NCBI GenBank assembly: GCA_023382935.1 | Contig: JAHDXL010000002.1 | Span: 310,001-374,000 of the forward strand | Length of the DNA: 64,000 nt | Reading direction: 5' to 3' | Source: Phycisphaerales bacterium | GTDB lineage: Bacteria > Planctomycetota > Phycisphaerae > Phycisphaerales > UBA1924 | In this document: positions 1 through 64,000 of the stretch, piece by piece | Numbering within the stretch: position 1 is the first letter of the stretch | Layout of the letters: every line of letters begins with the position of its first letter | The notes under the pieces: model-generated | What the model was told of the DNA's origin: nothing | What the model saw: the letters and a program-made list of their open reading frames with translations, nothing else | Database searches by the model: none | Position numbers and translations under genes: made by a program

Positions 1-2
1 TC

Positions 3-608
3 AACCTGGCCGAACTGCGGGCGAGGGTGCGGGCGGCCTTGCGGATGTACTCGCTGCTCCAGATGCTCTCACAGCGGGCGCAGTTGGACGGGCTGACCGG
101 GCTCTGGAACCGTGCATACTTTGACTCGCAGTGGGAGGCCGAGGTTGCGCGGTCTGCGAGGCACGGGTACCCGCTGTCACTGGGGCTGATCGACATTGAT
201 CATTTCAAGTCGATCAATGACACCTACGGGCATCCCGCGGGCGATGCGGTGATCCAGGTGCTCGCCAAACTGCTGGCAGCCGAGATCCGTCAGTCCGATG
301 TGGCGTGTCGGTATGGCGGTGAGGAATTCGCGCTCATCATGCCATCGACGCCTCCGGACGAGGCGGGGAAGATGTGCGAACGGATTCGGGGGCACTTTGA
401 ATCGTTGCGCTGGGCCCGTCATCCCGAGCGGTCAGTGACGATCTCGATCGGCGTGGCGGGAGCCTGCAAGGGTGCGGCGCTGTCCGCGCACGCATGGGTC
501 GAGGCCGCCGACAAAAGACTCTACGCCGCCAAGCAGACGGGACGGAACCGCGTCGTGGTGGCCGACATCGGAGGACCGTTGCTGCCGCGGCTGGCCAACG
601 CCGGGTGA
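3..608 (+). CDS. GGDEF diguanylate cyclase, 5'-truncated by the window edge
   Basis: Makes cyclic di-GMP from two GTP in the cytoplasm. The visible part is the C-terminal GGDEF domain. Its active-site motif GGEEF is intact, and an RQSD inhibitory site lies five residues before it, so product inhibition is expected. The reading frame is open to the window edge, and the first residues (NLAELRARVRAALRM) resemble the last helix of a response-regulator receiver domain. The full protein is therefore probably a PleD/WspR-like receiver-GGDEF regulator. The GTG at 27 is an internal codon rather than a convincing start. It converges on the PagL-like gene with only three bases between the stop codons. 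The GGDEF call is certain; the receiver part is inferred. Confidence 0.93.
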   Translation, partial: NLAELRARVRAALRMYSLLQMLSQRAQLDGLTGLWNRAYFDSQWEAEVARSARHGYPLSLGLIDIDHFKSINDTYGHPAGDAVIQVLAKLLAAEIRQSDVACRYGGEEFALIMPSTPPDEAGKMCERIRGHFESLRWARHPERSVTISIGVAGACKGAALSAHAWVEAADKRLYAAKQTGRNRVVVADIGGPLLPRLANAG

Positions 609-611
609 CGG

Positions 612-1220
612 TCAGAACGGGAAACTGTAGCCGGCGTAGATCATGACCCCGTCTCGATCCGGATTATCGGAATCGCCGGTGATGCGCGCGTTGGAAATGT
701 GGTGCCATCGGACGCCCAGTTCGGCGCGTTGTCCGCGGACGCCGACCTTGTGGGTGATACCGACGCCCGCGCGAGGGGTGAAGTTGGCGCTGGTGCCGCC
801 GGGAGGCACGTCATCGGTGGAGAACATCAGGCCGATGCCCGCGTCGGCGTAGAAACTCCACAGTTCCTTGTTGATGAGGTGCCACCGAAGCACAAAGTTC
901 GGGTTGATGCCCCAGGCGCTATCCGGTTCCTGATCGAAGTACCACGTGCCCAGTTCCAGGCGCATCTCAACGTCGTCGACCAGGAAACGGCTCCAGGCGA
1001 CGTTGATGTTGAAGTCCGTCGAGTCATCGTCTTCTTCCAGCCCAAACGCGACGCCGGTGCCGAGGGTCAGCCGGGTTTGTCCCTTCACCCCAAACAACTC
1101 GGCGGCCGGCTGCTCCGGAGACAGTGTCAGATCGTCCGTCGTGAGGCGCGGAGCATCCAAGGCCCAGGTCGCCGAGGCCGTCAGTGCCGCCAGTCCGATG
1201 CAGGCATGAATCCGATTCAT
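612..1220 (-). CDS. PagL-like outer-membrane lipid A deacylase / acyloxyacyl hydrolase family protein
   Basis: About 202 residues. The ATG at 1220 gives a standard signal peptide (MNRIHACIGLAALTASATWA); an upstream start at 1256 would put 12 extra residues before it. The rest alternates short aromatic-rich strands, as in an eight-stranded beta-barrel. Near the C-terminus it has WHHISNAR, matching the His-Ser-Asn catalytic region of PagL-type lipid A 3-O-deacylases, and it ends on an aromatic residue (YSFPF) as outer-membrane barrels do. By family, the role would be trimming acyl chains from lipid A. Whether this organism makes canonical lipid A cannot be seen here, so substrate is an inference. 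Confidence 0.72.
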   Translation of the reverse strand: MNRIHACIGLAALTASATWALDAPRLTTDDLTLSPEQPAAELFGVKGQTRLTLGTGVAFGLEEDDDSTDFNINVAWSRFLVDDVEMRLELGTWYFDQEPDSAWGINPNFVLRWHLINKELWSFYADAGIGLMFSTDDVPPGGTSANFTPRAGVGITHKVGVRGQRAELGVRWHHISNARITGDSDNPDRDGVMIYAGYSFPF

Positions 1221-1252
1221 GGACACAGCGTATCCATTTCGCGGGCGGCGCG

Positions 1253-2935
1253 TCACTCGATGGGAAGCAGCAGACTGCGCCCAGTCATGGCTTCCGGTTG
1301 AGCAAGCCCCATCATCTCCAGCGCGGTGGGAAGAATGTCAGCCAGACGGCCCCGCTTGCCTCGGAGACGCTCATCGAACCACCCGGCCGCGTCGGTGTCG
1401 CCGACCAGCCGCCGCCCGCGGAAGGCCTCTCCCACGACGATGAGCGGTACGTCGTAGATGGTGTGCGCGGTGTGGGGAGAGTTGGCCGATGGTTCCCACA
1501 TCTGCTCGGCATTGCCGTGGTCGGCGGTGACGATGAGCGAGCCGCCGCGACCGAGCGTCTTGTCGACGATCTGCCCGACGCAGCGGTCGACGAAGCCGCA
1601 GGCTTTCACGGCCGCGTCCAGATTGCCGGTGTGCCCAACCATGTCGCCGTTGGCGAAGTTGACCACGATGACGTCTTCGCAATCCGGGGAATCTAGGCGG
1701 CGGAGCACGGCATCACACACGCCGCGGGCGGACATCTCGGGCTGCAGGTCGTAGGTGGCGACCTTGGGGCTTTGGATGATCTCGCGGTGCTCGCCAGGGA
1801 AGGGGTCGTCGCGGTAGTCATTGAAGAAGAACGTGACGTGCGGGTATTTCTCGGTTTCCGCGCAACGGAACTGCGTCAGCCCCAGTCGGCTGAAGTATTC
1901 GCCGGAGATGTCCGTCATCTTCGGAGGCTTCTCGAAGGCCACTTTGGCCAGGGTTGACAGACGCTGGGAGTAGGGGGTCAGGATGACGAAGTTGAGGTCA
2001 AGTTTCGTCCCGCGGTCGAACCCGCGTTCGCCGGTGTCGGGGCTGGGCTTGACTTCTTCGGCCCCGTAAAACTCGGGCAGCAGGAAGGCGCTGCACAACT
2101 CGCGCGGCCGATCGCCGCGGTAGTTGTAGAAAATGACGGTATCGCCCGGGCGAATGCGGCTGGCCTGGGCGTTGCCCACGGTGCGCGGCGAGACGAACTC
2201 GTCGCCAGCAAGGGTCGCGCCTCCCTCGGGATAGTCGTAGTACGCTTTCACGGCCGCCCCGCCTGAGTCGAAGTTGGGAACGGGCGCTCCTCGACCCGTC
2301 AGGCAGTCGTAGGCGCGGCGCACGCGCTCCCAGCGGTTGTCGCGGTCCATTGCCCAGTAGCGCCCGATGATCGTTGCGACGCGGAAGGCGTCGCCGTCGA
2401 GTTCGAGGCACTTGGCCTCGACCTGCTCGACGTAGCCCCTGCCGGTGAACGGGCCTGTGTCACGCCCGTCTGTGAAAAGATGCACAAACACACGTGGGGC
2501 CGCCTGCTCGCGACACAGCGCCAGCAGTGCGTAGAGATGTTCGAGCAGACCATGCACTCCCGCGTCGGAGCAGATGCCGAGCAGGTGAACCGGCTTGCCC
2601 GCGCGGGCGGCCGAGGCCACCGCGTCACGCAAGACCTTGTTGGTTCCAAGCCCGGCGCGACAGGCCTTGGAGATGCGCACGGCGTCCTGATCGACGATGC
2701 GCCCCGCCCCGATGTTCTGGTGTCCCACCTCGGAGTTGCCCATCGTCCGGTCGGTCAGCCCGACATCTTCCCCGCTGGTCTTGATCAGCGTGGAGGGCCA
2801 CTCACGCATCAGCCGATCGGCGACCGGCGTGTCGGCCAGCGCCACGGCGTTGAAGTCGTGGTGCTCGGGGTAGGGGTTGGTACCCCAGCCGTCGCGGATG
2901 ATCAGCACAAACGGGGTGTTCTTGACTCTTGACAT
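1253..2935 (-). CDS. gpmI: 2,3-bisphosphoglycerate-independent phosphoglycerate mutase
   Basis: Interconverts 3- and 2-phosphoglycerate in glycolysis, using two metal ions and a phosphoserine intermediate. The N-terminal metal motif is present (LIIRDGWG, usually LILDGWG). The catalytic serine lies in MGNSEVGHQNIGAGR, and the C-terminal phosphatase half has the VTADHGNAEQM metal-binding motif. About 560 residues, somewhat longer than the usual 510-520. ATG at 2935 (MSRVKN) is preferred over an upstream TTG because the family motif begins a few residues after it. It is transcribed away from the peroxiredoxin side in the same direction, with a 69-base gap to that gene's stop, so a shared transcript is possible but not shown. 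Confidence 0.96.
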   Translation of the reverse strand: MSRVKNTPFVLIIRDGWGTNPYPEHHDFNAVALADTPVADRLMREWPSTLIKTSGEDVGLTDRTMGNSEVGHQNIGAGRIVDQDAVRISKACRAGLGTNKVLRDAVASAARAGKPVHLLGICSDAGVHGLLEHLYALLALCREQAAPRVFVHLFTDGRDTGPFTGRGYVEQVEAKCLELDGDAFRVATIIGRYWAMDRDNRWERVRRAYDCLTGRGAPVPNFDSGGAAVKAYYDYPEGGATLAGDEFVSPRTVGNAQASRIRPGDTVIFYNYRGDRPRELCSAFLLPEFYGAEEVKPSPDTGERGFDRGTKLDLNFVILTPYSQRLSTLAKVAFEKPPKMTDISGEYFSRLGLTQFRCAETEKYPHVTFFFNDYRDDPFPGEHREIIQSPKVATYDLQPEMSARGVCDAVLRRLDSPDCEDVIVVNFANGDMVGHTGNLDAAVKACGFVDRCVGQIVDKTLGRGGSLIVTADHGNAEQMWEPSANSPHTAHTIYDVPLIVVGEAFRGRRLVGDTDAAGWFDERLRGKRGRLADILPTALEMMGLAQPEAMTGRSLLLPIE

Positions 2936-3004
2936 TTGCACCTGCCCTGCATGGAGACTCAAGGAAACCCCGGAAGCACGTTGATGCGGCGAGGGCGCCC
3001 GGCT

Positions 3005-3493
3005 TCAACTGAGTTGAGCCAGAACGCTATGAAAGTCCATGGCCTTGCTGGGTTCTCGCCGCTCAGACCACTTGACTTTGCCCTTGCCGTCGGCGCTCTG
3101 CCCGATGATGACGGTGCCGCGTCCGCCGACGTTGAGGTCGGGCCAGTACATGCCGTAGCCCTTGACCACTTCGCGGTGCATGTCGCTGAGCAGGGTGTGC
3201 TGGAGTCCCTCCTTCTCGGCCCAGGCCTTGAGCGCGGCGAACGAGTCGCACGAGATGGCGACGACGGAAGCGCCCTTTTTCTTCCAAGTTTCCATGTCCT
3301 TGGTGATGCAGGCCATTTCGGTGCCGCACACGCCAGTGAAGGCCAGGGGGAAGAAGCAGAGCGCGACATCCCCTTTCTTCACGTGCTCGGCGAGGTTCCA
3401 GTCCTGACGGTTCTGGTCGGGAAGGGTGAAGTCGGGAGCGACCGAGCCGGCGGGGAGAATCTGCTCGCGCGGGGTGAGGTGCTTGTTCTTCAT
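3005..3493 (-). CDS. Peroxiredoxin, AhpC/TSA (Bcp/AhpE-like) family
   Basis: A 162-residue thiol peroxidase that reduces hydrogen peroxide and organic peroxides in the cytoplasm. The peroxidatic cysteine is Cys56 in TGVCGTEM, with the conserved Thr three residues before it and the Pro-bearing FFPLAFTG strand leading in. No clear resolving cysteine sits five residues downstream as in typical Bcp, so a one-cysteine or external-thiol mechanism is likely. The ATG at 3493 gives a normal N-terminus for a cytoplasmic member. It is divergent from yggS, with 98 bases between the two starts. Confidence 0.93.
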   Translation of the reverse strand: MKNKHLTPREQILPAGSVAPDFTLPDQNRQDWNLAEHVKKGDVALCFFPLAFTGVCGTEMACITKDMETWKKKGASVVAISCDSFAALKAWAEKEGLQHTLLSDMHREVVKGYGMYWPDLNVGGRGTVIIGQSADGKGKVKWSERREPSKAMDFHSVLAQLS

Positions 3494-3521
3494 GGAGCGG
3501 GCCTTTCGGGCTTGGGTGGGT

Positions 3522-3549
3522 TTGCACGCGGGAAGTTTCGGCGTATTCT
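3522..3549 (+). promoter_or_regulatory. Candidate sigma-70-type promoter for yggS
   Basis: TTGCAC, a 16-base spacer and TATTCT read towards yggS, placing a start site near 3556, about 36 bases before its ATG. It lies in the divergent gap between the peroxiredoxin and yggS starts. Pattern match only. Confidence 0.4.
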
Positions 3550-3591
3550 ACACCGATCAGCGCGTGCCCCAGAAGGACCGAGCCGAACCGT

Positions 3592-4476
3592 ATGGACGCG
3601 AAATACACGCTGTCGGAAAGATACGCCCAAGTGAAACAGCGCATCGCCGGCGCTGCGGCTAGGTCGCGTCGTCGCCCTGAGGAGATCATCCTCGTCGCGG
3701 TGACCAAGACGGCCGAGCCGGAGCAGATTCGCACGCTGCTCGAACTGGGGCATCGCGACTTCGGTGAGAACCGGGTGCAGCGACTGGCCCAGCGAGCCTC
3801 GATGGTGCGGGAATGGTTCGACCGCGTGCGTGTGCTCGAACGCACGGGAAGCAGCCCCGAGGGTTCACGGGCGGGGCAGATTCTTGCGTCGGGAAAGCCC
3901 GAGGGTGAAGGCACCCTGGCCGGGCCGGCCCGCTGGCATCTGATCGGTCATCTCCAGCGCAACAAGGTTCGTCGGGCGGTCGAGCATGCCCGCCTGATTC
4001 ACTCGATTGACAGTTTGCGGCTGGTCGAAGATCTCCAGGCCTTCGCGGATCGGCGCGACCGCCCCATCGACGTGCTGATCCAGGTCAACTGCTCGGGAGA
4101 GGGGTCCAAATTTGGGTGCCCGGTTCCGGCGGCGCTCCCGCTGGCCGAGCAGATCGACACCATGGTCAACGTGCGTGTGCGCGGGCTGATGACCATGGCG
4201 CCGTACAGCGAGAATCCGGAGGACGCCCGCCCGGTGTTCAGCCGCTGCCATGATCTGTACCAGGAGATTCGCCGGGCCGGTATCGCCGAAGGGCGCTTCA
4301 ACCTGCTGTCCATGGGCATGACAGACGACTTCGAGGTCGCGATCGAAGAAGGCGCCAACATCGTGCGCGTCGGGCGCGCGATCTTCGGAGAATCCGAACA
4401 CCCCGAGCCAACGGATGCCGATTCCGAGTCCGATGAGGACTCGAGCGAATCCGAGGCCGAGGCTGCGTCAGCCTGA
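3592..4476 (+). CDS. yggS: YggS/PLPBP family pyridoxal-phosphate homeostasis protein
   Basis: A fold-III PLP-binding barrel protein that buffers pyridoxal phosphate and influences amino-acid and keto-acid pools; family members have no known catalytic activity. The PLP lysine is Lys39 in VAVTKTAE. Other hallmarks are HRDFGENRVQ, WHLIGHLQRNK and the phosphate-binding SMGMTDDFEVAIEEGAN with the following VRVGRAIFG. At 294 residues it is longer than the usual 230. The extra length comes from an insertion at about residues 80-105 and an Asp/Glu/Ser-rich tail of about 25 residues that is probably disordered. It converges on the amidase gene, with 27 bases between them. Confidence 0.95.
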   Translation: MDAKYTLSERYAQVKQRIAGAAARSRRRPEEIILVAVTKTAEPEQIRTLLELGHRDFGENRVQRLAQRASMVREWFDRVRVLERTGSSPEGSRAGQILASGKPEGEGTLAGPARWHLIGHLQRNKVRRAVEHARLIHSIDSLRLVEDLQAFADRRDRPIDVLIQVNCSGEGSKFGCPVPAALPLAEQIDTMVNVRVRGLMTMAPYSENPEDARPVFSRCHDLYQEIRRAGIAEGRFNLLSMGMTDDFEVAIEEGANIVRVGRAIFGESEHPEPTDADSESDEDSSESEAEAASA

Positions 4477-4503
4477 TTTCATGCCTTCAAAATCGCACGT
4501 CGT

Positions 4504-5235
4504 TCAGGCCGACGCGAGCGTACCGCCGCGCGCGCGGGTGCGCTCCATGTACCTTTGCAGATTTCGACCTGGGCAGGCGGTGGGGGCGAGTTCCTGGTGT
4601 GTGTAGACCCGATTGAGGGGGATGCGATACTGACGCATTTGCGCGGCCACGAACCGATCCAGCGCCGCCAAGGCTTGGGGGGTTGGCTGCTGTTCCTCGA
4701 AGTTGCCCAACACGAGAACTCCCAGATTGTGGGGATTCTGATCCTTGACATGCGCGCCTTGGAGCGAGATGGGGCGGCCTTCCCAGACCCGCCCGTCGGG
4801 GTCGACGATGTAGTGGTACCCGATGTCAGCCCACCCGTTCCCGCGATGGCCGCGGCGGATGGTCTCAATTTGGGCGGCGCAGGCGTCGGCACCTCGGAGC
4901 ACCTGCGGCGGCATGCCGTCGTGGTGCACGGTGATCTTGTCGATCCCACGCATGGGGTCGGCCAACGAGGGATCGGGCCCGTACTTGGCCCAGCGTGAGC
5001 GGGGGATGACGCCGGTGGGCAGCCCGACCGGGCCGGCGGGGCCGCGTGCAATCGGGCCCGTCGCCACGTGTCCGGTGGCCGGTGCGGGGTTCTCCGGGAT
5101 CGGAGTTCCCACCAAGCCGGGTCCGCGTGCGCGACGTGGGGCCGAGTTGCAGGCGCTCAGCAGCCCGCTGACCGAGGCCAGCGTGCCAAAGGCGAGAGAC
5201 CGAACCAGCATTTCGCGGCGATTGAAGTCTTGCAC
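4504..5235 (-). CDS. N-acetylmuramoyl-L-alanine amidase (amidase_2/PGRP fold), probable TAT-exported lipoprotein
   Basis: Cleaves the bond between N-acetylmuramic acid and the stem peptide of peptidoglycan. The PGRP-type zinc site is visible: first histidine in ITVHHDG, second in THQELAPTACPG with the cysteine ligand close behind, and the DIGYHYIVDPDG strand between them. I place the start at a GTG at 5235 because AGGAT lies eight bases upstream and the product begins MQDFNRREML. That gives a twin-arginine motif, a hydrophobic stretch and a lipobox ending LLSAC. ATG at 5271 and a start at 5319 are alternatives that add up to 28 residues of unlikely leader. Its presence suggests the cell has a peptidoglycan wall or takes up wall fragments. 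Confidence 0.9.
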   Translation of the reverse strand: MQDFNRREMLVRSLAFGTLASVSGLLSACNSAPRRARGPGLVGTPIPENPAPATGHVATGPIARGPAGPVGLPTGVIPRSRWAKYGPDPSLADPMRGIDKITVHHDGMPPQVLRGADACAAQIETIRRGHRGNGWADIGYHYIVDPDGRVWEGRPISLQGAHVKDQNPHNLGVLVLGNFEEQQPTPQALAALDRFVAAQMRQYRIPLNRVYTHQELAPTACPGRNLQRYMERTRARGGTLASA

Positions 5236-5421
5236 AGTCTTGATCCTATCGGCAGATGGTCCCGGTTTCATGCACCGGTACTCTGGCTTCCAACGTGCTT
5301 CCTCACCTACCTTGTGCAATGCCGGAGCACGTCGCGTTCACACGGTCCGAAAGCGGGCCCCTGGGCGGGCCCGAGAATCCGGCTGGGTGCGGGTCGGGCT
5401 CATTGCAGAATGGAGAGCAGC

Positions 5422-6312
5422 ATGTGGAAAGGTCTGGCGGCTGGAACGGTCTTGAGTGTAGCGGCAGGCGTGGCGTTGGCGCAAAGCGGGGAGGACGCAG
5501 CAGCACGCGCCCAGGCAGCACGCGATCGCATCGCAGCACTCGAAGCGGAACTGGCGGCCGCCAAGGCGGAGTTGGCAGCGGCAGAGGCTGCGGCCAGCGC
5601 ACCGGGCGCTGTGCCCACGGATCCGGGCTCGGAGCCGGCATACACCCCCAGTTGGCTGGAGGGCTGGAAGGGATCGGTTGAGGTTGGTTTGGCCGGCAGC
5701 GATGGCAACACCGAGCAGGCCAGTTTCCGCACCGGCATCAACGCCAGCCGCCAGACTGAAAGCATCGAAACCAAGGTCGGCCTGAACTACCTGTATGCCA
5801 CGTCGAACGGGGAAGAGACCGCGAACCGACTGGGCATCAATCTTCGCAACGATTGGCTGCTCAAAGACTCGCGATGGCGCGTCTTCGCCGAGGCCGAGTA
5901 CGAGCACGACGAGTTTCAGGACTGGGAACACCGCATCGCCGGGTTTGTGGGCGTGGGCTACCAGTTCATCAAGCGTGACCGGACAAATCTTGTCGGGCGA
6001 GCGGGCCTCGGTGGTTCGCAGGAACTCGGCGGCGACGACGAAGGTTTCCACCCGGAAGCACTGTTCGGGCTCGACTTCGATCACAAGATCAATGAACGGC
6101 AGAAACTGACCGCATCAACTGACTTCTACCCCAGTTTGGATGAGATGGGTGAGTTCCGGTGGGTCAATCGTGCGGCGTGGGAAGTCACGGTCGACCCCGA
6201 GACCAGCATGTTCCTCCGCCTGGGGGCCGAGCATCGGCACGACAGCAACCCCGGGGAAAACTTCAAGCACAACGACCTGAACTACTTCTTGACGCTCGGA
6301 TGGTCTTTCTGA
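5422..6312 (+). CDS. DUF481 family outer-membrane protein
   Basis: About 296 residues. The start is the ATG at 5422, with GGAGAG just upstream, and gives a classical signal peptide (MWKGLAAGTVLSVAAGVALA). An alanine/glutamate-rich coiled coil follows at about residues 28-60, then a proline-rich hinge. The main domain is a DUF481-type barrel with repeated amphipathic strands and a C-terminal aromatic residue (LTLGWSF). Typical DUF481 phrases are GLAGSDGNTEQ and the RNDWLLKDSRWRVFAEAEYEHD strands. Function of DUF481 barrels is not established. The N-terminal coiled coil could contact peptidoglycan or a partner; that part is inferred. Confidence 0.88.
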   Translation: MWKGLAAGTVLSVAAGVALAQSGEDAAARAQAARDRIAALEAELAAAKAELAAAEAAASAPGAVPTDPGSEPAYTPSWLEGWKGSVEVGLAGSDGNTEQASFRTGINASRQTESIETKVGLNYLYATSNGEETANRLGINLRNDWLLKDSRWRVFAEAEYEHDEFQDWEHRIAGFVGVGYQFIKRDRTNLVGRAGLGGSQELGGDDEGFHPEALFGLDFDHKINERQKLTASTDFYPSLDEMGEFRWVNRAAWEVTVDPETSMFLRLGAEHRHDSNPGENFKHNDLNYFLTLGWSF

Positions 6313-6323
6313 GCCGGTCCGGA

Positions 6324-6365
6324 AACTCGTCCGCGGGGCTCGGCGCGCCCCGGTCGCCGCGAGTT
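6324..6365 (+). terminator. GC-rich hairpin after the DUF481 gene, without a T tract
   Basis: Two nested arms pair: AACTCG with CGAGTT outside, and CGGGGC with GCCCCG inside. The structure starts 12 bases after the stop codon. No run of T follows, so it may be a processing or stability element rather than an intrinsic terminator. Confidence 0.35.
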
Positions 6366-6490
6366 GGCCGGGTGCGGTGCGAACTGAGGGCTTGAACGAC
6401 TCGCTGCCGAGGAGAGGGGGGTCATCCCTCTTGACACTCCACCCGATTTGTCCACAATGGCGATGAATCGCCGGAGGCGGAGGAGGGACG

Positions 6491-8971
6491 GTGCGCGCAC
6501 TGGTTTTGATGCTGATTGCCTTGTTGGCTGCAACCGCCTCGCACGCTCGGGCAGCCGTACGCGCGGAATCCGACTCAGCCCGGATCGCCTTGGCACGCCA
6601 CGTCAGCCCGGGTGACCGGCTTCAAGCCGGAGATTTCTCGATCCTCCTGTGGGTTCATCCAGACGCACCCACGATGGATGCCCGCGGGATTTTCGAAATC
6701 CCGGGCGTGTTGTCGATCTGCACCAGTGCCGGCGGAACACTGGTTGCTTCGGTCGAGGGAGAGGACGGCCAGGGGCAGTTGGTCTCACTGGTGGCGGATT
6801 CCGGACAGCCATTGCTTGGCGGGCAGTGGCAACTGGTGGCCTTGAGTTTCCGCCAGTCTGGCTTCGTCGATATCTTGCACGCCGACTCGACGGGCGTTCA
6901 TTCGGGTATCGCCAGCGCAGGCGGTGCGGTGATGCCCGCCCAGCAGGGCGAACTGGGTCCGTGTCTGGGCGCCGACTCACAGGGCCGTCCGGCGTTGATC
7001 GGCTCCTATGGACTTCTGGTGTTCCGTTCGCACGTCGTGAAAGCCAACGATCTGACCACCATCCGATCGACGCGCCGGTATTTCGGGCCGTACGACCTGT
7101 CCGGAGTGGGCTCGATGAACGGGGTCGCAGGGGCCGAGTGGATGCTCAATCATGCCGCCACGACGCTTCCCGTGAATATTGATGCCGGAGGACTTGCCTC
7201 GCAGCGAGCGGCCGTCATGGGGCAGCCGGCGGGCCTGCACAACATTCATGTGTACGACAAGCGGGATGCCGTGGGCAGCGAATACGAGCGGTTCAATCTA
7301 GTCCGCCAAGCAATCGACGTGCGGGACTTCCGTTACGTCAGCACGCGTGAGCCGCCACTCGACGGGTTTTTCATGGTTGACCCCGGGCCGTTTGCGGTCA
7401 CGTATCCCAGCGTGCCGGGCGAATCGGCGCTGGCGGTGCAACTTGTGAATGGGCCGCGCCGCCCGATCCGCATGTTCATCAGTTCGAACAGTCGCGCCGT
7501 GTTTCGCGATGATGGATCAGGGCAGTCGCCCGGCAACTACGCCCACGGCTTTTTCGACCTGAAGCGATCAGAGGTTTCGGGAGTTCTCTTCCGCCCGGCG
7601 GTGCGTGGGTCGGGGGGGCCGTGGTTTGGGCTCGATTGCGTGGACCCGCCCAGAGCCGAGTTGACCGACCTGATCGACACGGCGTCGGGTGTGTACGCCA
7701 GTTTCTCGCGTTTCTGGACTGGATCGGCGCGTGCGACCTCGGAGGCGCCTGGATCAGGGCTGTTCCTGCGACGATGGGGCACCTACGAGATGCGTTGTCG
7801 GCCCGAAGAAGGCAGTCTCATGGTGGCAGACGCCCCGCTGGTGGTCGAGGCCCACGTCATGGCATTCCCCGGGGCTTCGCCGGTGCTGTGGCGTCCGCGG
7901 CGGGGAGCATGGCAGAGCGAGACTGGAATCGACGAAGCGCCATCGCAGCAGATGACGCTCGATACCACGCGCCACGTTCACATGTTCGGCCTGAACGATC
8001 GCGTGCTCAACCACTCGGCCATTTCGCTGGTGGGCAACTTCGAAGGGCTGATCAAGCCCGGGGACGCCATGTTCATCGGCACCGGCCCCAATGCCGGGCA
8101 GATCAACGTGGTGAACACGGTCACACAGGGCATTTCCCAGGCCACAATCACGTTTGATCGGAACATGTTGCGATGGCCTGAAGCAGGGGTGTACCTGCGT
8201 TTCGGATCCTGGCGATTCGAAACGCTGCGATACGAGTTTCCACCGGTGCCCCCGGGAGACGCCCGTACCTGGCGCGGGCTGTTTCTCCAGGCGGTCGACG
8301 AAGGCTCGGGCTTTCCAGTCTTTGCCTATAGCGCCTATCGCCCGAACGTCCCTGGGCTTCAGATCGGCGTGGCCGGTTGGGGCGGAAACGGGTATCTGCT
8401 CCAGTTGCTCAAGTCCGAGCCCGCTGCAATGCAGGGTTGGATGCAGAAGGCTGCTGCGGACCTGTGGATCCAAGTGCCGGCCCAGCAGAACGCGCTGCCT
8501 TCCAACATGAGCGACTTCACGGCTGCGATTCGCCAGGCGACGCCGGACTGCGAGATCATCTGGGCGGCCGAGGCGGCGCACCCCAGCGGCAGCCAACTCG
8601 GCTGGCCGCAGTACATCGTGGATCATGCGGCCGAGGAGGGCGTGATCGGCATCGTGGCCTACAACCAACCGCACGTCGGAACGGAACTGGAGCAACTGGC
8701 CGACGGTCATCGCGCCAATCTGCCGCACATCAGCCGTCGGGGAAACATCAAACTGGCCGAGTTGTGGTGCCAACTGCTGCAGAGTGCGGCAATCGACCCC
8801 TGCCCGGCGGACTTTGCGCCCGTGTGGGGGCAATACGACTTCTTCGACGTACAGGCATATCTGGCTGCGTTTTCGACTGGCGACCCGCGCTCGGATCTCA
8901 ATGGAGACGGCGCGATCAACTTCTTCGACGTTCAGCGTTTCCTGATGCTCTTCACCGCCGGATGTCCATAG
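6491..8971 (+). CDS. Large secreted protein with LamG-like N-terminus and C-terminal dockerin-like repeats
   Basis: 826 residues, not assigned to a known function. The GTG start at 6491 follows GGAGGAGGG and gives a signal peptide (MRALVLMLIALLAATASHARA). Residues about 45-190 look like a concanavalin/LamG sandwich (ILLWVHPDA, GGQWQLVALSF). A central region of about 400 residues resembles nothing I know. At about residues 620-760 there are weak echoes of an SGNH hydrolase (GVAGWGGNGY, then DLWIQVPAQQN), but the catalytic Gly-Asn-Asp block is not intact. The last 50 residues hold two dockerin-like units, the first degenerate, the second with a canonical calcium loop (DLNGDGAINFFD), ending in Gly-Cys-Pro. 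A surface-anchored or secreted protein is likely. Its end overlaps pyk by 20 bases, tail to tail. Confidence 0.8.
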   Translation: MRALVLMLIALLAATASHARAAVRAESDSARIALARHVSPGDRLQAGDFSILLWVHPDAPTMDARGIFEIPGVLSICTSAGGTLVASVEGEDGQGQLVSLVADSGQPLLGGQWQLVALSFRQSGFVDILHADSTGVHSGIASAGGAVMPAQQGELGPCLGADSQGRPALIGSYGLLVFRSHVVKANDLTTIRSTRRYFGPYDLSGVGSMNGVAGAEWMLNHAATTLPVNIDAGGLASQRAAVMGQPAGLHNIHVYDKRDAVGSEYERFNLVRQAIDVRDFRYVSTREPPLDGFFMVDPGPFAVTYPSVPGESALAVQLVNGPRRPIRMFISSNSRAVFRDDGSGQSPGNYAHGFFDLKRSEVSGVLFRPAVRGSGGPWFGLDCVDPPRAELTDLIDTASGVYASFSRFWTGSARATSEAPGSGLFLRRWGTYEMRCRPEEGSLMVADAPLVVEAHVMAFPGASPVLWRPRRGAWQSETGIDEAPSQQMTLDTTRHVHMFGLNDRVLNHSAISLVGNFEGLIKPGDAMFIGTGPNAGQINVVNTVTQGISQATITFDRNMLRWPEAGVYLRFGSWRFETLRYEFPPVPPGDARTWRGLFLQAVDEGSGFPVFAYSAYRPNVPGLQIGVAGWGGNGYLLQLLKSEPAAMQGWMQKAAADLWIQVPAQQNALPSNMSDFTAAIRQATPDCEIIWAAEAAHPSGSQLGWPQYIVDHAAEEGVIGIVAYNQPHVGTELEQLADGHRANLPHISRRGNIKLAELWCQLLQSAAIDPCPADFAPVWGQYDFFDVQAYLAAFSTGDPRSDLNGDGAINFFDVQRFLMLFTAGCP

Positions 8972-10538
8972 TGGCCGGCTCGTCGTCGTGCGAGCGGAAG
9001 CCGCCGGCTCGATCGCCGACGCGCAGCAGGGCGAGCAGGTCTTGGGCGCGCGTGGTGCCCAGCGGCTTGCCGGCGATCAGGATGGCCACGTCGCCATCGT
9101 CGGCCAGTCGCAACTCGCGGAGTTTTGCCTCGGCCATGTCAGTCCAGTCGGCCAGCGTGCCGGAAGGGGGGGGCTCGCTGACGATCGGATAGACGTTGGC
9201 CAGCAGCGCCATCCGCCGGGCGCTGGTCACGCTGCTGGTGTAGGCGAGAATGGGAATGCGGAAGTCATTGCGGCTGAGATATCGCGCCATGCCGCCGGCC
9301 TGCGACCAGGTGATGACCACCCGCGCCCCCGCTTCGCGCGCAATGTGCCACGCGCCGTTCGCAAGGGCCGCCGAGCGGTAGGGCAACTCTTCCAGTTTCG
9401 GACGCAGATTCGTCTCGTGGGGGACTTCGGCCAGCCCGGTCTCGGTGACCTCGATGATGCGACGCATGGTCTCGACGACCAGTGCGGGGTGCCTGCCGAC
9501 GGCCGTCTCGCCCGACAGCATCACCGCGTCGGCTCCCTGAAGCACGGCGCCGGCGACGTCTGACGCTTCGGCTCGTGTGGGGGTGGCGCTCTCGATCATG
9601 CTTTCGAGCATCTGCGTCGCGACGACCACCGGCTTGCCGTGCTCCACGCACTTTGCAATGATTAGCCGTTGCGCCGTCGGAACGTAGGCAACATCCATTT
9701 CCACCCCGAGATCGCCTCGCGCGACCATGACCGCGTCGGCTTCGCGCACGATGGCGTCAATGTTCCGAACGGCCTGGGGCTTTTCGATCTTGGCCATCAC
9801 GGGGGGCGGCACCGGCACCTCCCCTGTGCCTCTGCCCGCGCCCACCATCTCCTGCAGGCGGGCCTTGAGATCGGCAATCTCCCCGGGTGTGCGAACAAAT
9901 GAAAGCGCCAGGAAGTCGACGCCATGTCGCAAGGCCCACTCAACGCAGCGCCAGTCCTTCTCCGTGATGGCGGGCACCTGCACATCGGACTCGGGCAGAT
10001 TGATGCCCTTGCCCGACTTGATGCGCCCGCCAAAGGTCACGCGGCAGCGCAGTTCCCGCCCGGGCGTCCGGTCGACGGCCAGCATGCGCACCGCGCCGTC
10101 GTTGATGAGCACACGCTGCCCCGGTTCAACGTCGGTGAACAGCGGATCGAACGTCGAGCCAAAGACCGGGATCTGCTCGCGTGTGTCGAGATACGCCTCA
10201 TCGACGCCCTGTCGGAAGAGCACATCGGTCCCGGTCTGGACGACGATTCCGCCTTCGGCTGTGGCGTCGGGCACGCGGGTGACGCGGAGTTTGGGGCCTT
10301 GCAGGTCGCCGATCACCGCGACGGGGCGTCCGGCCGCCAGCGAAGCCGAGCGCACATGGGCGAGCCGATGGGCGTGCTCATCGAAGTCGCCATGCGAGAA
10401 GTTGAGTCGAAACACCGACACACCCGCCTCGATGAGCCGCAGCAGGGCCTGTTGTGTCTCGCACGCCGGCCCGATGGTGGCCACGATCTTGGTGGATGCG
10501 GGGCGATGCGGCTCGATGGATCGTGCGTGGTGGTTCAA
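8952..10538 (-). CDS. pyk: Pyruvate kinase
   Basis: Converts phosphoenolpyruvate and ADP to pyruvate and ATP, the last step of glycolysis. It has the N-terminal KIVATIGPA, the active-site signature around MAKIEKPQAVRNID and VMVARGDLGVE, and the VVATQMLESMIESATPTRAE / GADAVMLSGETAVG segment. A TTG start at 10538 is preferred: CGGAG lies about nine bases upstream and it leaves a normal short leader before the first strand. Longer starts run back into the preceding gene. This gives about 528 residues. It follows the solute-binding protein gene by 19 bases, so co-transcription is likely. A short Pro/Gly-rich insertion sits just before the signature. Confidence 0.95.
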   Translation of the reverse strand: MNHHARSIEPHRPASTKIVATIGPACETQQALLRLIEAGVSVFRLNFSHGDFDEHAHRLAHVRSASLAAGRPVAVIGDLQGPKLRVTRVPDATAEGGIVVQTGTDVLFRQGVDEAYLDTREQIPVFGSTFDPLFTDVEPGQRVLINDGAVRMLAVDRTPGRELRCRVTFGGRIKSGKGINLPESDVQVPAITEKDWRCVEWALRHGVDFLALSFVRTPGEIADLKARLQEMVGAGRGTGEVPVPPPVMAKIEKPQAVRNIDAIVREADAVMVARGDLGVEMDVAYVPTAQRLIIAKCVEHGKPVVVATQMLESMIESATPTRAEASDVAGAVLQGADAVMLSGETAVGRHPALVVETMRRIIEVTETGLAEVPHETNLRPKLEELPYRSAALANGAWHIAREAGARVVITWSQAGGMARYLSRNDFRIPILAYTSSVTSARRMALLANVYPIVSEPPPSGTLADWTDMAEAKLRELRLADDGDVAILIAGKPLGTTRAQDLLALLRVGDRAGGFRSHDDEPATMDIRR

Positions 10539-10557
10539 GGGATGCTCCGATAGCCGC

Positions 10558-12258
10558 TCACCGCGGGGAGTGCTCCTTCTGCAGATCGACGATTCGGGTG
10601 AACTGCTGGCGGAAAAACCGCACGTAGTCGATCTCGGCGCGCTTGGTGACCGACAGATCGCTCCAGGCACCTCGGTAGGCCCGATAGTTCTTTTCATCGA
10701 ATGGCACGAGAGTACCGTCGCCCAGGGCCTGCTCGGGGAATGCGTAGAACAGTCGCTCCATCTCGGCCAAGACTTCGGGCGGGAAGCCGGGCTGACGGCG
10801 GGCCAGGTTGATCGCACGCCATGCCTTCCTCAGTTCGTCACCGGCGTCGATCGCGAAGGCGCCCATCATCATCTGCACGCCCGTGCGCCAGCCGGGGTTG
10901 GAGGTTCTGGATGCCAGGTGAAAAGGATCGACCGCGTCGATGAGATAGGGCAGATACTGCTCGTACATCACGCGCCGGACCGGCATGCGGCGCAGTTCGT
11001 ACTGGCGAGGCCCCATCACCTGCCCGTCCTTGCCGACGGGATTGTCCCGGCCTTGCCCAGTGGTGGCGCGGAACTGCCAGATGGCCTGGCCCTCCTCTGT
11101 CAGGAGGAACTCGATGAAGCGGCGGGCCAGGTCGGGGTTGGGCGCGCCGTTGATGATCGAGGCCGGGTCGGCGTCGACGTACACCGCCCCGGTCGGCTCG
11201 GCGTACCCCACGCGGTCACCTCCCACCGCCTGGGCCTGGCCCCGCCCGTAGAAGTCGATGGCCAGCCCCGCCGCGGCCTCACCCTGGCTCACGTCCGTCG
11301 GGGGCTTGGTCGAAGCGTTGGAAAAAGAGCGGGCGTTGGCGCACATCTCGCGCAGAATGCGCCAGCCCTTCTCCCACCCGTAGTACCCGAGAATGGAATC
11401 GAACGTCGTGGTGATCGAGCCGGACTGCCGCGGATCGGCCAGCGCGATCTGGCCGAAATAGGCAAAGTCCGTCAGATCCTCGAATGAATCGGGCACGCCG
11501 ACGCCGAGCCGTTGGCACAGCAGGCGGTTGTAGACGATGCCGAAACTCGACAGGGCCGTGCCGATCCAGTATTGCCGGGGGTCGTACAGCGTTTGCGTGC
11601 CGATGGCGTTGTCGCCGAACCAGTCGTCGAGTTGCGACTGCTCGAACCCGGCCGGGACGGAGATACTGACCGTGACTTCGAGTTGGGGCGAGGCGCTGCC
11701 CTGGGGGCGACTGATCTTCACGCCCGCGGGAAGAGGACGGCCGAGCATCCGCTCGATCAGCGTGTTGTCCACCGTGGTGGCGATGGCGATGGCGGCGCGG
11801 TCGAGTTGATCAAGCCCCAGCGCACGAGTCAGGGGCGAAGATTCGAATAGGTCCTGCCCGACCACCAGCCCGCGTGACAGTTGTGAATGGTCGTAACTCC
11901 CTCCGCCGAACATGAGGTCATACGCGGCCGCGCCGCGCTCCAGGCGGATGGCGCCGTCTTCAACGCGGAACCTGCCGTTCTTGACTTCGGCGCGAAACTG
12001 CGCATCGAGTTGGGTGCGAATCTCGGTAGTGCCCCCGGGTGTGCGCATATCCACGCGAACGCGCTCGCCGAACTCGACCTCGTGCCAGCGCTCAAAGGCC
12101 TCGGCGAATTCCTGCCTGATCTGGGGGATGTGCGGCGTCACGATGAGCAGCGTTCGCGCCCCGGGCGGCGGGGCCGGTGGTCGCCTGATCACGCTCATCA
12201 CGAACGGCACGCCGAGGATGATCGTCAACAGCCCAAGGATCGAGAAACGCGTCACCAT
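10558..12258 (-). CDS. Membrane-anchored periplasmic solute-binding protein (ABC type, family 1)
   Basis: About 566 residues from ATG at 12258 (MVTRFSILGLLTIILGVPF), a signal-anchor helix without a lipobox, followed by a proline spacer. The mature part has the features of iron- or polyol-type extracellular binding proteins: a strand-helix opening (LLIVTPHIPQIRQEFAEAFE), YDLMFGGGSYDH, a central YWIGTALSSFGIVYN, and LARRFIEFLLTEEGQAIW near the end. It is much longer than the usual 340-420. No permease or ATPase gene is adjacent, so its transporter partners must be elsewhere, or it acts as a sensor. It is divergent from the SDR gene and probably leads pyk in an operon. Confidence 0.83.
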   Translation of the reverse strand: MVTRFSILGLLTIILGVPFVMSVIRRPPAPPPGARTLLIVTPHIPQIRQEFAEAFERWHEVEFGERVRVDMRTPGGTTEIRTQLDAQFRAEVKNGRFRVEDGAIRLERGAAAYDLMFGGGSYDHSQLSRGLVVGQDLFESSPLTRALGLDQLDRAAIAIATTVDNTLIERMLGRPLPAGVKISRPQGSASPQLEVTVSISVPAGFEQSQLDDWFGDNAIGTQTLYDPRQYWIGTALSSFGIVYNRLLCQRLGVGVPDSFEDLTDFAYFGQIALADPRQSGSITTTFDSILGYYGWEKGWRILREMCANARSFSNASTKPPTDVSQGEAAAGLAIDFYGRGQAQAVGGDRVGYAEPTGAVYVDADPASIINGAPNPDLARRFIEFLLTEEGQAIWQFRATTGQGRDNPVGKDGQVMGPRQYELRRMPVRRVMYEQYLPYLIDAVDPFHLASRTSNPGWRTGVQMMMGAFAIDAGDELRKAWRAINLARRQPGFPPEVLAEMERLFYAFPEQALGDGTLVPFDEKNYRAYRGAWSDLSVTKRAEIDYVRFFRQQFTRIVDLQKEHSPR

Positions 12259-12334
12259 GGTTGCAGAGTAGTGTATCTTTTCCGGTGCGCCGGTCGCCCC
12301 GGCACCGCTTGGATTCATCCCGGAGGAGTACAGC

Positions 12335-13036
12335 GTGCATCCAGAACCAGTCGCCATCGTCACCGGAGCCGGTTCGGGCATCGGTCGCCGATGTGCCGTG
12401 CAACTGGGCGCTCGGGGCTGGGGCATTGCTCTGGTGGGTCGAACGCGGTGTACGCTCGCCGAGACGGCCGGCCTGCTCGCTGGCGCCGCCCACTGCATCA
12501 TCGAGGCCGATGTGGGCGAAGTCGAAGCGGCGTGCCGCGTGGTGGATCAGACCACCGCTCGATTCGGCCGGCTCGATGCGCTGATCAACAACGCCGGCCA
12601 CGCCCCCTTCAAGCCCTTTCACCAGTTCACGGATGCCGAACTCGATCGCACGTTTCAGGTCAACGCGCTCGGGCCGATTCGCCTCATGAACCGTGCCTGG
12701 CCGCACCTGTGCAAGAAAGGCGGGCGTGTGGTCAACGTGAGCAGTTACGCGACGCTCGATCCATTCACCGGCCTGGGACTCTACGGAGCGGCCAAGTCTG
12801 CGTTGAACGTTCTTGGAAGGGCAACGGCGCGGGAAGGGCGTGGGTCTGGCGTACGGGTGTTCACGGTCGCTCCCGGCGCGGTGGAAACGGGCATGCTGCG
12901 GCAGATCTGGACCTCGGACCAACTCCCGCCGACCAAGACGCTCGACCCGGACGAGGTCGCATCGGTCATCGTCGCCTGCGCGGCGGGAGAGCGTGATCAC
13001 GAAGACGCCGGGATCATTGCCCTGCCGAGCCCGTGA
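12335..13036 (+). CDS. Short-chain dehydrogenase/reductase
   Basis: A 233-residue NAD(P)-dependent oxidoreductase of the classical SDR family. The Rossmann motif TGAGSGIG is at residues 10-17, NNAG at 85-88, the catalytic serine in NVSS near 136, and YGAAK (Tyr150, Lys154) completes the active site. The start is a GTG at 12335 with GGAGGAG eight bases upstream. The substrate cannot be told from sequence. The 3' end overlaps the RluA/methyltransferase gene by 23 bases, tail to tail. It is divergent from the solute-binding protein gene with a 76-base gap. Confidence 0.92.
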   Translation: MHPEPVAIVTGAGSGIGRRCAVQLGARGWGIALVGRTRCTLAETAGLLAGAAHCIIEADVGEVEAACRVVDQTTARFGRLDALINNAGHAPFKPFHQFTDAELDRTFQVNALGPIRLMNRAWPHLCKKGGRVVNVSSYATLDPFTGLGLYGAAKSALNVLGRATAREGRGSGVRVFTVAPGAVETGMLRQIWTSDQLPPTKTLDPDEVASVIVACAAGERDHEDAGIIALPSP

Positions 13037-14714
13037 CCGGACTTACGGCGCGAAGGGCGAGGAAGATCGGAAACTCTCGACGCGCCCGGTTTTCCTCGGC
13101 CGCCCGAGGTCCAGGCTCGCTGACGCGCGGGCTGACCCATTCTTCCATCGCATCGACCAGCAGACCGGCTCGACCCATCGCGTTGACGTAGGACTGTATC
13201 GGGCGCACAAAGGTCGTGGTTGTCACGGGCCGCGCCCCCGACGCCACCTGCCCCGGGTTCATCACGATGTCGATGGCCTGCTCCGAGAGATAGGCCTCGA
13301 CACGCCGATACTGCCGCTGCGTGCGAGAGTCTTTGCCCTCCCAGGCCCATGCGGTCCGTTTGGGCGAGCGAAAAGCCGGATGCAGCACGACCACCACCAC
13401 ACGCCCGCCCGGCTTCACATGCGCTTTCATGCCGGCGAGCACCGGCTCGATCGGGTCCATGTTCATCAGCGCCAGCACGCAGCAGGCGTGATCGACCCGG
13501 GGAATCTCCGCGTTGTCCGCCAGCGAGCGCGCGTCGGCCACCACGAAGCGGGTGTCGAGCGAAGCATGCTCCTGTGCGCGAGCGATCAACTTCTCGCTGG
13601 CGTCGATGCCCAGCACGCGCACACCGGTGTCGCGGAGCAGCCGGGCGAGAGCGCCCTCGCCGCACGCGACGTCCAGCACCACCTGCCCCGGCTGCGCGTC
13701 GAGCAGGCGTCGCACGCCGGGGTTGACCACTTCGTCGATCAGGTCGTTGCGGGCCGAGCCGACGTATTCAGCGTACCAGTCGGCCACCCTGTCCCACCCC
13801 TCGCCGCTGGCGGCGGGCTCGGGCGGCTGAGGCTCGGCGCCCGAAGGGGCCTTCAGACCGGCCATCGTGTACATCCAGTCCGGCGCGGCGCACTGGATGC
13901 GCAGGCGTTCGTGCGTCTTCGGGTGGGTCAGTACGACTTCGGCCAGATGGATCCCCGGCCGCGCCCCCGGGCCGCTGACCACGCGGGCGTTCAACATGCG
14001 CAGGTGTGATTGCAACTGCCCGCGACCGTCGGTGCGAGGTCGCAGTCGCAGCAGCGCCCGCCCCTCGTGCGCGCCCAGTCGCTGGTAGTGCGTGACCAGT
14101 TGGCGCAGTTCACCCACCTCGCGGCCCTTCTGCTCCGTCGAGATCGTCCCGTTTGCCGGTGCATCCGGCCCGGCCGGGTCACCCTCCACCAGCGCAAGGT
14201 AGAATTTCTCAGTGCGCTTCGACTGGAGCAGGTCGTCGCGGGCCGCCGGCGTGCGAGCCAGCACGCACACGCCCGTGGCCGCCGTCTCGATCTGATGAAC
14301 GCTCCAGGGCCCGTGCGCGGCACGTCGAACGCGCGTCTGGCGGCGCACGGCCTCGATGACGCTGATCGACTCGTCCTGCCCGCGCAACTCCATGCCGGCC
14401 GGCTTGTCCACGGCGATGAGCAGGTCATCCTTGTACAACTCGGTCAGACGCGGTGCATATGACCGCCGCGGCCCGCCGGCGCTGCCCGCCCCACGTGAGC
14501 GCTGTCCACCCGTGCCGGGGCCGGCTTCGCGCGATGGACCACGGGCCGGCGGTCTTCGGGTGCGCGAGCCTGCTTCGTTTTGCCTGATCGGGCGAGCCGG
14601 TCGCGCCGGGCGCGCGGCCGGATCATCTTGGGGCGTGGGCTTGCCGCCGCGGAGACGCGAACGCTGGATCTTTGACTTGCCCCCCTCGGGCGACGAACGC
14701 TCAGGCATCGGCAT
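13014..14714 (-). CDS. Degenerate RluA-type pseudouridine synthase domain fused to a SAM-dependent methyltransferase
   Basis: 566 residues in three parts. Residues 1-85 are basic, Arg/Pro/Gly-rich and probably disordered, suiting RNA contact. Residues about 88-285 are RluA-like: LIAVDKPAGMEL matches the family, but the catalytic HRLDxxTSG motif reads HQIETAATG, with Glu143 in place of the nucleophilic Asp. The later GRTHQIRVH motif is also eroded (DGRGQLQSHL). Residues about 305-555 are a class I methyltransferase with motif I VVLDVACGEG (346-355) and an acidic LGIDASEKLI loop. The likely reading is an RNA methyltransferase using a dead pseudouridine-synthase fold for binding; that is inference. 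It overlaps the end of coaB by 14 bases, so translation is probably coupled. Confidence 0.82.
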   Translation of the reverse strand: MPMPERSSPEGGKSKIQRSRLRGGKPTPQDDPAARPARPARPIRQNEAGSRTRRPPARGPSREAGPGTGGQRSRGAGSAGGPRRSYAPRLTELYKDDLLIAVDKPAGMELRGQDESISVIEAVRRQTRVRRAAHGPWSVHQIETAATGVCVLARTPAARDDLLQSKRTEKFYLALVEGDPAGPDAPANGTISTEQKGREVGELRQLVTHYQRLGAHEGRALLRLRPRTDGRGQLQSHLRMLNARVVSGPGARPGIHLAEVVLTHPKTHERLRIQCAAPDWMYTMAGLKAPSGAEPQPPEPAASGEGWDRVADWYAEYVGSARNDLIDEVVNPGVRRLLDAQPGQVVLDVACGEGALARLLRDTGVRVLGIDASEKLIARAQEHASLDTRFVVADARSLADNAEIPRVDHACCVLALMNMDPIEPVLAGMKAHVKPGGRVVVVVLHPAFRSPKRTAWAWEGKDSRTQRQYRRVEAYLSEQAIDIVMNPGQVASGARPVTTTTFVRPIQSYVNAMGRAGLLVDAMEEWVSPRVSEPGPRAAEENRARREFPIFLALRAVSPVTGSAGQ

Positions 14715-15405
14715 GCTCCGCCTTTGAGGCGACCAGTTCTTCGATGGCCGCGAGCAGCCAGGGGGCGAAGTCGGCCTTGGGAATCGCGCCCGGCGTCGAC
14801 CGGGGTGAGTGGAACGGCGTGCCGGGGGCGCCGAGCAGCGTGGCCTCGATGGTCTCTGCGTCCATCGTCGCCAGCGGGTTGCCGACCACCAGGTCCAGCC
14901 CCTTGCGCTCGAGTTTCGAGCGGGCGGAGGCCATCAGTTCCTCCTGCGGTTCGAGCGCAAAGCCGACGAACACCTGTCCGGGGCGGCGCAATCGACGGCA
15001 CCCGGCCAGGAGGTCGGGGGTGGGTTCGAGTTCCAACACCAGGGTCTCGCTCTTGCGCCGCGTCTTGCCTTCCAAGGCGCCTGCCTCGAGGCGCGGCCGA
15101 TAGTCGGCTACCGCAGCCGCCATCACGAGCACGTCCGTCTTCGGCACCTCCAGGTTCAACAACTGCTCAAGGTCGGCGGTGGTGCGAAAGGGCAAAATCC
15201 TCACGCAGGGATCAGTTGGGCGGCGCGATTCACAGCCCACGAGCAGGGTGACCTGCCAGCCGGCTGCCCCGGCCGCGTCGGCCAAGGCAGCGCCCAGCCG
15301 ACCGGACGACCGGTTGCCAATGAACCGGACGGCGTCGATCGGCTCCTGGGTCGGGCCCGAGGTGATCAGCAGGCGTCGCGGACGAGATGCGAGCGAGTCT
15401 GTCAT
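14701..15405 (-). CDS. coaB: Phosphopantothenate-cysteine ligase domain protein (stand-alone CoaB)
   Basis: Joins cysteine to 4'-phosphopantothenate in coenzyme A synthesis. About 234 residues from ATG at 15405, with GGAG nine bases upstream. It has the CoaB opening (LLITSGPTQEPID followed by VRFIGNRSSGRLG), the MAAAVADYRP strand, and the VFVGFALEP segment. The flavoprotein CoaC decarboxylase half usually fused to it in bacteria is absent here and must be a separate gene. It is upstream of the RluA/methyltransferase gene and overlaps it, and is divergent from the pilus locus. Confidence 0.9.
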   Translation of the reverse strand: MTDSLASRPRRLLITSGPTQEPIDAVRFIGNRSSGRLGAALADAAGAAGWQVTLLVGCESRRPTDPCVRILPFRTTADLEQLLNLEVPKTDVLVMAAAVADYRPRLEAGALEGKTRRKSETLVLELEPTPDLLAGCRRLRRPGQVFVGFALEPQEELMASARSKLERKGLDLVVGNPLATMDAETIEATLLGAPGTPFHSPRSTPGAIPKADFAPWLLAAIEELVASKAEHADA

Positions 15406-15602
15406 GAAGTTGGCTCCAGCGAATGGTAGTCGGAGCGCCGGTGGAACCGGGCGGTCAAAGCGAGGGAAGATGGTTGTGAGGGGCCTCGAACGCCGTTCCG
15501 TTGTTCGGGCGTGTGCTACAGTCCCCGACGAGCCATTCGTGGGATTGGTTGGCATCTGTCCGCGCCTCGTCGACTTACACCGAACAGGGGACGTCAGGAT
15601 TC

Positions 15603-17324
15603 ATGGCACGATCGCGGAACAAACTCGGAGAAATCCTCGTCGGTTGGGGCGTTTTGGACAAGGAGAAACTCGCGCTGGCGATCAAGGCGTCCAAGGCCGC
15701 CGGTCGCCGACTGGGCGAGACCCTCGTCGAAGCGGGGTACGTGTCCGAGGAACACGTCGCAAAGGCTCTGGCCGACCAGTTCGGCATGCAGTATGTCGAT
15801 CTGTCAGCCTCGGAAGTGGCGCGACAGATCGACATGAAGGCCATCGACGACTCGCTCATCAAGCGCTACCACGTGCTGCCGATGGGCAAGGCCGGGGGCA
15901 AACTGCAACTCATCATCCATGATCCGCTCGACCTCGATCTGCTCGAAAACCTGCGATTCCGCCTCAACACGCAGATCGAGCCGCGTCTGGCCAGCAGGTC
16001 GCAGATCAGGGCCTACATCGAGGGCAAGCGCCCGGAGCGCAAGATTGCGGCCGACGAGTCGCTGGTGACCGATTCGATCGACCGCACCATCGACCGTTCG
16101 GTGGACCGCTCGATGGACAAGTCGATCGACGTCACGTCGGAGGACGCGCCGATCGTGCGGCTGGTCAACCGCATCATGTCCGAGGCCGTGCGCATGCGCG
16201 CCTCCGACATTCACATCGAGCCGATGGCTGACCGCGTGCGACTGCGATATCGCATCGACGGCGTGTGCATGGAGCGCGACAACCTGCCCAAGCGCATGCA
16301 GAACGCGCTGCTCAGCCGCGTCAAACTGATGGCCGGCATGAACATCGCCGAGCGGCGCATCCCGCAGGACGGACGCATCAAACTGCCCGTCGACGACGTG
16401 CAGATCGACTACCGCGTCTCCGCCTGCCCGGCCTATCACGGCGAAAGCGTGGTTGCCCGTATTTTGCGCCCCGAGTCGGTGCGCATCGGCCTGGTCAACC
16501 TCGGCTTCGAGCCGGACAACCTTGAGACCTTCAACAGGATCATCCGCCGCCCCAACGGCATCTTCCTGGTCACCGGCCCGACCGGTTCGGGCAAGACGAC
16601 CACGCTCTACTCGGCCCTCGACGTGCTCAACCGGCCTGACCGCAAAATCATCACCGCCGAAGATCCGGTCGAATACAACTTCGAGGGCATCAACCAGTGC
16701 CAGGTGCGGGAAAGCATCGGCCTTACGTTCCCGGCGATTCTCCGCTCCATGCTGCGACAGGCGCCCAACATCATCCTCGTGGGCGAAATCCGCGATCGCG
16801 AAGTCGGTGAGATCGCCATTCAGGCTGCCCTGACCGGGCACCTGGTGTTCAGCACCCTGCACACCAACGACGCGCCCAGTGCCATTACGCGCCTGATCGA
16901 CATGGGCATCAAGCCTTTCCTGGTCGCCTCCTCGATCCAGGCGATCATGGCCCAGCGGCTCATCCGCGTGCTGTACGATCCTTCCAAGCAACTGGCCTCA
17001 CGCGAGGAACTCGATCCCAAGTACCTCAACTTGATCGGTCTGACGGTCGACGAGGCGCTCGGGAGGGTCTACAAGCCAGTGCCGTGCGCCGAGTCCGAGA
17101 CCGGCTACAAGGGTCGGAAGGGCATTTTCGAGATGTTGCAGATGAACGCCGAACTGCGCGACCTGGCTTTCAAACTCTCGCCGGTGAGCGAACTCCGCAG
17201 AGCGGCCCTGGCCAGTGGCATGCGCCCGCTCGTGGCGGACGGAAGAATCAAAGTGCTCAACGGTGTCACCACGCCCGACGAGATCGCACGTGTCAGCCAG
17301 GTTGACGAAGGGGAACGCAAGTAG
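15603..17324 (+). CDS. pilB: PilB/GspE-type assembly ATPase (first copy)
   Basis: Hexameric cytoplasmic ATPase that powers pilus or pseudopilus extension. About 573 residues from ATG at 15603. Residues about 1-150 form the MshEN-type N-terminal domain (LGEILVGWGVLDKEKL, LADQFGMQYVDLS). The ATPase core follows: GPTGSGKTTT near 323, ITAEDPVE (Asp box), VGEIRDREV (Walker B) and GHLVFSTLHTND (His box). A five-unit Ser/Thr-hydrophobic-Asp-Arg/Lys repeat links the two domains at residues 158-177. The four-cysteine zinc motif of typical PilB/GspE is reduced to one cysteine (PVPCAESETGYKGR). A second PilB follows two genes later, so the two may serve different machines. Confidence 0.93.
   Translation: MARSRNKLGEILVGWGVLDKEKLALAIKASKAAGRRLGETLVEAGYVSEEHVAKALADQFGMQYVDLSASEVARQIDMKAIDDSLIKRYHVLPMGKAGGKLQLIIHDPLDLDLLENLRFRLNTQIEPRLASRSQIRAYIEGKRPERKIAADESLVTDSIDRTIDRSVDRSMDKSIDVTSEDAPIVRLVNRIMSEAVRMRASDIHIEPMADRVRLRYRIDGVCMERDNLPKRMQNALLSRVKLMAGMNIAERRIPQDGRIKLPVDDVQIDYRVSACPAYHGESVVARILRPESVRIGLVNLGFEPDNLETFNRIIRRPNGIFLVTGPTGSGKTTTLYSALDVLNRPDRKIITAEDPVEYNFEGINQCQVRESIGLTFPAILRSMLRQAPNIILVGEIRDREVGEIAIQAALTGHLVFSTLHTNDAPSAITRLIDMGIKPFLVASSIQAIMAQRLIRVLYDPSKQLASREELDPKYLNLIGLTVDEALGRVYKPVPCAESETGYKGRKGIFEMLQMNAELRDLAFKLSPVSELRRAALASGMRPLVADGRIKVLNGVTTPDEIARVSQVDEGERK
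16074..16133 (+). repeat. Five tandem 12-base units inside the first pilB gene
   Basis: Five imperfect in-frame 12-base units encode SIDR, TIDR, SVDR, SMDK and SIDV. The pattern of Asp at position 3 and a base at position 4 would give a charged linker or short coiled coil between the N-terminal domain and the ATPase core. Confidence 0.85.
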
Positions 17325-17369
17325 CCCGGCAGCGCTTTTTTACCCGCCTGACCGGTTCAGGAGTGCACG

Positions 17370-18491
17370 ATGTCCACCATGCAGATCGACCGCCTGCTCG
17401 ACACGGTGGTCAAGACCGGAGCCAGCGACCTCCACCTGACTGTCGGGCGCCCGCCGACCATCCGCCTCCACGGCGGGTTGCGAAATCTCCAGACCAAGGT
17501 GCTCGATTCCGACGACATGGTCGGGCTCATGAAATCGATCACCCCCGAACGCAACCAGCAGGAACTCCAGGAAGAGGGCGGCACCGACTTCGGCTTCGCC
17601 TACGGCGACGCGGCCCGCTTCCGCGTCTCCGTCTTCCGCCAGCGCGGCGACATTGCCATCGTCCTGCGGCAGATACCGAATAAACTTCTCACGTTTGAGC
17701 AGATCGGTCTGCCCGACATGTGCAAGGATCTGATCCGTCGGCCCAGAGGCCTGTTCCTGGTGACCGGACCTACCGGCTCGGGAAAGACCACCTCGCTGGC
17801 GACGATGATCGACTACGTCAACCAGTACATGGACCGGCACATCGTCACGATGGAAGACCCCATCGAGTACTACCACTACCACAAGAAGTCGATTCTGAAC
17901 CAGCGTGAAGTGGGGAATGACGTTCCCAGTTTCGCCGAGGCCTTGCGCCGCGTGCTGCGCCAGGACCCGGACGTGATCCTGGTGGGCGAAATGCGCGACT
18001 TGGAAACGATCGAGGCGGCCGTGCGAGCCGCCGAAACCGGACACCTGGTGTTTGCGACTCTGCACACCACCGGGGCCGCCAAGACCATCGACCGTATTGT
18101 GGACGCCTTCCCGGTGACCCAGCAGAACCAGATCCGGGTGCAGTTGTCCACGGCCCTGATCTGCATCCTGAGCCAGGTGCTGATGAAGCGGCATGACGTG
18201 CCGGGGCGAGTGGCGGCATACGAGTTCCTCGTCGTGACGCCGGCCATCGCCAACCTGATCCGCGATAACAAGACGTTCCGCATTGACTCGATGATCCAGA
18301 CGGGCCGCAAGTACGGGATGCAGTTGCTGGACGACCACCTGTGGTCGCTGTACCAGAGGGGATGGATTTCGGCCGAGGAGATGATCGACAAGTGCAAGAA
18401 TCAATCTGACCTGACGAACAAGGTCCACGCTTCAGGCGGGACAATCGGACGGATCGAGTTGGACGATGCCGAGTTCCACGCGAACGAATGA
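17370..18491 (+). CDS. pilT: PilT-type retraction ATPase
   Basis: 373 residues. Hexameric ATPase that drives pilus retraction. It has the short PilT N-terminal domain (TGASDLHLTVGRPP), Walker A GPTGSGKTTS, ITVTMEDPIE-like Asp box (IVTMEDPIEYYH), Walker B VGEMRDLETIEAA and the AETGHLVFATLHTT segment. This last block is the PilT signature region and here reads RAAETGHLVFATLHT. AGGAG seven bases before the ATG sets the start. It sits 45 bases after the first pilB and in the same direction, so the two are probably co-transcribed. Presence of a retraction motor favours a true retractile type IV pilus over pure type II secretion. Confidence 0.93.
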   Translation: MSTMQIDRLLDTVVKTGASDLHLTVGRPPTIRLHGGLRNLQTKVLDSDDMVGLMKSITPERNQQELQEEGGTDFGFAYGDAARFRVSVFRQRGDIAIVLRQIPNKLLTFEQIGLPDMCKDLIRRPRGLFLVTGPTGSGKTTSLATMIDYVNQYMDRHIVTMEDPIEYYHYHKKSILNQREVGNDVPSFAEALRRVLRQDPDVILVGEMRDLETIEAAVRAAETGHLVFATLHTTGAAKTIDRIVDAFPVTQQNQIRVQLSTALICILSQVLMKRHDVPGRVAAYEFLVVTPAIANLIRDNKTFRIDSMIQTGRKYGMQLLDDHLWSLYQRGWISAEEMIDKCKNQSDLTNKVHASGGTIGRIELDDAEFHANE

Positions 18492-18676
18492 TCGGGTTGT
18501 AGACGGGTCGTCCGTGATCTGAAGGCAATAGTGAAGTCAATATCAAAGTGGCGTATCAAAAAGCCCCATGCTGTTTGGGTGTGCGCACTTGAACAGGTGG
18601 GGCAATTGTGTCGAATGGGAGGACAGGGCGGTTTGCGCCCCGGTTCTTCCCAGGTCGGACTTGGGAGCGAATGACC

Positions 18677-20410
18677 ATGTCGATGCCTGATCCATCAGAA
18701 CTCAAAGGGCGCAAACTTGGTCGTGTGTTGACCAAGATGGGTGTGGTGACGCGCGAGCAGGTGCACGAGGCGTTGGGGATTCAGAAGACGCGCCGAGTGC
18801 CGATCGGGCAGTTGCTGGTGGAACTGGGGTATTGTACTCAGAAGGATGTGGACGCGGCCTTGGCCGGTCAGGCGGGGATGGCGTACGTCGATCTGAGCAA
18901 ACTGGAGTTGCCAGACGAGGTGCGCGATGCGATTCCGGCAGAGAACGTTCGGGCGTATCAAGTGATTCCCCTGGAGTACAACCCGAAGGGGAGGAAACTG
19001 AAGATCGCGATGAAGAGTCCGGATAACTTCCGGGCGGTGGACGATCTTCGGCTGCTCATGAGTTTCGACGTCGAGGCGGTGGTGGCCGATGCGGCGCGGA
19101 TTGATGAACTGATTGGCAAGTACTACGCCAAGCAGGAATCGATGATGGAGGTCGTGTCCAAACTGGCGGCGGACAGCAAGTTTGCGGGGCTGGCCGAGCG
19201 GGGGACGTCGATCGACCTGGATGCGGTGGCCGAGGCGGCGGGTGACAACCAGGTGATCAAGTTGCTCAATCTGGTGCTTCTGCAGGCGATCAAGGACCGG
19301 GCGTCGGACGTGCACATGGAGCCGTTCGAGAACGAGTTCAAGATCCGGTACCGCATCGACGGGGTGCTGTATGAGATGGTGCCACCCCCGAAGCACCTCG
19401 GACCGGCGATCACGAGCCGCGTGAAGGTCATGGCGCACCTGGATATCGCTGAGCGGCGACTGCCGCAGGACGGGCGCATCGAGTTGACGGTGGGAGGTAG
19501 CCCGGTGGACCTGCGCGTGGCGGTGCTGCCGACGATTTACGGCGAGAGCGTGGTGCTGCGCGTGCTGGACCGGTCAAACGTGCAGTTGAAGTTGGACAAG
19601 GTGGGGTTCCGGGAGGATGACCTGGCGCGATTCCGGCACCTGATCAACAAGCCGAACGGGATCGTGATCGTGACGGGCCCGACGGGGTCGGGCAAGACGA
19701 CGACGCTGTACGCGGCGCTGGCCGAGTTGAACGACATCGAGACGAAGATTCTCACGGCCGAGGATCCGGTGGAGTACGACATCGACGGGCTGTGCCAGTG
19801 CCAGATGAACGCGGAGGTGGGGCTGACGTTTGCGGCGGCGCTGCGGTCGTTCCTGCGTCAGGATCCGGACATCATCCTGGTGGGCGAGATTCGCGACCTT
19901 GAGACGGCGCAGATCGCGGTGCAGGCGTCGCTGACGGGGCACCTGGTGCTGAGCACGCTGCACACCAATGACGCGCCGAGTTCGGTCATCCGCCTGGTGG
20001 ACCTTGGGATGGAGCCGTTCCTACTGACGGCGACGATCGAAGGCATCGTGGCGCAACGTCTGGTCAGGACGCTGGATCCGCGGGTGAAGGAGGAGTACAC
20101 GCCGACGGTCGAGGAGTTGATGGAGTTGCAGTTGAGGCCCGAGGACGTGCGTGGAAGGACTTTCTTCCGTCCGGGCAAGAGCAACGAGATCGGCGGCGGG
20201 TTCAAGGGGCGCATGGCCTTGTTCGAGATCATGGAGATGGACGACACGATGCGTGAGTTGGTGATGAAGGAGGCGAGCACGGCCGTGCTTCGTCAGCACG
20301 CACGCCGGCGGGGCATGCGTTCGCTGCGTGAGAGCGGTTTGCTGGCGATCTACGAGGGTCTGACGACGATCGACGAAGTGGTTCGCGAGACGCTGGCAGA
20401 AGAGGGTTGA
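18677..20410 (+). CDS. pilB: PilB/GspE-type assembly ATPase (second copy)
   Basis: About 577 residues from the ATG at 18677, chosen because GGGAG lies nine bases upstream; the ATG at 18671 is too close to it. MshEN N-terminal domain (LGRVLTKMGVVTREQV, ALAGQAGMAYVDLSKLE), then GPTGSGKTTT, LTAEDPVEYDIDG, VGEIRDLETAQIA and GHLVLSTLHTND. The zinc cysteines are entirely missing (FFRPGKSNEIGGGFKGR). It leads the platform and pseudopilin genes, so it is the likely motor for that apparatus, leaving the first PilB paired with PilT. A 185-base gap separates it from pilT. Third-position bases are noticeably G-rich here, whereas pilB-1 and pilT favour C. Confidence 0.93.
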   Translation: MSMPDPSELKGRKLGRVLTKMGVVTREQVHEALGIQKTRRVPIGQLLVELGYCTQKDVDAALAGQAGMAYVDLSKLELPDEVRDAIPAENVRAYQVIPLEYNPKGRKLKIAMKSPDNFRAVDDLRLLMSFDVEAVVADAARIDELIGKYYAKQESMMEVVSKLAADSKFAGLAERGTSIDLDAVAEAAGDNQVIKLLNLVLLQAIKDRASDVHMEPFENEFKIRYRIDGVLYEMVPPPKHLGPAITSRVKVMAHLDIAERRLPQDGRIELTVGGSPVDLRVAVLPTIYGESVVLRVLDRSNVQLKLDKVGFREDDLARFRHLINKPNGIVIVTGPTGSGKTTTLYAALAELNDIETKILTAEDPVEYDIDGLCQCQMNAEVGLTFAAALRSFLRQDPDIILVGEIRDLETAQIAVQASLTGHLVLSTLHTNDAPSSVIRLVDLGMEPFLLTATIEGIVAQRLVRTLDPRVKEEYTPTVEELMELQLRPEDVRGRTFFRPGKSNEIGGGFKGRMALFEIMEMDDTMRELVMKEASTAVLRQHARRRGMRSLRESGLLAIYEGLTTIDEVVRETLAEEG

Positions 20411-20483
20411 ACAGATCGCGGCGCTGCGGCGTCGCGCCATGTGCTGAGAGCGGTCGGTGCGTCCGGCCGGGGAGTAGAAGTCG

Positions 20484-21776
20484 ATGACGACGTTCGCATA
20501 CGAAGCGATCGACGCGGCGGGAAAGACGCAGAAGGGCACCATCGAGGCGGCCAACAGCGAAGAGGCGATTTCGCGGATTCGCAAGCAGGGTTACTTCCCT
20601 CAGTCGGTCAAGCCGGTGAAGGACAAGAAGGGTGCCAGGGGCGGCGAAGCGGGCGCACCGGCGAAGAGGCGGAAGAGGAAGAGCGGGACGCCGCTGGCGA
20701 TCGGCAGCGTCTCGCAGAAGAAGTTGACGCTGTTTACGCGGCAGTTGTCGACGCTTCAGGATGCCGGTCTGCCGCTGCTGCGTTCGCTGCAGATCCTGGA
20801 GAGCCAGCAGCGTCCGGGATTGATGAAGAAGATCCTGCAGGGCGTGTGCGAGGAGGTGGAGGGCGGCACGAGTCTGTCGGAGAGCATGGCGAAGTTTCCC
20901 AAGGCCTTTGACAAGTTGTATGTGAAGATGGTGAACGCGGGCGAGATCGGCGGCGTGCTGGACATCATCCTGCAGCGTCTGGCCGAGTTCATGGAAAAGA
21001 GCCAGCGTCTGAAGAGGAAGATCAAGGGCGCGATGGTGTACCCGATCGTGGTGGTGTGCATCGCGATGCTGATTTTGACCGCGATCATGATCTTCATCAT
21101 CCCGAAGTTCGAGGCGATCTTCAACGACTTCGGCGTGGATCTGCCGTTCCTGACAATCTGGCTGATCAACACGAGCCGCTGGTTCGCCGGGTCGAACCCG
21201 GGGCAGAGCATCCCCGGCGGGGCGATCGTGGGCATCGGGCTGGTGGTGGGGTTCATCCTGGTGAAGTTGTCGCGCAAGACGCCCCCGGGCAAGGCGCTGA
21301 CGGACATCCTGATTCTGTGGACTCCGATCTTCGGCTCGCTGGTGCGCAAGACGGTCGTGGCACGATTCACGCGGACCCTGGGAACGCTGATCTCGGCGGG
21401 CGTGCCCATTCTCGAAGCCGTGACGATCACCAAGGAGACGTCGGGCAACTACGTGTTCGAGAAGGCGCTGGGAAAGGTGCACGACTCGATTCGCGAGGGC
21501 GAGACGTTCGCCGGGCCGCTGCGTGAGAGCAAGACGTGCGACCCGATCGTGGTGAACATGATCGACGTGGGCGAGGAGACGGGCGAACTGGACGTGATGC
21601 TCTTGAAGATCGCGGACAACTACGACGAAGAGGTGGACGTGGCGGTGGCGTCGCTGGTGTCGCTGCTGGAGCCTTTGATGGTGGTGATGCTGGGCGGCAT
21701 GGTCGGGACGATCGTGGTGGCGATGTTCCTGCCGCTGGTGGCGATGATCGAGTCCTTGCAGGGCGGCGGCATGTGA
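20484..21776 (+). CDS. pilC: PilC/GspF-type inner-membrane platform protein
   Basis: 430 residues. Membrane platform that couples the assembly ATPase to pilin polymerisation. It opens with the family motif FAYEAIDAAGKTQKG, has a Lys/Arg-rich linker at about 50-75, two repeated cytoplasmic helical GspF domains (FTRQLSTLQDAGLPLL and FTRTLGTLISAGVPIL), and hydrophobic helices at about 190-215, 245-270 and the C-terminus (VVMLGGMVGTIVVAMFLPLV). Length is normal. It follows the second pilB by 73 bases, and GGAG precedes the ATG. Confidence 0.94.
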   Translation: MTTFAYEAIDAAGKTQKGTIEAANSEEAISRIRKQGYFPQSVKPVKDKKGARGGEAGAPAKRRKRKSGTPLAIGSVSQKKLTLFTRQLSTLQDAGLPLLRSLQILESQQRPGLMKKILQGVCEEVEGGTSLSESMAKFPKAFDKLYVKMVNAGEIGGVLDIILQRLAEFMEKSQRLKRKIKGAMVYPIVVVCIAMLILTAIMIFIIPKFEAIFNDFGVDLPFLTIWLINTSRWFAGSNPGQSIPGGAIVGIGLVVGFILVKLSRKTPPGKALTDILILWTPIFGSLVRKTVVARFTRTLGTLISAGVPILEAVTITKETSGNYVFEKALGKVHDSIREGETFAGPLRESKTCDPIVVNMIDVGEETGELDVMLLKIADNYDEEVDVAVASLVSLLEPLMVVMLGGMVGTIVVAMFLPLVAMIESLQGGGM

Positions 21777-21785
21777 TCGGCAGAT

Positions 21786-21809
21786 CGCGCGGGCCGCTCG
21801 GCCCGCGCG
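21786..21809 (+). repeat. Perfect 10-bp GC hairpin abutting a ribosome binding site
   Basis: CGCGCGGGCC, loop GCTC, and the exact complement GGCCCGCGCG. It ends one base before the AAGGAG of the next gene. There is no T run. A similar hairpin precedes the gene at 58706, and a weaker one lies before the gene at 27073. Confidence 0.75.
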
Positions 21810-21822
21810 GAAGGAGTGCGCG

Positions 21823-22824
21823 ATGAACATCGCAGCAGGAAATCGCCAATCTCCGCGTCGCGCGTTCACGCTGGTAGAGGTGCTCGTGGCGATCGTGGTG
21901 ATTGGGGTGTTGATGGCGCTGCTCATCACTGGGCTGAACGCGGCGGGGGTGTTTGCGCGCAAGTCGGCCGACCAGCAGACGCTCAACTCGATCGCCACGG
22001 CAACGACGCAGTTTGAGACGACGTTCGACTTCCTGCCGCCGCTGGTGTACGACGGGGCGGAGATGGGAGCCGGCTCGGCCACGTCGCGGGGCGCGTTCAG
22101 CAACACCGGTCCGGTCTACACCGCCGGATCGCGGCGGCTGGTGAATGTGTACAAGATGGGTGACGCGAACGCGCGGGCGTTCCTGATGGGCTCGGCGGTC
22201 AGCGCGGCTACACCATATCGGGATGCGCGGTACAGCAAGTTCTCGATCCCGATCTACCTGATGGGATCGATGCCCGTGGATGTCGACGGGGTGCAGGGCC
22301 TGGGCATGGTGGCGCCGGCGCGGGACGGATCGTGGGCGGGCGTGGGGGACGCGATGACCGTCGGGAGCCAGCAGTTTGAGCCGTTCATGGAGGGCGGGCG
22401 CACGTCGGCGCGGCTGTCGCCCAACTACTTCGACCCGGCGGAGCAGAGCGAACTGGGTGGGGGCAGCGTGACCGACCGGAGCAACCGCGACGCGCTGGTG
22501 GATCGCAACGGAAAGGCGTTCCGGTATTACCGGTGGCTGCATGAGGACAGCGTGCAGAGGCCGGGCGATCTGAACATACCCGCGGCGCTGATCGACCCGC
22601 TGATTCTGCAGAGTTCGCTGGGAGATCCGACGCTGGATGTGACGGATGGAAACGCGGAATTGCGCGGCGCGACGTGGGCGCTGCTGGGGGCCGGAAGCGA
22701 TGGGCTTTTCGGAACGGAGGACATTGCGACGCTGCGTGATCGACTGAAAGCACCGAGCGACATGCCCGAGGGACTGGTGCGTCAGAAGGCGATGCAGGAC
22801 AACCTGGTGAGGGTGGGGCGATGA
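21823..22824 (+). CDS. Pseudopilin-like protein with type IV N-terminal methylation motif
   Basis: 333 residues. The class III leader ends RRA and is followed by FTLVEVLVAIVVIGVLMALL, so the residue before the cleavage site is Ala rather than Gly, while Phe1 and Glu5 are kept. Prepilin peptidase should still accept it, perhaps less efficiently. The rest is a poorly conserved globular region of about 270 residues, larger than a normal GspG/H pseudopilin. AAGGAG and an adjacent hairpin precede the ATG. It is first in a run of five pseudopilin-like genes that overlap by four bases, so it is probably a minor pseudopilin of the same apparatus. Exact homology to GspG or GspH is not clear. Confidence 0.85.
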   Translation: MNIAAGNRQSPRRAFTLVEVLVAIVVIGVLMALLITGLNAAGVFARKSADQQTLNSIATATTQFETTFDFLPPLVYDGAEMGAGSATSRGAFSNTGPVYTAGSRRLVNVYKMGDANARAFLMGSAVSAATPYRDARYSKFSIPIYLMGSMPVDVDGVQGLGMVAPARDGSWAGVGDAMTVGSQQFEPFMEGGRTSARLSPNYFDPAEQSELGGGSVTDRSNRDALVDRNGKAFRYYRWLHEDSVQRPGDLNIPAALIDPLILQSSLGDPTLDVTDGNAELRGATWALLGAGSDGLFGTEDIATLRDRLKAPSDMPEGLVRQKAMQDNLVRVGR

Positions 22825-24095
22825 ACAGGCACCATGCGAACCGGGGATTCACGCTGGTCGAGTTGTTCGTGGTGATCGCGGTGGCGTTGATCGCCATTGC
22901 GGCGGCGCTGCCGGCGTTCACAGCGATGACGGCCTCTTCAAACCGATCGCTGGCCGAGAACACGCTGCAGGTGGCGGTGACGATGGCTCGCGACGTGGTG
23001 ATGCAGTCATCGCGTGGGACCGACGGGGCGGCGGTGTTCCTGTATGACGCGGCGAACAAGCGGATGAGGATCGTCGCGGCCGAGTATGTGGGCACGATCA
23101 CCGACACCGTGGACGGAAACGCGAACCTGACGATCGAGCGTGACGTGTTTGCGCCGGTGCTGGTGGGGGAGACGACGGAACTGCCTCCGAACTGGATGGT
23201 GCGTGGATTTGTGCCGGCGCGGTTCACGACCACGGCCGGGGGGCCCGGGTTCGGGTATGACTGGTACGACTCGGACCTGTATGCGACGGGAAATGCCTGG
23301 CGGCGCGGGCACTGGGTTTTTCCGGAAGACGGTTTTTATGACGTGACAGGATCGCCGACGTCGGCCAGGCCGGTGGGGCGGACGCCTCGGCAGTCGTTCA
23401 TGATTCGCTTTGACGGACGGACGGGACAGATCAGGCGAGACGGGCGTGAATCGCTGTTGATTGACCCGAGGCCGTCGTCGTTGAACCGGCAGGCGGATCT
23501 GGGCGGTTACGGCGTGACAGCGGGCTCGCGGAATGATCCTGGCGCCTGGCTGCGGGTGGACTGGGCGGAGAACCTGGTGTCGTGGGGGCGGCGCGTGGTG
23601 AGCGAGCCGGACCTGAACGGGAACGGGCTGCCTTACGAGGTAAACGATGAGCGGCTGCGCCGGGCGCTGATCGGCAACCAGTCGCTGGACACGGTGCTGG
23701 TGTCGGATGTGTCGCGGGTGGCGCTGTACGACGAGCGCGATCTGGCGTCGGCGCTGGGAGCCAGCCAGATGTCGCGTCGCGGCGGCGGCAAGGACACGGG
23801 CTCTTTGTACGAGGCCTATGACGCGACGAGCGGGAACATCGCGATCGACTACGAAGGGCTGTTCACCGGCAACTCGGCGTTCAGCGCCAGCAGCGCGGGG
23901 CAGGCCAACCTGCGCGACAGTATCGACCGGTGGATCGACGGGGACACCAATCGCGTGGGCACGGCGACGAACTTCGTGCTGGGCAACGGGGTGCTGTTCG
24001 AGGGGCCGGAGTCCTTGGGCGGAGCAGATGAGCCGAAGGCGCTGCGATACCTGGTAGACCCGTACAGCGGGGAGTTGACGGAGGTGGCGCGATGA
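22821..24095 (+). CDS. GspH/FimT-like pseudopilin, oversized
   Basis: 424 residues. A standard leader (NRG then FTLVELFVVIAVALIAIAAALP) with Glu5 is followed by the GspH-like helix end TASSNRSLAENTLQVAVTMAR, where GspH proteins have their typical helix-to-strand turn. The remaining 350 residues are a beta-rich region of unknown fold, about 2.5 times the size of GspH. The start codon overlaps the previous stop by four bases (ATGA), showing translational coupling. Place in the gene order suggests the GspH position. Confidence 0.85.
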   Translation: MNRHHANRGFTLVELFVVIAVALIAIAAALPAFTAMTASSNRSLAENTLQVAVTMARDVVMQSSRGTDGAAVFLYDAANKRMRIVAAEYVGTITDTVDGNANLTIERDVFAPVLVGETTELPPNWMVRGFVPARFTTTAGGPGFGYDWYDSDLYATGNAWRRGHWVFPEDGFYDVTGSPTSARPVGRTPRQSFMIRFDGRTGQIRRDGRESLLIDPRPSSLNRQADLGGYGVTAGSRNDPGAWLRVDWAENLVSWGRRVVSEPDLNGNGLPYEVNDERLRRALIGNQSLDTVLVSDVSRVALYDERDLASALGASQMSRRGGGKDTGSLYEAYDATSGNIAIDYEGLFTGNSAFSASSAGQANLRDSIDRWIDGDTNRVGTATNFVLGNGVLFEGPESLGGADEPKALRYLVDPYSGELTEVAR

Positions 24096-25192
24096 GCAGA
24101 CCGATTTCCGTCAGAGCGCGAACGGGCTTTTCGCTGATCGAGGTGCTGATCGCGGTGCTGGTGCTGGCGCTGGGCCTGCTGGGGCTGGCGGCGGTGTTCC
24201 CCGTGGTGATCGCGCAGCAGCGGGACGCAGTGGATCGCACGCGCGGAGCGATCGTGGCCGAGACGGTGCAGCGCATGCTGACCGACGCGGAGAACCTGGT
24301 CTCGTTCGAGGGATTGCGGCGCGATTACCTGTTCTCGATGCAGAGCGGGAACGCCAGTGACGTATGCCGCACGGGCATGGACCTGAACCCGGAGTACATG
24401 ACATTTCTGTGGGAGCCAACGTGGCAGTGGGCCACCTCGGGCGGCGGGCACTGGGTGCAGCAGCCGCAGGTGAACTATGAGCGATACGGCGATGTGCTGG
24501 TGGGCTTCGGGCGCACGTATACGCTGGAGTGTTATGACCTCCCGTCGCAGGCTGCGCAGCAGTATGTCCTGCCGGTGACGGGGCGTCTGTTTCCTCAGCC
24601 GTACTCGGGCGAAGAGCCGCAGTACGTGTGGGACATTGTGCCCCGGCGTGTGCGTCTGGGGGGGAACAAGACGGGTCTGGAGATCGCGGTGTTCATCCGG
24701 CGGATCGATCCGCGGATCGCGGTGCCGCGGGGGTACACGCTGTCGGACGTGCTGACGCGGACGCGGTTGCCGGCCAACCAGCAGCGCTTGCCGCTGGGGG
24801 TGGACGTGGACGGGCGCCCGACGGGGACGGGCGCGCCGGCAAACGGGAGCGGGACGTACTCGCTGCCGCAGGTGATGCCGGTGTTCGTGCGCTCAAGCGA
24901 GCCGGACATGCTGGTGCTGAGCGGGACGGCCACGGCCTTACAGCGGCAGCGCTGGACGGCGCAGGTGGCCGTGCCGGGGCAGACGGTGGTGGACAACCTG
25001 GGCCATGTGCTCAACGTAGTGAAGGTGCCGGAACTGACGGGCAGCGAGTTGAAGGTGCAGGTGGATCGTCGCTACCCGACGTCGCAGGCCGACTACGTGG
25101 CCGGGGCCGATCCGCGCGGGGTGAAGGTGGAGCAGATCGTGTACACGCCGCAGAAGCCGGTGCGGGTGTTCACGTACCGGGCCGAGTGGTGA
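24092..25192 (+). CDS. GspI/PilV-like pseudopilin, oversized
   Basis: 366 residues. Leader ends RTG, followed by FSLIEVLIAVLVLALGLLGLAAVFPVV, which is the PilV/GspI helix with its characteristic LALGLLGLA. Glu5 is present. After the helix it continues with about 320 residues, against about 80-140 in GspI or PilV. Its start overlaps the previous stop by four bases. By order and helix type it is the GspI-like member of a tip complex. Confidence 0.86.
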   Translation: MSRPISVRARTGFSLIEVLIAVLVLALGLLGLAAVFPVVIAQQRDAVDRTRGAIVAETVQRMLTDAENLVSFEGLRRDYLFSMQSGNASDVCRTGMDLNPEYMTFLWEPTWQWATSGGGHWVQQPQVNYERYGDVLVGFGRTYTLECYDLPSQAAQQYVLPVTGRLFPQPYSGEEPQYVWDIVPRRVRLGGNKTGLEIAVFIRRIDPRIAVPRGYTLSDVLTRTRLPANQQRLPLGVDVDGRPTGTGAPANGSGTYSLPQVMPVFVRSSEPDMLVLSGTATALQRQRWTAQVAVPGQTVVDNLGHVLNVVKVPELTGSELKVQVDRRYPTSQADYVAGADPRGVKVEQIVYTPQKPVRVFTYRAEW

Positions 25193-25203
25193 TGGGAGAA
25201 GCG

Positions 25204-26988
25204 ATGAAGCACAACTCCGAGCAACCCGGATTCACGCTGCTGGAGACGCTGATTGTCGTCGGGCTTGTGGCGTTGCTGTCGCTGGGCATCGCCGGGGTAT
25301 TCAACACGGTGGGAGACACGATCGCGCGTGGGAAGCGCGTGAGCGAGTTGAACCGGACGGCCGCGCAGATCGAGCGGATCATGCGGCGGGATTTCGAGCA
25401 GATGACCCGGGAGGGCACGCTGGTGATCCGCAGCGCATACGCGAACTTCGGGCAGCCGGTCTCGCTGTTCGACCCGACGCGGTTTGAAGGCGCGCCGCAG
25501 GCGCGGGCGCGTCGGGTGGACGAGATCGCGTTCTTTGCGCACTCGGACTCGGGCGAGTTTCAGACCGCGCGGCGGGCAATGCATCCCGACCTGGTGGCCA
25601 GTTCATCGGATGCGCGGATTTACTACGGGCATGGGATTCGACAGACGCGGCCGTTCGCACCGAACAACACGGCGGCGGTCCGGAACAACGGATATTACCG
25701 CCCCTGGCTGGCCGATCCGAACCTGACGGAGGGATCGGGCGCTCAGGCGCGAGGGCTTGGAGTGCCCGGGACAGCGGGGGCGCCCAACCCCAACGAGTAT
25801 GCCAGCGACTGGGGGCTGCTGCGTCATGTGCTGCTGATGGTGACTCCGGAGAAGACGGAGACGCAGATTCCGCAGGAAATGGTGAACGTGGTCGGCAACC
25901 GCGCGTTGCTGGCCGACAACAAGGTGCAGGTTGCGATGCAGCCGGCGGTGCAGAGTCCGTTCCGGATGTTGTCGCGTGAGGTGCCTCGGCGTCCAGCGGA
26001 CATCTGGGGGGTGTCGAGTTACCGGGTCGATCCTGCGGCCGGAGTTCCCTGGCTGACCTCGGGCATCGTGGACATCACGACCTCGACGCTGGGGTACGTG
26101 CAGGCGGTGGTGAACCACTTTGACGTTCGCCCGCTGGATTTCCGCCCGCGCAACCAGGAGTTCAAGGATTACTTCGATCCGCGAGTTTTGAACGACCGGT
26201 ACCTGATGCAGTTGTGGATGCTGGAGACGTTTCCGGCCAGTCCGAACCGTGGGAGCGATCCGTATTCGTCGCGGCACACGCGGATGCGGTTTGAGTATGA
26301 GCCGCCGCTGCTGACGATCACGGAAGGGGATCTGTCGAGCAACGCGCCGTTCCGCGAGTTGGAGCGAGCGTATCGGCAGGCCGACCAGGAGATGCTCCCT
26401 GCTTCGGTGTTCGTGGCCGGATGCACGGAGTTCATCGTGGAGTGGACGTACGGGCTGATCGACGACGTGGTCGGCTCGCCGACGTACGGGCAGTTGATCT
26501 GGTACGGACTGCCGCGGTACGAGGACGTGAACGGCAATGGGGTGTACAACGCGAACGTCGATCCGCTGATCGCGCAGCCTTTCACGGGCGTGAATGCGGG
26601 CCTGGTGCTGCCGCGCCTGATCGGCGGGGAGTCTGACGACTACTGGGATCCGCCGGCGCGGGAGTGGTATTACCCGACGAGGCAGTTGATCAACGCGGAC
26701 TTGCCGCTGCCGTCGATGCAGCCGGGCGCGCAGACGGAGTTGTCGTTCTTCGGGTTCTATGACCCGGGGCCGCTCGAGGAGGATGATGATCCGGACGACG
26801 AAAGTTGGGCTCATGACGACTGGACGGATACGTCGGAGCCGGTGGACAACCCGGCGGACGATCGTCCGTGGCTGTGGCCCTCGATGATCCGCGTCACGAT
26901 GACGCTGGCCGAGCGGGATGACCCGACGAGCGAACGGACGTACCAGGTGATCTTTTCTGTTCCCGGAGGTGGGTTGGACAACAGGTAG
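25204..26988 (+). CDS. GspJ/PilW-like pseudopilin, oversized
   Basis: About 594 residues. The ATG at 25204 has GGGAG five bases upstream; an ATG at 25192 overlapping the previous stop is possible. The leader ends QPG and is followed by FTLLETLIVVGLVALLSLGI with Glu5. The next helix, LNRTAAQIERIMRRDFEQM, resembles the long N-terminal helix of GspJ. The C-terminal 450 residues are unlike anything I know and include an acidic run (LEEDDDPDDES) near residue 520. GspJ is normally about 200 residues. Order and helix suggest the GspJ position. Confidence 0.86.
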   Translation: MKHNSEQPGFTLLETLIVVGLVALLSLGIAGVFNTVGDTIARGKRVSELNRTAAQIERIMRRDFEQMTREGTLVIRSAYANFGQPVSLFDPTRFEGAPQARARRVDEIAFFAHSDSGEFQTARRAMHPDLVASSSDARIYYGHGIRQTRPFAPNNTAAVRNNGYYRPWLADPNLTEGSGAQARGLGVPGTAGAPNPNEYASDWGLLRHVLLMVTPEKTETQIPQEMVNVVGNRALLADNKVQVAMQPAVQSPFRMLSREVPRRPADIWGVSSYRVDPAAGVPWLTSGIVDITTSTLGYVQAVVNHFDVRPLDFRPRNQEFKDYFDPRVLNDRYLMQLWMLETFPASPNRGSDPYSSRHTRMRFEYEPPLLTITEGDLSSNAPFRELERAYRQADQEMLPASVFVAGCTEFIVEWTYGLIDDVVGSPTYGQLIWYGLPRYEDVNGNGVYNANVDPLIAQPFTGVNAGLVLPRLIGGESDDYWDPPAREWYYPTRQLINADLPLPSMQPGAQTELSFFGFYDPGPLEEDDDPDDESWAHDDWTDTSEPVDNPADDRPWLWPSMIRVTMTLAERDDPTSERTYQVIFSVPGGGLDNR

Positions 26989-26998
26989 GCGGCGCGGA

Positions 26999-27022
26999 GC
27001 CCGCGGGTCGAGCGGGCCCGCG
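26999..27022 (+). repeat. GC-rich inverted repeat between the fourth pseudopilin and the giant GspK-like gene
   Basis: GCCCGC pairs with GCGGGC (27012-27017); alternatively CGCGGG at 27002 pairs with CCCGCG at 27017. It begins 10 bases after the stop codon and lies about 40 bases before the AGGAGA of the next gene. Weaker than the other intercistronic hairpins in this window. Confidence 0.45.
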
Positions 27023-27072
27023 TTGGACGCGGTCGGGCAAGTTTCGTGCTGCGGACGTGCAGGAGAAGCAAG

Positions 27073-30000
27073 ATGGCGATCGACAAGACGACACAACGCG
27101 GCGCGCCGTCGGCGGTGCGCCGAGGGTCGATCCTGATCCTGGTGCTGGGCATCCTGGCGCTGATGGCGGTGATCGCGGCCGTGTATGTGACGATCGGGCT
27201 GGGAGACCAGCGATCGGCCCGGGCAGTGGAAGCCCGGCAGGATCTGAACAGCATCGGGCCGATGATCGGAGACTACATCGCCGAGGTGATCGCGCAGGAC
27301 CGGCTGGACATCACGTGGCGTGCAGGAACGAACGACACCGGGCTGGCGTCTCAGCCATACCGGGAGACGGTGGATTACCCGTCGACCGATTTCACCGCGC
27401 TGAGCACTCCAGAAGAGGGCGATATCAACGGACGGCGCTATCCGCTCGCCCAGGTCAATCACTATCGGTTCCGTCCGTCGGGTGGGCATCCGAACCCGTG
27501 GCATCAGTTGAACCGCCCGGACCTGGATCCGCGCATGCCGAGCGACCCGTATCTGGCCTCGACCGAGCCGACGTTCCTGGGCTTGCCCGGCGAGCGCGAG
27601 TATCCGTCCGACCCGACCAAGTGGTGGCTGGACAACCGCGATTGGATGCAGATTTCGAACCTGGCGCCGGACGGGATGTTTGTGAACCTGTTTGCGCTGC
27701 GGAACAATTTTGATGCGCCGCGCGGGTTCCGCATCCAGAACCAGATGAGTTTCTGGCTGTCGCTGATCGGGCGCGACCCGGGGAGCGGGCTGCTCTACGC
27801 CACGCCGAACCTGCCGTGGGGAGCGGCGGCCGACAAGAACCGTCCCTTCCACTGGACGATGTACCAGCGGAACATGTTTTTCCCGATCAATCAGCCGTTC
27901 CTGTTCCTGGACCGCGACGGAGCGACGGCCGGGTGGGGCAGCCCGGACTACCCGGCCTATCAGTATGCCGACGCCGATGGCGACGGGTTCGTGGACAGCC
28001 GCTGGTTTGAACTGCGGGATTCAACGTTTCTCGGGCAGGAGTTAAACCTGCTTCCGGGGGTGAAGGACTACCGCGTGTTCGCGGCCGTTCGGGTGATGGA
28101 CCTGAGCGGGCTGGTGAATGTGAACACGGCGACGGACAACTCGATTGCCCCGACGCTGGAGGCGCCGCTGGGTTCGAGCGTGGCGGAGATCGACCTGCGG
28201 CGCGTGCTGACGATGCACGACGTGGCGATGGACTTCACGTCGACGATCCCGCAGGTGGTGTCGGTGGATCCCACACTGACGTACTCGAGCATTTCGCGGC
28301 CGAAGGATTGGCAGACGGCGCTGGTCGAGCACGGCAACTCTGATTACTCGCTGTACGACGCGACGATGCTGGCGACCGGTCCCGACGGGCTGGCGATGAG
28401 GACGGAGGTGATCGGCTGGTATGCGTATGACGCGCTGCGCCGCGAGATCCAGAACGATTACAGTTTCACGCCTCCGACGGCGGTGGGGTATGTTCAACCG
28501 GGCTTTGGCGACGTGTCGGACTATGACGAGTCGGACCAGTTGGTGCCGTTCTCGCCGTTTGAATACAACATGTACCTGAAGTCGGACGGGTCGGAGAGTG
28601 ACACTCTGCTGGCCGACATGGACTTCCGTGCGCTCAATCGTGTGCGGTACGCGCAGCGTGTGGGGGCGATGGACCCGCTGGATGCCAGTTATCGGCCGAG
28701 TAGCCGGGAAGAGGCGGACGACCGATTCGGGCGGGCCATCTTCGGACTTGCGGACCTGAGCGAGTTGCTGACCTATCGCGGGCTGAACGACCCGGCGACC
28801 ACTTCGCGGCTGGAGGCGACGCTGGACGCTCGCCTGGACGACGAGAACAACTCAAACAACGCGTACTGGCAGACGACGCGGCGTTTCGGACCGATGCGTT
28901 CAAGTCGAGCGCTGGCGTACGAGCGTCTTGGACTGGACGATCGGATTCGCGGGCAGGAGTTTCTGCCCGGCGCGCAGAGCAGGCCGGACGGTCTGATCGA
29001 CGACGACGCCATGGCGATGATGGCCGTGTCGCCCCGGGCGCTGCTGACGACGATCAGCGGCGGCTCGGAGATTCGCAACCGCGGTTTTCTGTGGAACCGC
29101 GACTGGCAGGTGGATGGAACGGGCGAGTGGGGGCTGCTGCCTTCGTCGCTTTCGAACCAGGCCAAGCGGGAGTATGAACTGACGGGGCGTCATGCGGCCC
29201 TGTTCCACTGGATCCGCGATCCGGGGGAGCCGATCACCAACCCCGAGCGCGTGGTGACGTGGACCGAGGCCAAGCCTTATCTTCTCGACGCGTCGGGCAA
29301 CGTGCCGGCGCTGTTCGAGATCTATCGTGCGGCCCTGGCGGGGTATTCGACCATTGACCAGGCGTGGACGCGCGACGTGACCAACGCGGCCTACCTGCGG
29401 TATCGCACGCTGTTCTACGGATACGGTGGCCCTGAACTGGCGATGCGGACTGCGGCGCACATGGCTGTGAACTTCAAGGACCAGGCCGACGGAGACAGCG
29501 TGCCGACGGTGGCGACGCTGATTGCGTCGGTGACGACTCCGAACGTGGACGACTGGCGTCAGAACCCGACGGTCGATCCGCTGGTCAATACCATCGAGAA
29601 CACCGATCGGGGTCGGAATTATCCGGGCGGGCTGCCGGGTCGGCGGCTCATTCCGCCTTATGCATGGGGCGACAACGCGCAGTTGGCCGAGTCGCGAGCG
29701 ATCAACATTTACGGAATCGAGGCCCAGCCTTTCCTGGTCGAGGCCATGTCGATCAACATCTACACGGACGCTCCGCGCCACAATCCTCCGCCGCGTCCGA
29801 GCCCCTACCGCGATGATCCGGATGGCGATCGGGATCACATCACGGCGGGATGCGTGAACCCTCCGGATGGGTTGCAGCCGCCTCCGGCGCCGTCAATCAC
29901 GGTGGGCGGGAAGTTGACCAGCGGCGACTGGAGTTCGAACGCGACGGTGTGGGAGAAGAACTCCGACTTTGTGATGCAGGTGTTCGCGGTCAAACTGCAC

Positions 30001-33000
30001 AACCCGTTCAACGTGCCGGTGGTGCTGGGTGCGGGGACTTCAGGCCCGGCACCGCTGAGCCGGAGTGACGAGGATTCGTGCCCCAACTGCACCACGGAAC
30101 TGGAGGGAGTGCGTGCGTTCGACTACTACATCGAGTTTGGCGGGCGCTATTTCAAACTGGCCAGGTACGAGCCTCCGATCGCCGACGAGTTGCTTCTGGA
30201 CGACAACCTGCCGCGAGCGTACACGCAGTCGGCGGTCACGATGCAGCCGGGCGAGACAAGGGTGTTCTACGCGCTGGGGCAGGAGGACGAGGAAGAGATC
30301 ATCAAGCGCTGGCAGCGCTACCTGATCAACTACGGGTATGGCCCGGCCTCGTTCGCCCAGGTGCAGCAGGTTTTCAATGACTGGATCCGGCGGCAGTTCC
30401 TGGACTCGGGCAACGCCGAGCCGGTGTGGATGCGCCGTTTCAATCCCGAGTCAGGCTTGCTCATCAACGCCTACAACGGGTGCGACGTGGACCCCGATGC
30501 CGAGCCGGCGTGTCGGCGCGGTTCGTGGAACCCGGCGTGGGATCAGCGGCTGACGTTCGAGGATCTTTTCGAGGATCCGCGGCGAAACCTCTCATATCGC
30601 GACGAGCAGACGCGGCTGTTCCCGACGCAGGCATCGGGCGGCGACGGCCCGCGCGACCCCGAGTTCCAGGTGGTGCGCCTCTGGCGGAAGATCACCGTCG
30701 GAGAAGAAGAGACGCGCTGGAATGGCTCGCTGAACGACAGCGACAACTGGATGGAGAACGACCTGCTGGTCGATCGCCTGCGTGAGCCGAATCCAGACAC
30801 GCTGACGTTGCCCAGTCCGGGCACCTATCCCGATCCGGCGTTGCGTTTTGGTCACCTCGACTCGCGTCTGCCGTACGCGGGCGGATACGGCGGCGACTTC
30901 AACTCCGAACCGCGCGTCGTCGGCACGGAAGGCCGCTGCCAGGACACTCGGACGAGTTTCATGGTGGGAACGGAAACCTACGAGAATCACAACACGGGGT
31001 TCACGATTGCGACGCATTCGTTCATCCGCCGGCGTGGGTTTGCCGCATCGAGCGATGCGATGAGCGGGGGCAACCTGTTGCGCGGGGTGCTGCCGCAGTG
31101 GTGCATCGAGACGATTCAGAACAGGCGCACTCCGGGATCGAATGACTACCAGGGAGAAGGCGATCCGCAGAACATCAAGGGCGGGCAGGTGCCGAGCGGC
31201 GTGGGACTGGATCTGACCGATTTCGGTGTGGCGCCGTATTCCAGTGCGTGGTTTGGGCCCGTGATCGGGTATACGCCGCTGCCGGTGGGCGTGGTCAACA
31301 TGACTGGGCCTGTGGAGGTGACCTTCAACCAGAGGCCGGAGCAGTGGACCAACGCGGTCAAGACCAACCTGATGGACGACACGCTGTACGGGATGACCGG
31401 CGGCGCAGCGCCTCGGAGCGGTGGAGGAGCGCAGAATCCAGAACTGCACATCCGCAACGATGGCCTGGTGAACGACAACGGAACAGAGCAGATCGACATT
31501 TCGCGTGTCACCGACCTGCTCAAACCGTGGGCGATCGGGCCAGAGTACGACCCGTTCCCGCAGGAGATCATCCCGGGCAACGGCGTTCCCGATGACAACG
31601 ATCCGTCGCTGCAGGGGCGGTGGCTGACGCTGGGCGAAGCGATCGCGCTGGCGCTGGCGTTTGAGCGCGAGCCCGAGGGTGTCTACAGCCGCTACACCTA
31701 CTTCGACCCGCACAAGCGGCATGTGCGCTCGCTTTCGGATCCGAGGCCGGACGATCGCCCCGGCGCGGCGCCGACCGGGCACCGGGATTACGTGTTCGAT
31801 CGCTGCCAGTTGAAGTTGCACAAGTTCGTGCCGTTCGTCAATGTCGATCAGGACGTGGACGGCGTGTATAACGTGGCCTCGGGCGATCGCGTGCTGGGCG
31901 ACGGCGTGCCGATGGCGCTGACGCTGTTCGACAGCGTGCAGACCTCGGTGCAGGGCAATTGGAACAGCGTGCTCCGGCGTCCGGTGCCGGGCAAGATCAA
32001 CATCAACACAGCCCCGTTGCGCGTGCTGCGCACGATCGGAATCCTCAGCCCTGGCGAAGGATTCGATGCGCTGGGCATGCCGGAGAACTGGATGTGGCGT
32101 CTGGCCGGCGAATACGGCGGACTGGGGACCAGTTCGTCGCAGAATCCAAATCAGTACGTGAACTGGGTGGGCGGACCACCGGGCAGCCAGTCAGACTTCG
32201 GCAATCTGGGCCTGCCCGATGCTCGTTCGATGGACGTGGCCGCGACGATCTTCTCATATCGCGACCGGACGGGTCAGATTCCCTTCCGTTATTCGTCCAT
32301 GCCGGATTCGCTGGTGAACAACAACTTCGGCGGCCCGGGCGGGTGGAACTGGGGCTTCGTGCCCTATCTCGATCCAGGCTCGGGCTTCTCTCAGGCCGAT
32401 CTGTTCACGGTGGCGGGCAACGAACGGCGCCTCATCGAGAACAACCGGGCGTATGACCCGACGCTGGGCGCGGCGCCGGATCGCGGACGTGAAGCATTGA
32501 CCGGCATCATCGGCATCCGCGAGTCGCCGGGCTTCGCGTCGCTGGGCGAAGTGATGGCGGCACGCTTCCGGCAGGACTTCGTGGAGACCTTCCCCAGCGC
32601 CGCGAATCAGACCCGTCTGAACAACCGCGAAGCGGCCCTAGCCGGGATGGACGTGCTGGGGCGTGACCAGAAGGTGGCCGGGGCCGGCTCGCCTACGCCA
32701 GCGCCCGGACGACTGGTCACTTTTGAAAGCACCAACGCCGGTGCCGAGTTCAAGGTGCGCATCGAGGGCGCCGGGTACACGGCCGACCAGTTGAGCGATG
32801 AACTGGGCAACGACTACGACGAACAGTTGGCCCTGGCCTCGCAGGTGCTGGAACTGGTGACCACTCGAAGCGACTACTTTGCGGTCTGGTTCGTGGTGCA
32901 TGGATACACGCGCGAGGACGTGAGCAATCTCACTGGCGACGTGAACAACCTCAACCTGCCCAATGCCGACCCGCTTGTCCCAAGTTTCGCTCGGCGTTAC

Positions 33001-33123
33001 CTGATGGTGATAGACCGCAGCGCGGTGGGTACCTGGGATGACCGCAACAGCGACGGCAAGGTCGAGGAGTCCGAGATCGTGACCAAGCCCAGGGTGGTGC
33101 TGTTCCGCGAGGTACCTATGTAG
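27073..33123 (+). CDS. Giant GspK-like minor pseudopilin
   Basis: About 2,016 residues from ATG at 27073, with AGGAGA seven bases upstream. The N-terminus has the RRGSILILVLGILALMAVIA helix that, as in GspK/PilX, lacks Phe1-Glu5. Two copies of the GspK-type asparagine-threonine motif are visible, GLVNVNTA near residue 348 and PGKININTAPLRVL near 1640, so the protein looks like a GspK built up by duplication and large insertions. Normal GspK is about 330 residues. Long stretches are Asp/Pro/Tyr/Trp-rich and probably extracellular, with one CPNC (about residue 1003) and several isolated cysteines. It closes the locus, before a strong terminator, and takes the GspK place after H-, I- and J-like genes. 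Confidence 0.87.
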   Translation: MAIDKTTQRGAPSAVRRGSILILVLGILALMAVIAAVYVTIGLGDQRSARAVEARQDLNSIGPMIGDYIAEVIAQDRLDITWRAGTNDTGLASQPYRETVDYPSTDFTALSTPEEGDINGRRYPLAQVNHYRFRPSGGHPNPWHQLNRPDLDPRMPSDPYLASTEPTFLGLPGEREYPSDPTKWWLDNRDWMQISNLAPDGMFVNLFALRNNFDAPRGFRIQNQMSFWLSLIGRDPGSGLLYATPNLPWGAAADKNRPFHWTMYQRNMFFPINQPFLFLDRDGATAGWGSPDYPAYQYADADGDGFVDSRWFELRDSTFLGQELNLLPGVKDYRVFAAVRVMDLSGLVNVNTATDNSIAPTLEAPLGSSVAEIDLRRVLTMHDVAMDFTSTIPQVVSVDPTLTYSSISRPKDWQTALVEHGNSDYSLYDATMLATGPDGLAMRTEVIGWYAYDALRREIQNDYSFTPPTAVGYVQPGFGDVSDYDESDQLVPFSPFEYNMYLKSDGSESDTLLADMDFRALNRVRYAQRVGAMDPLDASYRPSSREEADDRFGRAIFGLADLSELLTYRGLNDPATTSRLEATLDARLDDENNSNNAYWQTTRRFGPMRSSRALAYERLGLDDRIRGQEFLPGAQSRPDGLIDDDAMAMMAVSPRALLTTISGGSEIRNRGFLWNRDWQVDGTGEWGLLPSSLSNQAKREYELTGRHAALFHWIRDPGEPITNPERVVTWTEAKPYLLDASGNVPALFEIYRAALAGYSTIDQAWTRDVTNAAYLRYRTLFYGYGGPELAMRTAAHMAVNFKDQADGDSVPTVATLIASVTTPNVDDWRQNPTVDPLVNTIENTDRGRNYPGGLPGRRLIPPYAWGDNAQLAESRAINIYGIEAQPFLVEAMSINIYTDAPRHNPPPRPSPYRDDPDGDRDHITAGCVNPPDGLQPPPAPSITVGGKLTSGDWSSNATVWEKNSDFVMQVFAVKLHNPFNVPVVLGAGTSGPAPLSRSDEDSCPNCTTELEGVRAFDYYIEFGGRYFKLARYEPPIADELLLDDNLPRAYTQSAVTMQPGETRVFYALGQEDEEEIIKRWQRYLINYGYGPASFAQVQQVFNDWIRRQFLDSGNAEPVWMRRFNPESGLLINAYNGCDVDPDAEPACRRGSWNPAWDQRLTFEDLFEDPRRNLSYRDEQTRLFPTQASGGDGPRDPEFQVVRLWRKITVGEEETRWNGSLNDSDNWMENDLLVDRLREPNPDTLTLPSPGTYPDPALRFGHLDSRLPYAGGYGGDFNSEPRVVGTEGRCQDTRTSFMVGTETYENHNTGFTIATHSFIRRRGFAASSDAMSGGNLLRGVLPQWCIETIQNRRTPGSNDYQGEGDPQNIKGGQVPSGVGLDLTDFGVAPYSSAWFGPVIGYTPLPVGVVNMTGPVEVTFNQRPEQWTNAVKTNLMDDTLYGMTGGAAPRSGGGAQNPELHIRNDGLVNDNGTEQIDISRVTDLLKPWAIGPEYDPFPQEIIPGNGVPDDNDPSLQGRWLTLGEAIALALAFEREPEGVYSRYTYFDPHKRHVRSLSDPRPDDRPGAAPTGHRDYVFDRCQLKLHKFVPFVNVDQDVDGVYNVASGDRVLGDGVPMALTLFDSVQTSVQGNWNSVLRRPVPGKININTAPLRVLRTIGILSPGEGFDALGMPENWMWRLAGEYGGLGTSSSQNPNQYVNWVGGPPGSQSDFGNLGLPDARSMDVAATIFSYRDRTGQIPFRYSSMPDSLVNNNFGGPGGWNWGFVPYLDPGSGFSQADLFTVAGNERRLIENNRAYDPTLGAAPDRGREALTGIIGIRESPGFASLGEVMAARFRQDFVETFPSAANQTRLNNREAALAGMDVLGRDQKVAGAGSPTPAPGRLVTFESTNAGAEFKVRIEGAGYTADQLSDELGNDYDEQLALASQVLELVTTRSDYFAVWFVVHGYTREDVSNLTGDVNNLNLPNADPLVPSFARRYLMVIDRSAVGTWDDRNSDGKVEESEIVTKPRVVLFREVPM

Positions 33124-33149
33124 GCGGGCGTTGAGAATCCGTCAGCACG

Positions 33150-33191
33150 CGCCGGTCCGTCATCGACCCGAGGCGGGCCGGCGTTCTTTTT
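33150..33191 (+). terminator. Rho-independent terminator of the pilus/pseudopilin locus
   Basis: CGCCGGTCC pairs with GGGCCGGCG (one T-G pair) around a 16-base loop and is followed by TTCTTTTT. It starts 26 bases after the giant gene's stop and just before tRNA-Pro. Confidence 0.85.
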
Positions 33192-33227
33192 GTGCCGGAG
33201 GCGAAGCCGGCGTATCCTTGTGGGCGA

Positions 33228-33301
33228 CAGGGTGTAGCTCAGCTTGGTAGAGCGTCTGGTTTGGGTCCAGAAGGCCGCTGGTTCGAATCCAGTCACCCTG
33301 A
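33228..33301 (+). tRNA. tRNA-Pro (anticodon UGG)
   Basis: A 74-base cloverleaf. The acceptor stem CAGGGTG pairs with CACCCTG and begins with the C1-G72 pair typical of bacterial tRNA-Pro, followed by discriminator A. The D arm has GCTC/GAGC; the anticodon stem TCTGG/CCAGA encloses the loop TTTGGGT, giving anticodon TGG with G37. The T arm has TTCGAAT. CCA is not encoded. Confidence 0.95.
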
Positions 33302-33335
33302 TTGAAATGGCTTCACGGTCCCGGGAGGGCGCTGA

Positions 33336-33821
33336 GTGCGAGGAGCGACGATTGTCACGATGACTTTGCTGCTGAGCGCTTGTGCAACAACGGGTGATTT
33401 CGCACAGAAGAACCGGTCCGCGGGTGACCGGGCCATGCAACTGGGGAACTTCTCCGTTAGTCTCTCTGTGCGAGACATCGCGGCCTCTCGGGCGTTCTAC
33501 GAGAACCTCGGCTTCCGAGTCGTCGGTGGCGACCAGGCGCAGAACTGGCTGATCCTGCAGAATGACACGGCCACCATCGGGCTCTTCCAGGGCATGTTCC
33601 AGGGCAACCTGCTGACCTTCAACCCCGGCTGGGACCGCCAGTCCCAGGCGATGGACGAGTTCGACGACGTGCGCGACATCCAGGCGGCGCTGGAGAGCAG
33701 GGGGATCACGCTGACTCTACCGACTGACCCTGCGGGGACAGGCCCGGCCAGCATCATGGTGACCGATCCGGATGGCAACGTAATCCTCATCGACCAGCAT
33801 GTGCCCAAGCCGGGCAAGTGA
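33336..33821 (+). CDS. Glyoxalase/VOC-family lipoprotein
   Basis: 161 residues. The GTG at 33336 follows GGGAGGG and gives a short leader ending in a lipobox (LLLSAC), so the protein is probably a membrane-anchored lipoprotein, unusual for this family. The body is a single vicinal-oxygen-chelate domain: SLSVRDIAASRAFYENLGF, DTATIGLFQG and the closing IMVTDPDGNVILIDQH. Likely a bleomycin-resistance/glyoxalase-like fold with metal ligands from the first strand and the C-terminal Asp/His region. Substrate unknown. It converges on the Nudix gene with 25 bases between. Confidence 0.85.
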   Translation: MRGATIVTMTLLLSACATTGDFAQKNRSAGDRAMQLGNFSVSLSVRDIAASRAFYENLGFRVVGGDQAQNWLILQNDTATIGLFQGMFQGNLLTFNPGWDRQSQAMDEFDDVRDIQAALESRGITLTLPTDPAGTGPASIMVTDPDGNVILIDQHVPKPGK

Positions 33822-33846
33822 AGGCGGGCTGTCGGCTCGGCGGGCG

Positions 33847-34425
33847 TCATTGCCGGCCGCGGGTCAGGTACCAGCGCTGGAAGAGCGTGAAAGCGGCGAC
33901 GACGATGGAGTGGTGGATTCGGCCATCGGCGGCCATGTCGAGGGCTTCTTTCACAGGCACGGTCAGCACGCGGATCTGCTCGTTCTCGTCCAGGCTCTGG
34001 GCTGCGGCGCGGCGGGCCTCGGTGACGACGTAGGTGTGCACCCGGTTGTTGAGGATGGCGGCGTTGGCGGAGATGGCTCCCAGGGGGACAGGTTCCGAAC
34101 CGGCGTAGCCGGTTTCTTCGAGCAGTTCGCGGACGGCGGTGAGGGCCGGGCTCTCACCGTCATCGACGATGCCGCCGGGAATCTCGATCGACAGCGTGCC
34201 CGAGCCGAAGCGAAACTGCTCCACCAGCACGAGTTGGTTGTCGGGCGTGAGCGCGAAGACGTTGACCCAGTCGGGCGAGTTGATGACCGCGAAGCGCCCG
34301 GAGCGGGCCGAGTCGGTGGGGCAGTCCCAGGCTTGTTCTTCCAGGGTGAAAATGCGCGTGGTTGCAAGAACGCGTCGCGTTCCCGGAATCCAGGGTTGGA
34401 GAGGGTGGTGGTCGGCTCCGCTCAT
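33847..34425 (-). CDS. Nudix hydrolase, ADP-ribose pyrophosphatase-like
   Basis: 192 residues. Hydrolyses nucleoside diphosphates linked to another group; the type of N-terminal strands suggests ADP-ribose. The Nudix box is complete: Gly85, Glu91, Arg99-Glu100, Glu103-Glu104 and Gly106 in the order GX5EX7REUXEEXGU. The upstream VLVEQFRFG and EIPGGIVDDGE stretches are typical of the NudF group. The product has no signal peptide, so it is cytoplasmic. Divergent from the tricorn-like gene. Confidence 0.92.
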   Translation of the reverse strand: MSGADHHPLQPWIPGTRRVLATTRIFTLEEQAWDCPTDSARSGRFAVINSPDWVNVFALTPDNQLVLVEQFRFGSGTLSIEIPGGIVDDGESPALTAVRELLEETGYAGSEPVPLGAISANAAILNNRVHTYVVTEARRAAAQSLDENEQIRVLTVPVKEALDMAADGRIHHSIVVAAFTLFQRWYLTRGRQ

Positions 34426-34534
34426 GGGCCCAGTGTAGGGCTATGCTGGCAGGGAGGGGTTGTGACTCCAAGTGCTGACGGAAAGAGCGACCCATCTCAT
34501 CTCAGTGGGTTCACCCAGACTACAGGAGAAGCAA

Positions 34535-37500
34535 ATGTCGATGACTCGTTGGCTCGCCCTCTCGGCGGGGCTTGCGTTGACCGGTCAGGCGGTCGGGCAG
34601 CATCGCCCCGACGCGGGCATGTTCCGCTATCCCGACATCAGCGGGGATCGCATCGCGTTTTCGTACGCGGGCGACATCTGGACGGTCGGGCGGGACGGGG
34701 GCACGGCCGTCAAACTCACCGGGCCGACGGGCGCGGAGATCCTGCCCCGCTTCAGCCCGGACGGGTCCGAGGTTGCCTTCCTGGGCAACTACGAGGGTAA
34801 CGCGGACATCTACGTGATTCCGGTCGAGGGTGGGATTGCGCGCCGTGTGACGTACCACCCCTCGCCCGAGATGCTCAACGACTGGACCGACGATGGTCGG
34901 CTTCTCTTCTCGATGTTCGGACTGGCCGGGCTGAGCAGGCAGTCGCAGTTGTTCACGGTGTCGCCTTCGGGCGGATTGCCGGCGCAACTGCCGGTGCCCT
35001 ATGGCGCGGTGGCGGCCATCAGTCCGGACGGACAATGGCTGGCGTACACCCCGCACACGACCGACAACAGGACGTGGAAGCGCTATCGCGGTGGGATGGC
35101 CACGGACATCTGGCTGTTCAATCTCGAGGATCACACGGCCAAGCAGATCACCGACTTCGAAGGCACAGACTCGGTGCCCATGTGGCACGGCGGCCGCCTG
35201 TATTACATGTCTGACGACGGCCCGAGCCATCGGCTCAACATCTGGGTCTATGACCCGCAGAACGGCTCACGCACGCAGGTGACGACGTTTGCCGACTACG
35301 ACGTCAAGGCGCCGGCGATCGGACCGGGGCGCAACGGCGAGGGCGAGATCATCTTCCAGCACGGGGCGACGCTCAAGGTGCTGCGCTTGGACAACCGCTC
35401 GATCCGCACGGTGGACATCACGATTCCGGGCGACTTCCCGGATTTGCGTTCACACCGTGTTGATGCGTCGAACTTCATCGAAGGCTGGGACATATCGCCG
35501 ACGGGCAAGCGGGCTGTCGTGAGCGCGCGAGGTGACCTCTGGACGCTGCCGGCGGAGAACGGCTCGCCCCGGAACCTGACCCGGACGGACGGCGCGTTTG
35601 AACGCAACGCGACGTGGAGCCCCGATGGGCGTTGGATCGCGTACGCCTCGGACGAGAGCGGAGAGTATGAACTCTACATCCGTCAATCAGACGGCAAGGG
35701 GCGCACGGTGCGCCTGACCGACTTCGGAGGCAGCGGCGACTTCACGTTCATCTACGAGGCATTCTGGTCTCCCGATTCGAAGAAGATCGCCTTCAATGAC
35801 AAGACCGGCACGGTGTACATGGTCGCAGTGCCGGAAGTGCCCGAGGACGACAAGGCCGGGGAGATCGCGATCCCCCAACTGGTCAGGGTGACGCAGGACG
35901 CCTGGGCCAATCAGCCGGGCATCTCGTGGTCGCACGACAGCCGCTTCATGACCTACCAGTTGCAGCGTCCCGAGGGCATGACCAGTGTGGTGATGATTTA
36001 CGATGTGGAGAACGCGACCGAGCACCAGGTCACGACGGGCTACTTCAACGACACCGCCCCGACGTTCGACCGAAAGGGCAAGTGGCTGTTCTACGCGTCC
36101 AACCGCCAGTTCCAGCCGATGTACGGCGACCTGGGAACGGACTGGACCTACGCAGGCACCGACGTGCTGCTGGCGGTGCCTCTGACGGGCGATGTGGAGT
36201 ATCCGTGGCTTCCCAAGAGCGACGAAGAGAAATGGGAGGTCAAGAAGGAAGAGAAGAGGTCCGACGAAGCCAAGCCCTCCGACGAGAAGACCGATGACGC
36301 CAAGGGTGACGAGTCAGATGATGCCAAGCCGGGTGAGGACGACAATGCCGAGGGAGACAAAAAGTCCGCGGACGAAACTCCGTGGGTCGATGACGGGCTG
36401 ACCGGGCGCTGGGAGGGCAAGGCGCAAGGCCCAAACATGCCGCCCGATGGTCTGCCTTTCACGCTGGAGTTGATTCTCGGCGAGGAAGGGGCGGTGACCG
36501 GGACGATGTCGTCGATGATGGGTTCGGCAGAGATTTCGGGCGGCTCGTTTGACAAGGACTCGGGCGTGCTGACGTTCTCGATGGCCTTTGGCGGCGAGTC
36601 GGTGTCGTGGAACGTGCAGATCAGCGGCAACGAGATGAAGGGCGTGGCCACGGCGGGTGGAGAGTCGTTCAACATCACGGCCTCGCGCACCCGCCAGGGA
36701 CCGGCGGGAACCGGCGGCGAGGGCGCCAAGAGCGATGACAAGGCCAAGGAGAAGGTCGAGATCACGTTCGAGGGTTTCGAGGCGCGCGCGTTCCGGCTCC
36801 CGGTGGCGGCGGGGCGTTTCGGCGGGCTGGCCGTCAATGACCAGAATCACCTGGTCTACGCTCGGTTCCTCAATGGGACGTCGGACCAGAATACCGGGAT
36901 CATGGTGTTCGACCTGACTTCGGACGACAAGGCCGAGAAGACCGTGGCCGCGGGGGCCGGTGCGTTCGCCATGTCGGCCGATGGGAAGAAGATCCTGGTG
37001 ATGCGTGGCAACAGCGCGACGATCCAGGGTTCGTCGGCCGGCGCGTCAGGCAAGCCGGTGGTGACGTCTGGGATGACGATGAACATCGATCCGCGCGAGG
37101 AATGGGCGCAGATCGTGCGTGACGCGTGGCGCAGGCATCGCGACTTCTTCTACGTCGAAAACATGCACGGGGTGGACTGGAAAGGAGTGCTCGAACGCTA
37201 CGAGCACATGCTCAAGTTCGCCTCCAGCCGCGCCGACGTGTCATTCATCATCGGCGAGATGATCGCCGAGTTGAACGTCGGGCACGCTTACTACTGGGGC
37301 GGCGACATCGAGGCGCCGCAGAGCGTGTCGGTCGGCATGCTGGGCGTCGACTTCGAGGTGGCGACGGATGATGCGGGCAACAGTGCCTACCGCATCGCGC
37401 GCATCATCGAGGGCGGACCGTGGGACACCGATGCACGCAACCCCCTGCGGCGCACGGGCGTCAAGGCCAAGGAGGGCGAGTTCCTGCTGGCGGTCAACGG

Positions 37501-38335
37501 GGTGAAACTCTCAACCGGGCAGAGTCCCTGGGCGGGCTTCCAGGGCCTGGCCGGGCGTGCCACCACGCTGACGCTGAGCACCAACGCCGTGTTGGGCGAC
37601 GATGATGACCACGACGTGCTCGTCGAGCCGCTTGGCGGCGAAGGCGACCTGCGCTACCGCGCGTGGACCGAGCACAATCGCAAGTACGTCGAGGAGAAGA
37701 CGGGCGGAAAGGTCGGGTACATCTACGTCCCGAACACCGGCGTGGATGGACAGAACGAACTCGTCCGCGGGTTCTACGGACAACTCGACAAGGCCGCCCT
37801 CATCATCGATGAGCGATGGAACGGCGGTGGACAGATCCCGCAGCGCTTCATCGAACTGCTCAACCGCCCGCGAACCAACTACTGGGCGCGGCGCGACGGC
37901 AACGACTGGCCCTGGCCTCCGGACAGCCACCAGGGGCCCAAGACCATGCTCATCAACGGGCTGGCCGGATCGGGCGGCGACATGTTCCCCGCGCTGTTCC
38001 GCCAGTCGGGGCTCGGCAAACTGATTGGCATGCGCACTTGGGGCGGGCTGGTCGGCATCTCGGGTGTGCCGGGTCTGATCGACGGCGGGTACACCGCCGT
38101 GCCGACCTTCGGCTACTACGAGACCAACGGCACCTGGGGCATCGAAGGGCATGGCGTCGACCCCGACATCGTGGTCGTCGACGACCCGTCGAAGATGGTC
38201 AACGGCGGCGACCCGCAACTGGACGCTGCCATTGAGTTGATGCTCCGGGAAATCGAGGCCAGGGGCTATCGTCCGCCGAAGCGTCCGGCCGATCCCGATC
38301 GCTCGGGCATGGGCCTGCCCGACGACGACAAGTAG
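34535..38335 (+). CDS. Tricorn-like secreted serine protease with extra inserted domain
   Basis: About 1,266 residues from ATG at 34535 (AGGAG six bases upstream), with a signal peptide (MSMTRWLALSAGLALTGQAVG). Two beta-propeller regions of TolB-like blades (GRDGGTAVKLTGPTG, ATWSPDGRWIAYASDE) are followed by an acidic Lys/Glu/Asp linker near 565-620 and a small beta-rich domain at about 625-735. The tricorn core follows, with His917 in LNVGHAYYWGG, a PDZ domain and the nucleophile Ser1146 in LAGSGGDMFP, then the closing GHGVDPDIVV. Archaeal tricorn is a cytoplasmic peptidase; here export is predicted, so a periplasmic role in peptide breakdown is likely. The inserted beta domain is not part of the usual architecture. 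Confidence 0.93.
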   Translation: MSMTRWLALSAGLALTGQAVGQHRPDAGMFRYPDISGDRIAFSYAGDIWTVGRDGGTAVKLTGPTGAEILPRFSPDGSEVAFLGNYEGNADIYVIPVEGGIARRVTYHPSPEMLNDWTDDGRLLFSMFGLAGLSRQSQLFTVSPSGGLPAQLPVPYGAVAAISPDGQWLAYTPHTTDNRTWKRYRGGMATDIWLFNLEDHTAKQITDFEGTDSVPMWHGGRLYYMSDDGPSHRLNIWVYDPQNGSRTQVTTFADYDVKAPAIGPGRNGEGEIIFQHGATLKVLRLDNRSIRTVDITIPGDFPDLRSHRVDASNFIEGWDISPTGKRAVVSARGDLWTLPAENGSPRNLTRTDGAFERNATWSPDGRWIAYASDESGEYELYIRQSDGKGRTVRLTDFGGSGDFTFIYEAFWSPDSKKIAFNDKTGTVYMVAVPEVPEDDKAGEIAIPQLVRVTQDAWANQPGISWSHDSRFMTYQLQRPEGMTSVVMIYDVENATEHQVTTGYFNDTAPTFDRKGKWLFYASNRQFQPMYGDLGTDWTYAGTDVLLAVPLTGDVEYPWLPKSDEEKWEVKKEEKRSDEAKPSDEKTDDAKGDESDDAKPGEDDNAEGDKKSADETPWVDDGLTGRWEGKAQGPNMPPDGLPFTLELILGEEGAVTGTMSSMMGSAEISGGSFDKDSGVLTFSMAFGGESVSWNVQISGNEMKGVATAGGESFNITASRTRQGPAGTGGEGAKSDDKAKEKVEITFEGFEARAFRLPVAAGRFGGLAVNDQNHLVYARFLNGTSDQNTGIMVFDLTSDDKAEKTVAAGAGAFAMSADGKKILVMRGNSATIQGSSAGASGKPVVTSGMTMNIDPREEWAQIVRDAWRRHRDFFYVENMHGVDWKGVLERYEHMLKFASSRADVSFIIGEMIAELNVGHAYYWGGDIEAPQSVSVGMLGVDFEVATDDAGNSAYRIARIIEGGPWDTDARNPLRRTGVKAKEGEFLLAVNGVKLSTGQSPWAGFQGLAGRATTLTLSTNAVLGDDDDHDVLVEPLGGEGDLRYRAWTEHNRKYVEEKTGGKVGYIYVPNTGVDGQNELVRGFYGQLDKAALIIDERWNGGGQIPQRFIELLNRPRTNYWARRDGNDWPWPPDSHQGPKTMLINGLAGSGGDMFPALFRQSGLGKLIGMRTWGGLVGISGVPGLIDGGYTAVPTFGYYETNGTWGIEGHGVDPDIVVVDDPSKMVNGGDPQLDAAIELMLREIEARGYRPPKRPADPDRSGMGLPDDDK

Positions 38336-38414
38336 TCTGACCAGGCCGAGCGTGCGAATCATGAAGGGCACGTCGGATGCGTCCGGCCTGCCCTTTTTCG
38401 TGCGCGGAGGCGAC

Positions 38415-39179
38415 ATGCTCGACGACGGCGTGACGGGGCTCATGGCGGCCATGCCCGAGGAACTCCAGGCCGTGCTGGGCCTGATCGATGGACCTCGCCA
38501 GTGCTTCGAGCACGGCCAGCGAGAGTTTCACATTGGGCACATCGCGGGGAAGACTGTTGTCGCGGCCCACTCGCGCTGCGGCAAGGTCGCCGCTGCGGCA
38601 ACAGCCACGGAGATGATCGTGCGCTTCGGCGTCGAGCGCATCATCTTCACCGGATTGGCCGGTGCCCTTGACCACGACCTGCACATCGGCGACGTGGTCG
38701 TGGCCGACGAGTTGATGCAGCATGATCTGGACGCGCGCCCGCTCTTTCCGCGCTTCGAGGTTCCGCTCATGGGCGCGAGCCGGTTTCGTTGCGATGCGGC
38801 GCTGGCCGAAGTGGTGATGCGGGCGGCGCACGATCTCGTCTCTTCAGACATGCGTCCAGCGGTCGGGGAAGATGTGGCCGGCCGTCTGCACATTCACGCA
38901 CCCTCGGTGCGTCGCGGGCTGATCGTCAGCGGCGACCAGTTCATCGCGTCAAACACACAGCGAGATGCCCTGCGCGACGCGCTGCCCGGAGCGATGTGCG
39001 TCGAGATGGAGGGGGCCACCGTGGCGCAGGTGGCTCATGACTACGGCGTGCCGGTGGCAGTGGTGCGGGTGATATCGGATGCGGCCGACGATCACGCGGG
39101 GACGCGGTTTCCCGACAGCCTCCGGTGCATCGCCGGCGTGTACGCCCGGGCATTGATCAGTCGGCTGTTCAGATTCTGA
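38415..39179 (+). CDS. mtnN: 5'-methylthioadenosine/S-adenosylhomocysteine nucleosidase
   Basis: About 254 residues. Cleaves adenine from MTA and S-adenosylhomocysteine, feeding methionine salvage and relieving methyltransferase inhibition. ATG at 38415 has GGAGG four bases upstream and gives the normal N-terminus (VTGLMAAMPEEL); earlier starts would add a leader absent from the family. Motifs are IIFTGLAGALDHDLHIGDVVVAD, GDQFIAS, and the catalytic VEMEGATVAQVA with a later Ser-Asp (VISDAADD). It follows the tricorn-like gene by about 80 bases. metH lies a few kilobases away, so two steps of methyl-group metabolism are near each other. Confidence 0.93.
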   Translation: MLDDGVTGLMAAMPEELQAVLGLIDGPRQCFEHGQREFHIGHIAGKTVVAAHSRCGKVAAAATATEMIVRFGVERIIFTGLAGALDHDLHIGDVVVADELMQHDLDARPLFPRFEVPLMGASRFRCDAALAEVVMRAAHDLVSSDMRPAVGEDVAGRLHIHAPSVRRGLIVSGDQFIASNTQRDALRDALPGAMCVEMEGATVAQVAHDYGVPVAVVRVISDAADDHAGTRFPDSLRCIAGVYARALISRLFRF

Positions 39180-39194
39180 ATCGGGCGGCGCCGG

Positions 39195-40925
39195 TCAGGG
39201 CAGAGAAGCGTGGTCAGGCTCACCGGCGTGGGGGGTGGACTCGACACGCAGGAAGGCGCGCAGTTCGGTGAGGTTTGAGGCTGTGGACGCCAGTGAAGGT
39301 GCGGCCTGGGGGCGTCGGAACGCTCGGGCGACGCTGCCGAGCACGGAGAGATGCAGGGACGGGTTGTCATCAGGTGCGAGCACCACGATGACCACGTGGA
39401 CCGGCAGATTGTCTCGAGATTCCCAGTTGATCCCGTCGCGGCTGAGACCGACCGCGACGACCGGCTGCTTGAGCCCGGGCAGTCGTGCGTGGGGAATGGC
39501 AATGCCGTTACCCATCGAACTGTTGAACAGTCGTTCGCGTGTCAGGACGCTGGCGACGGCGGGATCGGCGGAAACTCCGGCAGCCTCGGCGGCGGCGACG
39601 GTCAACAGGCGGGTGACCTCGAAGCGGTCGCCGGGCTCGAGGATTGGCATGAAGGTCTTCGAGGAGACGAACTTGATGAACGAAACCTGCCGCTTGTGCC
39701 CGATCACGTATTGGATCAGTGTTCCGCTGGTCATGGACGTGAGCAAGGCCATGATCACCAAGGCGACGAACAACTCTTCGCCGATGATGCCCGCTTGAAG
39801 GGCGAGCAGGCCGAGCACGATCTCCATGGCTCCGCGAGCGTTCATGCCGAAGCCGACGGCCAGGGACTCACGCGATCCGAAGCCGGCCCCGCGGGCGGCA
39901 GCCGAGCAGCCGAGCACCTTGCCCATGCTGGCGATCAGCAGGACGACCAGCACCAGTGGAAGATTGAAACTCTCGACGAAGTTGGCCTGCAGCCCGATGC
40001 TGGCGAAGAAGATGGGGGCGAATATGAACGAAACGAACTGATCGATCGTCGTGCGTGTGCGCCGGCGCAGATGGGTGGAGTCGCCCAGGGCGATGCCGAA
40101 GAGGAAAGCGCCAAAGATGGCATGCACGCCGACCCATTCGGTCAGCGCCCCCATGAGAAGCGTCATGGACAGTGCGAATGCGAGAATTCCAGCCGGCCAC
40201 TGGGTGTGAGCCTGAATCCACGGCAGCGCGCGATTCACAGCCCAGCGCCCCACCGTGAGCATGAAGATGGTGAAGAAGATCGTCAGCGTCGCGGTGACGG
40301 CGGGCGTGAATGTGTGGCTGGCCACGCCCATGAGCGAGAGCACGAAAGCGAAGATGATCCACCCGGCCAGGTCGTTGAGAATGGCGGCGGAGATGATCGT
40401 GACACCCACGTCGGTGTGAAAGATCTTGAGGTCGAAGAGGATCTTGGCGATGACGGGCAGCGCGGTGATCGCCATGGCCGTGGCGAAGAACAGCCCGAAG
40501 AGCATGGGCTTGGACTCGTCGGCCGCCCCGAACCAATCCGGCGTGAGCGAGGCGGGTACAAAACCCAGCGCGAACGGCACGATGATGCCGATCAATCCCA
40601 CGCGAAGCGCCGCCTTTCCCTGACGCCACACCGCCGAGAGGTCGATCTCCATGCCGGCGACGAGAAGAAACAGCGCGATGGCCAGAGTACCCAGGCTGTT
40701 CAGAGCGATGGCCACCGAGCCTTCGGATGGAAACACGCGGGCCTGAAGTTCAGGAGCGAGCGTCCCAAACACCGTGGGCCCGAGCACCACTCCCGCCAGA
40801 ATCTCGCCCACGACGCCTGGCTGGCGCAGCCACTGAGCCACTTCGGCCGCCGCCCGGGCCGCGATGAGCAACACCGCCACGGCGAAGAAGAAGTTGGAGA
40901 CCTCGTGCGGGCTCAGTCCCTGCAT
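39195..40925 (-). CDS. CPA2-family cation:proton antiporter with C-terminal EIIA-type domain
   Basis: 576 residues. Residues about 1-400 are a KefB/NhaP-like sodium or potassium/proton antiporter with around 12 transmembrane helices and the family opening VVGEILAGVVLGPTVFG. Near 250-275 is the helix with ALTEWVGVHAIFGAFLFGIALGDS. Residues about 420-560 form a PTS EIIA-Ntr-like domain, with His479 in GIAIPHARLPG as the phosphorylatable residue. This suggests transport controlled by phosphorylation state. The ATG at 40925 follows AAGGA. It overlaps the end of the USP gene upstream by 13 bases, so the two are an operon. Confidence 0.92.
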   Translation of the reverse strand: MQGLSPHEVSNFFFAVAVLLIAARAAAEVAQWLRQPGVVGEILAGVVLGPTVFGTLAPELQARVFPSEGSVAIALNSLGTLAIALFLLVAGMEIDLSAVWRQGKAALRVGLIGIIVPFALGFVPASLTPDWFGAADESKPMLFGLFFATAMAITALPVIAKILFDLKIFHTDVGVTIISAAILNDLAGWIIFAFVLSLMGVASHTFTPAVTATLTIFFTIFMLTVGRWAVNRALPWIQAHTQWPAGILAFALSMTLLMGALTEWVGVHAIFGAFLFGIALGDSTHLRRRTRTTIDQFVSFIFAPIFFASIGLQANFVESFNLPLVLVVLLIASMGKVLGCSAAARGAGFGSRESLAVGFGMNARGAMEIVLGLLALQAGIIGEELFVALVIMALLTSMTSGTLIQYVIGHKRQVSFIKFVSSKTFMPILEPGDRFEVTRLLTVAAAEAAGVSADPAVASVLTRERLFNSSMGNGIAIPHARLPGLKQPVVAVGLSRDGINWESRDNLPVHVVIVVLAPDDNPSLHLSVLGSVARAFRRPQAAPSLASTASNLTELRAFLRVESTPHAGEPDHASLP

Positions 40926-41773
40926 GAGGTGTCCTTCCGGCGTGGTGACGCCGGTGCCGCTCGGTGAATCAGGGCTGAGCAGGGCAGTTGATCGAGCAGC
41001 AGATTCAAGGGATGGCTGAGAAGTCGATCGAGAACACCCAGAGGCTCGGCCGGACCAAGCACGCTGAGCAGGTCGCTCCGCGCATCATCGGCATAGCGCG
41101 CCATCTCATGTCCGGGCCGACCCGGAAGCGTCACCGCTCGTGTGGTGACGTTCTCCGTATTGAGCCCAGCGATCAGGTCACCCAGTTCAATCCGTTCGTT
41201 GGCGGACAGGTCCGTTAGGTCATCCTCGGGCGAACTGCGCACGCCGCCCAGCAAACTGCGAAACTCGCGCGCGAAGCAGACTTCCGCCATGGGACCAACC
41301 TGGCGGGCTAGGCACAGCACACGCTCGCACAGCCGCATGTATTCCCCGGTGCGTTCCACGCCGACGAGAAATCGTGACCACTGTGGCGGCGCACGCCCCT
41401 CGGTCGAAATCAGCAATACAGAGCACGGACATCGCCGTGCCACGCGACGGGCCGTCGAGCCTACGACGGCCCTCACTGTCCCTTCACGCTTGAGAGCCCC
41501 GATGACCACCAAGTCGGCGCTGTTGCCCATCGCCAAGTCGCACACCTGTTGCGACACCGGCTCACGCGGATCAGGATGATGTTCGATCAGCGTCGCCGGA
41601 GCGCCCATACCCTCAACGATCACATGCTCGAGCCGACTCCGGGAGTCCGGATGGAGATCACCGAAATGCACAAACTCGACTGACATGTCCCAGGCACGCG
41701 AGCACAGCGCAGCCCCCTGCACCACGCGCCCGGCGCTTGGGGAATCGGCGATGCAGGCGATTATTCCCGGCAC
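40913..41773 (-). CDS. Tandem universal stress protein-like regulator
   Basis: 286 residues from a GTG at 41773 with GGAGG seven bases upstream. The first half is a USP domain: a strand-helix start and the nucleotide-binding GALKREGTVRAVVGSTARRVARR, close to the family G-x2-G-x9-G-(S/T) pattern, ending in CPCSVLLI. The second half is a diverged USP copy with the same strand order but no intact loop. Translationally coupled to the antiporter, so it probably senses ATP or energy state for it, an inference from the pairing. The USP assignment of the first domain is firm; the second is less so. Confidence 0.8.
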   Translation of the reverse strand: MPGIIACIADSPSAGRVVQGAALCSRAWDMSVEFVHFGDLHPDSRSRLEHVIVEGMGAPATLIEHHPDPREPVSQQVCDLAMGNSADLVVIGALKREGTVRAVVGSTARRVARRCPCSVLLISTEGRAPPQWSRFLVGVERTGEYMRLCERVLCLARQVGPMAEVCFAREFRSLLGGVRSSPEDDLTDLSANERIELGDLIAGLNTENVTTRAVTLPGRPGHEMARYADDARSDLLSVLGPAEPLGVLDRLLSHPLNLLLDQLPCSALIHRAAPASPRRKDTSCRD

Positions 41774-41867
41774 TGATCCGCCTCCGGTTCATGCGGTTGT
41801 GGGTGAGTGTAGCCGAAGGGTCAATCCTGTGCCCGGAGAATGGCCGAACGCCTCGGACAACTCCGGC

Positions 41868-42623
41868 TCACGCGAACAGGTCGAGACCCATCGAAGCGTC
41901 GTCCCTGGATGAGGGGACTTGCTCGGCTCGGTGGGAACCTCCCCCGCGGTCCGCGATCTGCCGCCGCGCTTGCGCTTCCATGCGAGCGGCCTTCGCGGCG
42001 ACGGCCAAGTCCTGCCCCGACGGCTCGGGCGGCGCCAAAGCCGCCAAACGGATCATCTGCGCCTTGGTGATCGTCTCCTCCGGCGTGCTCGCCGGGCTGG
42101 AGTCAATGCTCACATGGCCGCCCACTGCATAGTCGCGCCCGTCCGGACCTGTCTGCGTTTCATAGGTAGGTCCGCCGCGTACCAGTCCGCTCCCGGCGGC
42201 GATGTGCGCGTTCTCGTGCGTGCGAACCTGATGGTCTCGCCGCTTCAGGTTCTTGAGTTGCGTGCGCTCCTGCTCGGTCAAATCGCCCAGCCGCGATGAG
42301 AACGTCGCCGCGTCCCCGTCAGCGTTGCGCTGGTGCGCCGTGCCGCGCATCGGCTGTTGCATCCGGGCGTGATCGGGCGGCGCGGCGCGATCTGCCGACT
42401 GGCCGGACCAGGCCACGGCTCCAGCCGACGCCATGGAAGCCGGGCGCACCAAGAACGTCCCGCGACCGTCCACCGCGCGCACGCCGGAAATCGGCGATAC
42501 CGCGCGCATGTCAGAGAGTCCGATGGCAGCAACCGCGTCGATGGACATGGCTCCGCACGTGCCATCGAACGCCGGGCAGGGCGACTGTGCCGCTTCCCGC
42601 CCGAATGCACTCGAAGCAGTCAT
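41868..42623 (-). CDS. SprA-related putative metalloprotease (CJM1_0395-like family)
   Basis: About 251 residues from ATG at 42623. The N-terminal half is Ala/Arg-rich and low in complexity. The C-terminal half carries the family block LTEQERTQLKNLKRRDHQVR, then THENAHIAAGSGLVRGGPTYE, and YAVGGHVSID. The HENAH here stands in for the HExxH zinc-protease signature: two histidines and a glutamate in the right spacing. A start at 42548 with CGGAG close by is an alternative. Family members are predicted metallopeptidases with no established role. It follows metH by about 60 bases on the same strand. Confidence 0.78.
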   Translation of the reverse strand: MTASSAFGREAAQSPCPAFDGTCGAMSIDAVAAIGLSDMRAVSPISGVRAVDGRGTFLVRPASMASAGAVAWSGQSADRAAPPDHARMQQPMRGTAHQRNADGDAATFSSRLGDLTEQERTQLKNLKRRDHQVRTHENAHIAAGSGLVRGGPTYETQTGPDGRDYAVGGHVSIDSSPASTPEETITKAQMIRLAALAPPEPSGQDLAVAAKAARMEAQARRQIADRGGGSHRAEQVPSSRDDASMGLDLFA

Positions 42624-42682
42624 GTTGTGTGGGTCATCACCCACATTCGGTGGCCGCAAGGCGGGAGCGGGCGCTCGCCCCG

Positions 42683-45600
42683 TTAGACGTTGAAATACTT
42701 TGCCTGTGGATGATGCACGACGATGGCGCTGGTCGACTGCTCGGGGTCGATCTGCCAGTTTTCGGTGAGCGTACACCCGATGCGTTCGGGCCGCAGCAGG
42801 CGGAACAGGCGTTCCTGGTCGGACATGTCCGGGCAAGCGGGGTAGCCGAACGAGTAACGGCTGCCGCGGTACTTCTGCTGAAAGAGGTCTCGCATGCGCG
42901 GGCTGTCTTCGCCGCCAATACCCAGTTGCTGGCGCATGCGCTTGTGCCACAGTTCGGCCAGCGCCTCGGCCGCCTCGACGCCCAGCCCGTGCATGTACAG
43001 ATATTCGGTGTACTCGGCTCGTTCGAAGAGTTCCCGGGTCACTTCGCTCACGCGCGGGCCCATCGTCACGCACGACATGCCGATGACGTCGCGCCGCCCG
43101 AGTTTCCCGCACTCGTCGAGATCGAGGAAGAAATCGGAAATGCACAGGCGGCGCCTGGTCGTCTGGCGCGGGAACGTGAATCGCTCTATCTCGCGATCGT
43201 GGTCGTCGGGGTCGAAGATGATCAGGCAGTCGCCGTCGGAGGCGCACGGGAAATAGCCGTACACCACGCCCGGCCGCAGGATGCCCTCGTCACGCCCGCG
43301 GGCGCAGACACGCCGGAAGATCGGCCCGGCGGTCTCCTCCATCTGTCGCTCGTAGTCCTCGTCGCTCTGGGCGCCCTTCTTGAACTGCCACTGACCACGG
43401 AAGAGCGCAGTCTTGTTGATGAACGCATAGACGTCGTCGAGATCGATGCCCTGCACGACTTCCGCGCCGAAGAACGGGGCGGTCGGTATGTCGCTGGGCC
43501 GGTGCACGTCCGAGCGCACCTTCGCCTCCGGGGCCGCGGGCGCCGAGCCGCGGTCGGCGCGGGCGGCCTTCATCTCCGCCACCTTCTTCTCCGCGTCGGA
43601 CCGCTTGTTCATGCGCTCGGCGACCTCGGCATCCAGTTCAGCGAGGCGGCCCTCCGAGATCATCTGCATCAGTCGAAGCCCCTCGAAGGCGTCTCGCCCG
43701 AAGTAGAGCGGGCCGTGGTACTGCGCGCGCAGGTGTCCCTCGGCGTAATGCCTCGACAAGGCCGCTCCGCCGAGAATCAGCGGTACGCGCACGCCGCCCG
43801 CGTTCATCTCGTGGATGTTCTCCTCCATCACGTGCACGCTCTTGACCAGCAGGCCCGACAGCCCGATCGCGTCAGCATTGGTCGTCTTCCACGCGGCCAG
43901 GATGTCGGAGATCGGCTGCTTGATGCCCAGGTTGTGCACCGTAAAGCCGTTGTTGGACAGAATGATGTCAACCAGGTTCTTGCCGATGTCGTGCACGTCG
44001 CCCTTCACCGTGGCCAGCACGATCGAGCCGCGCGACTGGCCCTCGACGCGATCCATGTGGGGCTCAAGGTGCGCCACCGCTGCCTTCATCACCTCGGCCG
44101 ACTGAAGCACGAAGGGCAACTGCATCTGGCCCGAACCGAACAGTTCGCCCACCGTTTTCATGCCATCGAGCAGATGATCGTTGATGATCGCCAGCGGCGT
44201 GTATGCGCGCATGGCTTCGTCGAGACATTCTGTCAGCCCTTCGCGTTCGCCGTCGATGATGTGGGCGCGCAGCCGCGCTTCCAGCGTCTGCTGCATTCGT
44301 TCCTGCTGGACGCTCGTGCCCGCTTCCTGGCCCTTGAACAGATCGATCAGGCGTTGCAGCGGGTCGAAGTTCTCATCGACCACGCCCTCGGGCAGCCCCG
44401 TCCCCCCGCGCCTCTCATGCCGGCGGTCGTAAATCAGGTCGAGTGCGGCCTGCTTCTGCGCTTCGTCGATCCGGTGCAGCGGCAGGATCTTGCTCGAGTG
44501 CACGATGGCGCTGGTCAGCCCCGCCTGTACGAGTTCGTGCAGGAACACGCTGTTGAGCACGACGCGGGCCGCCGGTCTGAGCCCGAACGACACGTTGGAC
44601 ACGCCGCAGATCAGTTGTACCTCGGGAAACTGCGCGCTGATTCGCCGCACACCCTCGATCAGTTCCAGCGCCGAGCGACGGTCGGAATCCATCCCCGTCG
44701 AGATGGGCAGCACCAATGGGTCGATGAATAGATCGGCCGTGTCGAGTCCGTGCCTGCGGACAGCCTGGTCAATCGCACGCTGGGCGATGGCAAGTTTGCG
44801 GTCGGCGGTCCGCGCCATCGCCGCTTCCTTGTCCTCGTCAATCGTTCCGATCACCAGCCCAGCACCGTAGCGCTTCGCCAGCCGACAGATGGCGTCAAAC
44901 TTCTCTTCCCCGTCCTCGAAGTTGGCCGAGTTGATCACGCACTTGCCGCCCGTGCAGCGCAGCCCCGCCTCGATCGTCGAAACCTGGGTTGAATCGAGCA
45001 TCAGCGGCGCGTCGACCGACTTGGCGAACCTACTTACCAGTTCGGCCATGTCGCGGGCGTTGTCACGGCCCGCGTAGTCCACGTTCACATCCAGCAGGTG
45101 CGATCCCTCGCGCATCTGCTGGCGGGCCATCGAGACCATGCCGTCCCAGTCCTCAGCCTCCAGCAGTTCACGAAACTTCCTGCTGCCCGATGCATTGCAC
45201 CGTTCGCCGACGATCAGGAATGACTGGTCCTGTCGATACTCCACCGCGCTGTACAAACTCGTGCATGAGGGCGGCGGCGACGACACGGTGCGCTGCTTCA
45301 CCGGCGCGGCGTGCGCGATCTTCACCAGTTCGGCAATGTGCGCCGGAGTCGTGCCGCAGCAGCCGCCGACGATGTTCACCCCCTCGTCGTGGATGAAACG
45401 ACCCAGCGCCTTGGCAAAGGCCTGTGGGCCCAGCGGGTACACCGTTCGCCCATCCACTAGGGCTGGCAGGCCCGCGTTGGGCATCACGCTGATCAGGCCT
45501 TCCCAGTGACGGGCGAGGTAACTCACATGCTCGCCCATCTCCAGCGGGCCTGTCGCGCAGTTCAACCCGAACGAGGCGATCGGATACTGCCGCAGCGCGA

Positions 45601-46237
45601 CCAAGGCGGACTCGATCGTGCTCCCCACCAGCATCGTGCCCATCGCCTCGATGGTGATGCTCACCAGGATCGGCACGTCGTCGGGCGTCTTGCCCGCCGC
45701 GTCGAGTTCGGCCAGGCACGCGTTGACCAGGCACTTGGCCTGCAGAAGATCCTGCGCCGTCTCGACCAACAGGGCGTCGGCGCCGCCAGCGAGCAGCCCG
45801 CGCACTTGCTCGCGATACGATGCCAGCATCGTCTCCCAATCGATCTGCCCGAGCGTGATCAGTTTGGTGCCCGGGCCGATCGACCCGATCACGAATCGCG
45901 GGCGTTCGACAGACCAGTAGGATTCGCACGCGGCGCGCGCAATCTCGGCGGCCTGCCTGTTGATTTCGAAACAGCGCCCCTCCAGCCCGAACTCGCGCAG
46001 CACATGCCGGGCCGCGCCGAACGTGTTGGTTTCAACCGCGTCCGACCCGGCCTCGAGATACGACCTGTGAATCGACTCGATGACATCCGGGCGCGAGACA
46101 CAGATCACGTCGGTGCAGTTCTCGCACCCCAGGTAGTCCTTTTCCAGGTCGAGGTTGCGGGAGTGAATCTGCGTACCCATCGCGCCGTCAAAGACGACCA
46201 CGCGGGTGCGGAGGGCATCGAGGAGTCTGGAGGGCAT
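42683..46237 (-). CDS. metH: Cobalamin-dependent methionine synthase
   Basis: 1,184 residues. Transfers a methyl group from methyltetrahydrofolate to homocysteine through cobalamin. Four domains are complete: homocysteine binding (VVVFDGAMGTQIHSRNLDLEKD; zinc cysteines in GLNCATG and GGCCGTTPAH), pterin binding (VGERCNASGSRKFREL; LLDVNVDYAGRDN), cobalamin binding with the cap (KGDVHDIGKNLVDIILSNNGF), and the AdoMet reactivation domain near the end (YRGSRYSFGYPACPD). The reactivation domain means it can rescue oxidised cobalamin. Slightly shorter than the E. coli enzyme. A palindrome overlies its promoter region. The ATG at 46237 directly precedes a normal family N-terminus. Confidence 0.97.
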   Translation of the reverse strand: MPSRLLDALRTRVVVFDGAMGTQIHSRNLDLEKDYLGCENCTDVICVSRPDVIESIHRSYLEAGSDAVETNTFGAARHVLREFGLEGRCFEINRQAAEIARAACESYWSVERPRFVIGSIGPGTKLITLGQIDWETMLASYREQVRGLLAGGADALLVETAQDLLQAKCLVNACLAELDAAGKTPDDVPILVSITIEAMGTMLVGSTIESALVALRQYPIASFGLNCATGPLEMGEHVSYLARHWEGLISVMPNAGLPALVDGRTVYPLGPQAFAKALGRFIHDEGVNIVGGCCGTTPAHIAELVKIAHAAPVKQRTVSSPPPSCTSLYSAVEYRQDQSFLIVGERCNASGSRKFRELLEAEDWDGMVSMARQQMREGSHLLDVNVDYAGRDNARDMAELVSRFAKSVDAPLMLDSTQVSTIEAGLRCTGGKCVINSANFEDGEEKFDAICRLAKRYGAGLVIGTIDEDKEAAMARTADRKLAIAQRAIDQAVRRHGLDTADLFIDPLVLPISTGMDSDRRSALELIEGVRRISAQFPEVQLICGVSNVSFGLRPAARVVLNSVFLHELVQAGLTSAIVHSSKILPLHRIDEAQKQAALDLIYDRRHERRGGTGLPEGVVDENFDPLQRLIDLFKGQEAGTSVQQERMQQTLEARLRAHIIDGEREGLTECLDEAMRAYTPLAIINDHLLDGMKTVGELFGSGQMQLPFVLQSAEVMKAAVAHLEPHMDRVEGQSRGSIVLATVKGDVHDIGKNLVDIILSNNGFTVHNLGIKQPISDILAAWKTTNADAIGLSGLLVKSVHVMEENIHEMNAGGVRVPLILGGAALSRHYAEGHLRAQYHGPLYFGRDAFEGLRLMQMISEGRLAELDAEVAERMNKRSDAEKKVAEMKAARADRGSAPAAPEAKVRSDVHRPSDIPTAPFFGAEVVQGIDLDDVYAFINKTALFRGQWQFKKGAQSDEDYERQMEETAGPIFRRVCARGRDEGILRPGVVYGYFPCASDGDCLIIFDPDDHDREIERFTFPRQTTRRRLCISDFFLDLDECGKLGRRDVIGMSCVTMGPRVSEVTRELFERAEYTEYLYMHGLGVEAAEALAELWHKRMRQQLGIGGEDSPRMRDLFQQKYRGSRYSFGYPACPDMSDQERLFRLLRPERIGCTLTENWQIDPEQSTSAIVVHHPQAKYFNV

Positions 46238-46281
46238 GGAGTCTCCCGGCGGGCTTGCATCCGTTCAGACCGACGCCGGTG

Positions 46282-46313
46282 AGTATACCCGTTCATCCGG
46301 ATCAACGGATGAA
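46282..46313 (-). promoter_or_regulatory. Candidate metH promoter with overlapping palindromic operator
   Basis: Reading towards metH, TATACT (46282-46287) makes a good -10, and immediately upstream an 8-bp perfect inverted repeat, TTCATCCG and CGGATGAA around a six-base loop (46292-46313), covers the spacer and -35 area. No good -35 is visible, which suits a promoter needing an activator or blocked by a repressor. No known regulator motif was matched. Only about 87 bases separate this metH start from the next gene, too short for a cobalamin or SAM riboswitch. Confidence 0.45.
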
Positions 46314-46324
46314 GCATCGCTGGC

Positions 46325-48049
46325 TCACGGGCATCCCGCGCTGAACGCCGCCAGGAAGGCCGCGACATCGAAAAAATTGAACTCCCCTGTTGGAGGTGCC
46401 AAATCCGCTTGGGGAAGTTGGTTGGAGAACGCACTCAGGAAGCCTGCGGCGTCAAAGAAGTTCAACTGCCCGTCGTGATTGAAGTCGGCCACGCACGGCG
46501 GGGGTGGAGCAACCACGCTCAGGAACTGATTGGCCGGCACATTGCTCAGAACGGTGGTCTGCCCATTGGGCCAGGTCACCGTGATTTGACTGGCGGCGGC
46601 ATTCCCGCCCAGGCCGACATGGACACCCAGTTCGCTGTTGCACAGGTAGTTGCTCCCGCCGTCCATGATGCGATGCTGAGACAGCCCCCCGGCGGTGATA
46701 TCCACGACGACCCCGAAGCCGTCAGGCGCAAAGTCGGCACGCGTGGAGGTGTCGAACTTGAGCCATAGCCAATTCGTGTTGGGGCCAGAGAGTTGATTTT
46801 CGAAGTAGGTGAGCGCCTGGTTGTTGCTGAAGATGACCACGTCGAGGTCGCCGTCGCGGTCGGCGTCGAGCGTCGCCAGCCCGCGCCCCTGACCGGTGTG
46901 GATCAAGCCAGTCTGGGAGGCGCGGTCGGTGAAGGTGCCGTCGGCATTGCTGATGAACAGGCGAGTGGGGTCGTTCTCGTAGTCTGGATCATCCCACCCG
47001 TTGGTGGCGATGATGTCCAGGTGTCCGTCGTGATCGAAGTCGGCGCCCGCGGCTCCCCATCCCCACCCGCCGTCGTTGACACCCGCGGCGACGGATTGCT
47101 CGATGAACGTGGTGTTCCCCTGATTGAGATAGAGCATGTTTCCCAGTTCGTCGCCGACGTCGTACGAGATGCGGCTGGTGACGTACCAGTCGATGAACCC
47201 GTCGGCATTGAAATCTCCAACGGCTGACCCCATGCCGTTGCTGTCGAGCCCGACGCCGGCCGAGGCGGTGATGTCGGAGAAGGTGTCGTCGGCATTCTGA
47301 ATCAGCAGGCGGCTGGTGAAGAAGTCGGCCACCCAGAGCAGGTCGGGCCGACGATCGCGATTGATGTCGATGAACTTTGGTGTGAAGCCTCGCACGACGC
47401 TCATGTCCGTGAGAATGGCGGTGGTAGTGACGCGAGTGAAGGTGCCATTGTTGTTGTTGCGGAAGAGTTGGTTGTTGCCCAGCCACCCGGCGACGGCGAG
47501 ATCGAGATCGCCGTCGCGGTCGTAATCGCCGAATGAAGCCGAGAAGACGTCGCCGACGCTGGAGCCGGCTCGGCGGGAATCGCGGACGCCGGCGGCCTGG
47601 GCGACGTTGGTGAAGGTGCCGTCGCCGTTGTTGCGCCACAAGCGGTTCTGGTTGCCGGTGAGAAGGGTGGTGGTGCCGAGGGAGGAGACAAAGATGTCGA
47701 GGTTGCCGTCGCCGTCGTAGTCGCCGACGGTGGCGCCCGAGCCGGCATGAGCCCCGGTGATGCCCCAGGCCGCGGCACTCTCGACAAAGGTGCCATTGCC
47801 CTGATTAATGAAAAGCCGGTCGACGCCGTGCGATCCGCCGACGGCGAAGATGTCGGGATACCCGTCGCCGTTGAAGTCGCCCACAGCGCCTCCGGAGGCA
47901 TAGGCCTGGATGCCGAGCAGGGGCAGGCCGGAATGGGTGTGCACCAAGCCCGCGGCTGTGCTTTGCTCGGTGAACGAAAGCGATTGGGCCTGTGCCAGAG
48001 AGGACAGAAACGCGATGATACCACCCGCGAGACTGCTGAAAGCCGACAT
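46325..48049 (-). CDS. CRTAC1-like FG-GAP/VCBS repeat protein with ASPIC-UnbV domain and dockerin-like tail
   Basis: 574 residues. Signal peptide (MSAFSSLAGGIIAFLSSLAQAQS), then multiple seven-bladed-propeller repeats of the FG-GAP/VCBS kind, each with a calcium loop such as DFNGDGYPDI, DYDGDGNLDI and DADRDGDLDV. An ASPIC/UnbV domain follows (about 420-500; WPNGQTTVLSNVPANQF). The last 50 residues hold two dockerin-like units: the first with a full loop (DFNHDGQLNFFD), the second degenerate, ending GCP. The same tail ends the protein at 6491-8971, so a shared sorting or surface-attachment step is likely. Role is unknown beyond secretion; calcium binding is well supported. Confidence 0.9.
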   Translation of the reverse strand: MSAFSSLAGGIIAFLSSLAQAQSLSFTEQSTAAGLVHTHSGLPLLGIQAYASGGAVGDFNGDGYPDIFAVGGSHGVDRLFINQGNGTFVESAAAWGITGAHAGSGATVGDYDGDGNLDIFVSSLGTTTLLTGNQNRLWRNNGDGTFTNVAQAAGVRDSRRAGSSVGDVFSASFGDYDRDGDLDLAVAGWLGNNQLFRNNNNGTFTRVTTTAILTDMSVVRGFTPKFIDINRDRRPDLLWVADFFTSRLLIQNADDTFSDITASAGVGLDSNGMGSAVGDFNADGFIDWYVTSRISYDVGDELGNMLYLNQGNTTFIEQSVAAGVNDGGWGWGAAGADFDHDGHLDIIATNGWDDPDYENDPTRLFISNADGTFTDRASQTGLIHTGQGRGLATLDADRDGDLDVVIFSNNQALTYFENQLSGPNTNWLWLKFDTSTRADFAPDGFGVVVDITAGGLSQHRIMDGGSNYLCNSELGVHVGLGGNAAASQITVTWPNGQTTVLSNVPANQFLSVVAPPPPCVADFNHDGQLNFFDAAGFLSAFSNQLPQADLAPPTGEFNFFDVAAFLAAFSAGCP

Positions 48050-48147
48050 GGAATCCCTCCCAAGCCCCGAATGTGGGCGCGCCGACCGACTCGGGCAACA
48101 TACTCGGACGAGTCTCCTGGAGAAAGCCGTTCAAACGAAGCGTCCAG

Positions 48148-48180
48148 AAAAACAAGGCAGGCTCCGATTCGGAGCCTGCC
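48148..48180 (-). terminator. Rho-independent terminator of rpmE
   Basis: An 11-bp perfect stem, GGCAGGCTCCG and its complement around a three-base loop, followed on the minus strand by TTGTTTTT. It lies 23 bases after the rpmE stop. Confidence 0.92.
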
Positions 48181-48203
48181 GCAGGGGACGTGTAAGGAAT
48201 GGC

Positions 48204-48431
48204 TTACTTCTTCTTCTTGCTCTTGAAGTAGTCGCCCTGGAACTTGCGCTGGAACTTCTCGACGCGGCCGGCCGAGTCCACGAAGGCCTGGCGGCCGGTG
48301 AAGAACGGGTGAGAGCCTGACCAGACTTCGACGTGCAGTTCGGGCACCGTGGCACCCACGGTCATGACCACCTCGCCGTTGTGGTAGACCTTGCACGAGG
48401 GGTAATACTTGGGATGTCCTTCCTTCTTCAT
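48204..48431 (-). CDS. rpmE: 50S ribosomal protein L31, cysteine-free form
   Basis: 75 residues. Structural protein of the large ribosomal subunit at the inter-subunit bridge. Start at the ATG at 48431 (MKKEGHPKY); upstream residues would not fit the family. The ELHVEVWSGSHPFFTG segment keeps the L31 pattern but the zinc cysteines of the usual VCSGCHPF are Trp and Ser, so this is the C-minus type that does not bind zinc. It ends in a Lys-rich tail (YFKSKKKK). Such forms often replace the zinc form when zinc is scarce. A strong terminator follows. Confidence 0.95.
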   Translation of the reverse strand: MKKEGHPKYYPSCKVYHNGEVVMTVGATVPELHVEVWSGSHPFFTGRQAFVDSAGRVEKFQRKFQGDYFKSKKKK

Positions 48432-48516
48432 GGCAACGACTCCAATCGGCCCGCGAAGGGGCGAAGGCAAGGGTAGGCCTGGGCATGAAGACTGACAAGA
48501 CGCCGTCTGGCGCGGA

Positions 48517-49212
48517 TTATGCCAAGTCGAAGGCCATCAAACCCGAGTCGCTGTCCGCGACGAGCACCACGTCGGTTCCACCCTCGATGGTCAGCGCGTC
48601 GCCGTCCCACAGGTGCTGGGAGTCGAGCCGCAAGGCCCCGTGTGCAATGTGCAGATGCGCGCTCTGGCCCGAATGAACCCCAAACTCATGTGATTGCCCC
48701 GACTGAAGCGAGGCCACGGAGATCCGGGCATCCTGCTGGATGGCCAGAAAATCGCCAGTTTCGCCCGGACCAGTGATCAGTTGCTACTTGCCTGCCCGAA
48801 ACCGGTGGTGGAGGGAGCGCTGCTGGTCGCGAGGCGAGTGACCGGCGCGATCGGGCGTGATCCAGACTTGAAGAAAGTGCACAGGCTCGTCGTGTGAGTC
48901 GTTCATCTCGCTGTGGCGCTTTCCCGCGCCGGCAGGCATGACTTGGGCGTCGCCCGGCCGGAGGACGCCGCCGTGCCCGGTGCTGTCGGCATGACGCAGC
49001 GAACCGGAGAGAACCCAGGTGATGATCTCCACGTCGGCGTGCGGGTGCTCGGAAAAGCCACGTCCCGGTGCGACGATGTCGTCGTTGAGCACGCGAAGTA
49101 AGCGGTAGTTCATCCTTGCAGGATCGCGATGGTGAGCGAAGGAGAACCTATGGCGGCTGTGGAGCCAGTCGATGTCGGTCGGGCCACGAGCCGAACCAGG
49201 ACGAATGGCAAT
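48517..49212 (-). pseudogene. Pirin-family gene with an in-frame amber stop and no standard start codon
   Basis: Read continuously on the minus strand, the frame gives a full-length pirin. The N-terminal part is IRPGSARGPTDIDWLHSRHR, then NDDIVAPGRGF, HPHADVEIITWVLSG and HSEMNDSHDEPVHFLQVWI with the metal-binding HPH and HSE sites. After residue GK a TAG at 48784-48786 interrupts it; the same frame then continues with QLITGPGETGDFLAIQQDARI and the second cupin, ending MAFDLA at a TAA. Upstream of the first conserved residues there is no ATG, GTG or TTG; only an ATT near 49206 or 49212 after AAAGGA. The fragment 48784-49113 could still give a first-cupin product. A sequence error at the TAG cannot be excluded. 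Confidence 0.85.
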
Positions 49213-49425
49213 TCCTTTGAGGGTGGGGATGAGATCTCCCCGAGTTCACCTGCCGGGTGATACTCGTGAGAACAAGTATGCGAGCGTGGTTCGAACATGT
49301 CGAGTCCTCCCCCGAGTTGGTGGCGTGCTCCCCCCGCCCGGCAGTTGTAGATTGTGTGTCGTGACGCAACTCAGGCTACCGAAGGGTCGATAGAGGATGC
49401 GTACGTCCAACAACGGAGTACCTGC

Positions 49426-49950
49426 ATGGCGAGCAAGGTCCACCTCACCGGTGTCGAGCGCACGTTTGCCGAAGACGAGATCATCGTGAGCAAGACCGAT
49501 CTGAAGGGTCGGATCACCTACGCCAACCGCGTGTTTCTGCGGGTTTCGCAGTACACGGAGGCCGAACTGCTGGGCAAGCCGCACAACATTGTGCGGCATC
49601 CTGCCATGCCCCGGTGCGTGTTCAAGTTCCTGTGGGACAATATCCAGGCGGGCAACGAGGTGTTCGCCTACGTGCTCAACCGGGCCAAGAGCGGGGACCA
49701 CTACTGGGTGTTCGCGCATATCACGCCGACGTTCAACGACGCTGGTGAGATCATCTCGTACCACTCGAATCGTCGTGTGCCATCGCGGGCGGCGTTGCAG
49801 AAGGTGAAGCCGGTGTACGACGCGCTGCTGCGAGAGGAGCAGAAGTATCGCACGCCGCGCGAGCAGTGGGAGGCCAGCCTGCCGATGTTGGTCGGCATGC
49901 TGGAAAAGGCCGGGATGTCCTACGAAGAGTTCGTTTTCACGCTCGCGTGA
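49426..49950 (+). CDS. PAS domain protein, Aer-like sensor module
   Basis: 174 residues from ATG at 49426, with GGAG eight bases upstream. It is a single PAS domain of the aerotaxis type: EIIVSKTDLKGRITYANRVFLRVS, then GKPHNIVRHPAMP, and YWVFAHITPTFNDAGEIISYH. These match the FAD-binding PAS of Aer-type receptors, including the NIVRHPDMP-like motif, so redox or oxygen sensing is likely. No transmembrane helix or HAMP is present. The next gene, 12 bases downstream, encodes a soluble chemoreceptor signalling domain, so the two together look like a split Aer receptor. Confidence 0.9.
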   Translation: MASKVHLTGVERTFAEDEIIVSKTDLKGRITYANRVFLRVSQYTEAELLGKPHNIVRHPAMPRCVFKFLWDNIQAGNEVFAYVLNRAKSGDHYWVFAHITPTFNDAGEIISYHSNRRVPSRAALQKVKPVYDALLREEQKYRTPREQWEASLPMLVGMLEKAGMSYEEFVFTLA

Positions 49951-49962
49951 GAGGAGTCGGGC

Positions 49963-50721
49963 ATGTCGCAGCGGGTGACGACGGAAGTGGATGAGCAATA
50001 CGAGGGCGAGCAGCCGTTCGACCTGACCAGTGACGAGGCGTCGAAGTGGATCGATGAAGCGGTGCGTGTGTGCAGCACGGCGGCACGCGGTGACATGGAG
50101 GCACGCGTGCTGCATGCGGATCGGGCGGGTCCGAAATTGTCGGAACTGATGCACGCGATCAATCACATGCTCGACATGACCGACGCATTCATTCGCGAGG
50201 CGACCGCTTCGCTCGAGTACGCGGGCAAGGGCAAGTTCTTTCGGCGCGTGCTTCCGGCGGGCATGCTCGGGTCGTTCAAGCGCGGCTCGGCGAGCATCAA
50301 CGCGGCCACGGGCGAAATGGACCAACGCTCCAAGCAGTTGAAGGAAGCCTATCGGCGGCGTCAGGAACTGGAGGAGGACTTCAAGTCGGTGCGCCGCGTG
50401 ACCCAGCAGTTGTCTGAAGCGACCCGGCAGATCAGCAACATGTCGGCAGTGATTGAACGCATCGCCGGGCAGACCAACCTGCTGGCGCTGAACTCGTCGA
50501 TCGAGGCGGCGCGGGTGGGTGCGGCCGGACGCGGGTTTGCCGTGGTCGCGGCGGAAGTCAAGAAACTGGCGCAGCAGACGGCCGAGGCGACGGACAAGAT
50601 GCAGGCCGACATCGAGGCGGTGCACAAGGCCACCGGCAGCACCGTGGCTGCGATCGAAAAGATCTGGGAGGTGATCCGCGCCCAGGACGCGGCCGACCGG
50701 CAGTTGACCCGCGCGGCATGA
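49963..50721 (+). CDS. Soluble methyl-accepting chemotaxis protein, short
   Basis: 252 residues with no transmembrane segment. Residues about 25-110 are a helical N-terminal region of unclear type (HAMP-like or a diverged sensor). Residues about 110-245 form a short coiled-coil MCP signalling domain with the hairpin tip [20 protein letters not shown] and [15 protein letters not shown], which contacts CheA and CheW. The helical arms are much shorter than in classical receptors, so adaptation sites would be few. It follows the PAS gene by 12 bases and probably acts with it. No che genes are in the window. Confidence 0.88.
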
Positions 50722-51146
50722 GTCGGCGGGGAGGTGCCTTGTCCAACTCGTGGTGGTCCGTGATTCCCGGGGGTGTGGCAGGCGCGACGCCGGCGGTATC
50801 AGGGTTTCCCGTCGCGCGGCCGCGCAGATCGCCATGCCCGATGCGCCAGTGACGCTGCACGCCCATGTGATCCGGAACTGGAACACGTTCGAATCGGACG
50901 GACCTGTTCAGACCAGACGGTTTCGGGACTTTCGCACGCCTGTGCTCATCCGTGCTGCGCGTGTCTCGCCAAGCCGTGCGGTAGGCCGGGCCGTGGTGCG
51001 CCGAGGCGGAACGAGATTTTTGTGGACGGGTTGCTGAGGCGGTTGAATGGGACTAAACTGGACCTATATATCATCTATTACAGCCTCGCTAGTCGATGGG
51101 GGGCTGAGTCAAGAGGGTGCATGTCACCCGGAGCAGGTGTGCCGCC
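50722..51146 (+). other. Gap of 425 bases with no convincing gene
   Basis: Between the chemoreceptor and the first cytochrome gene. Open frames here have Arg/Ala-rich, low-complexity translations on both strands and no recognisable domain. The right end holds the candidate cytochrome promoter and an AT-rich stretch. Confidence 0.6.
51043..51070 (+). promoter_or_regulatory. Candidate promoter of the multiheme cytochrome cluster
   Basis: TTGAAT, a 16-base spacer and TATATA, within an AT-rich patch unlike its surroundings. A start site near 51077 would leave a leader of about 70 bases before the ATG at 51147. Confidence 0.5.
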
Positions 51147-53372
51147 ATGGATGCAAGGAGACGGCGTTTCCGGCCTCCCGAGTGGATTGTGATGGGGCTG
51201 ATGCTCTGCTCAGGAGCGTCAGCCTTTGGGCAGGGCGCCGCGACCGTTCGCGATGACAAATGCCTGCAATGCCACGGGCAGGCGCACATCGCCGCGTTGA
51301 ACCCCGCCGAGCGATTGACGATGGTGGGCACCTGGTTGGAGGCCGAGCCGGCGCCCGAGCGACCCGAGGGCCAGACGCCGGTCTTGACCGGCAAGGAGCC
51401 GGCGGTGCGTCCGGAGTTGTACGTGGCGCATGCGATCGGCGGGGTGCATGGAAACGTGCGGTGCGTGGAGTGTCACACCGATGCGGCCGAACTTCCGCAC
51501 AAGCCGGTACTCAATACGAGCACATGCGCGGCCAGTTGCCACCAGAAAGAGTACGAGTTGTACACAGGGGGCACGCACTTCGAAGCGGTGCTGGCGGGCA
51601 AGGAAATCGGACCGACCTGCTCAGACTGCCACGGAGGGCACGAGATTCTCTCGGTGGGCAGTCGACAGTCACCCCAGCACAGGCTGAACAGCATTTTCCT
51701 CTGCGCCGACTGCCACATGCACCAAGACGTGCGGACGCCGGAGGGATATGAGCCGGACGAGTTCATCAACGCGTATCTGAACAGCGCGCACGGGAAAGCG
51801 GTAGCCAAGAGCGGGCTGATCGCTGCTCCCACCTGCGTCGACTGCCACGGCGCGCACGGTGTGCATCCGGTCAGCGACGAACGCTCTCGCGTGCATCGCA
51901 ATGTGATCCACGAAACGTGCGGGAGTTGCCATGTGGGCATCCTCAACATCTACGAGGAGAGCCTGCACGGAAAACTGTTCAAAGATGGGCACATGGAAGC
52001 CCCCGTGTGCACCGACTGCCACACCGCCCACCAGATCACTCACCCTGATGAAGCAAAGTTCAAACTGGCCAGCGACGATCGCTGCGGCGCCTGCCACCAG
52101 GACCGGTTCAAGCACTACAAGGAGACTTTTCACGGCAAGGCGTTGGAACTGGGACGGTCGAACGTGGCAGCCTGCTTCGATTGTCACGGGCACCACGACA
52201 TCGTGCCGGTGTCTGATCCTTCCAGCCGGCTGTACGGTGAGCAGCGGCTTGAGACGTGTCGTCAGTGTCACCCTTCGGCCGGGCCGAAGTTTGCGCAATA
52301 CATCGCGCACGCCGACCACACCAATCGAAAGGACTACCCGTTCCTGTTCTGGACGTTTGTCTTCATGACGGCGATCGTGGTGGGGACGTTCTCATTCTTC
52401 GGGCTGCACACGGCCTTGTGGATCGTGCGCTCGAGCGTGCTGTTCTTCCGCAATCCAAAGGCCTTCCGCGAACTCAAGGCCAAGGCAAAGGCCGATGAAG
52501 AGTCCTTCGTGCGTTTCCGTCCGATGGATCGCTTCCTGCACGCGATGGTGTTCACGAGTTTCCTGCTGCTCGTCTCGACGGGAATGCCGCTCAAGTTCTA
52601 TTACACGGGCTGGGCTCACACGCTGGTGGGCTGGATGGGGGGCATCGAGGCAGCGGCGCAGTTGCACCGGCTCGGGGCCGTGATCACATTTCTCTACTTT
52701 GCGCTGCACCTGGGCAGTCTTGCCCGGGCGGCGTGGCGGGCGCGCGATCGATACCGAGACCCGAAGTCCAAGCGCTTCAGCATGGTGCGTTTCATCAATG
52801 TGGCGTTCGGCCCCGACATGCCGCTGCCGAACTGGCATGACGTCAAGGACTTCTGGGCCCACCAGAAGTGGTTCCTCGGCAAGGGGCCCCGGCCCGAGTT
52901 TGACAAGTGGACGTATTGGGAAAAGTTCGACTACCTGGCGGTGTTCTGGGGTGTGGCCATGATCGGCGTGAGCGGACTGGTCATGTGGTTCCCCGAGTTC
53001 TTCACACGGGTGCTACCCGGATGGTCGATCAATGTGGCGTTGATCATCCACTCCGACGAGGCGCTGCTGGCGGCCGGGTTCATCTTCGCGTTTCACTTCT
53101 TCAACGTTCACTTCCGGCCTGAGAAGTGGCCGATCGACTCGGTGATTTTCTCCGGGCGCATTTCCAAGACGGAGATGCTGCACGAGCGGAAGCGCTGGTA
53201 CAAGCGCCTGGAGGCGGAGAACCGGCTCGATTCGATCAAGGTCAAAGACGAGTGGGGGCAGTGGAAGAAGGTGATTCACCCGATCGGGTTCTTGGCGTTC
53301 GGAATCGGGTTGGTACTGCTGGTCCTGATCCTTTATGCCATGGGAGCCCGGCTGATCAGCGGGCACACGTAG
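51147..53372 (+). CDS. Fused multiheme cytochrome c / cytochrome b membrane protein (first paralogue)
   Basis: About 741 residues from ATG at 51147; a GTG at 51117 would add 10 residues. A signal or anchor segment (IVMGLMLCSGASAFG) precedes eleven predicted c-type heme sites between residues about 39 and 375: ten CXXCH and, as the third, one CX3CH (CAASCH). About six hydrophobic helices follow from residue 395, with histidines suited to b-type heme: FGLHTALW, RFLHAMVF, LHRLGAVITF, ALHLGSLA, IIHSDEALL and FHFFNVHF. The b part resembles the cytochrome b subunit of formate dehydrogenase/thiosulfate reductase complexes (WEKFDYLAVFWG, GVSGLVMWFPE). Predicted role: quinone-linked electron transfer between membrane and periplasmic hemes. 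It is followed by a second copy. Confidence 0.9.
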   Translation: MDARRRRFRPPEWIVMGLMLCSGASAFGQGAATVRDDKCLQCHGQAHIAALNPAERLTMVGTWLEAEPAPERPEGQTPVLTGKEPAVRPELYVAHAIGGVHGNVRCVECHTDAAELPHKPVLNTSTCAASCHQKEYELYTGGTHFEAVLAGKEIGPTCSDCHGGHEILSVGSRQSPQHRLNSIFLCADCHMHQDVRTPEGYEPDEFINAYLNSAHGKAVAKSGLIAAPTCVDCHGAHGVHPVSDERSRVHRNVIHETCGSCHVGILNIYEESLHGKLFKDGHMEAPVCTDCHTAHQITHPDEAKFKLASDDRCGACHQDRFKHYKETFHGKALELGRSNVAACFDCHGHHDIVPVSDPSSRLYGEQRLETCRQCHPSAGPKFAQYIAHADHTNRKDYPFLFWTFVFMTAIVVGTFSFFGLHTALWIVRSSVLFFRNPKAFRELKAKAKADEESFVRFRPMDRFLHAMVFTSFLLLVSTGMPLKFYYTGWAHTLVGWMGGIEAAAQLHRLGAVITFLYFALHLGSLARAAWRARDRYRDPKSKRFSMVRFINVAFGPDMPLPNWHDVKDFWAHQKWFLGKGPRPEFDKWTYWEKFDYLAVFWGVAMIGVSGLVMWFPEFFTRVLPGWSINVALIIHSDEALLAAGFIFAFHFFNVHFRPEKWPIDSVIFSGRISKTEMLHERKRWYKRLEAENRLDSIKVKDEWGQWKKVIHPIGFLAFGIGLVLLVLILYAMGARLISGHT

Positions 53373-53398
53373 AGCGAGAGTGGCGAAGATGTGCATAA

Positions 53399-53427
53399 TG
53401 GCATAAGATGATCCGAAAGTCTACAAT
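53399..53427 (+). promoter_or_regulatory. Weak promoter candidate before the second cytochrome paralogue
   Basis: TACAAT at 53422-53427 preceded after 17 bases by TGGCAT, in the 125-base gap between the two fused cytochromes. The -10 is good, the -35 poor. Confidence 0.3.
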
Positions 53428-53497
53428 AGCGTCCGGTTTCCCGTGGGCGGGTGTGCCGCGGGGAAGGCGGCGACGGGGGCCCGGGGGCTTCCACTGA

Positions 53498-55717
53498 ATG
53501 GGGTGTCTGGTGTCGGGCGAACGTTTCAGGCCGCACGTCCGGGACAGATTCGGGAAACGCCCAATGGGGGGCGGGCGCTGGTGGCCGTTCATGTTGCTCG
53601 CGTTGGCGTTTGACGCCGCGCCGGCGTGGGGGCAGTATGACCCTGCAGCCGATCAGCGGTGCATGCAGTGCCACGGGCAGGCGCACATTGCCGAGTTGGG
53701 GCCGATGGAGCGTTTGTCGATGGTGGGGACGTGGCTGGGCGAGGGTGAGGCGCCGCCTGCCGAGCCTGTGATTGGAGAGTTGCGGGGCGACGAGCCGGCG
53801 ACGCGGCCCGGGCTGCTGGTGGCGCGGGACCACCTGCTGAGCGGGCCGCACGCGCAGGTGAACTGCGTGGGATGCCACGCCGATGCGATCCAGTTGCCGC
53901 ACGCGGCACGGCTGGAGTTGCAGCAGTGCGCGACGACGTGCCACGCCGAGGCGAGCGAGCACTATCGCGAAGGCGAGCACTTCAAGGCACTGATTCGGGG
54001 AGAGGCGATGGCGCCGACGTGCGTGACCTGCCACGGCGGGCACGATGTTCTTCGGGCGACGGATCGCACGGCGCCGCAGCACAGGTTGAACCGTCTGCAT
54101 CTGTGCGGCGACTGCCACGTCAAGCATGTGGCCGACGACGGGGCGGAGAAGATCTCGTCGTATCTCGAAAGCGCGCACGCTCGAGCGGCCAAGGTGGCGG
54201 GGCTGTTGTTCGCGGCGACGTGCTCGGACTGTCACGGCGCGCACGGGGTGTTCCGCTCGAGCGATCCGCGCTCACCGGTGCATCGCGAGGCGATTCCGAG
54301 TACGTGCGGCGTGTGCCATCAGGGCGTGAACGAGTTGTACGCGACGAGCATCCACGGGCAGTTGCTTGCCAAGGGAGATGCGCGAGGTCCGGTGTGCACC
54401 GATTGCCACGCGGCGCATGGCATTGGGCTGGCATCTTCGGATTTTCTGCTGGATGTGATCTATGAGTGCGGCGCCTGCCACGAAACGGCCGGACCGGACC
54501 GCGGCAAGTCGCGGTCGTTCTACGAGACCTACCGCGAGAGTTACCACGGGCAGGTGACGCGACTTGGCTCGATGCGTGCGGCCCGGTGCAGTGACTGCCA
54601 CGGGTTCCACACCGTGCTTCCGGCCAGCGACGCCAACTCGATGGTTCATCCGGACAACATCATCGCAACCTGTGCGAATTGCCACCCACGGGCCAACGCG
54701 AACTTCGTCAAGTTTGACCCGCATGCCGACTATCGCGACCGCGAACGCTACCCGTTGCTGCATGGCGTGTGGATCTACTTCATCATCGTGATGAGCGGGG
54801 CCTTCGGGTTTTTCGGGCTGCACTCGATTCTGTGGTTCGCACGCGGCAAGTGGGAGCAGATCCGCGGGCGAGCGCCCAAACACCACGGGCACTCCAAGAC
54901 CTCCATCCGGCGTTTCACGAAGATCAATCGCGTCAACCACGTCCTGGTGATGGTGACCTTCTTCGGCCTGACGGCCACGGGCATTCCTCTGGTGTTCAAC
55001 GACCGCCCGTGGGCGCAGTTCCTGGCCAACCTGTTCGGAGGTGTGGTGATTGCGGGCGTGTGGCATCGTGTGTTCGCGACCATGCTGATCCTGAACTTCG
55101 TGCTTCACTTCGTGCACCTGACGATCGCGTTCCAGCGGCGTTCGGGCTCGGCGCTGGACTGGGCGCTGGGGCCGAACTCGATGGTGCCGCGCTGGCGCGA
55201 CGCGGTGGACATCATGAACATGTTCAAGTGGTTCTTCCGGGGCGGGCCGGTGCCGCGACTGGACCGCTGGGCCTACTGGGAGAAGTTTGACTACTGGGCC
55301 GAGATTTTCGGGTCGATGATCATCGGCGGTTCGGGCCTGCTGCTGTGGTTCCCGGAGATCGCGTCGAAGTTCCTCCCCGGCTGGGTCTTCAACGTGGCGA
55401 TGATCGTACATGGGTACGAGGCGCTGCTGGCGATCTGCTTCATCTTCACGATTCACTTCTTCAACGCCCACATGCGACCGGGCAAGTTCCCGGTGGACCG
55501 GGTCATCTTCACCGGCGCCTTGTCGGAAGAGGAACTCAAGGCCGAGCGCCCCGACGAGTACGAACGCCTGGTCAAGACCGGCCGGCTCGAGTCCCTGCGC
55601 GTGCCGACCTCGCCGGCTGAGCACGGAGTGGGGCTGATTGTCTTCGCGGGTGTGGCGGTGTCGATCGGGGTGACGCTGGCGGTGCTGATCATCCTGGGTG
55701 GACTGGGAATCCTGTGA
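53498..55717 (+). CDS. Fused multiheme cytochrome c / cytochrome b membrane protein (second paralogue)
   Basis: 739 residues with the same plan as the preceding gene: signal or anchor segment (FMLLALAFDAAPAWG), then eleven heme sites from residue 55 on (ten CXXCH plus CATTCH as the third, again CX3CH), then about six membrane helices with FGLHSILW, VNHVLVMVTF, WHRVFATML, VLHFVHLTI, VHGYEALL and IHFFNAHM. ATG at 53564 is an equally good start and would shorten the leader by 22 residues; neither has a clear ribosome site. The pair share the GQAHIA, HGGH, CSDCHGAHG and WEKFDY blocks, so they arose by tandem duplication. It is seven bases from the next gene. Confidence 0.9.
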   Translation: MGCLVSGERFRPHVRDRFGKRPMGGGRWWPFMLLALAFDAAPAWGQYDPAADQRCMQCHGQAHIAELGPMERLSMVGTWLGEGEAPPAEPVIGELRGDEPATRPGLLVARDHLLSGPHAQVNCVGCHADAIQLPHAARLELQQCATTCHAEASEHYREGEHFKALIRGEAMAPTCVTCHGGHDVLRATDRTAPQHRLNRLHLCGDCHVKHVADDGAEKISSYLESAHARAAKVAGLLFAATCSDCHGAHGVFRSSDPRSPVHREAIPSTCGVCHQGVNELYATSIHGQLLAKGDARGPVCTDCHAAHGIGLASSDFLLDVIYECGACHETAGPDRGKSRSFYETYRESYHGQVTRLGSMRAARCSDCHGFHTVLPASDANSMVHPDNIIATCANCHPRANANFVKFDPHADYRDRERYPLLHGVWIYFIIVMSGAFGFFGLHSILWFARGKWEQIRGRAPKHHGHSKTSIRRFTKINRVNHVLVMVTFFGLTATGIPLVFNDRPWAQFLANLFGGVVIAGVWHRVFATMLILNFVLHFVHLTIAFQRRSGSALDWALGPNSMVPRWRDAVDIMNMFKWFFRGGPVPRLDRWAYWEKFDYWAEIFGSMIIGGSGLLLWFPEIASKFLPGWVFNVAMIVHGYEALLAICFIFTIHFFNAHMRPGKFPVDRVIFTGALSEEELKAERPDEYERLVKTGRLESLRVPTSPAEHGVGLIVFAGVAVSIGVTLAVLIILGGLGIL

Positions 55718-55724
55718 GCATGTG

Positions 55725-57230
55725 ATGGCAGGCAGGAAGTCCAGCAAGGCCAGAGTGAACAAACCCGCGCGCGGGGCGGTGAGGCCGCGCCGTCGTCGGC
55801 GGATCATTGCGGGCTGCGGGGCGGGCGTCGTGACGTCTGTTGCGCTGGCGGCCGGCGGGTATCTGCTCTTCGGGCGTGACCATGCGGATCGCGGGGCGGT
55901 GGACGACCACCATGTGCAGGGGCCTGCGGCGGTGGAGCCGGCGCCGCGCCCGACGACGGCGGTGTCGTTTGAGCAGGGTTGTGCCACGGCCGAGTGTCAC
56001 GCGGGGTTTCTGGCAGAGCGAGGAGGGCACCAGCCGAGCGTGTCGGGCGCGTGCGACCAGTGCCACCTGCCCGATGCGGGTGGGCACATGTTTCCGATGG
56101 CGCGCGGACCAGAGGAAATGTGTCTGGCCTGCCACGATGGGTTTGCCCACCGGGAGTTTCAGCACAATGCGCTCTCGAGCCAGGGATGCACGGCCTGTCA
56201 CGATCCGCACCGGTCAGACGGCCCGGCGCTGCTGCAGGCTTCGAGCGTGCAGGCGACGTGTGCAGGCTGCCACCCGGCTCCGGGTGGAAAGACCACGCAT
56301 GCGCCGTTTGCGTCAGGACAGTGCGTGGCCTGCCACGAGCCGCACGAGTCGGACTTTCCGGGCTTGCTTCGAGGCGGCGTGGGAATGGAGCACTGCGCCC
56401 TGTGCCACGAGGGGCTGGTGCAGAACGTGCGCGACATGCGTCACACGCACTCGAAGATCGAGGGCCAGTGCCAGGCGTGCCATGATCCGCACGCGGCCGA
56501 TCGGGTCAGCCTGCTGACGCTGGATGCGGGCACAGGTTGCCTGGAATGTCACGATCGCGTGCGTGCGACCATCGCCGGTGCGACGGTGACGCATGGCGCG
56601 GTGATGACCGGGGACCGGTGCGTGAGTTGCCACAATCCGCACGCGGCGGACGTTCCGAACATGCTGGCGGATCGGCAGGCTGCGGTTTGCCTGGACTGCC
56701 ACGACAAGGAAGTGCGTGGCACGGACGGTCGGATGGTTCTGTCGATGAGTACCGTGCTCAGCGCCAGGGTGGTGCACGGGCCCGTGAGGATGGACGAGTG
56801 CAGCGCCTGTCACAGCGTGCACGGGAGCACGCGGGCCAGGCTGCTCAACGACCTGTCTCCGAAGGTGCTGTACGGTGGGTTCGATGTGCGGAACTATGCG
56901 CTGTGCTTCCAGTGCCACGACCAGGACATGGTGCTGGAGGAGCGGACCACCACGGGCACGCAGTTCCGCGACGGGGACAAGAACCTGCACTATCTGCATG
57001 TGGCCAGGACAGTGCAGCCGGAGTCATGCACGCAGTGTCACTCGGTGCATGCGTCAGACTCGCCGCGGCTGATCGCCCAGAAGGTGTCGTATCAGGGCTC
57101 GAAGTGGATGATGGACATGAACTTCGAGATTCGCGCCGATGGTGGGAGTTGCGGGCCGGGCTGCCACGAGATGCTGTCCTATTCTCGGGAGGCAAGGACT
57201 CTTCCACAGTTGCCGGGAGGTGAGCCATGA
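55725..57230 (+). CDS. Membrane-anchored 15-site multiheme cytochrome c (doubled CXXCH type)
   Basis: About 501 residues from ATG at 55725. A Lys/Arg-rich N-terminus precedes one helix (IAGCGAGVVTSVALAAGGYLL) that anchors the protein with the rest outside the membrane. Fifteen heme sites follow: the first is CX4CH (CATAECH), thirteen are CXXCH, and the last is CX3CH (CGPGCH). Many fall in the repeating CxxCHdPH and CxxCHxxH pattern of doubled-CXXCH proteins, giving distal histidines for bis-His ligation. No catalytic motif is visible. Its stop overlaps the next start by four bases, so the two are co-translated and probably partners of the fused cytochromes upstream. Confidence 0.9.
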   Translation: MAGRKSSKARVNKPARGAVRPRRRRRIIAGCGAGVVTSVALAAGGYLLFGRDHADRGAVDDHHVQGPAAVEPAPRPTTAVSFEQGCATAECHAGFLAERGGHQPSVSGACDQCHLPDAGGHMFPMARGPEEMCLACHDGFAHREFQHNALSSQGCTACHDPHRSDGPALLQASSVQATCAGCHPAPGGKTTHAPFASGQCVACHEPHESDFPGLLRGGVGMEHCALCHEGLVQNVRDMRHTHSKIEGQCQACHDPHAADRVSLLTLDAGTGCLECHDRVRATIAGATVTHGAVMTGDRCVSCHNPHAADVPNMLADRQAAVCLDCHDKEVRGTDGRMVLSMSTVLSARVVHGPVRMDECSACHSVHGSTRARLLNDLSPKVLYGGFDVRNYALCFQCHDQDMVLEERTTTGTQFRDGDKNLHYLHVARTVQPESCTQCHSVHASDSPRLIAQKVSYQGSKWMMDMNFEIRADGGSCGPGCHEMLSYSREARTLPQLPGGEP

Positions 57231-58660
57231 GAGCCGCGTGGCTGTGGTCAGGGGTGCTGGCAGGGGCGGTGATCGGCATGGCCGCGTGGACGCAGACGCA
57301 GGAAGGGCAGCCGGTGGCGGCGCCGACGACGGAGATTCCTCGCGGCGGGTGTGTGACGGCTGAGTGTCACCCCGGAGTGAAGAACTACCCGGTGCTGCAC
57401 GCGCCGATCAACGTGAACGCGTGCGACGCGTGCCACACACTGTCGAGCGCGGAGAAGCACACCTTTACGCCGACGCGCCCGCGAGAGGAGCAGTGCCTGT
57501 TCTGCCATACGGTGGATACGAGCGATGCGCTGGTGATCCACGATCCGATTGTCAAGGGCGATTGTGCCTCGTGCCACAATCCCCACGGCGGAACCTCTCC
57601 GACGATGCTGCGGGGCGGTCGATACATTGACCTGTGCCGCAGTTGCCACGAGGGGGTGGCGCAGGCGAAGGCGGTGGTGCATGGCCCGGCGGCAGCGGGT
57701 GCGTGTGGGGCGTGCCACGAGCCGCACGCCTCGAGGAACCGCATGCTGCTCAGCGAGGACGGGCGGGAACTGTGCCTGCGCTGCCACGTAAACACGGGCA
57801 TTACGATCGACACGGGGCGCAACGTGCATGAGCCGGCGCTGGGCGATTGCCTGCTGTGCCACGATCCGCATGCGTCGGACTACAAGGCAGCCCTCGTGCG
57901 AGACCCGCAGCACCTGTGCATGGAATGCCACCAGGACATGGCGCACCTGATCGAAACAGCGACCACGACGCACGCAGCCGTCACGAGCGAGCGATCATGC
58001 CTGAACTGCCACACGGGGCACGCCTCGCAGCACGCCAGTCTGTTGCAGAAGGACATGATGCAGTTGTGCTTTGAGTGCCACGACAGGGTGATCAAGTTGC
58101 CCGACGGCACCGAGATCGCCAACATGAAAGCGATTATTGAGAAGGGCACCAGTCTGCACGGGCCGATTGCCGAGCACGACTGCGCTTCGTGCCACGAAAT
58201 TCACGGCGGCGGGCACCGGCGGCTGCTGACCAGCGAGTATCCGACCGAATTCTACCTGCCGTTCGCCGAGAGCCAATATGCCCTCTGCTTCAACTGCCAC
58301 GACCGGCAACTGGTGCTGCTGGAAAAGACCGACACGGTGACGGGCTTCCGCAACGGCGACCAGAACCTGCACTTCGTGCACGTCAACAAGGATGACAAGG
58401 GACGCTCGTGCCGCGTGTGCCACGACGCACATGCGTCCAGTCAGGCCAATCACATCCGCGAGTCGATTCCCTTCGGGCCCAAGGGTTGGCCTCTGCCGAT
58501 CAAGTATGTCAGCAGGGGGGACGGCGGCGGCTGCGCGGCCGGGTGTCACGCAGCACTGGACTACAGCCGAACCAACCCGGTGGTGTATCCGAAGACGCCG
58601 GAGGATCGCGGGTGGCGCGGGGAAGAACTGGTTCCGGGGAAACGAAGCGACAAGCCTTAG
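57227..58660 (+). CDS. Membrane-anchored 15-site multiheme cytochrome c, second copy
   Basis: 477 residues. Anchor or signal helix at residues 5-21 (WLWSGVLAGAVIGMAAW). It carries the same fifteen-site series as its neighbour: first CVTAECH (CX4CH), thirteen CXXCH, last CAAGCH (CX3CH). A shared segment, YALCFNCHDRQLVLLEK with TGFRNGDQNLHFVHV, matches YALCFQCHDQDMVLEE and RDGDKNLHYLHV in the other protein. The start overlaps the preceding stop by four bases. Probably a structural or electron-relay subunit working beside the other 15-site protein. Confidence 0.9.
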   Translation: MRAAWLWSGVLAGAVIGMAAWTQTQEGQPVAAPTTEIPRGGCVTAECHPGVKNYPVLHAPINVNACDACHTLSSAEKHTFTPTRPREEQCLFCHTVDTSDALVIHDPIVKGDCASCHNPHGGTSPTMLRGGRYIDLCRSCHEGVAQAKAVVHGPAAAGACGACHEPHASRNRMLLSEDGRELCLRCHVNTGITIDTGRNVHEPALGDCLLCHDPHASDYKAALVRDPQHLCMECHQDMAHLIETATTTHAAVTSERSCLNCHTGHASQHASLLQKDMMQLCFECHDRVIKLPDGTEIANMKAIIEKGTSLHGPIAEHDCASCHEIHGGGHRRLLTSEYPTEFYLPFAESQYALCFNCHDRQLVLLEKTDTVTGFRNGDQNLHFVHVNKDDKGRSCRVCHDAHASSQANHIRESIPFGPKGWPLPIKYVSRGDGGGCAAGCHAALDYSRTNPVVYPKTPEDRGWRGEELVPGKRSDKP

Positions 58661-58676
58661 TGGGACGCTTTCCAGG

Positions 58677-58694
58677 CGCGGGCTCCGGCCCGCG
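58677..58694 (+). repeat. 7-bp GC hairpin abutting a ribosome binding site
   Basis: CGCGGGC, loop TCCG, and the exact complement GCCCGCG. The last base of the stem is the first base of GGGAG, the ribosome binding site for the gene at 58706. Same arrangement as at 21786-21809. Confidence 0.7.
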
Positions 58695-58705
58695 GGAGAT
58701 CGACG

Positions 58706-59734
58706 ATGAAATGGGGAATCTGGACGAGCCTGATCGGCGTGCTGTGTGTGGTAATGGCGGCCCGGGCGGCACGCGCCGACGACGTGCGCAACGTCAAGCG
58801 GGGCGAGCCGGTGCCCGAATATCGTCTGGCCGCTCTCGGCGGGCAGGTGATCGACAGCGCCGCGCTCAAGGGCAAGGTGGTGGTGCTGGTCTACCTTTCG
58901 GCTGAGCAGAAAAGCAGCGAACTGGCGGCGGCCGAAACACAGGAGATCGCGTTGCGTTACGCCGATCAACCGGTGCAGTTTGTGCACGTGACGGCCGACG
59001 TGGTGCATCGGGCCTATTTTGAGCGGCTGCGTGCGGACAAAGCGATCTCCATTCCGCTCGCGCTCGACCCGGCCCGTGAGTTGTATTCGCGACTCGGGCT
59101 GATCGTCTTTCCGACCACGATTGTGTCAGACCGCGAGGGCAAACTGCTGCAGGTGATCTCGACGCGCGGGCCCGACTATGCGCATGTGCTCGACGTGTAT
59201 GTGCGTCATGCGCTGGGCATGATCGATGACGCGGGGATGAAGGATGCGCTGACGGCGCGCACGGCCCAGGACCGCTCGCCGCAGAGCCTGGCCTCGCGTC
59301 ACCGCGCCGCCGCCCGGCTGTTGCGCGACAAGGGGCTGAACGAATCGGCCGAGGAAGAACTCAAGTCGGCGCTCAAACTCGATCCGCAGAGCCGCGACGT
59401 GCAGTTGGACCTTGCGGACCTGTATTTGCGCATGGGCCGCTTTGACGACGCGGGGAAACTGCTCGAAGGCGTGCTGGCGGTCGACTCGCGTCACCACCGG
59501 GCACGCCTGCTCAAGGGCATCGCGGCCTTCCGTCTGGGGAATCTGGACGAGGCCGAGAAGATCCTGACTGAAGTGCTGGTGCTCAACCCCGACCCTGCGC
59601 GGACGCACTATTACCTGGGCTTGATTTGCGAGCGCAAGGGCGAGAAGGATAAGGCGATCGAGCATTATCGCGAGGCGCTGGGCCGCGTTCTCAGCGAGCC
59701 GGGGCTGACCCAGGCACCGGCCTCGCAGCCTTGA
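58706..59734 (+). CDS. Thioredoxin-fold/TPR protein without redox cysteines
   Basis: 342 residues with a signal peptide (WTSLIGVLCVVMAARAARA). Residues about 30-175 form a peroxiredoxin/TlpA-like thioredoxin fold: GEPVPEYRLAALGGQVID, then KVVVLVYLSAEQKSSE, and the cis-proline loop VFPTTIVSDREGK. The CXXC expected after the VYLS strand is absent (AEQK), so it cannot do thiol exchange. Residues about 195-335 hold four tetratricopeptide repeats (GLNESAEEELKSALKLDPQ, GNLDEAEKILTEVLVLNPD). It lies 45 bases after the 15-site cytochrome gene, same strand. Inference: a periplasmic scaffold or maturation helper for the cytochromes. Confidence 0.85.
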   Translation: MKWGIWTSLIGVLCVVMAARAARADDVRNVKRGEPVPEYRLAALGGQVIDSAALKGKVVVLVYLSAEQKSSELAAAETQEIALRYADQPVQFVHVTADVVHRAYFERLRADKAISIPLALDPARELYSRLGLIVFPTTIVSDREGKLLQVISTRGPDYAHVLDVYVRHALGMIDDAGMKDALTARTAQDRSPQSLASRHRAAARLLRDKGLNESAEEELKSALKLDPQSRDVQLDLADLYLRMGRFDDAGKLLEGVLAVDSRHHRARLLKGIAAFRLGNLDEAEKILTEVLVLNPDPARTHYYLGLICERKGEKDKAIEHYREALGRVLSEPGLTQAPASQP

Positions 59735-59737
59735 GTG

Positions 59738-60175
59738 TCAGGCCGATCGCTGATGATCGCACGAGTCGGGCGAGGATGTCGATCGCGAGGCCCGGGTTGC
59801 GCGCGGCGCGGGCATGCTGACTTGGCGGCGGCCGTCGATCTGGTGCAGGATCGCCAGGATCGGATGCCGCAGGAGCATGCGCGGGCCGGCATAGCGCATT
59901 ACAACCTTGACCTGGGCGCGCATGTCTTTCTTGTAGCAGTGGATGGGGCATTGGGCGCAGGCGGGCTTCTCGAAGCAATATGGGCACTTGTCGATACGCA
60001 ACATCGCGTAATCGTGCAGTTCCCGGCAGTCACGGCACAGTCCTGGGGTGCCGTGGTGGTGGCGGCAGTACATCGCGATCATCAGGCCGATCGTGCGCTT
60101 CTCGCGCCGGATGCGGCGGGGCGTGCCGAAGCCGGTGGGGTCAAGAAACGTCAAGGTACGCTCCCTCAGCCTCAT
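59738..60175 (-). CDS. YgbA-like nitrous oxide-stimulated promoter family protein
   Basis: About 145 residues from ATG at 60175; a GTG at 60214 is the other choice. The conserved block is REKRTIGLMIAMYCRHHHG, then CRDCRELHDYAMLRIDKCPY, CAQCPIHCY and RYAGPRMLLRHPILAILH. This matches the YgbA family, which in enterobacteria is regulated by the NO sensor NsrR. The paired cysteines suggest a metal or Fe-S site. The C-terminal 25 residues are low-complexity. Divergent from a truncated haemoglobin gene, with an inverted repeat between them, so both probably belong to a nitric oxide response. It converges on the TPR gene with three bases between stops. Confidence 0.84.
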   Translation of the reverse strand: MRLRERTLTFLDPTGFGTPRRIRREKRTIGLMIAMYCRHHHGTPGLCRDCRELHDYAMLRIDKCPYCFEKPACAQCPIHCYKKDMRAQVKVVMRYAGPRMLLRHPILAILHQIDGRRQVSMPAPRATRASRSTSSPDSCDHQRSA

Positions 60176-60252
60176 GGTGCGACGGGACACCGATAGCCCA
60201 AGATACGCCAGCACTCCGAAGCAGGAGTTGTCGGTTGCGAGGCGTGCGGAAA

Positions 60253-60271
60253 GTCAAAATTTGGAATTGAC
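60253..60271 (+). promoter_or_regulatory. Candidate operator (GTCAA-N9-TTGAC inverted repeat)
   Basis: A 19-base palindromic site between ygbA-like and truncated haemoglobin genes. GTCAA and TTGAC are separated by nine bases and sit just upstream of the -35 of the haemoglobin promoter. It does not match FNR (TTGAT-N4-ATCAA) or the known NsrR pattern, so the regulator is unknown. Confidence 0.4.
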
Positions 60272-60278
60272 GCCCCAT

Positions 60279-60307
60279 TTGTCTTGCAGAACGGTAGGCG
60301 GGATAAT
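60279..60307 (+). promoter_or_regulatory. Candidate promoter of the truncated haemoglobin gene
   Basis: TTGTCT, a 17-base spacer and GATAAT. A start near 60314 leaves only about 13 bases before the ATG, with no ribosome binding site in them, so the message would be nearly leaderless. Confidence 0.5.
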
Positions 60308-60326
60308 ATGGTGAAACTCATCCATT

Positions 60327-60743
60327 ATGAGCGAAGTCAAGCCACAACAAGGGTTCTTGCCCATCAGCAGACTGCCCGACTCGGGGCATGGGCCGTGCAT
60401 CACCGAGGACGATGTTCGGCGGGTCGTGGACGCCTTCTACGACGTGGCTGCGGAGGACGAGGTTCTCGGACCGATCTTCCAGCAGTACGTTCACAACTGG
60501 CCCGATCACATGGTCCGGCTCTACAACTTCTGGTCAGCGGTGATTCTGCAGACTGGCCGGTACGCGGGGAGACCATTCGAGGCGCACGCCCAGATCAGCC
60601 AGTTGCGTCCCGAGCACTTCGACCGCTGGCTGTTGCTCTGGGAGCAGACCGTGGCCAAGACCATCACGCCGCCGCTGCAAGGGGCATTTACGAATCCGGC
60701 TCGCCGCATGGCCAGTTCGATGATGGGACGCCTGTTCAACTGA
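60327..60743 (+). CDS. Group III truncated haemoglobin
   Basis: 138 residues. A small heme protein of the type linked to nitric oxide and oxygen handling. It has the family start ITEDDVRRVVDAFYDVAAEDEVLGPIF, then WPDHMVRLYNFWSAVILQTGRYAGRPFEAH, with the proximal His in EAHAQIS and LRPEHFDRWLLLWEQTV. The last helix (PARRMASSMMGRLF) is also typical. No ribosome binding site is visible; the promoter is about 13 bases upstream. It is divergent from the YgbA-like gene, which supports a nitric oxide stress role. 68 bases separate it from the kinase gene's stop. Confidence 0.93.
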   Translation: MSEVKPQQGFLPISRLPDSGHGPCITEDDVRRVVDAFYDVAAEDEVLGPIFQQYVHNWPDHMVRLYNFWSAVILQTGRYAGRPFEAHAQISQLRPEHFDRWLLLWEQTVAKTITPPLQGAFTNPARRMASSMMGRLFN

Positions 60744-60811
60744 ACGATCAGTGGGCTGCGGCAAAGGTCCGGCATTCGCGGGCGCTGTTGCGATAGGAAA
60801 CGGTTGAGCGA

Positions 60812-63334
60812 TCAGTCCACAGGCGTGACTTCGCGGAGGCGAGACGCGTCTTCGTATCGTCCACGGCTTTCGTAGAACTCCACCAGGGCACGGGCGGTCT
60901 GCTTGGTTCGCGCGTCGTCTGAACCGGAGTGCATACCGAGCATGGCGAGGGCCTGGTGGTAGAGCGACTCGGCCTCGGCGTCGCGGCCCAGATCGGCCAT
61001 CGCTCCGGCTCGGGCTGACAGCAGCAGACCGACGCGCCAGTCACCCTCAGGCGCCTGGTCGGTGAAGAGCGGGAGCGTCGCATCGATGCACGTGAGTGCC
61101 TCTGAGGGCCGGGCCAACCTGCGCAACGCGGCGATTCGGCGCAGGGCTGCGCCGCAGGTCAGGTCGTGCGCGCCGAAGTTCCGGGCTGACCGCTCTCGCA
61201 GAGAGTCGAAGATGCGTTCGGCCGTGGCGGCGTCGCCGGTGTCGAGCAGGGCCGTGGCGTAGTTGTACTCGGCCACGATGGTTTCAAAGCGGTCCGGTCC
61301 GAGGACTCGCCGGCGCGTCTCCGCGGCTTCGGAGAGCGGGGCCAGAGCGGAGGCGGGGTCGCCGTGCTCGAGATCGAGGAAGGCGAGGTTGGCCAGCGAG
61401 GTCAGCGTGTCGGGGTGATCGGCGCCCAGCACGGAGCGACGGCGTTCGAGCAGACGCTGGTAGATGGAGCGGGCCTCGTCGATGCGCCCCAGTTCCACGC
61501 AGGCAGCTCCGAGGTTGCCCATTGACTGCATGGTCTCGGCGTGGTCCGGGCCGAGCACGCGCTCCTGCCGGGCGAGCGTGTCGACCAGAATCTCGACGGC
61601 TTCCTCCACCTGCCCCAGCCCGACGAGGTTGGAGGCGCGATTGTTGGCGGCCTGCAGAGTGGCCTGCGCGTCCGGCCCGAGGGTGTCGCGCCGACGCTCG
61701 AACACCTCGCGGTAGAGGGCTTCCGCCTCCTCACGCCGCTGCATGTGCGTGAACAGGATGCCCAGAGCGTTGATTGCATCGAGCGTGTCGGGGTCTTCCG
61801 GCCCGACCGTGCGTCTCCCGAGAGCGATGGCCTCGGCCAGCCGGGCCTCCGCCCGATCGTATTCGCCCAAGCGCAGCCATGCCTGTCCGATCGTGGACAG
61901 CGCGAGCACCTCGGCGCCGGGCTTGTCGCTGAGTTGCGCCACGTCACGCTCGGCCTTTTCAAGCATCTCGCGAAGCACGGTCGTGTCGCGTCCTCGCACG
62001 AAGGAGGGATCGAGCGCGACGAAGATGGAGCGGACGAACTCGCTGACGGCCTCGGCACGGGCGGCCGAATCCTCGGCCTTGTCGAGCGCCACAATGTTCT
62101 GCTTCAGCAGCGTGTGGTTGCGCGCCCATTGCATCAGCGCGAACACGCTGAGAGCCCCAACCAGCAGCACCACGCAAGCGCTCATCGCCAGCACGCGGCG
62201 ATAACGGCGGACCTGGCGTGTCAGCACATACAGCGCCGAGTCATCGCGTGCCCGAATCGGCCGACCTTCCAGCCAGCGGCGGAGATCGTCGGCCAGGTCG
62301 TCGACGCTCTGGTAACGCCGCCCCGGGTCGCGATCGAGGCTCTTGGCAACGATGACGTCGAGATCGCCCTGCGGGCTTGCCAGCGCCTCACTCAGCCGCA
62401 TCGGGGCCGCGTCGCGCAGGCGGCTCAATGCGTCGAGAACGGCAAGCCCGCGCAGGTCGATCGGCGGGCGACCGGCCAGCACTTCGAAGAGGATCAGCCC
62501 CAGCGCATAGACGTCGGAGCGCACGTCGATCTGCGACGGGTCGCCCGATAGTTGCTCAGGGCTCATGTACTGGAGCGTGCCGACCAGTTCCCCGGCCAGC
62601 GTATGCACCGTGCCGGCCAGGTCTGACTCCACGACTCGGGCCACGCCGAAGTCGACGATGCGGGCCTGCCCGTCGGACGTGACAAGGATGTTGGCCGGCT
62701 TGAGGTCGCGGTGAATGACGCCGCGTCGGTGCGCATAGGCCACGGCCTCGCACACGCTGAGCATTAGTTCCACGCAGGCACGGGGATCGAGCGAACGTGA
62801 GTGGGCTGAAGTGGTAATGGGTTGCCCGTCGATCAACTCCATCGCGATGTACGGAGGGCAATGCTCGTTGCTGGTCGTCGAGGCGGCTTCGTAGATCCGG
62901 GCGATACCGGGGTGCTCCAGCCGGGCGAGGATGTCGGCTTCTCGCTCGAAACGGCGCCGCATGGCCGGCGTGGTCAACTCCGGGCGAATGACCTTGAGGG
63001 CGACGATGCGGCGAGGACGCTGCTGCTCGGCACGGTAGACCCGTCCCATGCCGCCCGATCCGATAAGACTGATGATCTTGAAGCCGGGCGGCGTCGACCC
63101 CGGGACGAGGACCTCCCCCGACGAAAGCGCTCGCACGATGTCGGACCCGCCCACGGCGTCGGGGCACAGGAAGTCGCTCGGGGCATCAAGTGCGTCGAGC
63201 AGCGATTCGACTTCGCGGCGGAGACGCACATCGGCCCCGCAAAGACGGTCGAGTTCGGCGGGGCGATCGGCCGGGGAGACCAGCATCACCGCATCGAAGA
63301 CACGCTCTATTTCGCCCGCGGGGACGGCGTTCAT
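60812..63334 (-). CDS. Membrane Ser/Thr protein kinase with C-terminal TPR array
   Basis: 840 residues. An N-terminal 80-residue region resembles the helical part found before planctomycete kinase domains. The kinase domain spans about 85-350: glycine loop IGSGGMGRVYRAE, lysine in VALKVI, HRDLKPANIL, DFGVAR and GTLQYMSPEQ, all catalytic residues present. A transmembrane helix (VLAMSACVVLLVGALSVFAL) lies near 390. The rest is a run of kinesin-light-chain-like TPRs with recurring GPDHAETMQSMGNLG and GADHPDTLTSLANLA. It starts eight bases after the ECF sigma gene ends, so the two are an operon. This pairing is common in planctomycetes and suggests the kinase controls the sigma factor. Confidence 0.95.
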   Translation of the reverse strand: MNAVPAGEIERVFDAVMLVSPADRPAELDRLCGADVRLRREVESLLDALDAPSDFLCPDAVGGSDIVRALSSGEVLVPGSTPPGFKIISLIGSGGMGRVYRAEQQRPRRIVALKVIRPELTTPAMRRRFEREADILARLEHPGIARIYEAASTTSNEHCPPYIAMELIDGQPITTSAHSRSLDPRACVELMLSVCEAVAYAHRRGVIHRDLKPANILVTSDGQARIVDFGVARVVESDLAGTVHTLAGELVGTLQYMSPEQLSGDPSQIDVRSDVYALGLILFEVLAGRPPIDLRGLAVLDALSRLRDAAPMRLSEALASPQGDLDVIVAKSLDRDPGRRYQSVDDLADDLRRWLEGRPIRARDDSALYVLTRQVRRYRRVLAMSACVVLLVGALSVFALMQWARNHTLLKQNIVALDKAEDSAARAEAVSEFVRSIFVALDPSFVRGRDTTVLREMLEKAERDVAQLSDKPGAEVLALSTIGQAWLRLGEYDRAEARLAEAIALGRRTVGPEDPDTLDAINALGILFTHMQRREEAEALYREVFERRRDTLGPDAQATLQAANNRASNLVGLGQVEEAVEILVDTLARQERVLGPDHAETMQSMGNLGAACVELGRIDEARSIYQRLLERRRSVLGADHPDTLTSLANLAFLDLEHGDPASALAPLSEAAETRRRVLGPDRFETIVAEYNYATALLDTGDAATAERIFDSLRERSARNFGAHDLTCGAALRRIAALRRLARPSEALTCIDATLPLFTDQAPEGDWRVGLLLSARAGAMADLGRDAEAESLYHQALAMLGMHSGSDDARTKQTARALVEFYESRGRYEDASRLREVTPVD

Positions 63335-63342
63335 GGGGCCCG

Positions 63343-63942
63343 CTACTCCTGGGGTGTCATTGCGCGGAAGAGCCAGGCCCGGGCGAAGGTCCAGTCATTG
63401 CGGACCGTCGCATTGGAGACCCCCAGGCACTGGGCCGCCTCTTCGTTGGTCAACCCCGCGAAATAACGCAGCATCACCACCTCAGCCTTGCGGGGAAATT
63501 CCCGGGCGAGCGAATTCAGAGCCTCATCGAGGCGCAGGAGCGTCTCATCGTCCACCGGGCCAAGGTCGGTTCCCGCCAGCGAGTCGGAGAGCGGCACCCG
63601 GTCGCGGTCGCCACCCCGTTTCAGGGCAGATCGCTCACGGGCCCGGTCAACGAGGATGCGTCGCATGGCCTGGGCGGCAGCCCCGAAGAAGTGCCCGCGG
63701 CTGCTCCACGACGGATTGTCGGATCCAACCAGCCTCATGTACGCCTCATGGACGAGGGCGGTGGCCTGGAGGGTCTGGGCGGCCGGTTCCGAGGCCATGT
63801 ATCCGTGGGCCAGTTTGCGCAGTTCCTCATACACCAGGGGGAGCAGGCGTTCAGAGGCTCCCGAATCGCCATCGCGCATGGCATGGAGGATCTGCGTGAC
63901 GGCGGGGGGGACCGGGCTGGGATCTTCGGCAGGCATCGGCAC
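63343..63942 (-). CDS. ECF sigma factor, planctomycete type (TIGR02999-like)
   Basis: 199 residues from a GTG at 63942, or 197 from the ATG at 63936. Region 2 is present (LLPLVYEELRKLAHGYMASE, then LVHEAYMRLV), as is region 4 with its helix-turn-helix (YFAGLTNEEAAQCLGVSNATVRNDW). The sequence closely follows ECF factors that sit next to Ser/Thr kinases in planctomycetes, which need no classical anti-sigma factor. The kinase directly follows. No target promoter can be seen here. The leader region, up to the window end, is AT-rich. Confidence 0.93.
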   Translation of the reverse strand: MPMPAEDPSPVPPAVTQILHAMRDGDSGASERLLPLVYEELRKLAHGYMASEPAAQTLQATALVHEAYMRLVGSDNPSWSSRGHFFGAAAQAMRRILVDRARERSALKRGGDRDRVPLSDSLAGTDLGPVDDETLLRLDEALNSLAREFPRKAEVVMLRYFAGLTNEEAAQCLGVSNATVRNDWTFARAWLFRAMTPQE

Positions 63943-64000
63943 GGTGCTCAGTGTATCGGGCGAAAAGAAAATCTGAGAATCGCTTCCGCGGGGTGAGCGC

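What the first reader, a model, noticed from the sequence alone, without database searches (positions are those of the whole stretch)
21823..33123. Five giant or oversized pseudopilins in a GspH-I-J-K-like order
Class III leaders and helix types identify GspH-, GspI-, GspJ- and GspK-like members in the standard order, but lengths are roughly 2 to 6 times normal (424, 366, 594 and 2,016 residues). The last keeps two INxNTA-type motifs about 1,290 residues apart, suggesting internal duplication. The tip complex of such a machine would be very large, perhaps a substrate-specific or adhesive cap. I know of no described tip complex of this size.
Basis: partly seen in the sequence, partly recalled or inferred. 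Interest (0 to 1): 0.75.

Follow-up and report, generated by a model that had tools for sequence, protein, structure and literature searches.

The report
Giant GspK-like pilus-tip protein set
This bacterium, from a planctomycete order, has genes for a retractable pilus whose tip proteins are several times normal size, ending in a roughly 2,000-residue protein that is an ordinary tip pilin with a huge extra block inserted in its middle, and the same set is kept across the order, so these cells probably carry an unusually large binding or sensing cap on their pili.

Summary
Five consecutive genes (window 21823-33123) carry class III prepilin leaders and are 2 to 6 times the E. coli GspG-K lengths: 333, 424, 366, 594 and 2,016 residues. 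They follow PilB-PilT-PilB-PilC in one unit. All nine genes keep this order in 23 of the 24 re-fetched loci of the same family (the other is cut by a contig end) and mostly in further families of the order (Phycisphaerales). The last protein is 1,165-2,400 residues long there; compact relatives have 846-897.

The giant is a GspK homologue. Its leader helix matches GspK's N-terminus; its last ~400 residues match GspK's second NxNTA module and, weakly, terminal strands. A weak model of the 846-residue relative aligns to solved GspK (3CI0_K) at Z 10.9 through its two ends. The two INxNTA motifs are GspK's own pair pushed ~1,290 residues apart, not a new duplication. The insert holds a lamin-tail-like beta domain plus regions of unknown fold.

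PilT and two PilBs with c-di-GMP-binding motifs point to a retractable type IV pilus, not a secretion pseudopilus. Most likely the set is the pilus tip and the insert a binding or sensing cap; that role is inferred. Novelty: a new variant of a known kind.

The parts
15501..17324 (+). PilB-like assembly ATPase 1 (MshEN domain, c-di-GMP-binding motif)
   Evidence: PF00437 E 3e-122, PF05157; TIGR02538 579 bits (cut-off 676), NF053729 c-di-GMP motif 54 bits (cut-off 38)
17370..18491 (+). PilT-type retraction ATPase
   Evidence: TIGR01420 450.5 bits, over the curated cut-off of 319
18608..20410 (+). PilB-like assembly ATPase 2 (MshEN domain, c-di-GMP-binding motif)
   Evidence: PF00437 E 2e-132; TIGR02538 615 bits (cut-off 676), NF053729 45.9 bits (cut-off 38)
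20484..21776 (+). PilC/GspF platform protein
   Evidence: PF00482 E 2e-62; GspF 391 bits (cut-off 424), PilC 386 bits
21823..22824 (+). p1, G-like prepilin, 333 aa
   Evidence: N_methyl 31.4 bits; GspG model 22.8 bits against cut-off 88.9
22821..24095 (+). p2, H-like prepilin, 424 aa
   Evidence: N_methyl 23 bits; GspH model 20.5 bits (cut-off 80), behind a myxobacterial PilA model at 29 bits
24092..25192 (+). p3, I/PilV-like prepilin, 366 aa
   Evidence: TIGR02523 PilV 42.6 bits (cut-off 52.2)
25204..26988 (+). p4, J-like prepilin, 594 aa
   Evidence: TIGR01711 GspJ 25.8 bits (cut-off 64.9)
27073..33123 (+). p5, giant K-like prepilin, 2,016 aa
   Evidence: RRG|SILILVLG leader; conserved in relatives; GspK matches at both ends
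27124..27228 (+). p5 leader cleavage site and N-terminal helix (residues 27-61 of the 2,025 numbering)
   Evidence: hhalign residues 22-86 to GspK profile 3-67, 85%; reversed control 1.8%; only hydrophobic segment, residues 21-55
27970..27996 (+). p5 DADGDGFVD, calcium-loop-like motif before motif 1
   Evidence: regex hit in 33 of 39 relatives
28114..28131 (+). p5 motif 1, VNVNTA (GspK first module)
29713..30270 (+). p5 insert: lamin-tail-domain-like beta domain
   Evidence: hhalign 93.2% to LTD domains of related genomes, reversed control 0.1%; lamin Ig structures head the structural matches of a weak model of the compact relative's segment, Z 5.3-6.2
31996..32016 (+). p5 motif 2, ININTAP (GspK second module)
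   Evidence: hhalign 95.1% to GspK 214-246; 97.1% for module against module
32860..33120 (+). p5 C-terminal beta strands closing the pilin fold
   Evidence: hhalign to GspK 268-317, in the right order but weak (7%; 32% for this part alone); hmmsearch 15.7-16.5 bits in the compact relatives

Best explanation
Window 15501-33123 encodes the motor, platform and tip of a retractable, type IVa-like pilus. PilB (two copies with c-di-GMP-binding motifs) extends it and PilT retracts it. The enlarged H-, I-, J- and K-like prepilins form the tip complex that starts assembly and stays at the distal end, as GspH-I-J-K and PilX-type minor pilins do. The K-like protein is a GspK homologue in which about 1,300-1,600 residues, including a lamin-tail-like beta domain, are inserted in the helical domain that ordinary GspK already carries inside its pilin fold. 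The fold is closed by strands from the far C-terminus. The insert projects as a large cap that most likely binds a surface, polymer or cell, or senses force, in the place that PilY1 takes in other pili. Shown: gene content, order, conservation, GspK homology of both ends, position of the insert. Inferred: tip position, adhesion or sensing, replacement of PilY1.
For: Conserved nine-gene order: 23 of 24 re-fetched family loci complete, one cut by a contig end; mostly kept in the order. PilT over its cut-off, two PilBs with c-di-GMP motif, PilC. hhalign of p5 ends to GspK 85% and 95.1%, middle segments at most 0.5%, reversed controls at most 1.8%. Canonical GspK HMM matches compact relatives L086/L088 at both ends (1.5e-8 and 5.7e-7 at the C-terminal end). 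Weak model of L088 K: the top three structural matches are all GspK, 3CI0_K Z 10.9 (rmsd 3.0, 108 residues, model 33-811), 9A1F_T 8.2, 5VTM_X 7.5; best other 5.8. LTD-like insert. A GspK-N-terminal protein of a genome in the same order (L074) carries three LamG lectin-type domains. PilM in the genome. GspK caps the GspI-J-K trimer and its extra domain lies inside the pilin fold (PMC7248040, PMC8179133). Pili-like fibres of other planctomycetes bind dextran (PMC5394234).
Against: The window protein itself fails every curated GspK threshold (12.5 bits against 130). Both AlphaFold models are weak (mean pLDDT 31.9 and 43.3), and Foldseek gave no match better than E 0.04. Tip position is not tested. 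The secretin and major pilin of this machine are not identified; candidates at another locus (C5) are not linked. The PilY1 search rang in none of 41 genomes but also in none of the control genomes.
Confidence: 0.7

Rival explanations
1. A type II secretion pseudopilus whose giant tip recognises very large or special substrates and pushes them through a secretin.
For: The tip genes resemble GspH-I-J-K in order, and GspK-like features are clearest in p5. T2SS tip complexes bind substrates (PMC6211770).
Against: PilT lies in the operon, and the ATPases score better with PilB than GspE models. No secretin, GspC, GspL or GspM gene was found in the stretch read. The same genome has a separate T2SS-like cluster (GspE, F, G, H, I, J, K and a PilM/GspL-like protein) with tip proteins of about 250-560 aa.
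Confidence: 0.15
2. A DNA-uptake (competence) pilus: the insert binds DNA, as proposed for the ComZ minor pilin of Thermus.
For: Retractable pilus genes; a minor pilin with a large domain inserted in its beta-sheet, thought to bind DNA, is known from Thermus (PMC8179133).
Against: The tip proteins are acidic rather than basic (p5 13.1% acidic, 9.2% basic); no competence gene was found next to the operon.
Confidence: 0.1
3. Internal duplication or fusion of two GspK-like proteins.
For: Two INxNTA motifs; the two surroundings match each other at 89.7% over 47 columns.
Against: Ordinary GspK has the same pair with the same mutual similarity (84.5%). There is one leader helix, and the terminal strands match only at the C-terminus. 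The middle of the protein has no GspK match.
Confidence: 0.04
4. Frameshift, assembly or gene-calling artefact.
For: Such lengths are rare.
Against: Long open frames at the same place in dozens of genomes and uniform codon-position composition.
Confidence: 0.01

Closest known systems
GspK (XcpX), minor pseudopilin of T2SS (NF037980, PF03934; structures 3CI0, 5VTM)
   Same: Leader without Glu5, N-terminal helix, helical domain with two NxN modules inserted in the pilin fold, C-terminal strands, last of the H-I-J-K order. GspK binds calcium (PMC6211770); p5 has a calcium-loop-like motif before motif 1.
   Different: 2,016 aa against 327 in E. coli; about 1,290 instead of about 110 residues between the two modules; a lamin-tail-like domain in the insert; scores below the curated cut-off; partnered with PilT.
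Verru_Chthon cassette proteins A-D (TIGR02600, 02599, 02598, 02596)
   Same: Large prepilin-like family (A has 1,296 model positions). Order-level relatives weakly match its first ~70 and last ~80 positions; p1-p3 weakly match cassette proteins D, C and B at the leader.
   Different: No match over the cut-off; bodies not alignable here; the cassette's function is not described in the papers searched.
Modular pilins (e.g. S. sanguinis PilB and PilC, Thermus ComZ)
   Same: A functional domain grafted on or into a pilin and shown at the filament tip (PMC8179133).
   Different: The survey in that paper gives 860 residues as an extreme case; here it is 2,016 and the scaffold is GspK with its own helical domain.
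PilX plus PilY1 tip of type IVa pili
   Same: Large tip adhesin or sensor on a retractable pilus (proposed function).
   Different: No PilY1 propeller found in 41 genomes (control silent, so not proven); the bulk is inside the minor pilin itself.

Membership tests
GspK minor pseudopilin | Class III leader with hydrophobic residue instead of Glu5 | tested here: met
   RRG|SILILVLGILALMAVIA
GspK minor pseudopilin | Score over the curated NF037980 cut-off (130 bits) | tested here: not met
   12.5 bits; homologue, not filed as an equivalog
GspK minor pseudopilin | Two NxN modules and C-terminal strands in the right order | tested here: met
   Second module 95-97%; first module weaker (34.5%); terminal strands in order but weak (7-32%)
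GspK minor pseudopilin | Pilin fold built from both termini around the helical domain | tested here: inconclusive
   L088 relative to 3CI0_K Z 10.9 across residues 33-811, but the model has mean pLDDT 31.9
GspK minor pseudopilin | Last gene after H, I and J prepilins | tested here: met
Type IVa pilus machine | PilB, PilT and PilC | tested here: met
   PilT 450.5 bits (cut-off 319); PilB close to but under its cut-off; PilC/GspF models match strongly but under cut-off
Type IVa pilus machine | PilM and partner proteins | tested here: inconclusive
   PilM_2 115-118 bits at contig C6, not linked to the operon; PilN/PilO partners not recognised by Pfam
Type IVa pilus machine | Its own secretin and major pilin | tested here: inconclusive
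   Four secretins in the genome; which serves this machine is unknown
Type IVa pilus machine | PilY1 | tested here: inconclusive
   None in 41 genomes, but no control genome rang either
Type II secretion system | GspD, C, L, M with GspE-K and no retraction ATPase | tested here: not met
   PilT present, none of GspD/C/L/M found in the stretch read
Verru_Chthon cassette protein A | Score over the TIGR02600 cut-off (332 bits) | tested here: not met
   No match for the window protein at E<=1; relatives at most 25 bits
Lamin tail domain (insert) | PF00932 over its cut-off | tested here: inconclusive
   Pfam only E 0.18 in one of seven; profile comparison 93.2%; fold matches Z 5.3-6.2, CBM3 modules tied within 1

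The most novel reading that the evidence does not exclude
Phycisphaerales and related planctomycetes build type IV pili capped by a tip complex with an estimated mass of more than 350 kDa. The GspK-like tip pilin itself carries a huge, variable ligand-binding insert (lamin-tail-like here; lectin-type LamG in a GspK-like protein of another genome of the order). It does the work of PilY1 and captures polysaccharides or prey or host surfaces for retraction-driven uptake or contact.
Probability: 0.35. Interest if true: 0.75.

Novelty: new variant of a known kind. Interest (0 to 1): 0.6.

Why it matters
Planctomycetes show pili-like fibres that bind dextran and take up large polymers (PMC5394234), but the molecules at the fibre tip are unknown. 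A conserved operon with an identifiable giant tip pilin gives a concrete gene to delete, label and purify. It also raises a mechanical question: how a tip protein of about 200 kDa passes the secretin.

Tried and rejected
Internal duplication: rejected. Pfam scans of 25 family members of the giant gave no domain at E<=0.05. PDB sequence searches with three profiles gave nothing relevant. AlphaFold models of the compact relative (813 aa) and of its insert (221 aa) were weak, because only seven sequences were allowed as alignment; Foldseek matches were not significant, though GspK chains (ranks 5, 7, 21) and lamin Ig chains stood near the top. One of my LTD comparisons used domains read on the wrong strand and gave nothing; repeated correctly. 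My first extraction of reference GspK proteins mixed up strands; redone with six-frame search. Literature: no paper on 'Verru_Chthon cassette' and none linking GspK to planctomycetes beyond the modular-pilin survey.
Full report
WHAT IS THERE. From the best starts they encode 333, 424, 366, 594 and 2,016 residues. E. coli K-12 GspG-K are 145, 169, 125, 195 and 327 residues by their annotated coordinates, so the excess is about 2.3, 2.5, 2.9, 3.0 and 6.2 times. Each has a single hydrophobic segment, at the leader, and the codon-position G+C pattern is flat over all six kilobases of the last gene. Upstream in the same direction lie two PilB-like ATPases with MshEN/c-di-GMP-binding motifs, a PilT over its curated cut-off, and PilC/GspF.

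CONSERVATION. The organism belongs to the planctomycete order Phycisphaerales, judging by the named relatives. Homologues of the giant were found in 44 of 61 related genomes. In 23 of 24 family loci that I fetched again, all nine genes PilB-PilT-PilB-PilC-p1-p2-p3-p4-p5 are present in that order, the other locus being cut by a contig end; most loci from other families of the order agree. Mature lengths are steady: p1 252-366, p2 332-415, p3 318-518, p4 519-722; the giant is 1,441-2,067 in the family members measured, 1,165-1,700 in other families of the order, and about 2,400 in one frame cut by a contig start. Two named relatives have compact forms of 846 and 897 residues (L088, L086), and one alignment runs along compact and giant forms with shared blocks throughout.

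WHAT THE GIANT IS. I built a profile from 30 planctomycete GspK proteins plus E. coli GspK. Its consensus has the sequence 'DE.gKlNlN' about 100 residues in and 'GkvNiNTAp.eVL' about 100 further on, followed by strands that begin 'itv.S..F'. The giant has DLSGLVNVNTA ending at residue 362, PGKININTAP ending at 1657 and TTRSDYFAVWF at 1939 (2,025 numbering). Profile against profile, residues 22-86 match GspK 3-67 (85%), the second motif region matches GspK 214-246 (95.1%; 97.1% when only that module is compared), and the last stretch matches GspK 268-317 in order but weakly (7%; 32% when that part is compared alone). Four middle segments give at most 0.5% and reversed controls at most 1.8%. The first motif region matches GspK's first module only weakly (34.5%). 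A plain HMM search finds both ends in the compact relatives (C-terminal end 1.5e-8 and 5.7e-7). An AlphaFold model of the L088 relative is poor overall (mean pLDDT 31.9), yet when Foldseek's candidates are realigned, the three GspK structures lead the list: 3CI0_K Z 10.9 with 108 residues aligned across model residues 33-811, 9A1F_T 8.2, 5VTM_X 7.5, against 5.8 for the best unrelated chain. With 108 residues spread over nearly the whole 813-residue model, the natural reading is that the pilin fold is built from both termini with everything else inserted; the low confidence of the model keeps this short of proof.

NO DUPLICATION. The two motif regions of the giant do resemble each other (89.7% over 47 columns), but so do those of ordinary GspK (84.5% over 59 columns). 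The pair is inherited; what changed is the spacing, from about 110 residues to about 1,290.

THE INSERT. Around residues 890-1075 the family profile matches lamin-tail domains taken from related genomes at 93.2%, with the reversed profile at 0.1% and other non-overlapping segments of the protein at most 1.3%. A separate weak model of this stretch from the compact relative (mean pLDDT 43.3) gives lamin Ig domains as its nine best structural matches (Z 5.3-6.2), with cellulose-binding CBM3 modules within one Z unit; this is a lead, not proof. An almost invariant DADGDGxxD loop, calcium-site-like, precedes motif 1 (33 of 39 relatives by regex); GspK of E. coli and P. aeruginosa binds calcium (PMC6211770). 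The remaining ~500 variable residues between about 1080 and 1580 have no match.

HOW IT PROBABLY WORKS. PilT and PilB-type ATPases make this a retractable pilus machine rather than a secretion pseudopilus; the genome has a separate T2SS-like cluster with smaller tip proteins (H, I, J 246-300 aa and K 556 aa as open frames). GspI-J-K-like proteins are known to start assembly and remain at the tip, with GspK as cap (PMC7248040). Pilins with grafted domains are thought to show those domains at the tip (PMC8179133). I infer that p2-p5 form the tip and that the insert binds or senses something outside the cell. In favour of carbohydrate or surface binding: dextran-binding pili-like fibres in other planctomycetes (PMC5394234), and a GspK-N-terminal protein of 1,298 residues in another genome of the order that carries three LamG lectin-type domains, although without PilB/PilT/PilC genes next to it (L074). 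PilY1 was not found in 41 genomes, but the control set was also silent.

WHAT IT IS RELATED TO. The window protein is a GspK homologue far below the curated GspK cut-off, so I do not file it as GspK. NCBIfam's Verru_Chthon cassette protein A is a large prepilin-like family whose first ~70 and last ~80 positions weakly match order-level relatives; the shared plan of leader at one end and pilin strands at the other suggests, but does not prove, that it is a cousin. The claim of novelty is therefore a new variant of a known kind: an order-wide GspK-like tip pilin with a very large insert.

LIMITS. No experiment bears on location or binding. The secretin and major pilin of this machine are unassigned; a locus on contig C5 with two short GspG-like prepilins and an 870-residue secretin is a candidate. 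Structure predictions were limited by the allowed alignment depth.

Noticed in passing
Own genome G000:C9:74953-88707 (L076/L077): A secretin of about 4,580 residues: ribosome-binding site, signal-peptide-like start, an N0-like stretch, at least 41 Secretin_N domains in the 4,234 residues scanned (PF03958, 1,253 bits) and one Secretin domain, directly downstream of a T2SS-like cluster with ordinary-sized parts. Secretins in open frames of 3,000-5,000 aa occur in many of 61 relatives. No such giant secretin appeared in the one paper search made.
   Followed up: partly
L125-L139 (other planctomycete families): A second class of giant GspK-like proteins (about 890-2,090 aa): GspK N-terminus at E about 1e-8 to 1e-13, second motif mostly early, then a long C-terminal extension; several share an ending of the type GDxLEIRVYFxY.
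   Followed up: partly
L074:11956-15849: 1,298-aa protein with a GspK N-terminus (NF037980 E 3e-9) and three LamG/ConA-like domains (E 4e-60), without PilB/PilT/PilC homologues nearby.
   Followed up: partly
Own genome, all contigs: 63 N_methyl (prepilin leader) matches in 3.7 Mb, including a group of about seven at C5:135-149 kb.
   Followed up: no
window 51117-58660: Cluster of four multihaem-cytochrome-type proteins (Cytochrome c3/c7, MtrC/MtrF-like, doubled CXXCH, cytochrome b561) followed by a redoxin-TPR protein.
   Followed up: no
window 34472-38335: Tricorn-like protease (PD40 propeller, PDZ, S41) just downstream of the pilus operon; linkage to it in relatives not checked.
   Followed up: no
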